Part shown: one piece after another, positions 1 through 64,000 of the stretch
How positions within the stretch are numbered: position 1 is the stretch's first letter
Layout: each line of letters starts with the position of its first letter
NCBI GenBank assembly: GCA_011800155.1
Contig: CM022373.1
Location: forward strand, 310,001 to 374,000
Direction: 5' to 3'
Length of the DNA stretch: 64,000 nucleotides
DNA from: Flammulina velutipes
Taxonomy: Eukaryota > Basidiomycota > Agaricomycetes > Agaricales > Physalacriaceae
Notes under the pieces: generated by a model
What the model saw: only the letters and a program-made list of their open reading frames with translations
The model's database searches: none
Told to the model about the DNA's origin: nothing
Made by a program: the position numbers and the translations under genes

Positions 1-198
1 TGGTAGGTTTGGCTTTAGGCATGGTAATGGTGGTTTAAGGTTAAGGGGGGAAATTAGATTTATTTAATAATTTGAGTCACATAATTCGCTTTGTTAAATC
101 TTATGTAAGAACATTATACTTGCTCGTCACCGTTACGGACGTCCCTCTTTTACAGCGCTGCTCGCTGTCGTGAACGTCGAGCAAGAGAGTATTTCAGC

Positions 199-3100
199 AT
201 GCTCGGGGTGTCTACTCAACCACAACTGAACGTGACGGGCTTTGGAGGGTTTGGGAGCCCGTCATCGTCTAAATTTCCGAGCGTACCCAATGGGCCACCG
301 AACGGAGTTCCGACGAACAATTCCATCGACAACGAGATTGCGGAGCTCAAGGCGAATGCGAAGGAACAGGCGCGGACGCTGCTCAAGTCCAAGTCGGCGC
401 AGCAGTCTATACGAGCTGCAAAGACAATGTACTCGTATGGCAAGGAGCAGGAGAAGACGAACGATGCAAAGGCTGCGCTGGCTGCGTTTATCAAGATGCA
501 CCAGATTATGAAAAACGTGCTGGATACTGCGCAGGTCATTGAGTTTAGGGAAGCGATGAAGTCGTGGCCAACGTACGCACAGGCAAGTCATCCGAGCTGT
601 TTTATTGTGACGTTTCTTACCTTGACTATTAGGATTCGGAGGAGTCTACGCAGATTATGGAGGCTCTCGAAGGCAAGATACGACGATCAGCAGAAGAAAG
701 GTGAGGGTCGGCATCGTTCTCGACAGCGGACACTGACAGTGAACAATAGCGATAATTCTGGCGTGAAATCCATTCAAGACAGACTGAAATCGCTGCGAGC
801 CAACGGTCTGCAGGTCACTGCCAAGCCAGCGAAGCGGACATCGCCGACGCCTTCGCTGCCACCGGTGCAGACTCCGACGAGCAGTGGCGGCAGTTCCCGA
901 CGCATGTCCGCCCCGCCTTCGCCTCTGAAGCAGTCTCTCCGTTCTCCTCTCGAGCCGACATCTCCGCCTCTCTCGCCCCCAATTAATGGCTATGCCCAGC
1001 CTACTCCCATCCACTCTCTCGTCCCAACCACTTCGCTGGGCGACTCTCCGCTCTCCTCTCCGTCCCAGTCGCCGCGCATTCCGCAGCAGAACCTCACGGG
1101 CCTCTCATCCATGCCAGAAGTAGACGATTACCAAGACGCTGCAAGTTCGTACCCATCTATTGGCCAGTTCGAAATGCAACATCCTTCACCCAGAATGGAC
1201 ATGCCGGCAGCCACTGCCCCATTCATGGCCAGACACTTTGACCCTATCGAACGCGCCGCCAGCGTTCCACCCGCGCCATCGTACAGCTCCATGCTGCCCA
1301 GCAGACCATCTTCTCCGATGAAACCAAGTCTACAGCGTAAACAGTCCATCTTGTCAAACGGTAATGCTGGGCCCATGATGCCACCCAAAAGCTCGGCAAC
1401 TCCAGAGGATCTCATGGCGTACAAGAATTCCAAGGCCATCCACACGCTCCTCATTGATGTCAGGACGCGCACTGAATTCGAGAAGGAACGCATCGAAAAT
1501 CAGGCAATCATCTGCATCGAACCAGTCATACTCAATCGGAACGGGTAAGCGGTCCGTTTCCCTCTATCCTCATCCTCCCTCATCCTTTCCCAGTTTGACT
1601 GCAGAAGCACTCGAGAACGCACTCGAGCTCAGTCCAATGTCCGAGTTGACCCTCTTCCAGAACCGACATATCTTTGAATATGTTGTCATATACGACCAGA
1701 ACTCGACAACCCAGTCAAGTACAATGCGACCTCTGATTGATGCCATCTTCGTAAATTCTATTCATGGCAAGGGACTCAAGCACCCACCCATGTTCCTGAT
1801 TGGTGGTTTGGATGGCTGGAAGCAAAAGTACGGTGATGGCGCTGTCGTCAAAGGCCATGGCGGGGAATCTTCGAGATCATTCAACATATCGTCCGCCAGC
1901 ACTTCGTACTCTGCGTCAAGACCTCTTCCCATGGAACCTGTCAGGTCTTCGGACACTTATGGCCAGACCAATGGCAATGGGCCCATGTCACCAACTAATT
2001 ACTCTTTTGCGTCTCCGCCCATGGAGCCGACCCAGCTTTGGAGTCCGCCTCGCTCACGCCCTGACACCGCTTCAGCTCCCCAAGCTCAAGCATTTAGACC
2101 TTCTCCAGATTATTCACATCGACCTGCCTTTTCCTTGGACCAAAGCTCCAACCACACGAGGTTCGTTTCACGCGAATGTCATAATCATCTAAACTGACGT
2201 GATAAATTTCTCAGGCTGCCAGCAGAGGTCAACTACACCGGCCGTCTTCCAACACAAGATAATCCACCTCTAACGCGCAGGCCTGCGATGGTTTCTCGCA
2301 CACCTACAGGCACAGGCTCACCATCACTCACATACCCCAACCACACCAATGGCATATCATACCCCACCCCTCTCAGTTCGCGCGCTCCTTCCACAAATGG
2401 CGCACCGGAAATCACTTCTCCGCCACCCGTCTCCCTCAGTAATACCCTAACGCGTCGCCGAAGCGACTATATCGAGCACGCTTCCTACCCAATCAGTTAC
2501 CCAGTACCATCCACCAACTCTGCTTCTTCGAGCACAACTACGATCGCCAGACCAGCACCTGCTGCTATTCCCGGAACCGATTCCCGACCTCGGCAAATGA
2601 GCTTAGCGTCTTCTCATGCGCCCCCAGTGATTCCGCCTAAACCCCAGTTCATCGCTCCCCGCAACGTTATTCCTTATTGGTCGGATGTCGAGATTGGAAT
2701 GACTGGCTTGAGGAATATGGGCAACACCTGCTACATGAACTCTGCGATACAATGCTTGAGCGCGACGGTCCCATTCGCTAGGTTCTTTGCTGGTTAGTTT
2801 TCAGTTAGGCTTACACTGCATCGTTCTTTGCTGACACAACTCCCAGACGGGCGATGGAAGAGCGAAGTGAACAAGTACGCACTGCGTCCCGGTGCGAAGA
2901 AGGCATCCAAAGAGTTTCTGGATGGAAAGACTAGTTTTCTGTTCGCCAATACCCTCCGCACGTTATGGGCAGCAGACCTTCCGTATATCGCTCCCAACGA
3001 TATATGGGTGAGACCCTTTTACTATCCCTCATGACAGCACCTGACTTCTTGACAGAGTCATATGGCTTCACAGTACGAAGGCTTCAACAACAAACGGCAG

Positions 3101-4100
3101 CATGACGCTGGCGAATGGATGGGAAATCTTCTCGCTCTTCTCAGCGTTGAACTCAACCGAGTTACTGACGCCGACGATGGAAGCCGTCCCGACGAATGGT
3201 TCTTGGATCTAGCAAGGCGTCCACCAGCGGAGTCCAACCAAAGGGCATGGGAGAAGGAGCTCATGAAGGAGAACAGTATCGTCTTTGATTGGTTCGGCAG
3301 TCTGACTCGTACGATGCGACAGTGTCAGAGATGCATGCAGGTCAGTCCACTCTTTGCTAACTTGGATCTCTGAAATTGACAGCCGAACAGAAAAGCCCCA
3401 GTTACCTGTCCAGCACTATCCTACCACTCAACTTTTTGCCAAAGTACGGTAGCTCAAGGTTGACGCCCAGACAATGCTTCGAAAGTATCTTCCAGACGGA
3501 CGAAGACATGAAGGGCGGGAACAAGTGGTATGGGTTCACCGAGCTTTACGGATACCAACGTCTGATTGTCATGCAGGTTATGTCCAGTCTGCAAATCTCT
3601 TCAAGATGCCAAAGCGACGACACGCCTCGCTCATGCACCTCCGGTCCTGCTCCTCCAGCTTAGTCGCTACGAAGACGATTCGAATGGGAAGAAGAAGAAC
3701 CTTGCCGACTTTCCTTTGCGCGATTTAGACCTCTCTGAATGGATGGTGTCGCTTGATCCGGAAAACACGGCCATGTCGAGCGATGATGCACGAGCGCAGC
3801 GGCCGCCCTATCGATATGATTTGTACGCTGTCATCAACCATGATGGTCAGACCATCGATAGTGGACATTGTAAGGACATCCTCAAGTTTCTCGGCGCATC
3901 AATACTGACGAATTACTAGATACGTCTCTGATTCTGTCCGGTGGTCGCTGGAAAGAGTGCAATGATAGTATAATCCGTACCGTTCCCAACAGTGAAGTGG
4001 TGGTCAGTCGACTGTCTTTGTTCTCGTTTTTGCCTGAAAATGACCCGTCCCCCAGACATCCAAAGCATATATCCTGTGTTACAAGAGAAAGAAGACCTAG
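199..4100 (+). CDS. Ubiquitin-specific protease, Doa4/Ubp4-USP8 type
   Basis: Predicted cysteine protease that removes ubiquitin from substrates; relatives Doa4 and USP8 act on cargo at endosomes. I read eleven exons with introns at 583-632 (GC-AG), 701-749, 1545-1593, 2161-2214, 2793-2846, 3008-3055, 3341-3390, 3528-3576, 3870-3919 and 4003-4055; the joined frame is open for 1,131 codons. Domain order: helical N-terminal USP8/MIT-like region (about residues 35-130), Ser/Pro-rich linker, rhodanese-like segment starting near residue 379 (HTLLIDVRTRTEF), a second Pro-rich linker, then the USP catalytic domain. The Cys box GNTCYMNSAIQCL is near residue 773, zinc-ribbon pairs CQRC and CPVC follow, and the His box DSGHYTSL is near 1086. 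Both catalytic boxes look intact. The gene converges on the next one, with 3' ends about 140 bp apart. Doa4 versus another USP with a rhodanese domain is less certain than the USP call. Confidence 0.93.
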
Positions 4101-4241
4101 ACTCCAACACTCCTCCCTCTTTACTCACCATTCATTATCTTTATCACTTTTTCCCTGCATCCTGCTATTATCTGTATTCTTACATTGCACTACATATACA
4201 TTCGGATTGGATTATCATTGTGATTCATAATGTAACTAGTA

Positions 4242-7200
4242 CTACACTACGAGAACTGTCTGGGGTTCATGTACACCGTTGGACATCGGTATATCTACCG
4301 ACTTGTTCTGTGAGAAGTAGCACTTGTGGCAGTGGAAGGCTGGTGGGTCGTCTGCGATTCGGTGGAATGCGGGGCTGAATTGGGTTTCGCACTGCTCGCA
4401 TATTGGATCGGGGGATGAGGTGTCCAATGGTGGTGTGGAGGACGGCATGTCACTTCGAACATTGAGAAGCTGGTCCAGACGGCGTGCCTTGCGCAATAGC
4501 GCGTGTGATTGGTCGGACGCCTGCTTGTATGCTCGACAATATACTTGGAGGGCAGTCTAAATAGATGAGATGGTCAGATTTCGCTCTTACTATGAAGTCA
4601 AAACTTGCCTCGCCACCGTCTGTCGTCTCACACATATCGTAAATGACCCGTCGTCGGTGATCGTGATCCTTGCAAGAGATGATAGCATTCATGCACCCTG
4701 TTTCTCCCAAGAAAGTAGTCGTGATCGTCGTATCTCGGCGAGTGCTCTTCACCTAACGAGACATCAGCTTCCGTATACGCAATACAACGAACAAAAGACA
4801 TACAGGCAGGATCTCGAATCCAAATTTATGGCCAAAGTTCCAAGCACAAGAGGCGTGGAACTCCCTATTACAGTCGGCACATTTCACCACCGCACCTTCC
4901 TTTTCGTGACATATACAACATCTCTGAAAGCCATGTCAGTCTGCGGAACTCTAAGCATGAAGAGTGACCACTCACAGCAACCCAACGGTGGTGATTAATA
5001 GTACTTGCGCCCTCTACGAGTCGCAGACGGGAAGCGTCGGAGAAAGAGAGTTCCGGGATGAAAACAGAGCACAGTATATGGGCCCATTGTTGGGCCTCTG
5101 TCGGTTTACATGCACGAAGGAATGAGTCAGAAGATGGTCCACTCTTTTTATCGTCGACGAGGTCTCGGGGACATAACATACACTCCAGATTCTGTCAAAC
5201 AGTCAACGCCAAATAACGATAAAAAGGCAGTATCACATACCAGCGAGCCTTCCAGCGACTCTTCGTTCAGACATAGGTCGCACTGCCATTTATCAACGTT
5301 CTCCGGATCGACGATGGCGCCAATGATACCTATCAACTATTCAGACATGGAAGTATGAAGCAAAGAAAAAACTGTAATACCTGCATGCGCGCGCATACCA
5401 CATTTAACACATTTCAAAACCTTGCCTACGGGGCCATTCTTTTTACAACAAATACACTGTATCTGAGTCACAGATGTGGGAGGCGGGGTCGATGCAGCAG
5501 AGCCCGACATAGACGTCTAGGAGGAAGAAAGTGAGTCACATAACCCCTATGCAAAGAAATATTGATCCCACCCTTGCACGCTTAACCCCAGTGTTGACCA
5601 AAGGCGTCCCCTCGCGCTTCTCAGTCGTAGCCCTGGTAGTCTTCGGAACTATTGACTCCTCGCGTACACTGCGCACATTGAGGTCCGCGTATTTGCGCCA
5701 GTTTTTGCCACAGTTGTCACAAAGGAAGTTGGTCGCCAATCCTTTGGGGGCTTTCCACCAGGCCTTTGATTCGCGAACTCGACATGCACCGCAGCTGGGT
5801 GCCTTTGACGGGCGTACGATAATCGAGGTCTCATCGTCGCTAGGACCCACGACCTGACCTTTCTTGGCAATCTCATCGGAGGGAAATTCGGGGTATTTGG
5901 GCTCAGGTGGTGCTCCTCCCGTTCGAAGTGCTTCGTTTTCTTCGGCCAGTTTGGAGCTAAAAGGATGTTAGAGGCATCGTGTCTGGAGAAATTCTCACGT
6001 ACTTCTTCCAGTGACCATAGAAACGGACGACCTCGGGCATTGTACGTGTACCGACCTCTTCGCGAACTTCGCGAAGGCGAGCACCAACAGAATTGATAGC
6101 ATCTTCAAATGCAGTTATTTCGTCCTTGGACCATGCCCGGTCAGTCCAGCGAGTGGGTTGGGATTTCCACTAAAAGTCAAGATTAGCGATGATGATAGAT
6201 ATCGCTGCAATACATACCATTTCATCCCTAGTAGTTGATTTCATATCAACTGAAGACATGGAGCCGGCGGACAGAGCGACATCTGAATATCGACGAATGA
6301 CTTCAGTCAGCCAGTCCACCGACGACTGGAGTTTTGGGTCATCAGTTAGGTCGCGTTTGAAGGATTCCACTAATATTCATGTTAGGCGTATATCGAGGTC
6401 TTGGACAGGTTATGCTTACTCTCATCAACTAGAAGACCTGATTAGAACAAAGCTTAATTATGGGTAAGAATTTAAACTCACTTTCTGCCCCAGTCAATAT
6501 GTTGATAGCACCCAAAACTTCGACAGTGCTGTCTCCGCCACGTTCCTCCTCTAATCAACTGGTTAGTACCAATATACCTCAGTGGAGGTCGTTTCTCGTA
6601 CCGCACGGATAACCGCTTCCAATTTCAGGAATGCTCGATTGAAACTTTTGGCCAATTTTAGTCGGCGCTCTCGGTGAAATGAGATCATCCGGGTCTACTG
6701 GGAGTTAACAAACCACCACACAAGCGATGTGCAGAAACCTACCAAGAGTATCTTGCGCGACGGTATATTGACTAGATGGTTGATAAGAAATTTTATGGAC
6801 GATAGGGTGATAAAATGCTTACCCGAAGTAACGGAAAGGCCACATCTTATAGTACTTGATAGACATGTTTTCCTCCTTCTCCGCCTGGTTTTTGTCTTTC
6901 CGCGGCCTTCCACGACCGCGCGTGGTCGGAGGGTTAGATCGAGGAGTGCTCTTACCATTACCATTGCCATTGGGAGTAGGATTTCGGATTTGGAAGCGGT
7001 CGACCTCTTCCTCGTGTCGTCTCGAACAAGGCGCGCACGTCCATCCGTAACCTCTTGAAGGTTTGGCAGCCAGCGGCGGATTGACGCATTGCATGTGAAA
7101 ATATCGCTTACAGTGGTCGCACTGAACGGAGTCCGGACTACTACGTAGGTTAGACCATATTGGCCCCAGGACGCCACACAAGAAAACCGTACCTTGGGCA

Positions 7201-7897
7201 CCACTCCGAACATGTGTCACAGAGCCGGAGGTTATCCGTCAGGTCAGGTATAACCTCCTTCTCGGCAATGACGTACTCGTAGCGCGAGGTGAGTGTATTC
7301 CGAATATTGTCAGGAACTGCATAAAACGGGATTGTCAAGGCGCGTGGCGCACAATAATGGAGGAAATGCTTACGGTTTCGAACCTCTGTGGACTGAATGA
7401 TGTCGAGTTCCTTCCTCATGTACGGATCAAAAAGCCGGTTATAGTAAAAACGGTCAGGACGCTTCTTCCAGCCCGCAAGGTCAGATATCTTGTCCCGATG
7501 GACGACGTAGCAACGAGCGCGAATCTGGTTAATGTCGCAGACCTCGCTATACATCCCAGCCAGCAATAGACGAGAGTCCGCTACAGCTCGCTCTGTCACA
7601 TCGGAGGGGCGGTAATACCAAGCCAATCGCACACGCGTGAACTGGTAGTGTTCATTGCTCTTCCCCGAAGGCCTCAGAAATTCCATGATTCTAGCAATAG
7701 AATATGGAGTTCCGTCTCGAGCCTCTGAGCTTGGAGAACAATAAACGTGGTCTGTAGAGTAGATTTAGAGGCGCTTGGGAAAACAGCCAGCGAAAAATAG
7801 AGTTACCGTTCACATGAACACGGTCACCGTTCTTGAGGAAGACTGGGATGTCGAGAGACATTTCCACATCATCCCCGTTTTGTTCTGTGGATGCCAT
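4242..7897 (-). CDS. Snt2-like chromatin reader (BAH, PHD, SANT, GATA-type, extended PHD)
   Basis: Predicted nuclear histone-binding protein; yeast Snt2 works with the Rpd3 deacetylase. The start ATG at 7897 gives an acidic leader, then an intron near 7750-7805 splices to the BAH motif DHVYCSPSSEARDGTPYSIA. Order along the protein: BAH domain (to about 7390), a PHD finger around 7240-7020 (CDHCKRYFHMQC), an AT-hook-like basic stretch with GRGRPRK, a SANT domain around 6170-6005 (EITAFEDAINSVGARLREV, then VVRFYGHWKK), a GATA-like CxxC...CxxC finger around 5805-5690 (CGACR, CDNCGKNW), a second PHD around 5500-5250 (WQCDLC), an extended PHD around 5120-4620 (HILCSVFIPEL, FHASCAWNFGHKFGFEIL) and a terminal CxxC pair. 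At least a dozen short introns are present and not every junction was resolved. This domain order is that of fungal Snt2. Confidence 0.86.
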
Positions 7898-8529
7898 GGA
7901 TTGCGGAGTGGAGGAAATGACAATAAGGGAAAAGCAGCCTTAACAAATGCAGGAGGAAACTAGAAATACAGCGCAATGCCAGGATGTGAGCAGAAAGAGA
8001 AGGAAAGGGCCCGTCCAGTATTTTCTAGTGGACGGAGAGAGTTACTGTCGACGTAGAAGGTGAAGGATGCAGTATAGCGGAGTATGAAATTGCCACCTTG
8101 ATTCGTCAACACGCTCCCTATTTGGGAAAGACGGGTCAACAAAAGGCAACAGATACCGAAATGTATGTGCTCTGTGGTAGTTTAAAACACGTCTCAGAGG
8201 TGCTGTTAGTTTAACAGCTCTTATTCTTTTCGATTGATCCCGGGACAATGAACCACATCCGTGGCAGTGTTCCGTGCGCATTGTATTTCATCTAGGTCGC
8301 AATGTGGCTGTGCTACGAAAACTGATCGCTCGTGGCGCACTAGCCGGATCAAAAACCCCAGATCGGGCGTCCTCAACGGCTTGCCTCATCACATAAATGT
8401 AAGTATCTAACACTGCTACCAGTTAAATCGCCTCTTGACATTATTGACTTCAAACTTCCTCGAACCCAGTATGCTGTCGACTCAAAGACAACGCCATTTG
8501 ACCCTAGGCTCCTCATATTCAACAAAATA
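7898..8529. other. Intergenic, divergent promoter region
   Basis: About 630 bp between the 5' ends of the Snt2-like gene (-) and the kinase-like gene (+). Short ORFs here lack introns or recognisable domains. I see no RNA gene or repeat; it probably holds both promoters. Confidence 0.5.
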
Positions 8530-10395
8530 ATGACAACTCCCCATTCCTTAGATATCTACGACTACCTACGGTGCTTTCAATTTCACGAAGTGGCTCATCT
8601 TGTATTGGAAGGAGATGACTGGTGAGAGGATGTCCCGTCTCCCACAACTACTGACCCTCCCACAGTGGAGATATCCCTCAAAAGTACATTCAACCAGTTA
8701 TTCGATTAGCACTGGGGAAATTTCTGTCGACTGCCACCGTTCTGAATTTGACGCACTCAGTTGTCTGCGAAGGTATCATTCTTTACTTGTTCCGCCGCTT
8801 CTTCTGAACCCGTGAGTAGGACCACTGGAGATGCACAAATTAAAGTTGGCACGTAGGAGAAAGCAACAAGAAGTTTCTCTTTTATTTTTCGTGAGTTCGA
8901 GGCCATCTACTCTGGTCTTACTCGACTAACAACTATCTGATTGCAGCCCCCAGGTAGCATTGAACTGGGAGACTGGGTAGTCGGACAGTCTTTGCATCCG
9001 CATCGGAACTATGCTTCACTCAGCGCCATCCTTCTACCTATCTTCAACCTCGTTCCCCGCAACGAGAAAACCATGGAGTTCTTTGTCTCTGATGAAATAC
9101 ACTCGATGCTACTACGTGTAACCCATTTTTCGGATGGCCCAAATGTTGGCATGTATGTCGGTGCTCATATCTTCGAAAATCACTCTGTTCGCGCAGGCAT
9201 CTTATCTGTCCTGTTGGACCACGCCTCTGACATGAACATCGCCGTCGGGGACCACGATCACTTTAGCGCCGTCGCTGGTGCGCTCCCTAAGGATCCCGAG
9301 ATATCAGTGGTTGGAGGTGATCAACGGTGCATGCTCGATTTCGATCTTTACATCATCGAGCGCTGCCAAGGACTGTGGCAGCATTTCCTCGAATGGAAGA
9401 ACACCGGCGAAAGACAGGCGTTACAGACTGTGCTCCTTGGAACGGATATACCAGCGCGTTCCGGCAGCTTTCTACGACGACATCTACCCTGGAGATCACC
9501 GTTTCCTCGTCGTCGTGTATGCGACGCTGACCTAGCAGATCTTTCGCCTTCAGTTCGACCAAAGGATCCCGTTGCTGCGCTGCTTCTCGAAGACGATCAT
9601 GACTTCACATTCCATCTCGACGAGCCCATAAAAACAGGACCTGAGAGGTATTCGCAGACCTACTTCGGACACGCCAGCATCTTGGGCAAAACATCAGGAC
9701 GGCTCTGCTTAAAGTTATTCGACGAACGTCTGTTCCACGCCGTACCTGCGAATGAAGAGGACCTGTTTGGTCGACCAGTGTCGTTCAAGTATCGGTTGGC
9801 AACGTTCAATGTTGCCGAGGAGCTGGCTTGGCGGGAGGAGGCAGCGTACGATGTCCTTGACTATCTTCAAGGAGGCCTCTTGCCATATTCGTACGGGTTC
9901 CATTATGTGCGCCTCGCGTTTATTCCCATCAATGGATATTTACTCATTCTCTCAGTTCCGCCTCCCAGACGGCCATGAATGCTTAGGATTCGTTATGGAA
10001 GCAGTGTATGCTCCTCAATTTGAACCAGATCTTGGCGAATGGTCACAGGAACGTCAAATTGAGCTGGTACGTGTGTAGACGATATTGATGTCGATCCCTA
10101 ACTGACTTTATGATAGATTAAACTCATGCGGAAAGCCTTTAGAACTCTTCGGTATGCGGGAGTCTTCCAAACCGATTGGCACTGGGGACAGTTTCTGTTC
10201 ATTAATCAACCTGATCCACAGTTTGTTCTCATTGACTTTGCCTTTGCCTTGCAGTACCCGTGCCTTTGCCACACGCCACATCCTCCGAGTTCCAGAGACG
10301 ACTGGCTCCAAGTACGCAACCTGTTGAGTGGGAGTGGCGTTAAGCATGATCTCTTGGATGAGTACTGGTTAGAGAGAGATGAACACGAGCATTAG
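8530..10395 (+). CDS. Kinase-fold-like protein of unknown function, active site degenerate
   Basis: Not a recognised named protein. ATG at 8530 opens MTTPHSLDIYDYLRCFQFHE; an intron at about 8622-8665 leads to GDIPQKYIQPVIRLALGKF, and one or two further introns between about 8772 and 8946 lead to PPGSIELGDWVVGQS; these middle junctions are uncertain. The C-terminal half looks like a protein-kinase-like lobe: SGRLCLKLFDERLF resembles a beta-3 strand with lysine, and TDWHWGQFLFI followed by FVLIDFAFAL occupies the position of the catalytic loop and DFG. The catalytic-loop His reads as T, the loop Asn as Q, and DFG as DFA, so catalysis is doubtful. Introns near 9905-9955 and 10069-10116 separate the final exons; the stop is at 10393-10395. 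It may be a fungal kinase-like protein or pseudokinase. Confidence 0.62.
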
Positions 10396-10845
10396 CGATG
10401 CTTCTCAAAGCCACTGCGTAGTTGTGTCATCTTTTATCGATCTCGGAAGAATGATAATCACTGCATTGGTCTCATAGAAAACATAGAACGTTGTAGAGCT
10501 ATATGTACCTGTAAGCACTCTTCCATGGTATCCTCATAGGAGATTCTCGATACCGGCGAAGCTAGAAGGCTTGTGCACGAGGTGAAAGAAGCCTTTCGTC
10601 GACGACGGTAGCTGTTACTAAAATTTTCCACGTCGCTGATATCGCTATGTAGTGGTCACGTAAATGCCCCCGATCCCCGAGTGTCAACCTTCAAGCAAGT
10701 GATAATATTGATTGCGCCACTGATCTGGATGAAGGACACCTCAACTTCGAAGATACTGCATATCTAACTGGACGTCTCTTAAGTTGCTTGGATAGTTCAG
10801 AGCTGTTGTGGGCGGGAATTAATCAATGCAATAGCGTAGATACAT
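10396..10845. other. Intergenic between convergent genes
   Basis: About 450 bp separating the 3' ends of the kinase-like gene and ALG5. No coding frame with introns, RNA gene or repeat is apparent. Confidence 0.5.
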
Positions 10846-11979
10846 TTAGTCAGATTTTAACTTGACCGACCATCTACCTAACAGCAGGTTCGCTCTCACA
10901 ACCAAAAGGTCTCTCAACATCTGCAGCGATGCAGTCACCACATTCAGCTTGCTCCCAGGAACCTCATGCCAGTCTATCGGCACCTCCGCCACAGGTATCC
11001 GCAGCTGCTTCGCAAGCAACAGCAACTCCACGTCAAAGATCCACGTCGCCAAATGCTGCAAAGGGAAAATCTGCTGTGCCGCAGCCCGCGAAAAAAGCTT
11101 GAATCCGCACTGCGTGTCACGAATATGCCCGACGCCGACTATTCGGAGGATAGTATGGAGGCCATACATGAGGATGTTGCGGATGAAGGAACGTTTGACG
11201 ACAGCCTCGGTCTTGACGAGATGGGCGCGACTTCCAACGACGACGCCCGCACCGTAATTGGGCGCGATCCCGTCCATGGCTTTCCAGAGGAGCTCAAGAT
11301 CGTCAAACCGACTCGCCCCATCTGCATCAACCATAAGCAACCTCTCCCCGCTGGAGTACAGCATCCCATGCCTCACTGCCCCACCCTTGCCCAGGTTCTT
11401 CTCCAGAGTAACGATTTTTATATCGCAGTCGGGGTATTTTCCTGCTAGCTTTAACGACGCGTCGCTCGTATCGTCGGATGATCCGTCGTCCACGATTAAT
11501 ATTTCGAAGGAGTGGAGCTTCTTGGACGTGAGGTGGTCGATGGCGGAGGAGAGCATGAGGGGTAGACGCTCAGTTTCATTATATGCAGGTATAACGACGG
11601 TGAGGTCAACAGAACTAGGGTCTGATAGTTGGGAAAGGAGTGTTGGTGTGGCGGGCGAGTTGTGCGTGCGGCATTTCTTTTCAGATTCGCGGGTGACGAT
11701 GGGCGCTGGTGACCATATGACGAGGAGGGTGTATAGCTATAGCAAATCTCATTCAGTACATTGCAAAAAAAAGGAGGCAGGGAGTAAATAATCAGTGCAG
11801 AGCGTGCTCTGCCCCAGTGTGTCGTCCGCACCATGGCGCACGTCCCGAAGGACGGCCCACAGCTCAAGAACAAGGATGAAACGGTGTTTTCATCATTTAA
11901 AAAGACAGAAGACACGACTTACCATAGCAAAGCCACCTGTTATCAGAGCACCCGCAAGCAGGAGAGTGGAGGTTTCCAT
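10846..11979 (-). CDS. ALG5: Dolichyl-phosphate beta-glucosyltransferase
   Basis: GT-A glycosyltransferase (family 2) that transfers glucose from UDP-glucose to dolichyl phosphate in the ER membrane, supplying glucose donors for N-glycan assembly. Exon 1 (11923-11979) encodes 19 residues, METSTLLLAGALITGGFAM; after an intron (11737-11922) the frame continues LYTLLVIWSP, so the two exons together form one N-terminal membrane anchor. Then come VVIPAYNETERL, LIVDDGSSDDTSD, NLGKGGAVRHGM, the metal-binding VDADGA, and DTQCGFKLFSR, all typical of Alg5 and DPM-like enzymes. Total about 315 aa, close to the family length (yeast Alg5 is 334). The intron is about 186 nt, longer than the usual 50 here, so it might hide a small extra exon. 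Confidence 0.93.
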
Positions 11980-12476
11980 TGGCGAGTTTACTTGCACTGC
12001 ATTCGTAATAAATGGCCGCTGAATCTAACGAAACGTGTCAGGCCCTAAGTAAATGCCAGTGCAGCTCTTGCGCTCACCAATTTATGGTTATGTCGACGTG
12101 AGGATCGTTGTAAAGAAACCAAAGTTAAAGTCAAGACGACACGTCGAATCCATTTCCAAACCAGTCGTGAGAACCACGCAATATCCGGCCCGGTCTTCCT
12201 TCTCAGACGTTCACCCAGGTTCACCTCAAACTTGCATGCTAGCACGACGCGCGCGTTGCCCGGCCTTTGCAAAAGCTTGTTGAATGGATCCAATGCTTCT
12301 ATGGTGCGCAGCAACACCCCGCAGTATTTACAGTACGCGCCTTTCTTTTCTACTCGCTAAACGCTGGGAATCTTACATAAATGCCCAGATTTATGTGACT
12401 TTCCAAATGCAATTCTATCTGGGAATAAAACAAAACGGGAGGGACGACTGGTCACTCACTTGACCTTCCTCGAATC
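11980..12476. other. Intergenic, divergent promoter region
   Basis: About 500 bp between the ALG5 start (-) and the start of a zinc-cluster-like gene (+). No RNA gene, repeat or credible small gene seen. Confidence 0.45.
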
Positions 12477-14278
12477 ATGAGCGATAACCCATTCCAACGT
12501 GGCTGCAAGTCAATGGACGCAGCCAGAGTCGAGATTCTGGTTCCTATCATCTCCAAGATCCTGGACAGAATCAACACGACATATCATGCACAGAAATGGC
12601 TAGGTGCTCACGGAGATATGGTACGTGAATCTGATATTCCAACAAGCCCATTCATATATTCCATCTCAGAGATGTAAACACTGTTCAGACAGAGGACTAG
12701 ATTGCGTGTCCCAGCGCTCTCGGGTTGCTTGCCGAAGATGCCTACACTCAAAGAAAAGCTATTCTTGCAGCCGACTCATCCTTGCAATCAAAGAGACAAT
12801 CCCCAAGTATCGCTCGGGCTATTTTTCGGATGTCTTGATCACTCGTGCATTGCGTGAGGCGGAATCCCGTCGGCGGAAGGTTCGCAGTCACAGTGTAGTC
12901 CGTTGAAGGTTTATACCATTGGGATGTGGCCCCATCTGATATTTGCTTTGGCAGGATACGGGATGTATATCGGACGTGTCGTCAGTGGCTGCATCCACCA
13001 CTATAGCCGAAGAAGACACCGAAGACGATTCATATCCAATTCCGTCCAAGTTTGAGGGTATCCTTCTTATCCCTTTGGATAGAATAAAGCTGAATACAAT
13101 TTATTTTGCAGTGTCATTCAATCTAGGCATTGACTCGACGATAGAAGACTATGCAAATGCGTACAACGGTGCGTTCACTTATTGAGTACCATATTATCGA
13201 CTCATCTCCCCAGTTGCCCAAAAGTCGTTGAGGAATGAAGAATGGCGAAGCCAAGGTTAGCGCAAGTGTCATACTATTGGCGATCTGAAATCAATGGTGT
13301 TAGATTTGATTTTTGTGCTGCGAGAGCACGAGGCCGAACTTCTAGGTACGGAGGTGTCGACATTCGTTGCAACTTCCTGACGTTCGCTTCTAGCTCAAAC
13401 TCGAAAATCTCGAGAGTTGGAGGCTGTGGTCCTTGATATGACGGACGAACGCAAGAGCTTGGTCGAGGATAACAACAATCTCTACGACGAATGCAAGAGG
13501 CTACGTAGGGAAAACCAAGATCTTGTAGAGAAGAACACACACTACCGACTCGAGCACCAAGGTAGCACTTTGACTACTCTCATCCCAATCACTCACAGGG
13601 GAATCCATAACAGCTCTGTCCGAGAACTTGGCTAGTAAGTGCTACTGCATCCAAGCGTGCATCTCATCAATATCTGCATATTAGTTGTCAAAGAGCTTAA
13701 TCAGTTGTATAAGCTGCAACTTGGACAAGGTGAACGATTTCTCAATATATCTCGAGTGGACGTTGATCAATTCTGACAGGACGTGCAAACGCACTCGTGC
13801 TGTCAAAGCCTCGGCGCAGTGATGGAGACGCAACGGTGTTAAAGGAGAAGCTTAGGTGTAAGTACACTGATCTTGGTTGGCTCGAATTTCTTAAAAGCGT
13901 ACCAGCCGCCGAATACACGATTGGCCAGCTAACTCGTGAGTATCTTTTCTTGATGATACCCACTGTATCTCATGTAAAAAACGGCAGGCATAAATGAACG
14001 TAAGTACGCCAATACATGTTCGATTATAATTGACTGTGAGGTCAGACTTTAGGCGGGAAGAGCAGTTGCGTCGCCGGCGCGTGTTCAATGATCTCGTGCA
14101 CCTCGACAGCCTCTACGGCAACCTTGACCGCAAGCTGAGAAACACGGAAGAGTCATTCATGGGTAAAGGTGACGCGCAGAGGCATTTGACTGATTTGGCC
14201 ACATGGGTTACATTGTTCACTATGAGTGAAGGGTTTAATTGTGAAGAATCCACCGAGCACCTGCGAATCTCTGCGTAG
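12477..14278 (+). CDS. Zn2Cys6-like zinc cluster protein with coiled coil, function unknown
   Basis: Start ATG gives MSDNPFQRGCKSMDAARVEI. After an intron at about 12619-12670 the frame reads CKHCSDRGLDC, then VSQRSRVACRRC and a last Cys after LHSKKSYS: spacing C-x2-C-x6-C-x8-C-x2-C-x8-C, consistent with a binuclear zinc cluster. Later exons encode an acidic stretch and a strongly heptad-like coiled coil (LVEDNNNLYDECKRLRRENQ near 13450-13520). The C-terminal exon (14045-14278) is charged and ends ESTEHLRISA. At least six introns are present and several middle junctions are unsure. Proteins with this cysteine pattern plus coiled coil are frequent in mushroom-forming fungi; a DNA-binding role is inferred only. 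Compare gene X at 56.6-61.5 kb, which has a similar cluster. Confidence 0.6.
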
Positions 14279-14438
14279 AGCGGCATTGTAGGGTTAACAT
14301 GTATTATTATGACAGAGAACAAAAGGCACGATCGACCGAAAGGTTACCAAATTGGGGTACTCTCGGGAAGAGCCGATGACCTCGCCAGGGTCCGCAACTT
14401 GTTCTGAGCCCTTGTCCACGAACTACCACCAGCTCAGA

Positions 14439-16518
14439 ATGGCCGACGCTGTTGGCAACGACAACCCGAACGGGCCTCGAAATGCTAACTCGCCCCCGCC
14501 AACGCCTCCTTCACCTACTGGCTCTGAAACAGGTGCGCTTGCACTTATCATTGTCGAGAAAGGACATTCCTAACAGCTCGTTTGTCTTGCTTTAAAGGCG
14601 CTAAAATGTCCCGAAAGCGCGAGAGAGAAGTGTCGCTCGAGCCTGTCACTGCGCCGATCTCCACAGTGGTAAGCCATCGCGAGTCATGCAATGTGTAACT
14701 GACGCCGTGACGCAGGACGGTGCCCGCGACCCAAGGGACGTCCGAGCGCCAAAGAAGAAGAATAAACTCCAGCTCGACTCGACTGCCGAGGAGGACGACA
14801 CCGGCTCTCGATCGCGCTCAACTTCGCCCGCACCACAGGTCGGCTCACCTCCCCAAGAAATGAAAATCCGAGTGCGGCAGATCAGCCAGGGCGTCGAGGA
14901 CCTCACCTGGAGAGGCATGAAGAAACCCGACGACGACGAGGGGGCCATAAAGATGTCTGTCGATAACCACATCCACTCGGTCGCCGAATCGGACGACGAT
15001 AAGGACATGCATGCTTCGTCGAACGAGCCCTCTGTTGTTCCTCAAACCGATGTACCTCCGACAGAAGGCCAGTCTTCTACGGAGCCAGCCGCGAGCGAGC
15101 CTACGGACACTAATGGCGCTGGCCATTTACAAGTGGGACGTCCTTCGGGCCGTCGCGATTCGGATTCTGACTCGGCAGACCGGGAGAAGGGCGTCAAGAG
15201 AAAGTATCCCGAGCGAGGAACCAGTCAAGGTCCTCCAGAGTCCGAGACACAGCCACCAGAACCTGTTAAACGTCCTCGAGACGACGCGGACAAGGACGCC
15301 AACCCCCGGGTCACCAAGCGCCCATCGCCTCCACCAGAAACTGCGAGAAAGTCCCCACAAAAAGCGGTAATTGTACTCATCCTATTCTCCTCCTCATATG
15401 TTGATCAATCACACAGAGCGGGTTTATGGCATACGCATCCACGAAATCACCTTTTTCTGCCGTCAAAGGCCCCAATGTCTTTGCATCGCCATCCTCGTCA
15501 AAGCCTAGTGTATTTGCATCGCCGTCCCCGTCCTTGACAAATACACCGATACGTTCAACACCTTCGCTGCCGGCCATTCCCGTCTTAAGGAGCGCCGAAG
15601 CATCGACGGCTTCACTAGTCACCGTACTTGGTCAGTCTCCGGCGTCGGCTTCGACTTCAGCCTTCCAAACACCTCCCCGGTCAGCTGCATCAACCCCAGC
15701 GAAACCCACATCTGGGTTCGGTGCTTATGCCAGTACCAATTCTCCATTCAAACTGAATAGGAGCAAATCTCCACCTCGCAAAACAACCTCCTCGGCCACA
15801 ATCACAGCCTTCTCAGCGTACAAGGGCGGTAACAGTTTCATGAAGCCGACTCCAAAACGCGTACAGCGAGCGGGATCTCCGTCCCCAGTCTCTGCAAACG
15901 AGAGCGAAGCGGAGGACGAGGGCGATGCCACTTTTGGGGACAAGCTGCGGGCTGTGCGAGACGACAGCGACGACGAGGGAGAGGACAGCAAACTCAATTT
16001 GACCGAACAGGATGGTAAGCACATTCAGCGTTAGCTTCCGCTTCACGATTCCCTGATTCCATTTGCATTTGCAGTTGTCACGGGGGAAGAGGATGAGCAG
16101 ACAATGTTTTCAGTTCGTGGAAAGCTATACGCTCTTAATGGATCTGCATGGAAGGAACGGGGCGTTGGGGTGTTGAAAGTCAATGTCAACGAGTCAACGA
16201 GGCGCGCGCGCATACGTGGGTGCTCTATCGGCTTCTTGGAAATATTTGCTAAATCATCCCAGTAATGCGCAAGGACGCTGTGCATACAACTCTGCTCAAT
16301 GCGCCTCTATTCTATGGAATGCATTGCACGCTGGCGCAGGACCCCCGCTATTTACGCTTCAGTGTCATCGAGTCCGGGGAAAGCACACATTTTAATCTAC
16401 GAGTGAGTAACTTCGACTACTAAGCTCGGGAATTCTGACGGACGTTTTGTAGTTGAGCAACCCGCAAGCAGCACAGGATCTATTGAAGAACATCCGAACG
16501 CACATGCCAGATGCATGA
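14439..16518 (+). CDS. RanBP3/Yrb2-like Ran-binding protein
   Basis: Predicted nuclear cofactor for Crm1 export and Ran-GTP binding. The C-terminus is a RanBP1-type domain: TGEEDEQTMFSVRGKLYAL, WKERGVGVLKVNV, ARI then MRKDAVHTTLLNAPLFYGM, LRFSVIESGESTHFNLR and LSNPQAAQDLLKNI, ending at the TGA at 16516-16518. Upstream is a long basic, Ser/Pro-rich region with nuclear-localisation-like motifs (KRKYPERG, KRPRDD) and a few FG-like or SPF patches. The early exon MSRKREREVSLEP resembles the start of Yrb2-like proteins. I chose ATG 14439 (MADAVGNDNPN); an in-frame ATG at 14376 is the alternative. Introns lie near 14532-14597, 14669-14714, 15366-15418, 16015-16075, 16205-16261 and 16402-16452. Hba1 of fission yeast is the same family. 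Confidence 0.85.
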
Positions 16519-16812
16519 GGGAGAAATACGATACCGAATGAGGACGATTCACCGTCTGTATGTAAAATTTACTGTTCCCTCCTTTCATTGCATTGCTTTC
16601 ATCTGCTAGTTTACAATATATCCTACGTGTATACTTTCTCAGTGTCTGCGGCCTATATACAATCACGCTTTAGGACTTCGTCGTCGCGTCGCTGGATTAA
16701 AGACAACAGAGAAAGGTTGAATACTTGGCCTCCACTGATTTGAACCGTATTTCCTGGTTGGCGTAGGTTCATGCTCTCAAAAAATTAGAGGCGCCTAACC
16801 ATCAAAACAAAT
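16519..16812. other. Short intergenic spacer
   Basis: About 290 bp between the Yrb2-like gene and tRNA-Asn. Nothing recognisable. Confidence 0.4.
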
Positions 16813-16893
16813 CTGCCCCACTGAGGCTCGAACTCAGGACCTTCCGATTGTCTGTTAACAGTCGGACGCTGTAACCAACTCAGCCATGGGGCA
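16813..16893 (-). tRNA. tRNA-Asn (GTT) with 7-nt intron
   Basis: On the minus strand all four stems pair: acceptor TGCCCCA with TGGGGCA, D stem GCTG/CAGC, anticodon stem TCCGA/TCGGA, T stem CTGAG/CTCAG with TTCGAGC loop. The anticodon loop CTGTTAA gives GTT (16857-16859). Fourteen bases lie between the anticodon stem halves instead of seven, so a 7-nt intron at the usual 37/38 position (about 16849-16855) is inferred. Discriminator is G. Confidence 0.93.
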
Positions 16894-17223
16894 TTATGAC
16901 TTGTTACTTATATGTTTATATGGGTGAGGTTTCTTGGCTACGATATCCTCTCAATTTCAACTCTGATAGATATCATGATAAATATATCCGAACCTTCTCA
17001 TCTGCGACGACGCTCTCTGACGCTCTACGAAACCGTTCGAAACGGCAGTCGATCTCGGAGTCAATCACATCGTTTAACAAATTGATGGCGAGTATTCAGG
17101 CACAGACGACGACGCGCCTATAAAGCCAACGATGCTAACGTATTTTCCTACCGCCGTCCTTTCCCTTTCCCTTCTTCTATCGGCGGATTCATTTCTTGGC
17201 TGCGCCTCGTTCTCTTCTCCAAA
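16894..17223. other. Intergenic, lipase promoter region
   Basis: About 330 bp between tRNA-Asn and the lipase ATG. Contains a TATA-like run CTATAAAGCC near 17119-17128, about 100 bp before the lipase start; nothing else recognised. Confidence 0.45.
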
Positions 17224-18508
17224 ATGCAACTGCTGGTCATCTTCACGTTCTTTATATCCATTGTTTGGGCAGCGCCTGTTCCGAAAGCCAGGTTCCTTGG
17301 TGACATCCTTGACCGACTCAAAGGCGACAAAAGCGCGTCGACGACTGCTCTCTCTCCTGCGGACCTTTCCGATAGGTTTAGTCGCGCCGCCTATTTCAGC
17401 CGTGCCGTCTACTGCTCTTCCGAGTCGATCACGACCCTTACTTGTGGCGACGCCTGCACCGCTCTGGGGAACGACGTAGAGTTTTTGCTCACAGGCGGTG
17501 GTATGCCCCTCGTCTTCGTTACCAGCATGTATCAAATTAATCTGGATTCAAGATCAAGGCGCCATTCCTTTTTGTATGTGCCCTCTCCCGTCAACAATCC
17601 ATCTCGACTGACTCTACTGACAGTCCTCGTTGCTCACGACAAGTCGACCGATTCTATTGTTGTCGCTCATCAGGGTACCGACCCGGACAACATGTTCGTA
17701 GCATCCATCATAGCATGATGTATGCGCATCACTAACAGTTCATCTATCCAGTATGTCCATTTTGAACGACGTTGAATTCTTTTTGGAAGATGTCAAACCC
17801 GAATTCATTGCCGACGCCGACGATGGTAAGGCAAGCTGGATGAGTGTTTGTATGTGTGTTGTTGACCTCTATCTCGCGTAGATGTCAAGGTCCATTCAGG
17901 ATTCCAATATGCGTTTGACCGGACAGCGAACGAGATTCTGAATGCCACGATGTCTGCCTTAGAAAGCACGGGGTCCAAAAATCTCTTAATCACCGGGCAC
18001 TCTCTCGGTGCGTCTTGACTGACAAGGTTAATTATTTCCATTGACAAGCTTTCATACGCCAGGCGCTGCTATCGCGACATTTGACGCACTGATGTTCACC
18101 CAAGCACTGTCCGGATCGGACGTCACTGTCACTACAACGCTGTTTGGTACTCCACGAGTCGGAAACCAAGAATTTGCAGATTTCACGGACCTCCAGCTAG
18201 GTGATACGTTGACGCGTGTCACCAACCAGGCTGATCCTGTACCGCTGCTCCCTCCGCGATTCCTGAAATTCAACCACCCTGCGGGGGAAATTCACATCAA
18301 CACCGTCGACGCATCTGGGAACGCTGTTGACGTCTTGAAGTGCGATGGCCAGGAGAATAAGAGCTGCTCTGATAAACGCAATATCTTCGAAAGTGATATA
18401 GAGAATCATCTCGGTATGGCGCACAATATGTTTGACAAGAGCTGCTCTCACTTCGATTTAGGTCCTTACTTTGAGAACATCCTGTTTGGTTCCGATCAGT
18501 GCTATTGA
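17224..18508 (+). CDS. Secreted class-3 lipase (alpha/beta hydrolase)
   Basis: Predicted extracellular triacylglycerol lipase or feruloyl-esterase-like enzyme. Six exons (17224-17500, 17553-17573, 17624-17693, 17752-17825, 17882-18007, 18063-18508) join into 337 codons with no frame break. A signal peptide MQLLVIFTFFISIVWA is followed by a possible propeptide. The nucleophile elbow is GHSLGAA, with its Ser in exon 5; the acid residue is probably in NQADPVPLLPP and the catalytic His in the following HPAGEIHI or a later segment. VVAHQGTDP is the oxyanion-loop strand typical of Rhizomucor-type lipases. Eight or more cysteines fit disulfides in a secreted enzyme. Substrate cannot be told from sequence. 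Confidence 0.92.
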
Positions 18509-19022
18509 CCAGTTTGTATTTATTCGCTTTCGTTCCCCACCTCCGTTCGTTTATCACCCACGCTTGCATTATGAAGATTATTGATATCACTTTTCCTGTG
18601 ATACGTGGTACTGTAAGAGGTGCAATTAAGTCATCTCCAGAGATAAGCACGCTTTGCCGTTGTGTCAATCGAATTGTTCAATTTTGAAACTTCTTGACCG
18701 ACCCACTCATTCCCGAAAGTCGTGTTTTTCCTAATCAAGCGCCTACTAAATTATGCATTAATTACGTCAGAAGTCAATCTTATCTTTCGAAAACTGGAGA
18801 CGTAGCATCGATGACTTGATACTGTAGATACGATTGCGAGCTAAATATCTTGGATGATTTACTTTCTACATATCGACGGCCTTGGACTATGTAGCCTGCT
18901 TCCATCGTTGTCGGCTCTTGCCGGCTGGCGAGCGGGTGACAGTCACGCACTCACAACCACACCACAAAGGGTCTGCATACCCACTACCACCACTACCACC
19001 GCCACCATACTACCGAGACAAA
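18509..19022. other. Intergenic
   Basis: About 510 bp between the lipase and the first kinase-like paralog. A (CCA)n-like patch just before the next ATG parallels the CAA-repeat leader of the second paralog. No other feature. Confidence 0.4.
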
Positions 19023-20236
19023 ATGTCCGTCTTCCACTGGGAATTAGTGCCTGAAGAGGCTTTCTGGGTCGAAAATTATACTCACCTGCTCTCTCTGGGG
19101 TATCGTCTACGTCCGCGATATAGTCCCAATTGGAAACCATCCTGGATTTTGCCAGACGGCTCCAAACGACCTGAGCCGCTCTCTACGTTCGAAGATGCAT
19201 ATATGAAATGTGTAAGTGTGTGCGTGCCGTCATGTGTATGCGTTCAACTAATTCCATTTGTTAGAACAAAATCGACAAAATCATGGACGCTACTCGTCTG
19301 TCAGACGGTGCTCAGGTCGTACTGCGAAAGGCAGATACTAATAAAGCTGAATACCTGATGTTGAAGAAGCTCAACAGCCCGGAGCTTCAATGCAGCGCAA
19401 ACCATACAGTTCCGCTTCTTGGGGTACTTCCCCTCCCAGGCTCGGGCGCCACAGTCTTGCTAGTCATGCCAAAACTCATGCAATTCACCCATCCGAATTT
19501 CGAAACTCGGGGCGAGATTGTCGAAGCAATCTGTCAGATTATCGAAGTAAGCCTCATCTCTGTTATTCCGATGTCAACTGAAAATCCTCATGAATAATCA
19601 GTCCATTGCATTTATGCATAGTCTCAATATCGCCCATCTGTAAGTTTACAAGAATATCTATCCCATAATGCTGAGCAATTCATAGCGACATTTCTCCCTT
19701 CAATATCATGATGGACGCATCAAGAGTTTGCTACGCTGGTTTTCATTTCGTCCGTCAGGACACTGTGGACGGCTGGGGTCCCGGCCACACGCTCAAGTAT
19801 CACCCGCGCCGCGAAGTCATGCCAGTGTCTTACTATGTTATTGATTTCGAGAATGCGAAGCATTTTCCCGAGGGGCGTGCTGCTCGGATTGACCATCATC
19901 ATGTCAAAGCGGTTTTGAAGGCTGCGCCAGAAACGTTCCAGGATGAACTAGTGGACCCTTTTGCATTGGATCTACACACCCTGGGACACACATTCGGGCT
20001 GATATTTGCCGTACGCCATTCCTTCTATGCGAATACTACACAACTACTAATACAGATCACAGGACTACGACAATGTTGATGATATATTTACACTATTCTA
20101 TACCTTCGTCTATGAGGATCCGAAAGAACGACCTGATGCGCAAACAGTACTCGATGCGATTCGAGCTTTAGCCAGAGAGAAAGGTCGCGTGTGGCTGGAT
20201 GAACCAACTCCTCGACCACGTTTCTCCGGATATTGA
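19023..20236 (+). CDS. Kinase-like protein, paralog K1
   Basis: First of three paralogs at 19.0, 23.3 and 28.9 kb. Five exons (19023-19211, 19265-19546, 19602-19639, 19686-20010, 20063-20236) give 335 aa. A conserved N-terminal segment (PRYSPNWKPSWILPDG) is followed by a compact kinase-like domain: VVLRKA offers a beta-3 lysine, AEYLMLKKL an alpha-C glutamate, HLDISPFNIM a catalytic loop with Asp and Asn, and YVIDFEN a DFG-like metal site with Glu for Gly. Later, DPFALDLHTLGHTF and DPKERPDAQTVLDAI resemble the F-helix and the end of a kinase C-lobe. No signal peptide or membrane segment. The family looks like a basidiomycete-expanded kinase-like group; substrate and role unknown. Confidence 0.82.
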
Positions 20237-20721
20237 TCTACATCTCCAATTCTAGTGGTTTAAATCTAGAGGTGTAACTATTGAATGAGAAACCTTGCTA
20301 CACCACACTATTCGGGGTCTGACCTTGTATTGCTACACGGTACACTTTACTGGCGTCGTAATATGGCAGGCCCTCGACTCTACAGAGCGACGTGGCGTGG
20401 CGTAGACCATCAACATATGGGTATCCAATATATTCTTCAAACTGCGCCAGTATTACTTGTCGGTTGGGTCCAGGCGATGTAGAATCATTATCCTGTAAAT
20501 AATGTTTTACTCCATTGGTCCATGTGGGTCCTTGATTCCACGCACAACCGTCATTTACTTAAGCTTCCGAATCTATCTGTAATTCAAGTCGCTCTCTGTA
20601 AATATAATCCTTTCAATTCATTTGGAGTAACGACTCTATTCTACAGAAGGTTTGCATAGTAGGTAACGAGAAAAGAATTACTACTGATTCGAACAAGATT
20701 TCGTACTTAGTGGGTACCAGG
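20237..20721. other. Intergenic; 3' flank shared with paralog loci
   Basis: About 485 bp. The part at 20300-20420 recurs in diverged form at about 24555-24620 and 26590-26735, so it is part of the duplicated kinase-like unit rather than unique DNA. Confidence 0.55.
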
Positions 20722-22942
20722 TCAACGCCTGGCCACCACGTTGCCTGACATGTCTCTCCATACATTTCCGCTTCCATCCGGGTAGACTTGCATGTTGTTC
20801 ACATTGAGATACATCGCGTTGGTACGGCTCCATCTTATTCCGGGTGGGAGATCACTAAATTGAGAGCCAGATGCTGAATTCGAACTGGAGCTGCCAGTCG
20901 AACCAGACGGCTGCTGAGCATATTGTTGCTGCCTACAGGTGGATCGTACTGAGCCCACATAAATAAAGACGGAAAGACGTACTGGGGTGGTCGAGCACTC
21001 GAGCTCCCTTGAGAACTTTGATGAACCATGGAACCTCCATAGGAAGCATAGTTTGACGAGGTATTCATGTGGGATCCGGACATAGCTTGATGTCTAGAGG
21101 TGGATTGTAAAAATGATCGAATAAACCGCGAAAGGAAATAGACATACTGCCCCGGCATGTATCCATGAGCCTGAGGCGCTTGGCCAGCCTGAGATGAGTA
21201 CCCACTCTGAGGAGCACCATGGGCTTGTGCTTGATGGAATGAACTCGGGGGTGCTGCAGTGCGACTGGCATGGGGTCTGGGCATAGTTTGAGATCTAGAA
21301 AGAGTGTTGAATCATGAATACATCGCGAGAGAGAGAAAGAGAGAGAACGTACTGGCCCGTGGGGTATCCACCGAATCCTTGGCCCGACTGGGTAGCTCCG
21401 GAAGAGGCGGAGCGGTGAATTTGACCAGGAGGGTTAGGCTGGAATCCGGACGTGGCGTGATGTCTAAATGCACATCATGACTTTATCATGGTGAGGCGAA
21501 AACAAAGAACGTACTGGCTCATGGTGGATTGAACGCCTCCCTGACCCCACTGGGTAGCTCCGGAAGAGGCGGAGCGGTGGATCTGACTAGGAGGGTTGGG
21601 CTGAAATCCGGACGAGGCATGATGCCTAAATGTAAATCATGAAATTGATCATCGTGAGGCGAAAACAAAGGACATACTGGCTCGAGGTGTGTTGAGCGCC
21701 TCCCTGGCCCCATTGAGGAGCTCCGGGAGAGGCGAAGTGGTGGGCGTCACCAGGAGCGATATGGCTTGACTCGGAGGGGGGCATCCTTTGGTACCTATCG
21801 GTAGACAGTCGATATTGATATGGGAACATACAAAGAGAAAAACGTACTGCGTCGCAGTGTTGCGATCACTTTCTTGTGTGGTCTGGTGGTAAGTGTGCTC
21901 GTGGGTAGCCTCGTTCGACCATTGGGACGACGCAGATGCCACAGACGAGACAGATGCCACAGACGAGACGGACGCCACAGACGAGACAGACGCCACAGAC
22001 GACACAGACGACACAGAGTCCTGAGGGTTGTGGTGACGGTTACTGCCTGTCTGACTAAGGTATCTAATCGTCAACGGTTAGTAAGAAGGCAGATAAACAA
22101 GGAAAAGGCTGGCGTACTGTCCACGACCCCTCGGGGTTCCGAAAGTAGACGCAGAAACATTTCTATTGTGGCTCTGAGGCTGCCTTTCGCTGGACTGACT
22201 GACTTGACCTTCAACTTCAAGTTGAGGCTCTGGAACAGCAGGATTGGCAGCGACAGCAGGGTTAGGAGAGACAGCTCTGGAGAAATAGACCTCAGTATGT
22301 AGTGTTTGAATAAAGGAATCGCAGACCTCGACCTCGACTGGACTTCGAGAGCGGCTTCTTCAGCCGCTTTCCTAGCATTCATGTTAGTATCAAAATTCAT
22401 CGAAATCAGTGACGGTAACGTACGCCCTTTCGGCTTCCGGGATGATACTAAGGAATTGATTGTGAGAAATTTTACAATGGCGAATTGAACAACGTACAGC
22501 TGTCCGAGTCCTGCCGCTCTAGCGCTGACCTGTGGCTGTGGCTGTGGCTGTGGCTGTGGCTGTGGCTGGTGCTGGTGCTGGTGAGCGCGCCGTGTTGGGA
22601 TGATATGTCGTACTGCAATCGCCGCCTTATTGTGGCGTATTAGTAAAGGGTTAAAGTTTTAACGAGAAAACGATATCCACTTCTGAACTAGTCATCGACC
22701 TATTCGCCAGATCACGGATTTCAAAGAAATTGGTCATTGTCATGGTCGGATACGACAAGGCCATGTCCACTCGGCTTCTGGCACTGAAACTCAGTGAGTA
22801 AAATATCAATTTGTTTATCGAAACAGCCCAACCTTCGAAGTCTGTCGAGGGTAACCTCATCGAGCCTGCCGCGTGCCAGCAGGTTATCAATATCGTCTCG
22901 CAGTTTGCTGAGTTGGGTGGAAGCGGGTTTGGGGTCAGACAT
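20722..22942 (-). CDS. Low-complexity Ser/Gln/Pro-rich protein with duplicated exon modules
   Basis: Not recognised. The start chosen is the ATG at 22942 (MSDPKPASTQLSKLRDDIDN), followed by a helical, charged N-terminus; an in-frame ATG lies at 22978. The stop is at 20722-20724 after GNVWRDMSGNVVARR. The middle is low complexity: a Pro-Gln run encoded by a hexamer repeat (22531-22567), Val-Ala-Ser-Val-Ser-Ser repeats (about 21936-22015) and several similar exons of about 37 residues with SGFQPNPPGQIHRSASSG. Many introns; most lie next to a (Q)Y or Q codon. The C-terminal piece has MYLNVNNMQVYPDGSGNVW. Possibly a transcription or RNA-related regulator, but nothing in it proves that. Exon borders are only approximate. 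Confidence 0.6.
21352..21800 (-). repeat. Tandem exon-intron modules, period about 162 bp
   Basis: Three consecutive units begin near 21352, 21514 and 21676. Each holds an exon coding for a Ser/Gly/Gln/Pro-rich peptide plus the adjoining intron. Introns are alike too (shared GTGAGGCGAAAACAAAG on the plus strand), so exon and intron were duplicated together. The third unit is more diverged. Confidence 0.75.
21936..22015 (-). repeat. 18-bp coding minisatellite (Val-Ala-Ser-Val-Ser-Ser)
   Basis: On the plus strand GCCACAGACGAGACAGAC recurs about four times with single-base changes, giving a peptide repeat within the low-complexity gene. Confidence 0.8.
22531..22567 (-). repeat. Hexanucleotide repeat (TGTGGC)n
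   Basis: About six copies of TGTGGC on the plus strand, followed by TGCTGG copies; read on the minus strand it codes alternating Pro and Gln in the same gene. Confidence 0.85.
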
Positions 22943-23286
22943 TTCGATGGAGAACTGGAGAAATTGTGCGGACCTCAATGGCTTTTATAGGCTGTCCTAA
23001 CGACACGCGCAAGATTTAACAGCACCTCCACAAGATTCCATCTCCACAATCTGCGTTCCCAGCCATCAAGCTTTCAAAATTTCGAGACCTGAGATTGTTG
23101 ATGATGGGAATGGCTCGACTTCGCACATGATTTGGTTCAGTTTGGCTTGAGTCAACACTCCGTGCCAGTACACAACAGCCACGCGCCTCAATAGCTCGAG
23201 CAAAATCTGCAAAACATCTCTCACACACCACTGCTCTGACTCATCACCACCGCTACCGCAACAACAACAACAACAACAACAACAAC

Positions 23287-24488
23287 ATGTCCATGGTTGA
23301 AGAGAAGCTATTGCCTCCAGAGTCTTTCTGGGCTGAACATTATACTTACTTGCTGACTATGGGGTTTCTTCTACGTCCGCGTTATAGTCCCGATTGGAAA
23401 CCGTCCTGGATCTTGCCAGACGGCTCTACACGACCGGAGCCGCTCTCCATGTTCGAGGACGCGTATCTTCTATTTGTACGTCCGTCCATTAGCCTTCAGG
23501 TGTTCAATTGACCCCATTTAACAGACCAAAATTGACAAGGTCATGGATGCTACTCGTCTTTCGGATGATGCTCAAGTCGTACTGCGAAAGGCAGAGACGG
23601 ATAAAGCTGAATACCTAATGTTGAAGAAACTCAACAGCCCGGAGTTCCAATGCAGCGCAAACCATACAGTCCCGCTTCTTGGCGTACTTCCCCTCCCAGG
23701 CTCGGATACCACAGTGTTGTTGATTATGCCAAAGCTCATGCGATTTGGCAATCCAAGTTTCGAAACGCGGGGCGAAATTGTCGAAGCAATCTGTCAGATT
23801 ATTGAAGTAGGTGTCTCTGTTGTTCCGATGTCGTCTGAAATTCCTCACGGAATTTAGTCTGTCGCATTCATGCATAGCCTCAATATCGCGCATCTGTACG
23901 TTTCCAAGAATATCTATCACATAATGCTGAGCATTTCGTAGCGACATTGCACCCTTCAATATCATGATGGACGCATCGAGAGTTTGCTATGCTGGCTTTC
24001 ATTTCATCCGTGATACCACCGTCGATGGCTGGGGGCCCCGCGACACACTCAAGTATCGTCCACGCCGTGAAGTCATGCCAGTGTCTTACTATGTCATTGA
24101 TTTTGGCAACACAAAGCATTTTCCAGAGGGTCGTGCGTCACGAATTCACCCTCATGTCAAATCGGCTTTGAGGGGTGCCCCAGAAATGTTCCAGGATGAG
24201 CTGGTGGACCCTTTTGCATTGGATCTACACAACCTGGGACACACGTTCGCGTTGATATTCGACGTACGCCATTCTTTATGTGATAATACTATACGACTAC
24301 TAATCCGATTCCAGGACTACGACAATGTCCATGATTTGTCTGGACTATTTTACACCTTCGTACGGGAAGATCCAAAAGAACGACCTGATGCGCATGTAGT
24401 ACTCGACGCGATTCGGTCTTTTGCGAAAGAGAAAGGTCGCGCGTGGCTGGATGAACCAACTCCTCGACCACGCTACTCCGGATATTGA
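23287..24488 (+). CDS. Kinase-like protein, paralog K2
   Basis: Second paralog, with the same five-exon layout as K1 and roughly 334 aa. Starts MSMVEEKLLPPESFWAEHY just after a CAA-trinucleotide run (23266-23285). Shared segments: PRYSPDWKPSWILPDG, VVLRKAETDKAEYLMLKKL, catalytic loop HLDIAPFNIM (split by an intron near 23896-23940) and an intact DFG in YVIDFGNTKHF. It is the copy with the most canonical active site, so it is the best candidate for real kinase activity in this family. Stop follows ARYSGY-like end PRPRYSGY. Coding identity with K1 is high and extends into introns and the 3' flank, showing a recent segmental duplication. Confidence 0.83.
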
Positions 24489-25439
24489 TTTGTATCTGTA
24501 ATCGTAGTGATTTAAATTTAGAGGTGTATTTTTGAATAGCAAACTTTGCTATGTCACAATGTTCGAGGGCTAATCGATTTTGTACTATGTGATACAGTTT
24601 ACTGGTGGCGGAAGCCAGGCTTTTGTCTTTTGACCGCTTGGAATACGTCCCACACTCCCAGGTAGTAACCCAGAGTTCGTTTCCCTTCCTCATTGCCACT
24701 CATCATCAACATGATGTGTTGCCCCGCAAGGTTTGCTGACTATACGTGTGGGAATGTGCTTGTCTACGGTCCCGAAGTCGGCACGAAGTGAATACCAATC
24801 AATTGGACGCCGTATTGAACTGGCGACAAAGTAGAGAATAGCTCAGAATGAATGATATCTAGAATCTACGATTGTTGTAATTCCTAATAAGGTATGGTGG
24901 CTCGTCGAGTCCTCCTCCTTTACTAACCTCCACCATGGGCGCACCATAGCGAGCGCTAAATTGCGGTCAAGCGTGACACTATGAGAAAATGCGTACGGGA
25001 ACAAACATGCGGCGAATGGGATGTGATGGAACTGAAACTCATTCAGCACACGAGGCTCTTAACAGCACTTGCGGACTCTTTAGTCCATTACTTGGGATCT
25101 GGGTGTGAGTGATTCATTACCTCAAGTCAGTCGTGCTTTCTCAACCATGCACCATCTGAATCTAGTAGCTTCAAAGGCTATAGCTACCGCGTCGACTGTA
25201 CACTGACCTGTACGATAATCAACCTGCACAGTTAACGGAATAGCAATGCTTTGTTACGCCACCGTGGCCTGGATAGGCCGTGTAATCTTTAAAATAACGA
25301 GTTCCGTAGCACGTTAGGTCTCTACTTGTCCGAAATTTAATCATCTAAGCTCTTAGGCCTCATGCGCAGCGTCAATTTGGGGAATAATCAGCGTGGCGGC
25401 GCCACGAGTCCGTGCTTCAGAACGGATGAGCGGTGCAGT

Positions 25440-26200
25440 TTAAAAAATGCGAGCGCTTGTGTGTATAGCATTGAAGAAATTTCCCAGGTGTAAGCCTGCA
25501 TAATGGTACAGAACGTCCCAATTAATTCTATCCGAACCACCAGTGACTATTGTGTAGAACAAAACAATGATGCTGAGCTGGCTCAGTAAATCTCTGGTTT
25601 GTACTCGGTAGAAGTGAGCCTGCTTCTGTATTTTCTCTGATCCCCGTTTGTCTTCGTTCGTAGTGGGGACAAGGTTGCAGCTTTCCCTGCTCCTCCGGAG
25701 TGGCTCAAAGGAAGCACATGTCATAGTTAGCGCTGATCTTTTGGCTTCGAAAATTGACATTGATCTTGTTCTTACGACATACGAACGTCTCCGAAGAATG
25801 TAGAGCACGGCCTCGATCAGCCCAATTAGTTGAACGCCACAATTTTCTCGGGAACTTCCGACGGAACTTACTTGTTGCAAAGAAAGCTGTTAGCTACTCG
25901 CATGATTTGACGCAGTCCCTTGATATTTGATAGATCTAATATTGTTCCATCGCTTCTATGCATGCGCGAATGGGTTCGAAGCTCAACAGCTTGGCCCAAA
26001 ACGAAAAGAATTCGACCCGCGGGGATATTGTTGACGGAACTCGTGTTTAACACGAGGATCTTAACAGCCTTTGCGGTACCTATAGTCCCAAAAAGGCTAT
26101 CGCAGTTGTACACCAGACAATTCGTGACTCCGAGCCAACCCCATATCGTTAGGCATGCGCGTACTCGTGTCATCTACAACGCTGCTGCTACCCCACGTTT
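25440..26200 (-). pseudogene. Possible remnant of a membrane-protein gene
   Basis: Two neighbouring minus-strand frames, one at about 26173-25868 and one at 25880-25440, contain hydrophobic stretches (CLTIWGWLGVTNCLVYNC and LLSQLSIIVLFYTIVTG) of the sort found in fungal multi-pass proteins. They are separated by stops, have no good start, and no definite family is recognised. Could equally be chance open frames. Confidence 0.22.
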
Positions 26201-26589
26201 CTGATATGCGAGGCATTGAGGTGCGACGTGTGGACTCGTTTCTTGCCAGTGGACTAGAACCTCGAGGGTCTGAGAACTCGGAGATTCAGTCGGCGATTAG
26301 CAACATGTATATCTGTCATTCTGACGTCTGCAATTCCGCAGCGCGTCCAAATGTGCACGGAGACATCAAGAAGGTTGTATTAGTAATGTAAGCGAGTCCT
26401 CAACTCCCTCGAGCCATGAAGAGATGTAGGATTTTTGCAGGAACATCCAGAGACGAATCTGAAATGAATTGAATCATTACACCGATGCAACTACTTCAGC
26501 AGAACGTACGGACTGTCTATATTTCTTACGCAAGGCTAGTAGCGACATGAACATCCAACGATAGGATTATACAAGGCTTAGTGGCGCGT

Positions 26590-26735
26590 GACGGAACCGT
26601 GTGGTCCGAACACTATGTCACACTGTACGAGGTCTGAACGATTTTGGACTACTACACCATACACTTCACTGGAGTCGGAACAGGTCTTCAACTCAACAGA
26701 GCGTCGACGTGGCGTCGACCAGCATCTGCCCCAGT
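26590..26735 (+). repeat. Diverged copy of kinase-gene 3' flank
   Basis: Aligns by eye with 20300-20420, downstream of K1: shared GAGGTCTGA-, TACAC.TCACTGG- and CAACAGAGCG.CGACGTGGCGTC-like blocks in the same order and spacing. No coding part of a kinase-like gene remains upstream of it. Confidence 0.6.
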
Positions 26736-27787
26736 GAATAGTCGCCACAGCGCTCGGTTTAGGGCATCCCATCCCGTCCTGGGGCCCAGCCTCTTGATGA
26801 GAGATTCTAGCGTCCATTGAGTGTCCCTAAACACCCGGGAGGATATAAGCAGTGACTCGGATGAAGTATCGACCACCATAGCCTGATGTCCATGACAATC
26901 TACTCTGTCCTTCAGATCATCTTCAGATAGAGGCTGTGGTACTAGTAGAGCAATAGCTCTGCGTCTGGCCTGGCGCCGTCGGCAACAGCTCTAACGTAGG
27001 TAATGACTTTTGCGGTAGCCTCGATGAGACCAAGAAGAGCCTGAGGTATTGCCAATCCGACCACCTCTGCCATGTGGAGAGATTAGTGAGACGTCGAGAG
27101 CTGGACAACTGAGAGGAAAGGAGTTCGCCACAGTCAACTGAACAGTGGTTCGAGCAGACCTTGATAACAGTTAATCACGGGTCTACTGAATATACAGAAC
27201 AGAAATCTCGACAGCTAGTTGAAACACATTGTGCCCGGACAGCCTCGAGGTAATAATCATCGCCAGGAAATGGATTATGTTTGTTGGCAAGTACACGCCA
27301 CAAATCAAGTTTGCTCTAGAATGTGGCTAGGAGGAAGGTCAGTGGTGTGAATTGTGAACTGTAGGGAAGAGTTCAAATCCTGCAACCATCCGTCAAAGGA
27401 CGTCTACAGATGCAAGATCGACACAGCGCGCATACGATCGCACGCTAGTGGACATCAACATAGAATAAGTGTTGTGCGTTCTGGTTTTTTGAGCTTCTTC
27501 CTGCAACTCAGTAGGGTAGGCAACGTGAGGCTTATCCGGAATCGACATCTTAACTTGGCATTGCAGCCTTGAAGACTCGGCGCCCAATGTCCGTTATGTC
27601 GCTGATGCAGAGACCAAAGAATGCGATTAGCGCTAGGTCCACGAGATGCGCAGCTCAATTCAACAGCCGCATTTGATGTTGAGAGCAGTGATAAGCCAAA
27701 GCAATTGAATCTGATTCATTACGGAGTAGACTGTCCAGGGAAAAGTAGCTTGTATGGGAAAGATAACGATGGCGCATTTGATCATGA

Positions 27788-28534
27788 TCACTTGCGAGCC
27801 TGCTCGGTCTCCTCGACTTCGACGACCTCGAAGATGACAGACGACTTTTCATCGACGAGTTCGTAGTTGTAGTTGGGAGGAGCAACGATGTACTCTTCGG
27901 CCTCCATCTCTTCTTTCTCGTTGGAAGAGAAGAAGGCGCGGTAACTGAGGAGAACAGCCATGAACGCAATGCGGAGGAGGACACCAAGTCCACAGCCTGT
28001 GATTCTTGATCAGTATCGCCAAGTGACTCGGAATGATATCACGCACCAAAGACAAAGGCGACGGCTCTGCCCTCCCAAGGACCAAGCATCATCAAAGCCC
28101 TGTGGATACGAGCCATGGCCGAATCATGGGTCCTTGGGCGGGGTGCGATCACTTTGATGCGGTCTCCGCCTTTGGTGTGGCCTTCGTATGTCTCACGGTC
28201 AAAGGATATCCCAGTAGGAGGGCCTATCACTGTGGCCTTGAAGTCCTTGATCGTTTCGAGACCAAGCGCCTTGCGCAGGCTGTTCGACATGGACATCTTG
28301 GGGCAAGGACGACGTCCGTGCTGACCAGGTGTGAATTCTTCCACGGGTAGGATCCTGAGATTGCCTTTCACTTGCGAAGGTCCACTCAACGAGACCGGCT
28401 CAGAGAGGAGGACGACGCGCATGGGGGCGGCGCTGGCTGCAGGCGCTCAGTGAGCTGTATTCGAAGTGATAAGCACAGGTCGTACCCAAGCCAGCCGCAA
28501 GGAAGAGCGAGAGTATGCTGGTTGTAAGCCTCAT
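27788..28534 (-). CDS. Small single-pass membrane protein with signal peptide, unknown function
   Basis: Exon 1 starts at ATG 28534 with a clear signal sequence MRLTTSILSLFLAAGLASAA created across an intron (about 28437-28485). The body (PMRVVLLSEPVSL, then RPCPKMSMSNSLRKALGLE) is predicted outside or in the lumen. After a second intron (about 27998-28047) there is one membrane span, GCGLGVLLRIAFMAVLLSY, then a short acidic tail with EMEAEEYIVAPPNYNYELV, ending EETEQARK. Total about 215 aa, type I topology. I do not recognise the family. It sits between kinase-like remnants and K3 and is intact, so the kinase-like array was built around it. Confidence 0.7.
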
Positions 28535-28667
28535 TCTACGATTATTGTTGATGTTGTTCTGGGTTGTATGCTGGTTGTGTGAGAGTAAGAGATGAATCAG
28601 AGGCACAGCCGCAGTCGCTCGTAACCGCAGTCCGGTCCGAAGTACCGCACAATGGTCTTCAACACCC

Positions 28668-28830
28668 ATGTCGATTCCGTTGAAGAAGCTACTGCTTCGA
28701 GAGCTTTTCTGGGTTGATATTTGTACATACCTTCTCAAACGAGGAATTCTTTTACTCCCCGACTGGAAGCCATTATGGATCTTGCTCTAAACGACGTGAA
28801 CCTCTCTTCATCATCGTGTTCGAAGAGTGT
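28668..28830 (+). pseudogene. Decayed 5' fragment of a kinase-like paralog
   Basis: From ATG 28668 the frame reads MSIPLKKLLLRELFWVDICT, then YLLKRG and PDWKPLWILL before a stop. This matches the first exon of K1-K3 (for K3: ELFWVENYTYLL, PGWKPSWILPDG), with a deletion where the others have RPRYSP and stops soon after. Only the first exon is left; intact K3 begins about 75 bp downstream. Confidence 0.78.
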
Positions 28831-28905
28831 GGAATCAGCACGGTGACCGTCACGTCACTTGCCAGCGCCTACCCTCGTCTCCCACTGTCTCCCAAGTACT
28901 GAAAT

Positions 28906-30110
28906 ATGCCGATCTCTGAGAAGTTACTAAACACCGAGCTTTTCTGGGTAGAGAACTACACATACCTGTTGGAACAAGGATTTCTTCTACGTCCGCGATA
29001 CAGTCCTGGGTGGAAACCATCCTGGATCTTGCCAGACGGTTCTAAACGACCTGAACCTGTTGAAATATTCGAGGACGCATATGTGACTGATGTACGTGTG
29101 TGCACTAACATTCGTGTCTTCGACTAACGTTCACATTTACTTAACAGACTACAGTTCACTTCATCATAGACGCTACCCGTGTCTCGGACAGTGCTCAAGT
29201 TGTACTGCGAAAGGCGAACACAGATAAAGCTGAATACCTGATGTTGAAGAAACTCAACAGCCCACAGCTCCTTGAATACAGTGCAAACCATACAGTCCCG
29301 CTTCTTGATGTACTTCCCCTTCCGGGATCGGATAACACAGTCTTACTCGTTATGCCGAAGCTTTTATCATTCAGCTATCCACGTTTCGAAACACGAGGAG
29401 AAATTGTCGAGGCGATCTGTCAGATTATCGAGGTGAGTCTGTCTGCCCGTATCACCATCTGATCCTCACGGAATCTCAGTCCATTGCGTTTATGCATAGT
29501 CACAACATTGTCCATGGGTATGCTGTTTTCGAGATGTCCTTCGATGCTACCTCACACATTTTCTAGTGACATCTCATCCTTCAGTATGATGATGGATGCA
29601 TCAAAAGTATGCTACGACGGTTTTCACTTTGCCCGAGATGATACAGTAGATGGTTCGGGACCCGAGGACACACTCAAATATCGCCCACGCCACGAAGTTA
29701 TGCCGGTGTCATACTATGTCATCACTTTCCGCAGCGCAAAGCAATTCCCGGACGGGCGTGATACACGAATTGACCCACTGCACGTTGACTCGGCACTTAG
29801 ATCTTCGCCAGAGTTGTACCAGGGCAAATTGGTGGATCCTTTCGCATTAGATCTCTATAACCTGGGACACGCATTCTCTTTGGTGTTCTATGTAAGCATC
29901 ATTTCTTGTGGAAATGCCACACTAATGCAATTGTAGGGCTATACCAACATCGATGACCTACTTGCGCTCTTCTACCCGCTCGTCCATGATGATCCAAAAG
30001 AACGACCCGACGCGCATACGGTAGTCGATGCGATTCGGGCTCTTGTTGAAGAGAAAGGACGTGGATGGCTAGATGAACCCGTTCTTCGGGAGCACTATTC
30101 GGGATATTGA
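28906..30110 (+). CDS. Kinase-like protein, paralog K3 (probable pseudokinase)
   Basis: Third paralog, same five-exon layout, about 332 aa, start MPISEKLLNTELFWVENYTY. Retains PRYSPGWKPSWILPDG, VVLRKANTDKAEYLMLKKL and an HGD catalytic-loop motif, but the loop Asn is replaced (HGDISSFSMM against HLDISPFNIM in K1) and the DFG Asp is replaced by Thr (YVITFRSAK against YVIDFGNTK in K2). Loss of both metal-binding residues argues against normal phosphotransfer, although the rest of the reading frame and splice sites are intact, so it may have kept a non-catalytic role. Ends EHYSGY before the TGA at 30108-30110. Confidence 0.8.
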
Positions 30111-30178
30111 TACAGTTGCAGTGATTTAATTGATAGAAGTTATTTGCCTTCTGAATGGGTCTCTTCAGCACCTAACAA

Positions 30179-30252
30179 GGTTCGATGGCGTAGTTGGTTA
30201 TCGCATCTGTCTAACACACAGAAGGTCCTCAGTTCGAGCCTGGGTCGAATCA
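30179..30252 (+). tRNA. tRNA-Val (AAC)
   Basis: Acceptor GGTTCGA with TCGAATC (one G-U), D arm GCG..CGC, anticodon stem TCTGT/ACAGA with loop CTAACAC (anticodon AAC), T arm CTCAG-TTCGAGC-CTGGG, discriminator A. No intron. It lies about 70 bp after K3 on the same strand. Confidence 0.94.
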
Positions 30253-30450
30253 TATTTTGCGCTCTGTATGTTTTGTGTCAAAGAATAGTTCATGCGGTTC
30301 TCGAACTGCTCGAAGATTAATTGCTTGACGCGGGAACCCCGCAGGCTCCCGCAGATCACCGCAAATGTTCTTACATATACGTCATAGTGTAAATTGAATA
30401 AAAGCATCCGGATCATAGGTCATGCACACTTCTTTCGTTCCACCACCACT

Positions 30451-31794
30451 ATGGCAATCGAACTCACTCCCCTACCTCTTCCTCCATCTGCTGACGCTTC
30501 CAAGTTCTCGACGTTCGGTCGCGAAGTGAAAGGTATCGATCCAGGTAACTTGACGCCAGAGACATTCAAGGAGATCCAAGCCGCATTGTATCAAGTAGGG
30601 AGACGTGCCTCTGAACGTCCAGTAATACTTACATGGAATATAGCACGATGCTCTACTATTCAGGAATGTGGACCTTTCCCCCGAGCAGCAGTACGCGCTG
30701 ACCAAAGTAATCAATGTCTCTTATCTATCTGACAGCATGCTCAATTTAAACAGGCATTCGATCCCGCATCCGAAAACTACGGGCACGGCAATAACAAGAC
30801 CGAAGGGACTGCAAAGTCTATCCTCCATCCAGACCTCAAGACCATCCCTCGAGTACCTCAAGTGCAGCTCATCGGCAATGGTACAGTCTACAACCACGAG
30901 GGCCTTGCCGAAGCGAAGCTCAAACACCCGTCACATACAACGTTCCACAAGACTCGTGTCAGTCCCGAGGACGAAGCTAAGGGCATCACTCGTTTTTACA
31001 GATGGCATATCGACGCTGCGCTCTATGACCTGTCGCCGCCCAAAGTCACTACGCTCTACGGTATCAACGTCCCCAGCGGTCCCAGTCAGATTTGCCGATA
31101 TGACGACGGGACGGGCGAGGAGCTCAAAGTTCCCTTGGGTACAACGGCCTTTGTCAGTGGCCACACCATGTTCGATATCCTACCCGCCGAACTCAAGAGT
31201 CTCGCTGTACGCAGTCGTGTCAAGTACGCCCCTCATCCTTATGTTTGGATGGCGCCCGCACATGCATTATCAACGGGTCTGGGCATCGAGTCCGAGGGGC
31301 TGGAACTTCCCTTGAGCGAGCTCCCACCGTGGGAGGAGGAAAGGCGCAAGGTGTTACCTGTGCTATGGAAGAACCCCGTCACCGGTGCGCTACACTTCCA
31401 GGTCCATCCGTGCGGAGCTGCAGAGCTCTTGGTCGATCCCCTGCCTGAGGGTGCCAAGAAGGACGGAGCGCTCTATCCCGATGGCGCCCATCTCACGAAC
31501 CTCAAGGAGGTGAGGGATTTGTTGTATAAGATGCAAAGGCCGGCGATTGCGCCTCAGGTATGTCGCTATCTCCTAGATAACCGTCCATGCTGACTTGTCC
31601 ATGCGTCTATGCAGCTTATCTATCCGCATGAGTGGCATGAGCGGGATTTGGTCTTATTCCATAACCGAGGTGTCCTCCACACCGTCGTTGGCGCGTTCAC
31701 GAAAGACCAAGTCAGGGCGTTCCATCAGTGCAATCTTGCCGCATCGGACGATCCCGTTGGGCCTACTGTCGAGGATGTCAAGAAATGGGCTTGA
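30451..31794 (+). CDS. TauD/TfdA-family 2-oxoglutarate dioxygenase, XanA (xanthine dioxygenase)-like
   Basis: Predicted Fe(II)/2-oxoglutarate oxygenase. In fungi that lack xanthine dehydrogenase, XanA converts xanthine to urate for purine catabolism. Exons 30451-30594, 30644-30706, 30754-31557 and 31615-31794 give 396 aa in frame. The metal site is visible as WHIDAALYD (His and Asp) and the distal His in FHNRGVLHTVVG, with DLVLFHNRG typical of the family. Early motifs are FGREVKGIDP and ALLFRNVDLS. PYVWMAPAHA and NPVTGALHFQVHP are XanA-like features by memory of the family. A cytosolic enzyme is expected as there is no signal peptide. The general dioxygenase call is firm; the substrate is likely but not proved. 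Confidence 0.82.
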
Positions 31795-32082
31795 TATTTA
31801 CTGTAGGTACTGGTAGCACTTTTTCAATTAGTAATGGATGCATCCGTAATGCAGTTCGGCTTTCTGTCCAATTTGAACCAGGAACAAATCACGTGGGTTA
31901 GAGTCAAATTACCAATTTGGACGCGTATGATTCGGGAATGAGTGGATCAAAGCTGAGAACGCAGAATATAGTATTAAGTAAGTAGAACGTTGGGGGACAA
32001 GCAATCAGCTCTTAGATATTGAGAAATAGAGTCTTAGTAGTATTATAGGATGCTGAGGCTCAAAATCCCCCGTTCCAAGTGT
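31795..32082. other. Intergenic between convergent genes
   Basis: About 290 bp between the dioxygenase stop and the stop of secreted protein SSP-A. No feature recognised. Confidence 0.4.
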
Positions 32083-32606
32083 TTACTTGTTGTAGTAGCA
32101 GATGTAATGGTCGTCGCAAGGGCCGTCGCCGGAGTTGGGGTAGTTGAAGCGCCAGCGGTTGCTGAAAGTGGAAATCAGCTGAAGGGAGACAATAAGACAG
32201 ATGTAGACATGTACATACCCTTCATCGACCATGTCGTCGGGGTTGCCCCAACTCTCATCTCCATGGAGTGAGCCGCCCTTGGGGATGTAGCAGATGTCTA
32301 GTAAAATATGAGGCGTTGAACTCGAATGCAAATGGAAAGAATAAAATCTTACAGTGTCCGGGACAGGCGTTGGGATGACCGTTGGTCGAACCAAAGTTGA
32401 GCTTCCATCGGTTACCTTGGTCGACGACCAAGTCGGGATTCCCGTACGAGGTCTCGCGCTTTGTTACGAGTCCCTGGGATTATTGTGTTAGCCATCGGGA
32501 ATACTTGAGCGAATAGTGTGGCGCGTACCTCGGGAGCAGGGTTTGGAGCAGCGATGGCGCCGGCAGCCAGAGCGATGAAAGCGAGGAAGGTGGTAGAGAA
32601 TTGCAT
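32083..32606 (-). CDS. Small secreted protein SSP-A, two-module, four cysteines
   Basis: Four exons, about 118 aa. A signal peptide MQFSTTFLAFIALAAGAIA is followed by a short propeptide ending in the Kex2-type dibasic site VTKR. The mature part of about 86 residues has two similar modules: GNPDLVVDQGNRWKLNF...CPGHYICYIP and GNPDDMVDEGNRWRFNY...CDDHYICYY. Each module has two cysteines, so one disulfide per module is plausible. Two paralogs follow at 33.8 and 36.9 kb; this copy is inverted relative to them. Family not recognised. Small size, secretion and copy number suggest a secreted effector or surface-active protein, which is inference only. Confidence 0.82.
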
Positions 32607-32692
32607 GGCGTAGAGTAGTGCGAGTTGTGAGGAGATCTAAGACTGCAAAGGAGGAAAGCAGAATGAAGAAACTGAGTGAACCTCTTGCCAGG

Positions 32693-32699
32693 TTTTATA
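32693..32699 (-). promoter_or_regulatory. TATA box of SSP-A
   Basis: TATAAAA on the minus strand, 87 bp before the ATG, at the same place as in the two paralogs. Confidence 0.6.
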
Positions 32700-33719
32700 C
32701 GAGAAAGAGGTGGAGCCGTATTCCCGTGAGAGTAACCCTCAAACAAATTCAAGCGAGGAGTAGCAAGTACTGCATAACGTACCAGTAAGACATTGCCTCA
32801 AGAGTGAGTGTACTCGAAACACGTCGAAATATCCTTTGTACGGCAATCCGATGCATAGACATACCGCCTTTGAATAAACTGCGCAATGAAACACTCCATT
32901 TAGGCGACGGTATGTTAACGTGACCGTCTGAGGAGGCCAGCCGATTCATTCGGATTGGCGTGAAGCTCGAAGTTCTCGGCTGTGCTGACAGTGATCGACC
33001 ACACCGCGAGACCTTGATGCCCGGGGGATTGATGTTGATCTACACATTCAGAGTCTATTTCACTTCCGTGGGGCACTGGACGTGTAAAATGACACGATCA
33101 TAGTAGATGGCTGCCAATGAATAGAAGATGGAGTGTTGTTCCATGTACAGTGGCGCTCCCGTCTGCCGAAATTAAGAATATGAATGCTGTATTTACCTCC
33201 ATCGAATGCATATACCAGAGAGCTAAATGGTGAAGTTTAGAGGTGATTGTCACAAGGTGGCGTGGCTGTGACATGATATGTAACATGCTACGTGACTTCG
33301 CTTGAACGGCGAATTACTTAGGACGCGTTCGTCTAAGTCTTAGCTCTTCGCGAGGCGCTCTCGGATGAGGTACTCCGCTGGTGTCGCACTACACCATTCT
33401 CGTGTCTGTGGTTCTTCATGATCTGTAGCGGGAGAATCTGTTCGAATGCCTGCCGGGCCGCAATTCGCGTACTGCAACTCGCGTCCTTACTGAATAGACG
33501 ACCTAAAATATCGGGAACAAGACTTATTCGAAACAGGGTGCGCTCCAGCACGCTCCAATAACTATGCTGCGAAAAGAGTAGCATGCTCCCAAGTATTACA
33601 ATTATGAGACTGCCTCGTGAGCTATGCTGTGGCCGAAATGCACGAAGTCCTCAAGTCTGCATCGGAATTTACTCACCTTATGCGAGACATGGTGAAACAG
33701 CCGTCTGCCGTTGCTCTAC

Positions 33720-33726
33720 TATAAAG
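33720..33726 (+). promoter_or_regulatory. TATA box of SSP-B
   Basis: TATAAAG 88-94 bp before the ATG, conserved in position with SSP-A and SSP-C, followed by the shared leader. Confidence 0.6.
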
Positions 33727-33813
33727 CCTGAACAGAGGTTCGCTCAGTTTCTTCATTCTGCTTTCCTCCTTTGCAGCCTTACCATCTCCTCACAACTCGC
33801 ACTACTCTACACA

Positions 33814-34336
33814 ATGCAAATCTCTACCACCTTCCTCACTTTCATCGCTCTGGCTGCCGGAGCCATCGCAGCTCCCAACGCTGCTCCCGAGGTATGCGCC
33901 ACACCATGCGCTCGCTGAGTATTTCCGATGGCTGACACGATAATTCCAGGGACTCGTCACAAAGCGCGAGACCTCTTACGGAAACCCCGACTTGGTCGTC
34001 GACCAAGGTGACCGATGGAAGCTCAACTTTGGTTCCACCGACGGTCATTCCAACGCCTGCCCCGGACACTGTAAGATTTCATTCTTTCTATTCAAATTCA
34101 GCGCCTCATATTCTCTACTAGACATCTGCTACATCCCCAAGGGCGGCTCACGCCACGGAGATGAGAGCTGGGGCAACCCCGACGACATGGTCGATGAAGG
34201 GTATGTACATGTCTAAGTCTATTTTACTGTCTCCATTTAGCTGACTTCAACCTTCAGTAACCGCTGGCGCTTCAACTACCCCAACTCCGGCGACGGCCCT
34301 TGCGGTGACCACTACATCTGCTACTACAACAAGTAG
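33814..34336 (+). CDS. Small secreted protein SSP-B
   Basis: Paralog of SSP-A with the same four exons (introns near 33893-33949, 34071-34121 and 34201-34257) and about 118 aa. Signal peptide MQISTTFLTFIALAAGAIA, propeptide ending VTKR, then the two GNPD...NRW...HYICY modules with four cysteines. Differences from SSP-A are few and mostly conservative (QGDRWKLNF, GPCGDHYICYYNK). The protein is almost unchanged while the introns and flanks differ more, which hints at selection for the sequence. Confidence 0.83.
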
Positions 34337-34772
34337 ATGCATAGCGTTTGGGAGGGTAACAAGCCTCAGCACGCTATACTATAGCATCGAAGAGTTCTCC
34401 TAATTCGTATTGGCGCTGATTGCTTGTATCTACCTCTATAATTCTGGACTATATATGATAATGACCACATCTTACGAAAAACTGTAGTGTAGCCACTACG
34501 CCTCCGACTCGCAGCGTGCAACCACGAACCAGACTCAAGCCAGCGCCACACAGGGACTATTCAAGTCGAGCATGTGACAGGCGCGTCGCGTCGCGTCTAC
34601 ACTGCGGACCTGAGCCGGAAGATCACTGTGCTTACGGCTTCATCGATATCAAGGCTTTACTACGCACAGCAACAACAATTCAGTAAAATTCTGGGACAAC
34701 ATTGAGGTGTACAGAAAACAAATTAAGTGCACGAAATATCGTAATGTTCAAGGAGAATGGAATAAAAAGAAT
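34337..34772. other. 3' flank of SSP-B, duplicated elsewhere
   Basis: About 435 bp. The block 34363-34487 (starting CCTCAGCACG) recurs in diverged form at 36370-36440 and 38203-38330. No gene seen. Confidence 0.55.
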
Positions 34773-36265
34773 CTATGTAGAATATACTCTAAGTGAAAGG
34801 TCCAGAAAAGCGAGCCAAACCTTTGGGTGTATAGCTCCATGAACCATCAGATAGTCATTCATTGACATCCCACCGATGCCACTCTGCTCGTACGGTGAAG
34901 GTATGAGCTCCTCAGCCACATCTTCCTGGATGCAGTTGATGACCGCATCACACCATTGAGATACATCCACCATGCGACTCCGCTCTGCGACTGGGTCAAT
35001 GAGACTTGCACCATCTCCCGGTTCCTCTGACGCTGACGATGAAGCTTGACTGTTGACGTAGTAGTTCAAGCTGCTCGTATCCGAAAGGTGACCAAGGACC
35101 GGAGGTTTTCTCGGTGCTGTATTATTTTCCACCGGCACCGCGAAGGCCAGCACATTCCGTGTAACTTCACCATTGCCTAAGAAAATACGGCCCGCGCTAA
35201 GTAGTGCATAGGAGGAGATCGAGGATCACGAACGTAAGAAATCGACCGCGGCGCTGTCCGGGATTTGAATATCTCGCCAACGCTCGAAAGTGTCTACATC
35301 GCGGGATTTGTCCATGACTGGAGGTGGCCAAGTCACATTGTCAGGAACGGTGGTGCCGATGACAAGGTTCGCAGGTGGGTCCGGGTCCCAGTACCAAAGA
35401 TCCAGGATATTGAGCCCCATTCTAAGGACACTGTTTTGGTAGTTGGTCTTGGGAAGCATGGCGGCGAGGCGAGGCAGAGTGTGGATGAGAGAAAACGGAA
35501 GAGAAAGCAAGGTATCGAGTACTGGGAATGGGTTCTGAGAGGGGATCCCGGGACATTGCGAGGGATGATAAATATGCGGGGGGTCATTAAGCTCGTCCGC
35601 CCATCGCACAAAGTTTTGAAGAGAATGCACTCTGTGACGGCTGACAGGGCTGGGGTGCGCTGCATCGTCAATAGTCTGGGATAGATTGAGCACGTAGGTG
35701 AAAACGCGGCGAGCATGGCAGACAACTTACCTCAAAAACACGTTCATACGACGGACGTCCAGGATCTCCGAATCCTGCAGCCATCGAGTCAAGGCGTAGT
35801 TTCGCAAGATCCAGTTCAAACGCCAACATCCTAGCAAGTGAGTCCTCATGAAGGAATACAGTCAGAGTGGGGATGGCGGCGTCGAACCAAGCGTGCCGAC
35901 TGGGGTCCACTGTAGATATTTGAGGTTAGATTGATGAGATACCAGTATCAAGACTGTCATGCACAAGGGATTAGGTTTTCTCGTAGCTCTGCTGAGTGAG
36001 TCGCGTTTCTTTCTTGCCGGAGTCCTCTGTCTAACATGTCTTTAAGCTATAAAAAAAAGTAAAGAAGTTGTATAGGAGACAGCGATATACGAACCCCATC
36101 GGTGCCCGCGACGATGCTAGTGGGAAGTATGTGCGCCCACTGAGTGGTAGACTCGTGAGTGATGCAACACTTGGATTGAACGCGATCCCCATAAAATGCG
36201 TTCATGACATCGAGTTCGTGTTTTGGATAGGAATGTGTCGTGGTGTGTATTATTGTGTCTCCCAT
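34773..36265 (-). CDS. HNH-like domain protein, function unknown
   Basis: The start ATG at 36265 gives MGDTIIHTTTHSYPKHELDV, then CCITHESTTQWAHILPTSI, which resembles the core of HNH_2-type endonuclease-like proteins common in mushrooms (C-x-x-T...AHI-P). After introns at about 36045-36090 and 35915-35975 the frame continues ENLIPLDPSRHAWFDAAIPT, again in keeping with that fold. Later exons encode a long helical region (RMLAFELDLAKLRLDS) and an unassigned C-terminal part ending LDLSLRVYST. Nuclease activity is not established; only the first half resembles HNH. It lies between SSP-B and SSP-C, whose duplicated flanks bracket it. Confidence 0.58.
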
Positions 36266-36948
36266 TGAAGTCAGCGAGTGATGGTTGGAAACAACATGCG
36301 AGTATAGGCCATTGTTTGATCGCGATCCAACATAATTGATGAGACGGCGTACCCGTGGCGGGTATGTAAATCTTGCCTCTATGATTCTGGACTACATACT
36401 ATACTGACCATATTTCACGGGAAAGAATATCGTACGGTATCGGTGGAGCAGGTGTTGTGCCTTCGCTTGAAAAGTGCATGAACGGCGACTTACTTACTAG
36501 GACGTCTTAACTCTTCCTGAGGCGGAGTCAGCTGCAATACTCTAGTATCGGCATAAAGCCATCCCCGTGTCTGTGGTCCTTCATGGGATTGTAGCATCAG
36601 CGAGAGAGTCTGCTTCGAATGCCCGGCGTACTGCAACTCGCTTCCTTACTAAATAGACGACCCAAAGTATGGGGAACAAGGCTTCTTCGAAGGAGGATGC
36701 GCTCCAGCGAGCTCGATGAACCATGCTGCGAAGAGAGTAGCGTACTCCCGAGGCTGTCTCGTGAGCTATGCTGTGGCGCAAAGACATGCGGTCCTAAAGG
36801 CTGCATCGGAATGTGCTCTCATGACTGAGTAATGGTCACACAGCTTATTCGGTTGTTCCACTATAAAACCTCGCTAGAGATACACTGAGTTTCTTCATCC
36901 TGCTTTCCCCCTTTGCAGTTTTATCCGTACGAACCATCGTATCAAGCA
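36266..36948. other. Duplicated upstream region of SSP-C
   Basis: About 680 bp. 36370-36440 matches the 3' flank of SSP-B, and 36510-36830 matches 33340-33670 upstream of SSP-B in order (GTGTCTGTGG, ACTGCAACTCGC, GACGACC, GAGCTATGCTGTGG blocks). Contains the SSP-C promoter. Confidence 0.6.
36862..36868 (+). promoter_or_regulatory. TATA box of SSP-C
   Basis: TATAAAA about 81-87 bp before the ATG, in the same context as in SSP-A and SSP-B. Confidence 0.6.
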
Positions 36949-37467
36949 ATGAAGTTCTCCACCACCTTCCTCACACTCATCACTCTGGCTGCCGGCGCCA
37001 TCGCCGCTCCCAACGCTGCTCCCGAGGTACGCGCCACACTGTGTATCCCCTCTCGCTGTCCCGATGGCTGACACGATAATTCCAGGGACTGGTCACGAAG
37101 CGTGAGATTTCCTACGGGAATCCCGACTTGGTCGTCGACCAAGGTAACCGATGGAAGCTCAACTTTGGTTCGACCAACGGCCATCCCAACGCCTGTCCCG
37201 GACACTGTAAGAGATTTTCTGCTTTCTCACATTCCGTTTGTTGATAACATTTTTATAGATATCTGCTACATTTCCAAGAGTGGCTCGGCGCACGGAGATC
37301 AGAGCTGGGGCAACCCCGACGACATGGTCGATGAAGGGTATGCAGTTCGTCTAGACTGTCGTCTGTACTAGCTGACTTCATTTTTTAGTAATCGCTGGCG
37401 CTTTAACTACCCCAACTCCGGCGACGGACCTTGCGGCAAGCACTACATCTGCTACTACAACAAGTAG
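36949..37467 (+). CDS. Small secreted protein SSP-C
   Basis: Third paralog, same four exons, about 118 aa. Signal peptide MKFSTTFLTLITLAAGAIA, propeptide to VTKR, then modules GNPDLVVDQGNRWKLNF and GNPDDMVDEGNRWRFNY with four cysteines. It differs from the others in ICYISKSGSAHGDQSW and GPCGKHYICYYNK. As in the other copies all introns fall at the same codons. Confidence 0.83.
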
Positions 37468-38490
37468 ATGTACTACATTACCTTGCTTGTCAAGGTCCTT
37501 CATTTTCGATAATTCTTACCGCCGGCTTTTTTTTTACAAATAAATACAAACCGTCGGCTACTTCCGGCATTTTCCGTACCCTTGCGCCACCAAGCTCTCT
37601 TGTCCTTAATTCCCTCCCATTCATCATTGCATCTTCAGAAAATGCTTTATTAAATTTAAGGGCATCATGTCACTTAGGCACCTGTAGCTCCCCATATATT
37701 AAGTATAATAACATCAATCTTTGCCGCGCACCTTCAGTGCTATGGAGATATCTTAAGACTTATGCTCTTGATACTGGCATAAAATTAAGCAACTTATATA
37801 CCTGGTGCGACACTTTCCAAGTGCTTGTCGCTGCGGTCACTGCTGGATGCCTATCGCAGCTGACCTCATTTCCCAGGATTATATTCCGTTGGGGCGCAGA
37901 GGCATTACATTTTCCACTCTCTCGCTACACATATCTAGCATCACTGACTTAGACTAGCCCAAAAACTTCATTATACTCAATGAGGCCCAAGCCCGAGATA
38001 TTATAAATTGCCTTACACTCGTTCCTCCTTCGCGGCAACTCAACAAGACATAAAGAGAATGGTACTCTCACTATAAATCCGGGGATTAGTCCCATTCACT
38101 AGAAACAGACTGACCATGAAACTTGTGCATGGGCTCTACAAGCAAGGTTGCCCGCCGCCACAGGCGGAGCTTCCCGAGTATAAGTAGCTTGTGGAATTTC
38201 GAGCCTCAGCACGTCATATAGCATTGAAGAATTCTCTTGGTAGTAATTTGTATCTGTGCTGTTTCAAGTGACTGCTTGCATATAAATTCGAACTTGATAT
38301 GTTGATGACCATATTTTACGAAGAATTCACTGTGCCCATCACCGTCGAGCCAGCTACTCGTGGGAAGATAAGTGAGAAGCGAGGCAACCGATCAGGCACA
38401 AGAAAGAACATATTTCTCTTCCTCCTCGTCAGCGACGGCTGTCGAATTGCCGGTCTCTTCTCACATCCACGCTCTTTTACTCTCTCAAAT
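37468..38490. other. Intergenic with remnant of SSP 3' flank
   Basis: About 1.0 kb. 38203-38330 is a diverged copy of the SSP-B 3' flank. The 37500-37950 frame codes for nothing recognised. Otherwise nothing. Confidence 0.45.
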
Positions 38491-40203
38491 ATGCATCGCA
38501 GCTTTCATGCGCGGCACGTGCACGCACGACAGGCTCTGGGAGGCAGTCGGTTCGGCTTTGGTGACGACGAGGACGATAGCGATTCAACGACCAACTTGCT
38601 GGACATTCTTTTCCCTCCTGCTACCAGTCAGTTCAGCGCCACCTATCAGGTTAATTGTCACTAATTATTAGCAGCCTCGAGCACGACGCGCACCACCACC
38701 ACTTCCACCCAGGCGACCGTCCGGGCTAGCTCTACCACTGAAACGAGACTGACAACCTCGACGACTTCAACGACGTCGACCTTGTCTCGCGCGACGACTA
38801 CATCGACGACCACATCCAGTGCCACAACTAGCACAATCACCTCGCAGTCCGTCACCACGCCCACTTTGAACGTCCAAGCGGAGCCAACGTCCAGACCGCA
38901 AACGACCATCGAGGTTGTCGTTACCGCGTCCGCCGGTGCCAGCCTGCCCCAGGAATCGTCGGGCTCCCAGGTAGGCGCCAGTAGCAAATCCAACGTGGGC
39001 GCCATCGTCGGCGGTGTCGCTGCTGGCATTCTGGGACTGGCAGCGCTTTGTGCTATCGTTGCATTCATTGTTGTAAGCCATCACTCGAATTAACCTAATC
39101 ACGATCTCATCATGTCCCAGCGCCGCATGCGTCGCAAGCAGGAAGACCAACAAGTCGATTTTGACCCGTCAGCTTTTCGTCGGTCGGCCGTTCAGGTCCG
39201 GGACGAACCCTCGGACCCCCGGCCTTCATACATGACTGAGAATCGTAACAATCCGCCAATGTCCTTTGGTATGATGTACGGTGCTCCAGGTCCGGATCAC
39301 CGTGACTCTGCTCAGTCTCAGTACATCGACAGCCCCAGCCATGTCTCCTCAGCAATGAACTCGGCAGATCCACTGTTTGCCCCCGCCGCTTACACTCAGA
39401 TGTATTCTCCCCAGCCCTCCCCGATATCCAACATGCCCCATGTTCAAGGCTTCAATGGAGGTTCCAACCCGCCTAGCTCCGCCGTCCAAGATAATTTCAT
39501 AGCCCGCCGCGCCTCGGGAAATACACTGGCCACAATCGGGGAGTCTGGTCCCACTCAATACGCTAGCTATCCAGCCCCACGTCCTTCCTTCAACAGCCAG
39601 ATCCCTCCTTCAGCAGATGACTACGTCGACCTCACTCGTTCCAGTGTTTCGCCTTTCCAAGCCGCCCAGTACGCAGCCATTTCCGAGCGTCTGTCTACCA
39701 CAGTTCCCGTCGGATTAGACACCCCAGCTGTCGATAAATATATGGATACCATCCCCCCAGTTCCCCTCAAGGATGACAAGTCGAGCGGCGCTTCCCGCCT
39801 GTCTACTTCAAGTGCTGCAGCATCTTCCGAGTGCATGCCCAAGAGATCGTACGACTTCCCCGTGCCCCCATCCCCCGCTCGCACGTCTTCCTCCCGGACC
39901 CGCGTGGACTCTACGCCTCCCATGCTCCCAGAGATCAACATGAACATCGGCAGTTCCAGGGACTCGTATGACTTCCCCATGTCTATCCGCGGAGGCAGCG
40001 ACGAAGGATACGCCGCTGGCGAACAGCCTTCCACGTTCTCCAAGATGGGCATCCCCCCCAGCCCGCTGGCGCAGACCTTCGTGAAGCCCACTGACCCGCC
40101 TGCTTCTCCCGTCCCCCGCCCGCAGGCTGCCAACGAGGTGGCTTCAAAGCCTACTCGTCCGGAGACCGTGTACGACCCAGAAGACGCCTATGGCGGAATC
40201 TAA
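38491..40203 (+). CDS. Mucin-like single-pass membrane protein (Mid2/wall-sensor-like architecture)
   Basis: Exons 38491-38626, 38675-39072 and 39121-40203 give 538 aa. A short N-terminus leads into a Ser/Thr-rich stretch (about residues 50-140, TTSTTSTTSTLSRATTTSTT) that should be O-glycosylated, then one transmembrane helix (GAIVGGVAAGILGLAALCAI), a basic stop-transfer RRMRRKQ and a cytoplasmic tail of about 360 residues, rich in Ser, Pro and Tyr, with no enzyme domain. This plan is that of fungal Mid2/Wsc-like or alpha-agglutinin-like surface proteins, but no cysteine-rich WSC domain is present and the N-terminus MHRSFHARHVHARQ is not a standard signal peptide. Role in wall sensing is inferred from architecture alone. 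Confidence 0.72.
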
Positions 40204-40695
40204 CTGACCCAACCCCTTCCTTCCTTCCCCTCACTCCCCATGTTTCCTACGCCCTGGCAGATCCGCGATCTTCCACTTCCTCCTGCGTGCGCCCTCCCTG
40301 GTTGGGCTTCTTCCAACGGGGTCTGGTATCCCGTTTTTGTTCCATGTTCATACATATACGTTCATAGACTGAGCGGGTTACCGGTGTCAACATCCTTTGT
40401 TGCTGTTGTTGTGTTTGGGTGTCTCCATAGAGGTGGCAGCGTTGGATCTGCCATTTTCGGGGTTATATTCCCCCATCTAGAGAGTTATTATATACCCGTT
40501 GCTTGTTTTATCCGTATTTAATACCATACCATGAAGATGGTGTGTCGTGCTATCTATCTGAAGATTGCTCGTTGAACGTTTGAACGGGAATTTCCAGGAT
40601 AAGTAAAATTAAGCAAGAAGTCAATTATGTATAGCAAATAGAGCAGTGTCGAAAGCAGGTTATTTTACATCTATGAAGCAATCAATCCCAAGCAA
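40204..40695. other. Intergenic between convergent genes
   Basis: About 490 bp from the membrane protein stop to the MSH6 stop. No coding or RNA feature seen. Confidence 0.45.
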
Positions 40696-43600
40696 TCACT
40701 TGGTTCCAGCATTAGTATATCTCTTGACAGTCTCTCTCATCACCGACAGCACAAGCTTCCTCTTAGCTTCATCCTTCGGCAGCTCCACCTTCCCAGTAGC
40801 GACTCCGACCAGATACGCAAAGTCAGCCTGCGCCGTCAACGGCAACCTAGAGTTCGTCCGCTTCTCCTGGAGACGCTGCTTGAACTGCTCCGCAAACTTC
40901 TTGGAGATCAAGTCGGCGCGCTCGACAACGCTGAATGGCACCCCCGCGAGATTGGCTACATGTGTGCCAAAGGACGATGTGGCCACGCCATCCACGAGTT
41001 TGTAGAGGAAGACGATCTGTTCCGGCTGTCAGACAAGGAAGTCAGGAATCGATGGCACGAGAACTTACGTCGCGTTTCTCTTCGTCTACGATGCTCGACA
41101 TGTGCATATTCCGGATGTTGGGGTGATACATGAAATCGTCCGTCAACGAGCCGTAATGTGTCGCAAAGAAGGACAGAGGTAGTGTGTGGCTGGCAAGTTC
41201 GTGTAGTACAGCCTAGATCAGAGAGTTAGTTTTCGAGCAAGGGTTCAACGCAAATGCCGACTTACACCAGCAATTGCCATTCCATCCTAAAATACTTGTG
41301 AGCTCAAAGTACAACGACAAAAACACTATAAACTTACGAAAGTGGAAGTGCCTCGGCCAAGTTCTGCGAAGGATCAGTTAGACACCTTTCAATGCAAAGT
41401 GGAAAAAAATGTACCGTCAAGAATAACAAATGAACGAGGGGTCGCATCTCGCAATATCTTGCAACATTCATCGAGCTCAACCTTGAACGTACTCGCGTTG
41501 GAGAACATGTTATCGTACGCTCCCATTCGAGTGAGAATAGAATCCACCGGGGACATCCTAGAGAAATGTTTAGTTTAGTACCGAAACAAAACGAGGCAAA
41601 TACACATACCTCGCCTTGGAGGCTGGAACCAACATCCCCAACTGCGCCATGATCTATAACGTATAAGGATGATTGGTGAGGCTCTGGATAGGTTACTCAC
41701 AATCCCAGTCGCAGTCATCCGCATGACGGTCGACTTGCCACTGTCAACGAAATGAGCAAAATTCAACATAATTGATGAAATCGGTCGTACGCCATGTTTG
41801 GTCCTGCGCGAGCACGTCAGATCCTCATCCATTCACTTGACAGACAAACTCACCAGTCAACAATGCGATCCTGGGGTGGTTTCCACCAAGCGTGATACGA
41901 TTTGGAATGAAATCCTTGGTGCTCCCTAAAGACAGTGTGGGATGCCTCAGCTCCTCGAACTGAAGGAACGCGCTGTCCGACTCCACGAATTCAGGCCGAC
42001 ACGCAGGCTCGCCGAGGACAGTGCTAGACTTCGCCAGACTGAACAAGCAATCGAGCTCAGCGAACACTCGAATGGCACGAAGCCAAACGGCACGATCAGA
42101 GTCAAATTCCGCGAAGACACGGTTCTTGAAGGCTTTCATGATGGTGCTTCGCGTCTCCCGGGCTTCCTTGAGGGCACGGACAGACTTCTGGAGGCTGGGA
42201 ACTTGCCATCGAGTCTTGGCCTTCGAGAATTTGAGAATGTCCGTCGCATGTGCAGGCTAGTACACACCTTGGTGCCTCCTTCCTTCTTCCAATTATTAGG
42301 AACGTTCTTTTGCGATGCGGCGGTCTCGACAAGATATATGTCCTGGTATCGGGATCAATGACAGGAACGCAGAGCTGGGCTAACATAAACACACTTTGTT
42401 GCCTATGGAACTGTGCCACCAATTCAGCTTGATCCTGTAGCCCGATATTCAGAAGTGAAATCATGAAGGAAACGACAAACCGTACTCCAATTCATCACGG
42501 AACGCTTCCAATTCGTTGTCAAGTTCCTTCTCGAGCTTCGCGATTTCTTTTGTGTTCTTGTCAAAATCTTCATCTTGACCTTTTTGGGGAACCAACTCGT
42601 TCGCGTCTCAAATACGTTATCAAAAGACGCCCGAACAAGGCCAGGTTTTGCGTACCTTTATCGTTTGGCTTGATATACATCGACTCGACGTTCTTGATAT
42701 GAGGCAAAAGGTCTGGGGCCCCACGCAATAGGCCTAAAACTGACTTGGATTCAAAGCTGTCAGAGTCATCCGCCAACGAACTCATTCCTCGACTTAGTTT
42801 CTTGAAAGCCTACGGGAATGTGAGGCTCGTTCGAAATAGCGAGGTTGGGAGAAGCCTTACACCCAAGACTTTCAAAAAGTCCTTAACTTTGCAATTCTTT
42901 GCGTGGATACGCGAAACAATACGTTCCAAGTCCGGTAATCCCTTCGCAATCTCCATGAAGCTATGTTCGAACGTGGGATGGGCCATCAGGTCTTCAACGG
43001 CGTCAAGTCTAACTGATCGTTAGTTTTAGGCGAGACTAAAGAGAGATTTACTGACCTGGCATTGATATCTGCGATCTTTCGGAGAGGCATGCACAACCAT
43101 ATACGGAACAGACGTTTGCCGAAAGGAGTGACGCAACGACTGAGTAGCTCCAGGAGAGAACCTTCGGAAGTGCCCTCGTTGTTTTGCAGTACCTATTGTA
43201 TGCCTTGATTTAGACCAAAAGCGTGAGAGAGACCATTGGAACGTACCTCAACGTGCGCTAATGTTTGCCCGTCCAAGACGAGACCTTCGCCTGCCTTCAT
43301 TGGATCATAGACATTGAAATTCTTCATGCTCAAAATGTCCTTGTCGATGTTAAGTTGACGAAGATACCTAGAATTGTTAAGTAAATGTCCGCAGACGCAG
43401 CACAAACCTAGCTTACCATATCATAGCACCCAAAGCTCTCATGGCTGGCATGGAGTCGGCCATACTTCGAATGCTCTCCGGAACACTGGTAGGCAGAAGT
43501 CCCTCTTCTTCATCTTCCATGTCACCCTCCTCGGGAGCATAGAGTGTCCTCAATTCTTGGAGGGTGTCCTCATAGCTGAAGCCTTCTACGTCCCGAAGAC

Positions 43601-45686
43601 TAGTCCACAAGCACGACGCAGGTAGAAATGACTTGAGCAGGCGTGTGGTCGTCACAGAAAGTTGACCCTTATGACACATTCAGCTTCAACATGGAACTAG
43701 GAGGATGCGAACATACTTTGGTAAAGACTAGCTCCTTCGGCCGTGCTTGCCTCATCAGCGTCTCGAGCTTCGTCCGGCATACATCATCCTCGAATACGCT
43801 CAATTCGAACTGAGAGGTTGAGCAGTCCAAGACGCAAAGGCCGAATGTGTTCTTCGTGCCGTCGTCGCTTTCAGATTCCCTGATTGATATACAATGACCG
43901 GCTTGTTCATCAGTAAGCATCTGGGGATCGACAAGTGTGCCATTGGTGAAGACTTTGTGAAGCTCACTATAATGTACCATGAGCTACGTGAATATACCTG
44001 CAAAATCGAGCTTGGCACATACCGTCGGACGATCTTCTCTTTCTCGGAAGGCTTTGCTTTGTCTTTCCCTTTGTTCCCAGCTATACGCATTTCCGCGCCG
44101 AGAGCAGTCTCTGCTTGCTCGACTTTGCCCACTTTATAGCCCTTTCCGAGGAATTTCCTGAGAAATGTTCAGCCTCTCGCGATATGGCTGTCATAACCCA
44201 CTTACGCAGCCCAAAAATCAAAGGACATTTCTGGGACACCAACCATGGACATCTTCACGCGTTGGGTGAGTTTCAGATCGAATTCCTGGTGACCTATGCG
44301 GGCATCATCTTCGTACAACTCGTAGAATTTCCTGGGAAATGATGAGTGGTCAGAATGAAGACCGATGAAATTCTCCTGTACCCTTTCTGGAAGAAAAGGA
44401 CCTGGAAGATGATAAGTTCATGGAAGCCTCAAATGCTGCTGAAAGACTAACCGTGTCATAATGATTCTGCTTAATCTCCCAGAACTGTTGAATGGTTAGA
44501 AAGCGGGCGTGACGTTAGGTTAGTGAGCTTACTTGTTTCTCGAATGGCGTGAACTCTGACCACGCGCTCTTGGGGACATACAGCGTGCGGGGATCATACT
44601 GCGGATCTCCTGGTCGGTTTTTGTCTTTCTGCACCAGAGTGAGGGAAGACTAATATGACACTGTTGTGTAACTTACATCTCGGACATCCTGCAAGAACGC
44701 ATAAGGATCCTCTCCGGCTTTCTTTTCGTTCTTCTTGTCCTGCAGTCGACGCTCGGCAGCGGTGAGAAAAGAGACGCTACCATTGTCCAACGAGCTAGCA
44801 GCGACACCTTTGCTGGACGAGGCAGACTTCTTTGGTGTAGGACGCGCCTTTTTCTTCCTACTAACGACTTCCTCCTCGTCTTCGTCATCATCCTCAAAAT
44901 CTGTGGACGAAGCAGTACCGCGAGATCTTATAGACTTGGTGTCCTCTTCAGAGTCGGAAGGGACAATGAAATCGTCGTCGTCGGTGCTGGAAGCAGCTGA
45001 ACGCGAGCCTGTGCACCGAGTGAGAGGGAGAACAGACAAAATTTACTGACGTACGTTTCTTGGCGACTGGCTTCTTGAAATGTGTGAGCCGTTTTGTGAA
45101 CGAAGCAATGACTTCTGGGTCTTCGTCCTCGTCCTCGTCCGTCAAAGGAGCAGTGAGTCTTTGTTTCTTGGAGCGCCCTGGTAGCTCGTGAGGCAGTAAT
45201 TGACGCGTGAATCTAGGTACACTTACCTCTATCGCCAAGTGGGGAAGATCCCATATTGACTGAGCTTGATCCTCGCGTCGTCGAAGACTGTGGCGCCTCC
45301 TCGTCTGAATCCTCATACACAATCTTTCGTTTGCCCTGAGAGACGTAACTGAGTTGCCAGAAAGAAAGCAATGGATGGGGACATACCGAGGTGAGTCTGC
45401 TCTTCACCTGCTCTCGCTCCTCCTCCATGTCGACGTCTATGGGGTCACTGGTCGGTGGCGTGTCCTTGTCGCTGGATCGTCCCAAGGACGACACGGAAGA
45501 TGAAGTCAAGTCGCGCCTGTTCAACTTTCTTGGTTCCGGGGTAACTGGATTCGCGACTTTTGGTTGTCGCGACGCGTTGGTGACCTTTGGACTGGGCTTG
45601 GGCTTCTCTGCTGGGCCTTTTGCTAGCCATCCCATAAGGCTTTTCTGCTTCATATTCTCCGTCGACGGTTTTCCTTTGGGTGTCAT
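40696..45686 (-). CDS. MSH6: DNA mismatch repair protein MSH6
   Basis: MutS-family ATPase that pairs with MSH2 (MutS-alpha) and recognises base mismatches and small loops. N-terminus [20 protein letters not shown] contains a PCNA-binding-like motif QKSLMGWL, followed by a long acidic, low-complexity linker. Mismatch-binding domain I has the diagnostic [14 protein letters not shown] (Phe-x-Glu), 44.3 kb. The connector, lever and clamp domains follow, with [11 protein letters not shown] and the C-terminal HTH near 40.75-40.98 kb. The Walker A motif is [13 protein letters not shown], split by an intron near 41740-41790. About 20 short introns. The 5' end lies 175 bp from the divergent WLM gene. 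MSH6 rather than MSH3 is favoured by the N-terminal PIP-like motif and the FYE motif. Confidence 0.93.
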
Positions 45687-45861
45687 GGTGGACGTCGTGC
45701 AGCAAGACCAGGCGCGTTGGTCCTTGTTTGGCTAGCCTCAGTGGGTGGCTGTGCTGCTCACATCCGCTCAATTTGGTCAGCAAAGTGCGCGTCCTTTCGA
45801 CGGTGATGAGCTTGGTAAGTGCTGATACATCTTTCCCTCTTACCGCCATCTCACCACCGAC
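45687..45861. promoter_or_regulatory. Compact bidirectional promoter, MSH6 / WLM gene
   Basis: Only 175 bp separate the ATG of MSH6 (-) and the ATG of the ubiquitin-like/WLM gene (+), so both transcripts must start here. No TATA box is obvious. Confidence 0.6.
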
Positions 45862-46944
45862 ATGTCCACAGATACATCGTTTACTCTCAATGTCATCTAC
45901 CGTGGAACTACACATCCAATTGCACTCTCTCCTCAATCATCCTTGTTGGAACTAGAGGAGGCGCTGGAACTCCTTACCGATGTCCCACCCTCTCTCCAGA
46001 AACTTATCCACAAGGGCAAGAACATAAAGCAGAACAACGGCAATGACGCCCTTTTGTCTTCCCTTGGACTCAAATCTGGGGCCAAGATCCAAATGCTCGG
46101 TACCACAACAGCTGAGCTAGGCGGATTACAGGCTACCGAGACGGAACAGCACAGAATAGATCGCATACTACGAGAGCGAGCACTGAAAGGTTCTACTTAC
46201 AAGGTCAGTTCGATCCCAACTCCCTACGAATATTTCCTAATTCTGTCCAAGGTTCGCTCAACTGGCACTGCTTCATCATCCACGATATCCTACCGGTTCC
46301 ATGAATTACTTCCCCTCCCACACCTACCGAAACCCGAAACTGCCTTGGATGTTCTCCGTCGTTTATCTGAGGACCCAGCTATCCGACACGTTATGGAGAA
46401 ACACAAGTTCTCAGTCGGTGTTCTAACCGAGCTTGCGCCACATGAGCATCCCCAGCTGTTGGGGCTCAACGTCAACGCGGGGCAACAAATCAAACTCCGC
46501 CTGCGTACTGACAGGTACGATGGCTTTCGACATTATCCGGAGGTTCGTCGAGTGCTATGTCACGAACTAACTCATAATGTGTGGGGCGACCACGATAATA
46601 ATGTGCGTTCAGTCTTGCTGCCTGTTCTATCTCAACTTACAATTGCCTTGCAGTTCAAGGAGCTCAATTCGCAACTCAATCGAGAGGTAGCAGAGTTTGA
46701 GCGAGCCAGGTCGAATGGCACCCATTTGCTTCACGATTATGTCGGAGAGGAGTACGAACCTCCCTCTGAACTGGAAGCTGAAGCCCGAGCGCAAGTTCTT
46801 GGTGGCCTTGATGCACGGACCATCGATCTAAGCGAGTCTGCGGCTGAACGCCGACAACGGCTCTTGGAAGCGACAATGCAACGCTTACGGAAGGACAACG
46901 AGAAGACGGAGGATCATCACGAAAGATCGGGGCACAGTCTATGA
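45862..46944 (+). CDS. Ubiquitin-like plus WLM-domain metalloprotease
   Basis: Exons 45862-46203, 46252-46602 and 46654-46944 give 327 aa. Residues about 5-85 form a ubiquitin-like domain (FTLNVIYRGTTHPIALSP, LIHKGKNIKQ). The WLM (Wss1-like metalloprotease) domain follows, with the zinc site HELTHNVWGDHD, an HExxHxxxxxH pattern. A helical tail with LLHDYVGEEYEPPSELEAEA follows. Wss1-type enzymes degrade DNA-protein crosslinks; this fusion with an N-terminal ubiquitin-like domain matches the fission-yeast-type WLM protein. Its divergent pairing with MSH6 is consistent with genome maintenance but does not prove it. Confidence 0.88.
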   Translation: MSTDTSFTLNVIYRGTTHPIALSPQSSLLELEEALELLTDVPPSLQKLIHKGKNIKQNNGNDALLSSLGLKSGAKIQMLGTTTAELGGLQATETEQHRIDRILRERALKGSTYKVSSIPTPYEYFLILSKVRSTGTASSSTISYRFHELLPLPHLPKPETALDVLRRLSEDPAIRHVMEKHKFSVGVLTELAPHEHPQLLGLNVNAGQQIKLRLRTDRYDGFRHYPEVRRVLCHELTHNVWGDHDNNVRSVLLPVLSQLTIALQFKELNSQLNREVAEFERARSNGTHLLHDYVGEEYEPPSELEAEARAQVLGGLDARTIDLSESAAERRQRLLEATMQRLRKDNEKTEDHHERSGHSL

Positions 46945-47148
46945 CACGACTACTTACTTGCAACAGTAACTTATTCGGATTGAATGTATAGGGTATATCT
47001 AGGACATAATTGTCATCCTTGCCATACATTAGTCATTGCGTTGCGACCAGCTGGGGAAATTTTGACGCTGTAAGTGCAACTCCTGTTAAGTATGTATGTA
47101 CATCCAGAGCGCTCAGCGCATCTTCCGAGAAGAAAAATGTGACGTAGC
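46945..47148. other. Short spacer before tRNA-Ile
   Basis: About 200 bp. No feature seen. Confidence 0.35.
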
Positions 47149-47222
47149 TGGCCAACGTGGGGATCGAACCCAAGACCTTCGCGTTATTAGCACGACGCTC
47201 TAACCAGCTGAGCTAGTCGGCC
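47149..47222 (-). tRNA. tRNA-Ile (AAT)
   Basis: Minus strand: acceptor GGCCGAC with GTTGGCC, D arm GCTC..GAGC, anticodon stem TCGTG/CGCGA with loop CTAATAA (anticodon AAT), T arm TTGGG-TTCGATC-CCCAC with one end mismatch, discriminator A. No intron. Confidence 0.93.
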
Positions 47223-47626
47223 ATACGGTGACAAATTCAAACGTTTGTAACTTTAGGGCGGATCTCTAAGCTAAACCTAAAGTGACAGCTTTGATTAAAT
47301 GTTGTTGTGATGCTCTTTCTCAGTAACAATCATCTCATAACCAATGGACCAACTTGACAACAGTCTGGAGTATTCCTTTATAGTGCAGGCTATCCAATAT
47401 ATCTTGTCCTGGTGATCCCTCTGTGTCTATGTCTGCTGCTTGGCGCTCTACATTGCTGCGCCGCCGCGTCCATCGCCGAAACGACCAGGACACGGGAACA
47501 TTCACTAAATCAAAGATGTTTACCTGTCTAAGCGAACTGACTAGACCTCAGGGTGGCACGAGGCATATAAAATGAACATGTCTCAAGTCTAAACACAGAT
47601 CACGCCAGTCAGTGAACCCCCGCAAT
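47223..47626. other. Intergenic upstream of interrupted gene
   Basis: About 400 bp between tRNA-Ile and the beta-propeller gene start. A TATA-like GCATATAAAATG is at 47563-47574, about 55 bp before the ATG; a promoter is likely here. Confidence 0.45.
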
Positions 47627-48058
47627 ATGGTTCGCAACATCTTGCTCGCGCTCTTGCCACTTTCTTGTTACGCCCAAGTCCAGCTATTGGGAGCTCCTTT
47701 CAGATCACCAGTCACGAACGCTCCGGGATTCAACTCTCATGTCATTTATTCCAACGTTACCGCGCCTCGTGGTATCTCTCTGGATTCGGAAGGCAACCTT
47801 CTGGTCGTAGAGCGCAATTTTGGCATCGCAACATTTTCTCTTACCGCAGACGGACTAGGTTGGGAGAGGACAGTGGTGGCTGCAAACACTGCCGTTACTC
47901 ATGGAATCCAGGTGTTTGAGGACAAGCTCTACTTCAGCACGGCCAGCCAAGTTTTGGTATACGAGTACAACGCCGCGACCAAGACTACTACAGGGGCTCC
48001 CACGGTTCTTGTCGATGGACTTGTTGCGAGCAGATTAGGCGCAGCGTATGAGACGTCG
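47627..48058 (+). pseudogene. Truncated secreted beta-propeller (sorbosone/glucose dehydrogenase-like) gene
   Basis: Start ATG at 47627 with signal peptide MVRNILLALLPLSCYAQV. Residues that follow (NAPGFNSHVIYSNVTAPRGI, LVVERNFGIATF, GIQVFEDKLYFSTASQVLVY) look like the first blades of a PQQ-sugar-dehydrogenase or NHL-type beta-propeller. Only about 143 residues are present: the frame ends in a TGA at 48059-48061, exactly where the LTR of a Copia element begins. No matching C-terminus occurs further on in the window. The gene is therefore broken at the retroelement; whether the element inserted into it or joined by rearrangement cannot be told without the other flank. Confidence 0.66.
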
Positions 48059-48227
48059 TGACTTCGAGTAGACGGTCAGAGTTAATATAATAGAGGCTCT
48101 AATGTAAATACATACCTTCGAGTAGACGGTCAGAGTTAAAGGTGTCTGACCGGACTCGAAGGCTCTATACGGTAATATTATATAATCTCATCACATGTCC
48201 GTGTTCTCTGCTCGTCGTCTCTTAACA
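48059..48227 (-). repeat. LTR of Copia element (169 bp), TG...CA ends
   Basis: The sequence begins TGACTTCG and ends CTTAACA on the plus strand. Read in the element's direction it starts TGTTAAGAG right after a purine-rich tract ending GAGGGGGAG (48228-48240 complement), the usual place of a Copia polypurine tract. It contains a 24-bp direct repeat with a 54-bp period (48062-48085 and 48116-48139). A second LTR was not seen. Confidence 0.68.
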
Positions 48228-50620
48228 CTCCCCCTCGACGAGCTAGGCGGTGTCCTATCGTAGACCTAAAAATTCCACCATCTTTTCCACCTTTTCCCGC
48301 GCAAGAGCCTTTGTCATAATGTCGGCCACCATGTCATCTGTCAGGATATGCACAATGTGAATCGTTCCTGCAGCGACCACCTCGCGCAGCCAATAGTATC
48401 GCAGATCAAGGTGTTTAACACGTCCGTGGTGATCTGGATTTTTGGCGACCGACATCGCTGATTGATTATCCATGTGTAGCGTCGACGATCCGGACGATCC
48501 ATACCCCAGCTCGTATAGCAGGTTTCTGAGCCATAGGATTTCCTGCCCTGCAGATACGGATGCGACATATTCAGCTTCAGTGGTGGAGAGTGTCACAAAT
48601 GGCTGTAGACGGCTCATCCAGCTCACCGCTCCTGTTCCCATCTTGACGACGAAACCAGAGGTTGACCGACCGTTATCAGGGTTTCTGCCATGGTCTGCAT
48701 CACTGAACGTGAGGAAGCGCTCCTGGGAGTCATTGTCGCAAGGGCAATAGGTGAGCTTATAGTCCAGTGTCCCCTTGAGGTAGCGAAGTAGACGCTTGAG
48801 CGCTAACCAATGCGTCCAGCCTGGATTCTTGGAGAATCGTGATAGAACGGCGACGGGGTATGCAATATCCGGACGGGTGGCGGTGGCAAGATAGGCTGTT
48901 GCTCCCAAGAGGTTTATATATGGTATGTCCTTCATCTTCTCTGCCTCTTCGCGCGACTGAGGTGACATCTCAGCGCTCAGCTTGACGTTTGGATCCATTG
49001 GCGTTGACACCGGATTACAGTCTTCCATGCTTGCCCGAGCAAGAACATCGAGGGTGTACTGGCGCTGGGATAGAGATATGGTCCTGTCCGCTCGATTTCG
49101 CTCGATCTCGACGCCTAGTAACCACTTTGTCGGCCCCAAATCCCGTAGCTTGAAGCGCTTCTCTAGCTCGGTGATGAATGATCTCGCCTCGCTCTCTGTC
49201 CTCGCTGCTATTGTCATGTCATCCACGAAGACGGGAACAATGACGCGAGTGCCTTTCTCGGATATGTAAACCCACACGCTATGCTCGCAGCGTACCCGTT
49301 TGTACCCCATATCGACCAGAGTGCCGTGGAGTGTAAGATGCCATTGGCGTCCAGCTTGCTTGAGGCCATAGAGTGCCTTCTTCAGCCGAAGTGCCCATGT
49401 CCGGTCTTTTGTCCGGAATCCCTCAGGCTCCTCCATATACACCTCTTCGTCAAGCTCGCCATTCAAGAAAGCTGACGATATGTCCACACTCCAAAGAATC
49501 AGGTCCTCGAGCGCTGCCAGCGCGAGTATAACACGGATAGTCGCCCATTTCGGAGTCGGTGAGAATGTTTCTGTGTAGTCGAAGCCTGGTCGCTGAGCAT
49601 AGCCTTTTGCCACTAGTCGAGCTTTGTAGCGTTCTGTGGAGCCGTCTGCATTCAGTTTGACGCGGAATACCCATCGGTTTCCGATGGCTCTTCGTCCTGG
49701 TGGGAGTTTGACCAGCTCAAACACTCCCATTTTTGCCATTGACTCGAGCTCATTGGTTGCCGCCTCGTACCACTTGTCTGCTTCATCGGAGGGGCGATTC
49801 ATTGCCTCGGAAAATGTCTTTGGTCCTTCGACGGTGGTTGACATGGCGTGTTCTGTGGTGCAGTCAAATGCGAATTCGAGTGCTTCGGCATGCGACAAGT
49901 AGCAGATTGCATCAGCATCAGTTGCCGATACTGTCTGCGCAAGATGTTCGTCATCTGGGATATCGAGTAACGATTCGACGGCTGCGGCGTGGTTTGCTGC
50001 ATGACTGTCTCCTTCTGCCGGTGGTTGCCAGTTTCCTTGATAATTCCATGGAACCTTTGTGCCCGTCTCTCGGTTTCGTGTTCTCATCCCACGGCCAGTG
50101 TTTGGTGGTGGTCTGATGAGACCGTCGCTGCGCATCTCTGGTTCGTTGCACGCTAGGACTTGTGGTGGCGGTTCCGGAAGTTGTTCTGGCTCGGGCGATG
50201 ATGGCAGGCTCAAAATTGAGGTGAGAGGAGATAGTGAAGGACTGCGAACATCTGGAAGGGTGGGAGAAGGTGCTCGCGGTGATGGTGGCGCTGGTGGGGG
50301 AGTATCGGGGCTGCTAGCCTTGTCGATAGTGTTTTCTCCCCCTCGACGAGGCAGCACATCTCCCCCTGAATGTAGCACATCAGGAGGTGCAGTGGATGGT
50401 GTTGTTGGCTCAGAGGGCTCGACGGGGGCATTGAGATCAGGGATAAGATCACCGAATGGATTTACGAGAACATTGTGGTTGCCAGGGAAGACTCGTTCAT
50501 CGAAGTAGACATGGCTGGATGTAACAGTTGTTTTGGTGGCAGGATCCCAAAAGGTCCAAGCCTTGGTGCCGGGCTTGTATCCGATGAAGATGCATTTGCG
50601 GTGATGTGCAGTGTAGAAGA
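48059..50620 (-). mobile_element. 5'-truncated Copia (Ty1) LTR retrotransposon
   Basis: Minus-strand element with the 3' LTR at 48059-48227 and the end of the pol gene. Homology to Copia starts at HHRKCIFIGYKP near 50620; the gag, protease and most of the integrase, and the other LTR, are missing. Beyond that point the DNA turns into a CA-rich stretch unrelated to Copia. The remaining pol frame has no stops, so truncation is recent. Confidence 0.8.
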
Positions 50621-50648
50621 ACGCCACAAAAACACACACAAAACACAC
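48255..50648 (-). CDS. Copia pol: integrase C-terminus, reverse transcriptase, RNase H (partial)
   Basis: A single uninterrupted frame of about 797 codons. The Copia integrase end (KAWTFWDPATKT, HVYFDERVFPG) is followed by a Pro-rich spacer and reverse transcriptase: KARLVAKGYAQRPGFDYTET, WSVDISSAFLNGEL, the catalytic FVDDMTIAA, and LGPTKWLLGVEI. RNase H shows TFSDADHGRNPDNGRSTSGF, LSTTEAEYVA and HLDLRYYWLREVV. All of these are hallmark Copia motifs. The first 10 or so codons (CFVCVFVAFFYT) are not Copia-like and belong to the truncation junction. Confidence 0.92.
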   Translation of the reverse strand: MCFVCVFVAFFYTAHHRKCIFIGYKPGTKAWTFWDPATKTTVTSSHVYFDERVFPGNHNVLVNPFGDLIPDLNAPVEPSEPTTPSTAPPDVLHSGGDVLPRRGGENTIDKASSPDTPPPAPPSPRAPSPTLPDVRSPSLSPLTSILSLPSSPEPEQLPEPPPQVLACNEPEMRSDGLIRPPPNTGRGMRTRNRETGTKVPWNYQGNWQPPAEGDSHAANHAAAVESLLDIPDDEHLAQTVSATDADAICYLSHAEALEFAFDCTTEHAMSTTVEGPKTFSEAMNRPSDEADKWYEAATNELESMAKMGVFELVKLPPGRRAIGNRWVFRVKLNADGSTERYKARLVAKGYAQRPGFDYTETFSPTPKWATIRVILALAALEDLILWSVDISSAFLNGELDEEVYMEEPEGFRTKDRTWALRLKKALYGLKQAGRQWHLTLHGTLVDMGYKRVRCEHSVWVYISEKGTRVIVPVFVDDMTIAARTESEARSFITELEKRFKLRDLGPTKWLLGVEIERNRADRTISLSQRQYTLDVLARASMEDCNPVSTPMDPNVKLSAEMSPQSREEAEKMKDIPYINLLGATAYLATATRPDIAYPVAVLSRFSKNPGWTHWLALKRLLRYLKGTLDYKLTYCPCDNDSQERFLTFSDADHGRNPDNGRSTSGFVVKMGTGAVSWMSRLQPFVTLSTTEAEYVASVSAGQEILWLRNLLYELGYGSSGSSTLHMDNQSAMSVAKNPDHHGRVKHLDLRYYWLREVVAAGTIHIVHILTDDMVADIMTKALAREKVEKMVEFLGLR

Positions 50649-52549
50649 ACTAACAAGTCAATGGTGCGATGCGGAAAAGTCCGATGTTTATAGCGGGATT
50701 TCATGTTATAATAGCAATCGTTCGTTTTGTAATAGGTGGTATGGGACGGGTTCTTGTTCTTTGTATCTTTGTTTTATGGGACTGTTTCTCTCTATCTTCT
50801 GCTCAAAATGCTTATACTAGTTCGACGGGGTAACAGGGATCTGATCTTAAACTGAGTTCTAGTTTGCCACTAAGTCACAGGCCGATTGGGATGTGTGTAA
50901 AGAGACCTAATGAGGCTCTTCCCAGGCCAACAACCTTCAACCACACTAGGGAGCGGGAGCTCTGGTATCTATCTGTATAATCAGGACTCTCCAACAACTA
51001 GTCGGGGCCTGAATAGATAGCCTAGCACAGTCTGAACCACACTTGTATGGGACTTGGGACTCCAACCAGAGTTGGTAGGTTCTTTAGATGGAATTTCCCG
51101 CGGAAACTCGGATCGTTTGAATCGCAAAGGACTTGGCTTCAACTTCTTTAATATGGGAAGTAGCTCCAATGAGTTCTTAGATCTTTGGTTCTGTTTCTTA
51201 TTTCCACCTATCTAAACAGTGGTTCTTTTTCTAACTAAATCTTAGAGTCTATTCCTCCAGTATATACGGCTTGTGGGCTGCGGATACGGGGGGCGTAAGC
51301 TACTGTAAATAGTACAAACGAGCTAGCTTTATAGTGTTTTCTATATACGTCTGAATAAGGATATAATACCGAGTCCGCTGGTTCGGGGGAATATTCCGAT
51401 AGGATGTACGGAATATCCCTCTAATGGTGCCCTTGGCATTGCTGCCTATTCGTTCTGGCTTCTATTTGCTTTGAATCCAACCAATGGTGGCGCCGTAACT
51501 GAGTTTTCAGCGGCGCCAGGTTGTTCCTTGTGCTTGGAAGCTCCACTATTATTAGCGGTCGAGTCCTGTCTAGCAGGAACTCTTAGCCTTTGTTCGTATT
51601 CTTATTTCATACTACGAGTCCGAGTAGTACCGACTAGGTTTGGTATACTGGACGCGCAAGTATGTTCTTAGTATCATGTTCGGACTTTTCCGGTAGTACT
51701 CCGGAAAAGCTATCGTTGTATCTTTACGAGTTGTCGATAGTACTCGTATTGTAGGTCCTTGTAACGATTTACTTGTGGATCCCGAGAATCGATCAGGAAC
51801 AGTCCACCGGAGTAAGTCGATCGGTGATCGAGCAGTATCTTTTGAAAGCCTAAAAGGTTACCCTGACTCCTGAGTCTCCTATGTAATATCCCGACGTCTG
51901 AGTAGTATGAACATTTGGTTCGCTAGTCCAGCCAGCGTTTAACTGCTTGCTGGCGTTGCGTCTCTTTATGTAGAGTTTCCTTGTGTAAGGGTAACTCGCC
52001 GAATTCCGTTAAGTATTTCGGAGTTTCGCGCGTTCAAGTGTATTTGATCACGATGTCTCCATCGGGGTACTTTTGATGATGATATTCAAGATCGTCATGT
52101 GTGGTTTGGCTATACCTACACGCCCTTCAGCGTGTGGCGCTTTTCCGACGAATCTTAGGAGTTTTCCGGTCGTACCACGGAAACTCCTTACACTGTATCG
52201 TATACGCGTTTCGGTCTGTAACTAGAGGTTCTTGTACTCATAGGTTCGTTCTATCACTAAGAATGCTTCTTAGAATCGCAAATTTTGGGGTCTTTCGTAC
52301 TTGCATTAATACAATGCGCATCATCTCCCATAGACTTATTTGATGGTGTCCGCACCATCCTGGTTCCCCTATCGTTGGATCCCTCAATATTCTTCCTGGA
52401 CTCGGCTCTTGGAAAAGGCCAATAGGTAGGAGGACAATTCCGCTTATTTCAACGGAATTCTCCCGGCTTTGCACGTTCCATTGCCAATATTTCTTCACTA
52501 TAAAAGCAGGCTGAAAACTGTGGCGCTCCCCGTTTTATCCTTCGTTACT
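50649..52549. other. Non-coding leader of the 50.7-64 kb island, with dispersed palindromes
   Basis: About 1.9 kb without a credible gene. From 51094 on it carries several TTCCG...CGGAA palindromes (51094-51106, 51391-51416, 51685-51709, 52002-52025, 52158-52187, 52436-52459), a GGCGCC palindrome (51488-51518) and the dyad GATGGTG-TCCG-CACCATC at 52342-52359. A TATAAAA box (52499-52505) precedes gene Z. The left border of the island is somewhere between about 50.62 and 51.09 kb; I found no clear LTR. Confidence 0.6.
52499..52505 (+). promoter_or_regulatory. TATA box of gene Z
   Basis: TATAAAA 45-51 bp upstream of the gene Z ATG. Confidence 0.5.
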
Positions 52550-54179
52550 ATGCCTCCCAAGATCCCTCAATGGCACTCCATTGGTTCTTCAATCTCTGCG
52601 GAAGCCCCCATTGCTACGCTGGAGCTCGTCCAGTATCGCCTTGCTACTGCCCCGTTGATCAACGACTTCTTGGTTAATTACTCGCTCCCGGATTCGACCA
52701 ACTCCCTTATTGTCGACGCCATCGAACAGCTCACTGCCCCAGTGATGGCCTTGTTGCGTATGGTGTCTGCCAATCCGACGCCACGGGATATTCCGATTGT
52801 CGTTGTGGACAAGTTCTTTAGCAAGTTGCTGGTATGTCTTTCCGCTTTCTTTCTATGTCTCATGCTAAGATCTTTATTTATCTTCTAGCTCATCAATCAA
52901 TCTCTGAAGGGAACCACCGCCGCGGAGGCTTCCTTCGAGATTTTCTCCTTCTTCTGGAATCTGCGCAACGTCCTTGGGGTCTATCTTTTGGAGTTAGGCG
53001 TTAGCCCAACTCATCACCGTATCAACCTTGCGGATATGTTTACTCCAGTTCTTAATACTGTGGGTCGAGGCAAGGCTTATATCGCACCGCCTTATCCCGA
53101 GAGCCACCCCCTTCATGCTGCTTCGCGTGTAGTTCCTAAGGTCAAGGCGCCAGCTCCAGCTCCTGAGCCTACACCTGCACCCAAGCTTACTGCTAAAGCC
53201 ATGCGGGCTGCCGCGAAAAAGGTATGGACTTTTCCGCTTATTCTTCGGTCTTTCTAACTTGTATCACTTTCTTAGGCTGGTAAGACTGTTAAGTCTGCCG
53301 CCGTTATCGACGATGCCCTCGAGGCCGTTGGCGATACTACCAACGCCACTCTTACTGAGGATATCGGTATGTTCTTTCGTGACCGGCACTTTCCGCTTTA
53401 CTAAACGGACTGTCTGGTTTCTTCAGAAATGGACGATGGTGGGTCTGAATCTGATCTTTCTGACGATGAAGATGTGAGCTTAGTTGCTTACTTCTAGGCG
53501 TCTCAAGATTGACTCAACCCCTGCAGGACTTGACCATTATTGATGGAGATGGAGTGCGCCGCAAGGACTTCCCCCCTTCTCCGGTTCGTACTTGTCTTCT
53601 TATTCTAAGGCTTGAACTAAAGACATTTCTCCTTTATTCATAGCCTGCTGAAGTCGAAGGCCCCCGTGTGGTAACTTATCTTCCCTACTCGATGATCCCA
53701 GGTATGCTGATAACTTCTCGCGCATACCAGAAGGCCATGGAGGTTATAGGAAGTACGGTTACTTTCGTGGAACCTGCTCCTTTGCTCACTAAACGCAAAG
53801 CTACGGAAGATGGATCTCCTCGTCCTCTTAAGAGCCTTAAGGTTGACTCCGTTCGTATTGACAACACCTTCGTCGAACAATTCATTGGAGGTGCGTTTAG
53901 TTCTTCTTATCTTAATCTTGTACTTATCACATTTTTCCGTGTTTCTTAGCGGGCGCTACCGCTCAGAGTTACGGAAGCTCTGTTGCTCGAGTTATCAAAC
54001 AAGTCAACCGACTCCTCTCCGCCGACGAGTTGACTGAACTCGGACCTGGTCTGGTTTCGACTGAGGTGGCGCATCGCAATGAGTTGATTAGACTCTTGAA
54101 TCGTATTCACGGCGACGTCCAGACGTTCAACCGTACCAAGGACTTGTATATCGCTACTGTCAAGTCTATGCTCGAATAG
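52550..54179 (+). CDS. Island gene Z, unknown function
   Basis: Not recognised. Seven exons (52550-52831, 52889-53221, 53276-53366, 53427-53473, 53527-53583, 53644-53890, 53950-54179) join to 428 codons with all phases matching. The N-terminal half is helical and hydrophobic-patterned (LELVQYRLATAPLINDFLVN, FSFFWNLRNVLGVYLLELG), then Ala/Pro-rich (KAPAPAPEPTPAPKLTAKAM), then acidic (MDDGGSESDLSDDED), with a basic nuclear-signal-like TKRKATEDGSPRPLKSLK and a helical C-terminus ending DLYIATVKSMLE. No enzyme motif. Preceded by a TATA box. Several introns contain TTTCCG...CGG palindromes. Because all splice phases fit, it is a real spliced gene and not debris. A structural or DNA-associated role would suit the composition, but this is a guess. 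Confidence 0.66.
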
Positions 54180-54621
54180 ATATTTCCCTGTTACAACTAG
54201 GTAGTTGCCCATCCCTTCTTTCCGGGTGATACTACTGTTTACCTATTGTGTTTCCGGCGCTCTTTATCTTTATCTTTATCTTTCTGATACTGTAGCCATT
54301 GCTTATTGACTTCAAATATAACTGTCCCCTAAACTTCGTGTGATTTGAACTGCAAGCTAGACCCCGAAAACACTTGTGCGCCACTTCCGTGATTCTTAGC
54401 GGAATTTCGCATGAAGTCTTCGCCGGTCTCCTTTCTTGTTCTTAGGGGTTTACAATTTTCGTTTTCCGTATTGGCAATCTTCTATAGCCTATACGTTCGT
54501 TATTTTCTTCGCCTTGACGAATACCCGACCCATTAGCCAGTCGATCATGCACCTCCTATTAGATTTGTACATCGTTTATAAGACTGAACTTTTGTAATGT
54601 CTCGGTCTTCGTCTGCCTCAG
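54180..54621. other. Spacer between genes Z and Y
   Basis: About 440 bp, tandem Z and Y on the same strand. Has the palindrome at 54385-54404 (TTCCG-10-CGGAA) and a TTTATC-type short repeat near 54266-54284. An upstream ATG at 54598 is out of frame with gene Y. Confidence 0.5.
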
Positions 54622-55789
54622 ATGCCTTCTCCTATCGCTTTGATTCCTCTATGGGCCAACTTTAAAATCGCTATGATTCCGGGTTTGGACAAGCGATTTT
54701 CCGAGGAGGCCTTGGACTTTTTGCAGGCTGAGACTGGTCTCGCCGTTGCTATATCGTTATATCGCACTGCTCAAGGCTTTCCTATCGTGGCCACGCCACT
54801 CAATAGCTTGGATCTTACCGCACGGTATACCGATGTGGCTGCGGACTTGCACTTAGGTCCTGCTCGTCAGATAGACGCTCCTACATTGAGGTTCACCCTA
54901 GGCGTAATGGTACGTCTCGGATTTTTCCTTGCATTTCGCAGGTCTAACTGTCTTGATAGCAACACGCTTCTAGTTTGTGGCATTGCGAACATCCCGACTT
55001 TCGTACAGGGCAAGCCTACAACTTAGCTTCGTTGTATATCGTCTGTCTTCGATTGGTGTCCAACTTCTTTCATGGACGCACGGGAAACTGTACCCTCGAT
55101 GGTCTTTCCTTCGAAGGATGGCTTTCCAAAGTATATCGCCAACCCCATATGCACTTTACAGAGTTGTACTTGGATGCTAGCGCCGATTTCATCGTGAGTT
55201 CTTTAACCTATACACCTTTTCCGTACTAAATCTCGGGATTTTCCATAGACCAGCGTAATGTTGGGCTATCATAGGGGAGCGCCTGACTCTTTGGGTGGGA
55301 TCTTTGCCCATCCTGAGGTTTTGGATGCTATCCCTGTCCCTCTATCTCGTTTGGATGCCAGCGACGTTCAATTGGTCGCTTGGTGGCCTCGTTATCTTTC
55401 CGCTAACAACATTCAGCCCGAGTTTGATACTCGTCCTATCATGTATGAACGGGTCGTTACCAACGGTTATTCGCCTTTACACGATTTTCCAGCTGGGTTG
55501 GTTGACGCTAGTGACCTCAGACTTGGTCCCCACGCCGAACGCTTCACTGAGTTCGTACCAGAGCCCCATTGTGTTGCTCAACGGCGATCTAGCTCAACGC
55601 CTGAACTTGTTCCAATCAGTTCTCCAGTACCAGTGGTCAGATCTTTCGTAAGTCTTTCTGTTCGACGTCTAGTGTATTATTCTAACACCTTTCTTCTGAT
55701 AGACCCACTTCAATACGCTAGGACAGACTATGTGTACCCACTGTCCCACTAGTCATCCTGCCGTCGAATGTACTCCTCCGACCCAGTAG
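54622..55789 (+). CDS. Island gene Y, unknown function, CCHC-like cysteine knuckle at C-terminus
   Basis: Not recognised. Exons 54622-54909, 54960-55193, 55249-55647 and 55703-55789 are each a whole number of codons and join to 335 aa. N-terminus MPSPIALIPLWANFKIAMIP, then a helical domain (FSEEALDFLQAETGLAVAIS, FTELYLDASADFITSVMLGY). The last exon reads THFNTLGQTMCTHCPTSHPA then VEC: a C-x2-C-x3-H-x4-C set, one residue short of the retroviral Gag zinc knuckle C-x2-C-x4-H-x4-C. A helical domain followed by a knuckle would fit a Gag-like or nucleic-acid-binding protein, but the gene is antisense to the Gypsy pol, contains introns, and the spacing is off, so this stays a hypothesis. Confidence 0.6.
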
Positions 55790-56556
55790 TCGGATTTTCC
55801 GTTAAAAGTCTATCATTTTGGTGTTAGACACTTAGTCTATATCGTTTGTCGGTTATCCTATGTCGTAGCGCTATACCTTCAATTTAGACCCTTTCCTTGT
55901 TACCAAGTTCGTTCTGTGGTTCAAATTGATGGTGGCGCGGGAATTCCCGTATCTTCATCGGAGTTGAGTATTCTTCATACTATGGCATTCATACTCGTAG
56001 CCTCAGGTATATATGGCTTAAGACCTTCGTTGGCTAGTTCTTCTATGTAACTTGAGACGTACTAGCCTTGGCGTAGTCTCTAGTTATAACCAATGTTCAC
56101 GCCCTTGATAAGTCCGGAGATCGTCATGATTTAATGGCGTCTCCCATTGACTTATTAGATGCTATCATACTGGTATCTTTGTTAGTCTACTAAGCTTTCA
56201 TCCTAGAAGAGTCTGTTTTTCCCACTTGAAAACCCGGAGAATCCCTTGTCTCAATGACTTGGTATCTCTTTGTTGGTTTTCAAGCTTTTCTTAATCTTAG
56301 TTCACACCATTTTACCAGTTTTTTAAGCGTGCTCGCTTTTTCATAGGTATGGTCTATCGTATGTATCTAGATATATTTTTGGCACAGAGGCCCGCTAAGT
56401 CCCATGTTCTACTCGTATCGTATTGTACAAGTCCAACGAAGAAGAAAGAGTCCGAGGACAATCCCGACCAAAACCCGGCAAAAGAAACCAAGACTAAAGA
56501 CTACAAATGTTAGAGGGAGCTAGGCTTCGACCTCCTTCATTTGCAAACTCCTTCCT
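55790..56556. other. Spacer between convergent genes Y and X
   Basis: About 770 bp without a gene. Contains the palindrome at 55942-55965 and a block at 56139-56180 (CTCCCATTGACTTATTAGAT) related to 52325-52370 upstream of gene Z. Confidence 0.5.
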
Positions 56557-57364
56557 TTAACGACAACGACTTGGTCCAGCAACGGCATTTTCCGTTGCCA
56601 ACCTATAGTACGTTAGGACATTGGGATCCCCCCAATGCCTAAGTAAGTCGTTCACAGCATCCGTAAGTCTGCCGTTTTGTTCGACCAGCTGGTCGACGTC
56701 GTTTCGGAGACCTTGTATTGTCTCGAGCAAGGCTTGAGGTCGACGTTTGACCAAGTCAGATTCTGGATCCAACTTCTCGCACTTCAACTTCATGACTTGG
56801 CAGCGTACGCAGGACTTGGTTGTCGGGGTCGCGTATTGGCATTCCTTGTTCTTCTTCAGACACTCCTTGCAAAGCACTTGGGAGTACTTCCAGAGTTCAT
56901 TTTCAGGAATGGGCCCCTTTGCCTTTCGCTTGCCCTTGCTTTTGTCTGACTTCCCAACTACAGCTCCCTTTACTGTCTTCCGCTTCTTCCTAGCCGGTCC
57001 TTCACTTTCCGACCCATCCTCGGAATCGCCCGTTGGCTCATCGGAGGGTTGGAAGTCGTCGTTGTCGGGCTCGAAGTCGTCGTCGTTCGGCTCGAAGTCG
57101 TCCTCCTGCTGTTCTTTGTCTTCATCCTCGCCATCATCACCACTGCTACCATCTGCATCGCCATCTTCTACTTCGCGAGTCCTCTTCTTTCCCTTGGCTT
57201 TAGCGGGCGAGTCCGGTTTTGACATCGGAGTCGACTTGACGCTAGGTTTAGATTTGGCTGCTGGAGCCACCTTCTTACCCACAGCTTTCGTCGTTGTCTT
57301 CTTCGTCGTCTTGGCCTTCTTCTTGGGAGAAGGTGCCTCTTCATCCACGACCTCCTGTCCGGAG
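56557..57364 (-). pseudogene. Island gene X, 3' part: acidic, Zn2Cys6-type cluster, coiled coil (split by hAT element)
   Basis: Second half of gene X, cut from its first half by the fold-back element. It reads on from QEVVDEEAPSPKKKAKTTKK: a Lys-rich stretch, a long acidic region of Asp/Glu blocks (EDDFEPNDDDFEPDNDDF), a basic KKRKTVKG, then CKECLKKNKEC, QYATPTTKSCVRC and QVMKLKC, spaced C-x2-C-x6-C-x9-C-x2-C-x6-C, exactly the fungal Zn2Cys6 rule. A heptad region follows (LLETIQGLRNDVDQLVEQN), like the dimerisation coil behind such clusters, ending VAGPSRCR. The cluster sits near the C-terminus instead of the usual N-terminus. Compare the gene at 12477-14278. A DNA-binding role is inferred from the spacing only. 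Confidence 0.72.
57357..57364. repeat. 8-bp target site duplication, left copy (GTCCGGAG)
   Basis: Identical to 60163-60170 and directly adjacent to the terminal inverted repeats; fits the nTnnnnAn preference of hAT elements. Confidence 0.85.
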
Positions 57365-57589
57365 CACCCTATGCTATACAGATAACTAGTTAAGAGGCCT
57401 TAGTGGCGGGGCCAAATAACTAGTTGCTGGCCGATACTATAGAGCTATATTTTGGCTGGTAGAAATGGCTGGCTGGCGGGCTGGGGCGGGCTGGGATGGG
57501 GTGGGATGGGTCCCAAATATGGATAGGAATTGATGGGAGCATGTAGGGATTGATGGACAGGGGGAGGGGGAGCAGGGGATGGGGAAATG

Positions 57590-57800
57590 TGGCCACACAT
57601 AAATCCGGACCTAGGGATTGATGGGTACTGATGTCATTGATTGACCAGGGGGATGGGGGATGGGGATAGCAATTGTGGCACCAGGAAAATCCGGACCTAG
57701 GGTTTGATGGGGACAGGGGATGGGGGATGGGGGCAGTGGAAATGTGGCCACAGGAAAATCCGGACCTAGGGATTGATGGGAACTGATGGGATTGATGGGG
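57590..57800. repeat. Subterminal repeats, left arm of hAT-like element
   Basis: The unit GGACCTAGGGATTGATGGG, preceded by TGTGGCCAC or TGTGGCACC and an AAATCC box, appears near 57607, 57695 and 57761 at intervals of about 65-90 bp, embedded in G-rich GGGGATGGGG tracts. Subterminal repeats of this sort are the usual transposase-binding sites in hAT elements. Confidence 0.65.
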
Positions 57801-59699
57801 GAGGGATGGGGATGGGGGCAGGGGGATTGGGGGCAGGGAACAATTGTGGCACCAGGATATATACTGGGCTATTGCCAGGGTATGAGGAGGGTATAGGAGG
57901 GATGATTGTAGGTTGAAAAATAAAATTCTTTCTAACTATCAGAAACATGAATGGGGATGTGGCAGCTACTGAAACCAATAATAAAACGATGTGTGGCGCA
58001 TTTTTAATCGAGGAGCACATACCTCGGATCAACCTGGGGTTGTTCTAGATGTCTTCCTATTGAAAAATGAATGTGTGCAGCACAAAGAACCATGTAAAAA
58101 CACGAAGATTTGGCTGAGAAACAAGCAAAACATTATTGAAAATCCATCAAAAAGCACCAAAAAGGGAGCAGCACTTTGCCCTCGCTTGGGGGTGACCTGG
58201 AACCACTTGTAGGTCGTCCAGACACCTTTGGGGCATTGTATATGTCACTCAGTTAGGTCCTCAGGTCAACAGAACCCTTGGATATGATCAAAATGCCAAA
58301 ACCCGGACCACACAGCTTTGGGCCACACTATCAACTTGCACTGACCTGGGGACACCTTATATTCGAAGATATCTGTATATAATGCTCTAATCATGAGTTA
58401 GATGAAGTCTGGAGTGTGAAAAATGCGGTCAAAACCTTGGATATACCCTAAATAATGTCCCCCAAGAAAGCACACATACCATCAACTTCCCCTGACCTCT
58501 GGGTTGTTCCAATGTGTTCTATTATCATTATAGATGATGTATTGGCATCCCAGAGGTGTCCCCAATGTGTCAAAATGCGAATATTCATGATACTAGGTGA
58601 ACCCTTATTCACCCTTCCTCCTCAAGTACACCCATTGGTTTGCATATCTACATCTTTAGGACTGCTCTAATAGTCATTTGACATTATATAGATGATATCT
58701 TGGGGCCCAGGTCATAGGTAGACCTCGAAGATACACCTTTGGTACATGGTGAGGATATGATCTTTGTACTAATTCTCAAATGTCCATGCTCTATATTGAA
58801 GGGTGTTCAACCTGGGACATATTCTGGGAAGCTAAAAACACATTGTATGATGTTAAAATCAATAGTCCATCACTCAGATGTGTGATAGTTGGGGTAGTTC
58901 TTGGTGTAGAAGGAGGGGATATAAATTATTGTACCATTTCTATTCGCATTTTGACAAACTGGGGACACCTCTGGGATGCCAATACATCATCTATAATGAT
59001 AATAGAACACATTGGAACGACCCAGAGGTCAGGGGAAGTTGATGGTATCTATGCTTTCTTGGGGGACATTATTTGGGGTATATCCCAGGTTTTGACCGCA
59101 TTTTTCACACTCCAGACTTCATCTAACTCATGATTAAAGCATTATATACATATATCTTCGAATATAAGGTGTCCCCAGGTCAGGGCAAGTTGATAGTGTG
59201 GCCCAAAGCTATGTGGTCCGGGTTTTTGGCATTTTGATCATATCCAAGGGTTCTGTTGACCTGAGGACCTAACTGAGTGACATATACAATGCCCCAAAGG
59301 TGTCTGGACGACCTACAAGTGGTTCCAGGTCACCCCCAAGCGAGGGCAAAGTGCTGCTCCCTTTTTGGTGCTTTTTGATGGATTTTCAATAATGTTTTGC
59401 TTGTTTCTCAGCCAAATCTTCGTGTTTTTACATGGTTCTTTGTGCTGCACACATTCATTTTTCAATAGGAAGACATCTAGAACAACCCCAGGTCGATCCG
59501 AGGTATGTGCTCCTCGATTAAAAATGCGCCACACATCGTTTTATTATTGGTTTCAGTAGCTGCCACATCCCCATTCATGTTTCTGATAGTTAGAAAGAAT
59601 TTTATTTTTCAACCTACAATCATCCCTCCTATACCCTCCTCATACCCTGGCAATAGCCCAGTATATATCCTGGTGCCACAATTGTTCCCTGCCCCCAAT

Positions 59700-59935
59700 C
59701 CCCCTGCCCCCATCCCCCATCCCCTCCCCCATCAATCCCATCAGTTCCCATCAATCCCTAGGTCCGGATTTTCCTGTGGCCACATTTCCCCTGCCCCCAT
59801 CCCCCATCCCCTGTCCCCATCAAACCCTAGGTCCGGATTTTCCTGGTGCCACAATTGCTATCCCCATCCCCCATCCCCCTGGTCAATCAATGACATCAGT
59901 ACCCATCAATCCCTAGGTCCGGATTTATGTGTGGC
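59700..59935. repeat. Subterminal repeats, right arm (inverted copy)
   Basis: Mirror image of the left-arm set: CCCTAGGTCCGGAT units near 59755, 59825 and 59910 within C-rich CCCCATCCCC tracts. Confidence 0.65.
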
Positions 59936-60162
59936 CACATTTCCCCATCCCCTGCTCCCCCTCCCCCTGTCCATCAATCCCTACATGCTCCCATCAATTC
60001 CTATCCATATTTGGGACCCATCCCGCCCCATCCCAGCCCGCCCCAGCCCGCCAGCCAGCCATTTCTACCAGCCAAAATATAGCTCTATAGCATCGGCCAG
60101 CAACTAGTTATTTGGCCCCGCCACTAAGGCCTCTTAACTAGTTATCTGTATAGCATAGGGTG

Positions 60163-60170
60163 GTCCGGAG
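60163..60170. repeat. 8-bp target site duplication, right copy (GTCCGGAG)
   Basis: Exact repeat of 57357-57364, next to the terminal GCATAGGGTG of the element. Confidence 0.85.
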
Positions 60171-61494
60171 TCATCTTCCATTCTTGCTTGTTTGGCGCGA
60201 AATCTCACCGCTTGTATGAAGGCCACCTCCGGATCTTCTACCGGAGCTGCCGCGGGAGCTGCCATTGTCGATAACTTCGACAGCTTTCGGTTTCCCAAGC
60301 CCTTGATTTCTTCTGGCGAAGGCATCGCAATGGTCGGAAGGGGCATCTGCTGGGAACTTTGGGTTGGCTTAGCCATTGGAACCTTAGCAGGCTTTACCAT
60401 TGCCATGGGAGGCATCTGCATCGGAGCTCGAACTGGTCGAGGTACCACTACCCTGGGACTTGGAGCCTTTGGCACGGCTTTCGTCTTTCGGGGAGGGGGA
60501 CGCGGAATCTCTGAACTTGGAGACCTTTCCGGGGTTGGCGCGGACTTTTCCTTGCGCTTCCCGGAATCCTCTTCCTCGCTCTGTCGTAGATCGTATTAGC
60601 TGTAATGTAGCTTTCACCCCTTTTTGAAGCTACTTACATCTTGCTCTTTGGAGAGCGCTTCCTCTCCTTCTTGATCTTCCTGATCCTAACAAATTCCGTT
60701 AACTTTAGCGGAATTTACTATAATCTGGTATCGTACCTTGTCGACTCGCTTGTCTTCTTCAGGACCCTCGGATCCTGAGTCCTCTTCAGCTTCGCTGGTC
60801 CTTGCTACGGCCATAGCCTTGACGGCCTCTTCGTCGTCCGAGCTCTCGCCGCTTGACGAGTCCTATAACAAGTCCGTTGAATACATCGGAATCTGGATCT
60901 TAGCAGTTCTTACCTTGACGTTGCCTTTGGACTTTGCTTCCTGGGCTTTGTCTTGGTCTTGACCGACATCTTCATCGTCGGTCTTGTCGTTTTCTTCGCC
61001 AACCTCTTCGTCATTGGCATCTTCACCTTTACCTTCAGGCGTCTAAGGTTTTTCCATTGAGTTTCCCGGAATTTACCCGTTCGACTCAAGGAAACTTACC
61101 TTGACGGTCTCTTCAGTCTTCTTCTCGACCTTTCCTTCGCCGCCACTTTCATCTTCACTTGTCTAATTCGATTCCGTTAAATTTTCGGAGTCTGCCGACG
61201 TGATCTTTATCTTACCGTTGCATCCGGCAACTCTTCGTATAACTGCCAAGCCCTTGTAAGGACTTGATCCAGCCATACATTATTCTTCGCCGCCGAGTGC
61301 TTGAGTTCGCCGGCCGCCTTCTCGAACTGAGTCCAGAAGATTCGGTAATCTTCCGGAACGTGGCAGACAGGCAAAGTCCGCCAATTGCCGGGAATAAAGC
61401 GAAGTCGTCTGATCGCATTTTTAGAGAAGTGGCGGCGCTCAAATGCGAGCGCCTTGGGTCGGTCTTTCAATTCAAAGAAGCTAGTTGTAGACAT
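60163..61494 (-). pseudogene. Island gene X, 5' part (split by hAT element)
   Basis: First half of gene X. Start ATG at 61494, exon 1 to 61216: MSTTSFFELKDRPKALAFER then NAIRRLRFIPGNWRTLPVC, a compact, possibly helical domain with DYRIFWTQFEKAAGELK. Five introns follow (about 61163-61215, 61043-61099, 60867-60916, 60689-60738, 60583-60640); three of them carry clear TTCCG...CGG palindromes. The exons in between are strongly acidic (SEDESGGEG, EEVGEENDKTDDEDVGQD), then Pro-rich (PSPRVVVPRPVRAPMQMPPM), reaching QARMEDDS at the insertion point. Joining DDSG to QEVVDEEAP across one copy of the duplication keeps the frame. As it stands the frame runs into the element and stops at 60134. Confidence 0.7.
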
Positions 61495-61967
61495 TGTACT
61501 TGAAATTGACGTTGTCGCGTTGATCTGTATCGCGTTTTGGCAGAGTCGCGTCGCTGCGATGGTGGTTGAAGGATGAGTTCGTTTTTCTCAAATTTTCTCT
61601 TTAAGTTCACCATCACGGACCCGGTCCGGTGATCCTGTCGATCAACTCCGAAATGGAAAGGGCCATTCCGTTTCTGATAGGCCTAGCTCTTCGGAATCTT
61701 ATCTTAGATTGTGGGGAATTTCCCCAACCCCGCATCGGAATGGTACCTTTTTTTCTACAGGAAAGATATTCATCGTTTGTACGGTTCGTATGCAGTATAT
61801 CTTTAACGTTACTGCTATACTATCTTTGTTCTTAATGATAATACATCTTGAACGTATCGTTTGTATGTACCAAGTAAAATCGAAAATTCCTGGTAAATTC
61901 CGTTCGTTATTCGGGAATGCCTCTATATCCCCCACAAGCTTTATATGATGGTATCCCTACCATCAGC
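61495..61967. other. Spacer between gene X and Gypsy pol
   Basis: About 470 bp, no gene. It holds the promoter of gene X, the palindrome at 61897-61918, GGGGAATTTCCCC near 61723-61735 and the dyad GATGGTA-TCCC-TACCATC at 61947-61964, which resembles the one upstream of gene Z. Confidence 0.5.
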
Positions 61968-64000
61968 TCATGCTTTCTTGTTTAATTCGTCCATGACTTT
62001 GCCTACAGAGCCACGTATCATGTGTAGTCTCTTGAAGAACAAGTCTCCTAAGAAGCTAGGGTCTTTCCGCGAATAAAACGGAATAACCCGAAACTGCGCA
62101 ATCTTGTCTTTGAGTAAGGACCCGTCTAGTTCACATAGGACATAGTTTCCCCCAGTCGTACGCGATACTACGGCGTATGGACCCATGAATCGTTCTTTGA
62201 ACTTGTGATTGAGTTCCTCTTCAATCCTAGTATTTCGGACTAATACCAGTTCACCAGTTTTGAACTTGTGAGATGGCATTCTGTTCTTATGATCTTCCAT
62301 GAACTTAGCCGCTGCTCGAATCTTTGCGTCTGTGACTCTTTGCTTCATACGTTTCACATCTTCTTTGTGTTTAATGAGCTGTTGTGCACGAAACGCTATC
62401 AAGTCTGAATGCGACACTAAGGAATCCGGAATATCCACCAACCAAGTCACTTCGTTTATATCTAACGGTAGGATGGGTTCACATCCTGTTACCGCGTAAA
62501 ACGGTGACTGTCCAAGTGTTCGTTTAACAGTGATTCGTTCTGCCCATAGTACTTCGTGTAGGTATGCCGGCCATTCTTCGGGATTTCCCCTACAGACTTT
62601 GAATAAGGATTGTCTTATGTCCCAATGTCCGCGTTCAACCTTCCCATTAGCCTGTTTATTATACGGCGTAATGAGGATACCCTTGACTCCATACTTGGCT
62701 TCAATATGAACCATCGCTTTCTTAATAGCAGGACCATTATCTGTTATGATCTGCTTTATACATCCCCAACGACATAGGATATCTTCGAAGAGCCAGTCTC
62801 CTAGAGTATCCGCGTTCTCGTTGATCAAGGCCCTTGCTTCCGGCCAACCACTAAGTCCACATCGAGCCACTGTGACAGCATTATAGCCGTCATACTTTTT
62901 GATCTTCGGATTTTTCCCGCCTGATTTCGGCATTCGGAATGTGTCCACAAAAGCAGTCTCAAATATTCCTGGTGTTGGTGTAATCGTAGGTTCCTTATGG
63001 ATGATAATCTTCTGTCGTTTTTGGCAAAGAATACAAGTCTTAACAAACCAGTTCATGTCATCTTCCATGCCTGGCCACCAGAACCTCTTGCCAACTAATT
63101 GTCGAACTGAGTATTGTCCTTTATGGCCATGTTTATCATGTACTATAGTCACTACTGGCAACCGTTTCCCTACTAAGAGGACTCGACGGTGCTTGTTTTC
63201 TTTGTGCTTCTTGTATAACTTCCCACCCGCAATGAAGAAATCCTTAGATGCCCAGTCCTTTAATGTTGATAGTTGTCTGGTGGACAATTCTTCGGTTTCA
63301 TATTCACTGTTGCGTAGGCAAGCTTCAACGTGTGGCAAGAGAGTTTCCCATAGAGCTTCTCTACTTGACCTTTCTAAGTCCGGAAACTCATCAATTGCTA
63401 CCCATTTCTCAAGGTCTTCTACCGCCATTGCTGCCAGTTGAGTAGCGCGGTATTCTTCTGAGGTCTGTTCGAAGTCGTTTACTGGGTTTTCCGGTAAACT
63501 TACGGGAATTTCCCGTACTTCTTGCAGGTAACCTGTCTTAGTATCTATAGCATCTTTGAAGTCCTCGAAGGGGAGAGGCTTGTCCTCGTCCGCTAAGTTG
63601 TTAGGTTCTTCATACTCAAAGCTAGGCAGCTCGTCTTCTTCTTCATCTCCTGGAGGACGGGGTATGATAATGTCTTCAGGTGCAGGCACCCTTCGACTCA
63701 GTCCGTCCGGACCATGGACTTTTCCAGGTACATGTACCAAAGTGAAGTGAAACATGAGTATCTCCTCTGCCCATCTTTGTAGGTTCCCGTTGGTGAGGGA
63801 GTCGATGTTCGATAGCATTCCCTTAATGTACTTTGCATCGACTTCCACCTTCAGCTTTCGACAACCTAATAGATAGTACTTGCACGCCATTAATGCGCGG
63901 TGAAGTCCGAACAACTCCCTCTTTGATTGTGAGTATCTAGCCTCACGCTCATCCAAAGTGATCGATAGGAACTTCGCATAGTAACGTTTCTTAGGGTCTT
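61968..64000 (-). CDS. Gypsy (Ty3) pol: RNase H and integrase, partial at right edge
   Basis: One uninterrupted minus-strand frame; the 5' end with reverse transcriptase is beyond the window, and the frame continues in phase (KRYYAKFLSITLDEREARYS) to the edge. RNase H-end motifs: SQSKRELFGLHRALMACKYY and HVPGKVHGPDGLSRR. The integrase has an HHCC zinc finger (HDKHGHKGQYSVRQL, then CILCQKRQK), a DDE core with VDTFR, TDNGPA and an NKQANGKVERGH segment containing the final Glu, and a C-terminal SH3/chromodomain-like part (HKFKTGELVLVRNTRIEEEL, FMGPYAVVSRT). Typical of Agaricomycete Ty3 elements. It is open without stops, so possibly active in recent time. One dispersed palindrome (62065-62083) lies inside the coding region. 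Confidence 0.93.
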   Translation of the reverse strand, partial: DPKKRYYAKFLSITLDEREARYSQSKRELFGLHRALMACKYYLLGCRKLKVEVDAKYIKGMLSNIDSLTNGNLQRWAEEILMFHFTLVHVPGKVHGPDGLSRRVPAPEDIIIPRPPGDEEEDELPSFEYEEPNNLADEDKPLPFEDFKDAIDTKTGYLQEVREIPVSLPENPVNDFEQTSEEYRATQLAAMAVEDLEKWVAIDEFPDLERSSREALWETLLPHVEACLRNSEYETEELSTRQLSTLKDWASKDFFIAGGKLYKKHKENKHRRVLLVGKRLPVVTIVHDKHGHKGQYSVRQLVGKRFWWPGMEDDMNWFVKTCILCQKRQKIIIHKEPTITPTPGIFETAFVDTFRMPKSGGKNPKIKKYDGYNAVTVARCGLSGWPEARALINENADTLGDWLFEDILCRWGCIKQIITDNGPAIKKAMVHIEAKYGVKGILITPYNKQANGKVERGHWDIRQSLFKVCRGNPEEWPAYLHEVLWAERITVKRTLGQSPFYAVTGCEPILPLDINEVTWLVDIPDSLVSHSDLIAFRAQQLIKHKEDVKRMKQRVTDAKIRAAAKFMEDHKNRMPSHKFKTGELVLVRNTRIEEELNHKFKERFMGPYAVVSRTTGGNYVLCELDGSLLKDKIAQFRVIPFYSRKDPSFLGDLFFKRLHMIRGSVGKVMDELNKKA

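Follow-up and report, generated by a model that had tools for sequence, protein, structure and literature searches.

The 64,000-nucleotide stretch of the Flammulina velutipes genome analysed here (the window) raises the question of why one short palindrome, TTCCG and CGGAA arms around a loop of 9 or 10 nucleotides, is crowded into a 13-kb island of it, and what reads these sites. The palindromes are real and not a product of chance. The strict form (TTCCG-N9/10-CGGAA) occurs eight times, always starting between 51394 and 62065 and nowhere else in the window, whereas 200 dinucleotide shuffles of the 10.6 kb of island left after removal of the nested element gave a mean of 0.03 and a maximum of 1. 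The core, an everted triplet pair (CCG-N9/10-CGG), is present 29 times in the island versus a shuffled mean of 3.5 (maximum 9), and 15 times in positions 1-50601 versus a shuffled mean of 19.6. The at least thirteen copies that it had reported are reached with a relaxed form (TCCG-N9-11-CGGA, with 16 of 19 window matches inside 51094-63516) and not with the literal motif. The excess that it had proposed to look for genome-wide was also found: TTCCG-N9-CGGAA occurs at 206 places and TTCCG-N10-CGGAA at 142, versus 28 and 57 for the respective reversed-pattern controls, while the 30 spacings from N11 to N40 pooled gave 1073 places (about 36 per spacing) versus 1200 for the control. The loops are not mostly exactly 10 nucleotides long, since the island cores divide into 15 with N9 and 14 with N10. 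Nor is spacing alone what is kept: loop sequence varies from site to site, but the CCG and CGG triplets hardly change, and the flanks are specific to each element family.

The island had been taken for introns, intergenic stretches and a Gypsy pol. An arrangement of several separate genes beside a Gypsy element is ruled out, as all of these are parts of one Ty3/gypsy-type LTR element of about 20 kb (C6:360602-380776), which enters the window at 50602 and runs past its end. Its 1722-base LTRs are identical except for 2 bases, and GCGG, the target-site duplication, stands at both outer sides. In pol, RNase H precedes integrase (PF17917 at residues 6-81 and PF17921 at residues 279-330, both above the Pfam cut-off); the frames are broken in the window copy and reach 1330 aa in other copies. 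Among the frames tried from copy L006, no reverse transcriptase model was matched at E 0.01, RT_RNaseH_2 was matched below threshold only, and the zinc knuckle of gag (zf-CCHC) scored 18.7 bits versus a cut-off of 20.8. The exon-sized frames of the antisense gene match the sister family at 36-57% identity; of eight frames tried, seven had no Pfam match and one had a sub-threshold match. Tandem repeats (TRF) within the island were restricted to 57052-57102 and the inside of the nested element. The latter, with sites on both sides as the initial annotation had noted, contains no CCG..CGG pair at any spacing from 0 to 30 and lies outside the system of sites and protein described here.

Table 1. 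Parts of the LTR element and its palindromic sites. Positions are those of the window unless marked C6; element sense is minus; strict, TTCCG-N-CGGAA; core, CCG-N-CGG.
Feature	Position	Strand	Remark
3' LTR	50602..52323	-	2 base differences from 5' LTR
Partner 5' LTR	C6:379055-380776		outside window
Antisense multi-exon gene	52430..55752	+	adjoins 3' LTR; exon-sized frames
Zinc-cluster (Cys6) and coiled-coil protein, C-terminal part	56557..57363	-	frame cut by nested element
Nested element	57364..60163	.	long inverted repeats; candidate hAT in the initial annotation
Zinc-cluster protein frame, N-terminal part	60164..60595	-	far side of nested element
pol frame	61968..63998	-	RNase H and integrase zinc-binding domains; runs beyond window end
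Core N10	50681..50696	.	in LTR
Strict N10	51394..51413	.	in LTR
Strict N9	51688..51706	.	in LTR
Core N10	52006..52021	.	in LTR
Strict N9	52164..52182	.	in LTR
Strict N10	52438..52457	.
Core N9	53234..53248	.
Core N10	53393..53408	.
Core N10	53937..53952	.
Core N10	53959..53974	.
Strict N10	54385..54404	.
Core N9	54830..54844	.
Core N10	55221..55236	.
Core N10	55778..55793	.
Core N9	55947..55961	.
Core N9	56464..56478	.
Strict N9	57007..57025	.	within zinc-cluster frame
Core N9	57030..57044	.
Core N10	57213..57228	.
Core N10	60229..60244	.
Core N9	60241..60255	.	overlaps core 60229..60244
Core N9	60529..60543	.
Strict N10	60694..60713	.
Core N10	60874..60889	.
Core N9	61174..61188	.
Core N9	61900..61914	.
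Strict N9	62065..62083	.	within pol
Core N9	62567..62581	.	within pol
Core N9	63491..63505	.	within pol

The same motif core characterizes a sister family (family 2; pol identity to family 1 of 83-84%), which has no strict sites and carries 65 copies of CCG-N9-CGG versus 4.1 in shuffled sequence, the flank preference around the core differing between the two families. Each of the two families with the motif has a gene for a Cys6 zinc-cluster and coiled-coil protein, which in the element of the window lies downstream of pol, whereas two other gypsies without a zinc-cluster match have flat core counts, such that gene and motif co-occur in two families and are both absent from the two controls. 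The cysteines follow C-x2-C-x6-C-x(8-9)-C-x2-C-x6-C in 9 of 9 aligned copies, within the Zn2Cys6 form that we applied (C-x2-C-x6-C-x(5-12)-C-x2-C-x6-8-C), with a best score for Pfam Zn_clus (PF00172) of 18.8 bits versus a cut-off of 21. Profile searches against the PDB point to a distant sequence resemblance to PPR1 (E 0.0022) and PUT3 (0.023), followed by LEU3 (0.41) and GAL4 (1.1). A dimerisation helix (coiled coil) is predicted after the cluster, the structure model placing it at residues 62-107 with a pLDDT of about 70-92 over most of its length and of 45-55 for the cluster itself. The PPR1 site is CGG-N6-CCG, and LEU3 recognizes everted CGGs with a shorter spacer than that found here.

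The zinc-cluster gene is under purifying selection (dN/dS 0.12-0.16 in 6 of 7 comparisons) and is highly diverged between copies that are otherwise near-identical; an insert-free copy (L013:2817-4046:-) retains the frame unbroken over 410 aa. Zinc-cluster segments of families 1 and 2 are only 39% identical, and within family 2 zinc domains that are about 60% identical nevertheless go with the same flank motif. Evidence for a link of the flank motif to the zinc protein comes from two families. CCG-N9-CGG density varies between zinc-gene cassettes (2 in 3.5 kb in cassette 2c versus 11 in 2.5 kb in 2a). In the protein database, the zinc region has one relative for family 2 and four for family 1, and an antisense exon has two, none of them named; scans of viral contigs with the zinc protein and with pol yielded no confirmed relatives.

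Comparisons between copies indicated that the sites are maintained, as cores were better kept than lone CCG or CGG triplets in 8 of 8 directed comparisons within family 2 and in 11 of 12 within family 1. Of 12 family-1 sites in parts that can be aligned with family 2, 5 match the position of any of 21 sites there, the sister core lying mostly at other positions. Core conservation together with this turnover of site positions argues for selection on DNA sites, and the motif does belong to a mobile element, with which it spreads by transposition; the earlier proposal of a binding site or structural element, spread by selection or by the mobility of an element, was thus partly right. CpG content shows no sign of a footprint of methylation protection and is uninformative in this regard: observed/expected ratios are 1.11 and 1.06 in the site-free families 3 and 4 and 0.76-1.04 in families 1 and 2, where CpG transitions are raised.

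On the basis of sequence, we infer that the zinc-cluster protein binds the CCG-N9/10-CGG sites. Each zinc cluster would read one CGG, and two outward-pointing CGGs 9-10 bp apart, which sets equivalent bases roughly a helical turn from each other, would make up one site, the family-specific flanks adding selectivity. As dozens of sites are distributed throughout the element (LTRs, accessory genes, pol and gag, in coding and non-coding DNA), binding would extend along all copies of the family that encodes the protein and hardly beyond them. These features suggest that the element recognizes, and perhaps protects, its own copies. We consider it probable that the element encodes a Gal4-type homodimer that binds throughout its own copies and would most likely counter their silencing by host chromatin or DNA methylation, in a VANC-like manner. 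A wider scenario is possible, though we hold it more tentatively: a retrotransposon lineage would have evolved self-recognition from a fungal zinc-cluster module, with sites kept in LTRs and coding sequence, a zinc-cluster gene that is exchanged among copies as a cassette and diverges, and a flank specificity split between sister families by which each protein would mark, and shield, only its own kin.

The same protein and sites might instead serve another purpose, the dimer compacting, importing or directing the element by binding to its resident copies or to double-stranded cDNA. Sites along the whole element would suit such a nucleoid-like or targeting function, and family-1 sites are indeed spaced more evenly than random (CV 0.60 versus 0.97, with none of 5000 simulations as even), but family-2 sites show no such regularity (CV 0.95, P 0.44). 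Moreover, all 8 readable insertions have CG at the centre of their 4-bp target duplication, so that some CG-reading step acts at integration, yet no connection of the protein with cDNA or integrase was found, and we regard this role as rather unlikely. A host zinc-cluster factor that activates the element or marks it for silencing is less likely still. Fungi have many Zn2Cys6 factors, and sites read by one of these would look identical, but they would not be expected to fill coding regions besides the LTRs, to have different flanks in two related families or to occur in two zinc-gene families and be absent from two others; an element also has no reason to retain marks for its own silencing, yet the cores are conserved.

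That the palindromes act as RNA hairpins in a genomic or antisense transcript is improbable. Ten folded sites gave z-scores of -0.1 to -4.0, and flank-to-flank matches in family 1 number 190 versus 171 in shuffles, with position -3 standing out (P 0.002), but the corresponding family-2 numbers are 198 and 187, loop-proximal positions are mostly unpaired, there is no consistent G-U excess and the left and right halves are much alike in composition. In family 2 the core is near all-or-none, and sites with one changed core base, also of a G-U type, are hardly more frequent than background. The half-sites are two-fold symmetric and mostly independent of each other, which speaks for sites in DNA rather than for RNA hairpins. 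The pattern can hardly be put down to chance, to base composition or to internal duplication. Site sharing within a family is by descent, so that copies are not independent, but nothing weighty speaks for such an origin: it is contradicted by the shuffles, by the spacing spectra, by loops that differ between sites and by sister-family cores at mostly other positions.

The putative homodimer shares with PPR1, PUT3, LEU3 and GAL4 six ordered cysteines, a coiled coil after the cluster and, as proposed, CGG-pair sites, and differs from them in being encoded by a retroelement, in its everted CGGs at N9/N10 and in scoring below the Pfam cut-off. Zn2Cys6 proteins are described as binding pairs of CGG triplets, everted ones included, as homodimers, and LEU3 offers a structural precedent for the everted arrangement (PMC5559640, in the part available). 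As far as the available parts of two reports extend (PMC5735166, PMC10398659), VANC proteins of VANDAL elements are similar in that an element-encoded protein is paired with a short motif repeated in its own element and both differ between families; VANC proteins act on non-coding tandem repeats, for which binding and demethylation are demonstrated. By comparison with these descriptions, VANDALs of Arabidopsis are DNA transposons, whereas here a zinc-cluster-type protein is found in an LTR retroelement, with dispersed dyads that also lie in pol. TET/JBP genes of fungal mobile elements, likewise thought to counter DNA-methylation silencing, encode an enzyme and not a DNA-reading protein, and the paper that describes them reports none in a retrotransposon. 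The giant Ogre and Burro LTR retrotransposons are similar in large size and extra ORFs, and capture of ORFs into the region downstream of pol is known for LTR elements, but the accessible part of that account makes no mention of a zinc-cluster gene or dispersed dyads (PMC6431247). Among the matches listed from titles and abstract openings of the open-access literature, there was no retrotransposon-encoded zinc-cluster protein with dispersed self-sites, and a non-exhaustive look found no description of everted CGG pairs 9-10 bp apart.

If the proposed reading is true, sequence-specific self-recognition as known in plant VANDALs would have arisen again in a fungal retrotransposon with a zinc-cluster-type protein, explaining how an element could act on all of its own copies and leave host genes untouched. 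The two sister families would then provide material for how zinc-cluster specificity changes, and the element would exemplify how sites for a protein can be selected for within the coding sequence of a retroelement.

In the window, all eight strict palindromes (TTCCG-N9/10-CGGAA; shuffled mean 0.03) fall within the palindrome-rich island at 51094-63516. When we counted CCG..CGG pairs at spacings of 0-30 in 15.7 kb of the Ty3/gypsy-type element that holds the island (family 1), N9 and N10 stood out with 23 and 17 pairs versus 0-8 at other spacings, while the first 50 kb of the window gave 2-15 per spacing (N9, 6; N10, 9). Family-1 flanks favour TT adjoining CCG, A at -3 and -5, and GG at -8/-7, and some one-mismatch versions of the core (CCG-N9/10-CGG) are also raised (12 versus 2.0; 13 versus 5.9). 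The inverted arrangement CGG-N6-CCG is raised as well (20 in 15.7 kb; CGG-N7-CCG, 8), and since 14 of these 20 have a triplet in common with a core, family-1 sites often reach three or more triplets.

The window corresponds to C6:310001-374000, and the island forms the left two thirds of a single LTR element, which lies at C6:360602-380776 with its sense on the minus strand. The element's LTRs (50602-52323 and C6:379055-380776) have 1722 bases each, two differences and the same tetranucleotide at both outer sides. This copy is damaged: pol is fragmented (a 704-aa frame, whereas other copies reach 1330 aa), and the sense accessory gene, hereafter the zinc gene, is interrupted at 57364-60163 by a putative hAT element consisting almost entirely of long inverted repeats. 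CpG observed/expected is 0.26 in this nested element, about 1.0 in its surroundings and 0.26-0.27 in two other copies. Directly left of the family-1 LTR lies a Copia-like frame (RVT_2, 48255-50657), and a 209-bp stretch beside it (48019-48227) recurs right of the element at C6:382972-383180 (about 8972-9180 of extracted stretch L006); this copy may have landed in a Copia element or close to one. The four bases beside the LTRs have CG at their centre in 8/8 insertions, six of them read at both sides, with the LTR edge at C5:612593 excluded because it adjoins internal element sequence. CG makes up 6.2% of dinucleotides in window positions 1-45000, and CpG seems to be preferred for integration. 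At C5:582111-630755 (L010-L014), at least five family-1 LTRs are clustered, with copies nested or recombined in both orientations. All results come from one genome (38.1 Mb, 23 contigs), in which copy counts are lower bounds (40 of 125 candidates scored).

Features of the elements (C, genome contigs; L, extracted stretches with element copies)
Feature	Position	Detail
Insertion	C6:360602/380776	GCGG
Insertion	C5:582111/630755	ACGC; pairing inferred
Insertion	C5:595160/626260	CCGT; pairing inferred
Insertion	C3:221089	CCGG
Insertion	C4:657149/674539	GCGT
Insertion	C1:2877903	ACGC
Insertion	C5:2525704/2554574	CCGG
Insertion	C8:664032/681289	CCGG
Family-1 pol		RNase H and integrase zinc-binding domains
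Family-1 gag-like frame		zinc-knuckle match, sub-threshold
Family-1 sense accessory gene		after pol
Family-1 antisense multi-exon gene		adjoins 3' LTR
Diverged zinc-gene blocks	L025:7500-10000; L027:4900-8400; L028:2500-5500; window 56300-57363 and 60163-61200	

The 87 matches of a pol search begin with family 1, continue with a group mostly 77-86% identical and end with gypsies of 36-41% identity. The sister family 2, represented by a single full copy plus three stretches of 10 kb, has its own form of the site. The full copy (C8:664032-681289; LTRs 99.6% identical, matching tetranucleotides at both outer sides) contains no TTCCG-N8-11-CGGAA and 65 CCG-N9-CGG, both LTRs included (shuffled, 4.1; N10, 5), and the three stretches, untrimmed to the element, contain 32, 35 and 23. 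In family 2 the favoured bases sit within the core (CCG, followed by C/A, T/C, A), and a C outside is favoured more weakly; CCCGCT-N5-AGCGGG occurs 96 times genome-wide and the reversed pattern once. With one LTR counted, 59 perfect cores accompany low counts of all 18 one-mismatch types (largest 9, background 4.5), so that the core is nearly all-or-none. Controls lack such enrichment: a gypsy of 11.3 kb at 36% identity, nested in a family-1 copy, has 4 cores versus 9.1 in shuffles, 10 kb around the pol of another gypsy at 41% (untrimmed) has 4, like its other spacings, and the nested element at 57364-60163 has none.

Sites are present in every part of the elements, at 3.0-4.5 per kb in family 2 and 1.5-3.9 in family 1, with pol lowest in both and median gaps of 215 and 316 bp, respectively. 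Their spacing is more even than random in family 1 (0/5000 simulations as even); no evenness beyond random was seen in family 2 (P 0.44). Whole family-2 cores survive more often than lone CCG/CGG triplets in the same query would predict in 8/8 directed comparisons, for example 26/27 sites versus 82/101 triplets from C8 to C12, 27/28 versus 90/121 from C12 to C1, 26/32 versus 101/150 from C8 to C1 and 12/19 versus 59/101 from C8 to C9. Family-1 cores are likewise better kept in 11/12, the exception having a single aligned site, lost, versus 2/2 triplets kept; as the copies are related, these tests are non-independent. Four comparisons, chiefly over 60163-60900, gave 96-100% identity in cores versus 76-89% in loops. 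Between families, 12 family-1 and 21 family-2 sites lie in parts that can be aligned; 5 coincide (within 3 nt) and the others have turned over. In an aligned piece of pol, five family-2 sites all lack a matching site in family 1, though one (AERITV) encodes the same amino acids, and of three family-1 sites two are fully aligned, neither being a family-2 site.

Palindromes of this kind could act as RNA hairpins or as DNA sites. Some sites fold better than shuffles, as expected of palindromes, and half-site matches are somewhat more numerous than in shuffled halves in family 1 (190 versus 171, strongest at -3) and about equal in family 2 (198 versus 187). A consistent excess of G-U pairs was looked for in the half-sites of both families and not found, and left and right half-sites are largely equal in composition. 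We therefore favour DNA sites over RNA hairpins.

Both families encode a protein with C-x2-C-x6-C-x(8-9)-C-x2-C-x6-C followed by a coiled coil. Its Pfam Zn_clus score is below the cut-off, and a nine-copy profile matched the PDB chains of PPR1 (E 0.0022), PUT3 (0.023), LEU3 (0.41) and GAL4 (1.1). In family 1, 13/18 zinc-cluster matches lie within frames of 397-410 aa. A family-2 zinc-cluster query gave 47 matches (E ≤0.01), nearly all, by eye, a few kb from a match to family-1 or family-2 pol or antisense gene and none at places of families 3 and 4 (gypsies without sites), in a search that could miss more distant relatives. Outside the element, a further Cys6-like pattern occurs in a translated frame at 12673-12768 (plus strand). 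Zinc-gene dN/dS is 0.12-0.16 in 6/7 comparisons, dS being saturated in the seventh. In both families zinc-gene dS is 0.4-2.0, although almost every adjoining 250-base window on the LTR side is 94-100% identical; the diverged block spans the zinc gene and stops ahead of, or close to, pol's end, and zinc-gene cassettes have apparently been exchanged among copies. CCG-N9-CGG occurs twice in 3.5 kb of one family-2 cassette (2c, L027:4900-8400) versus 11 times in 2.5 kb of another (2a); the former is nearly devoid of dispersed sites, unlike the remainder of the same copy.

Families 1 and 2 have CpG observed/expected values of 0.76-1.04, compared with 1.11 and 1.06 for families 3 and 4, and in the first two families CpG transitions occur at 2-4 times the frequency of others; composition thus speaks neither for nor against an anti-silencing purpose of self-binding, which is suggested by analogy only. 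In the mechanism that we propose, a dimer of the zinc-cluster protein would recognise the everted CGG pair, the numerous sites in each copy would allow it to cover the element, and family-specific flanks would limit it to kin.
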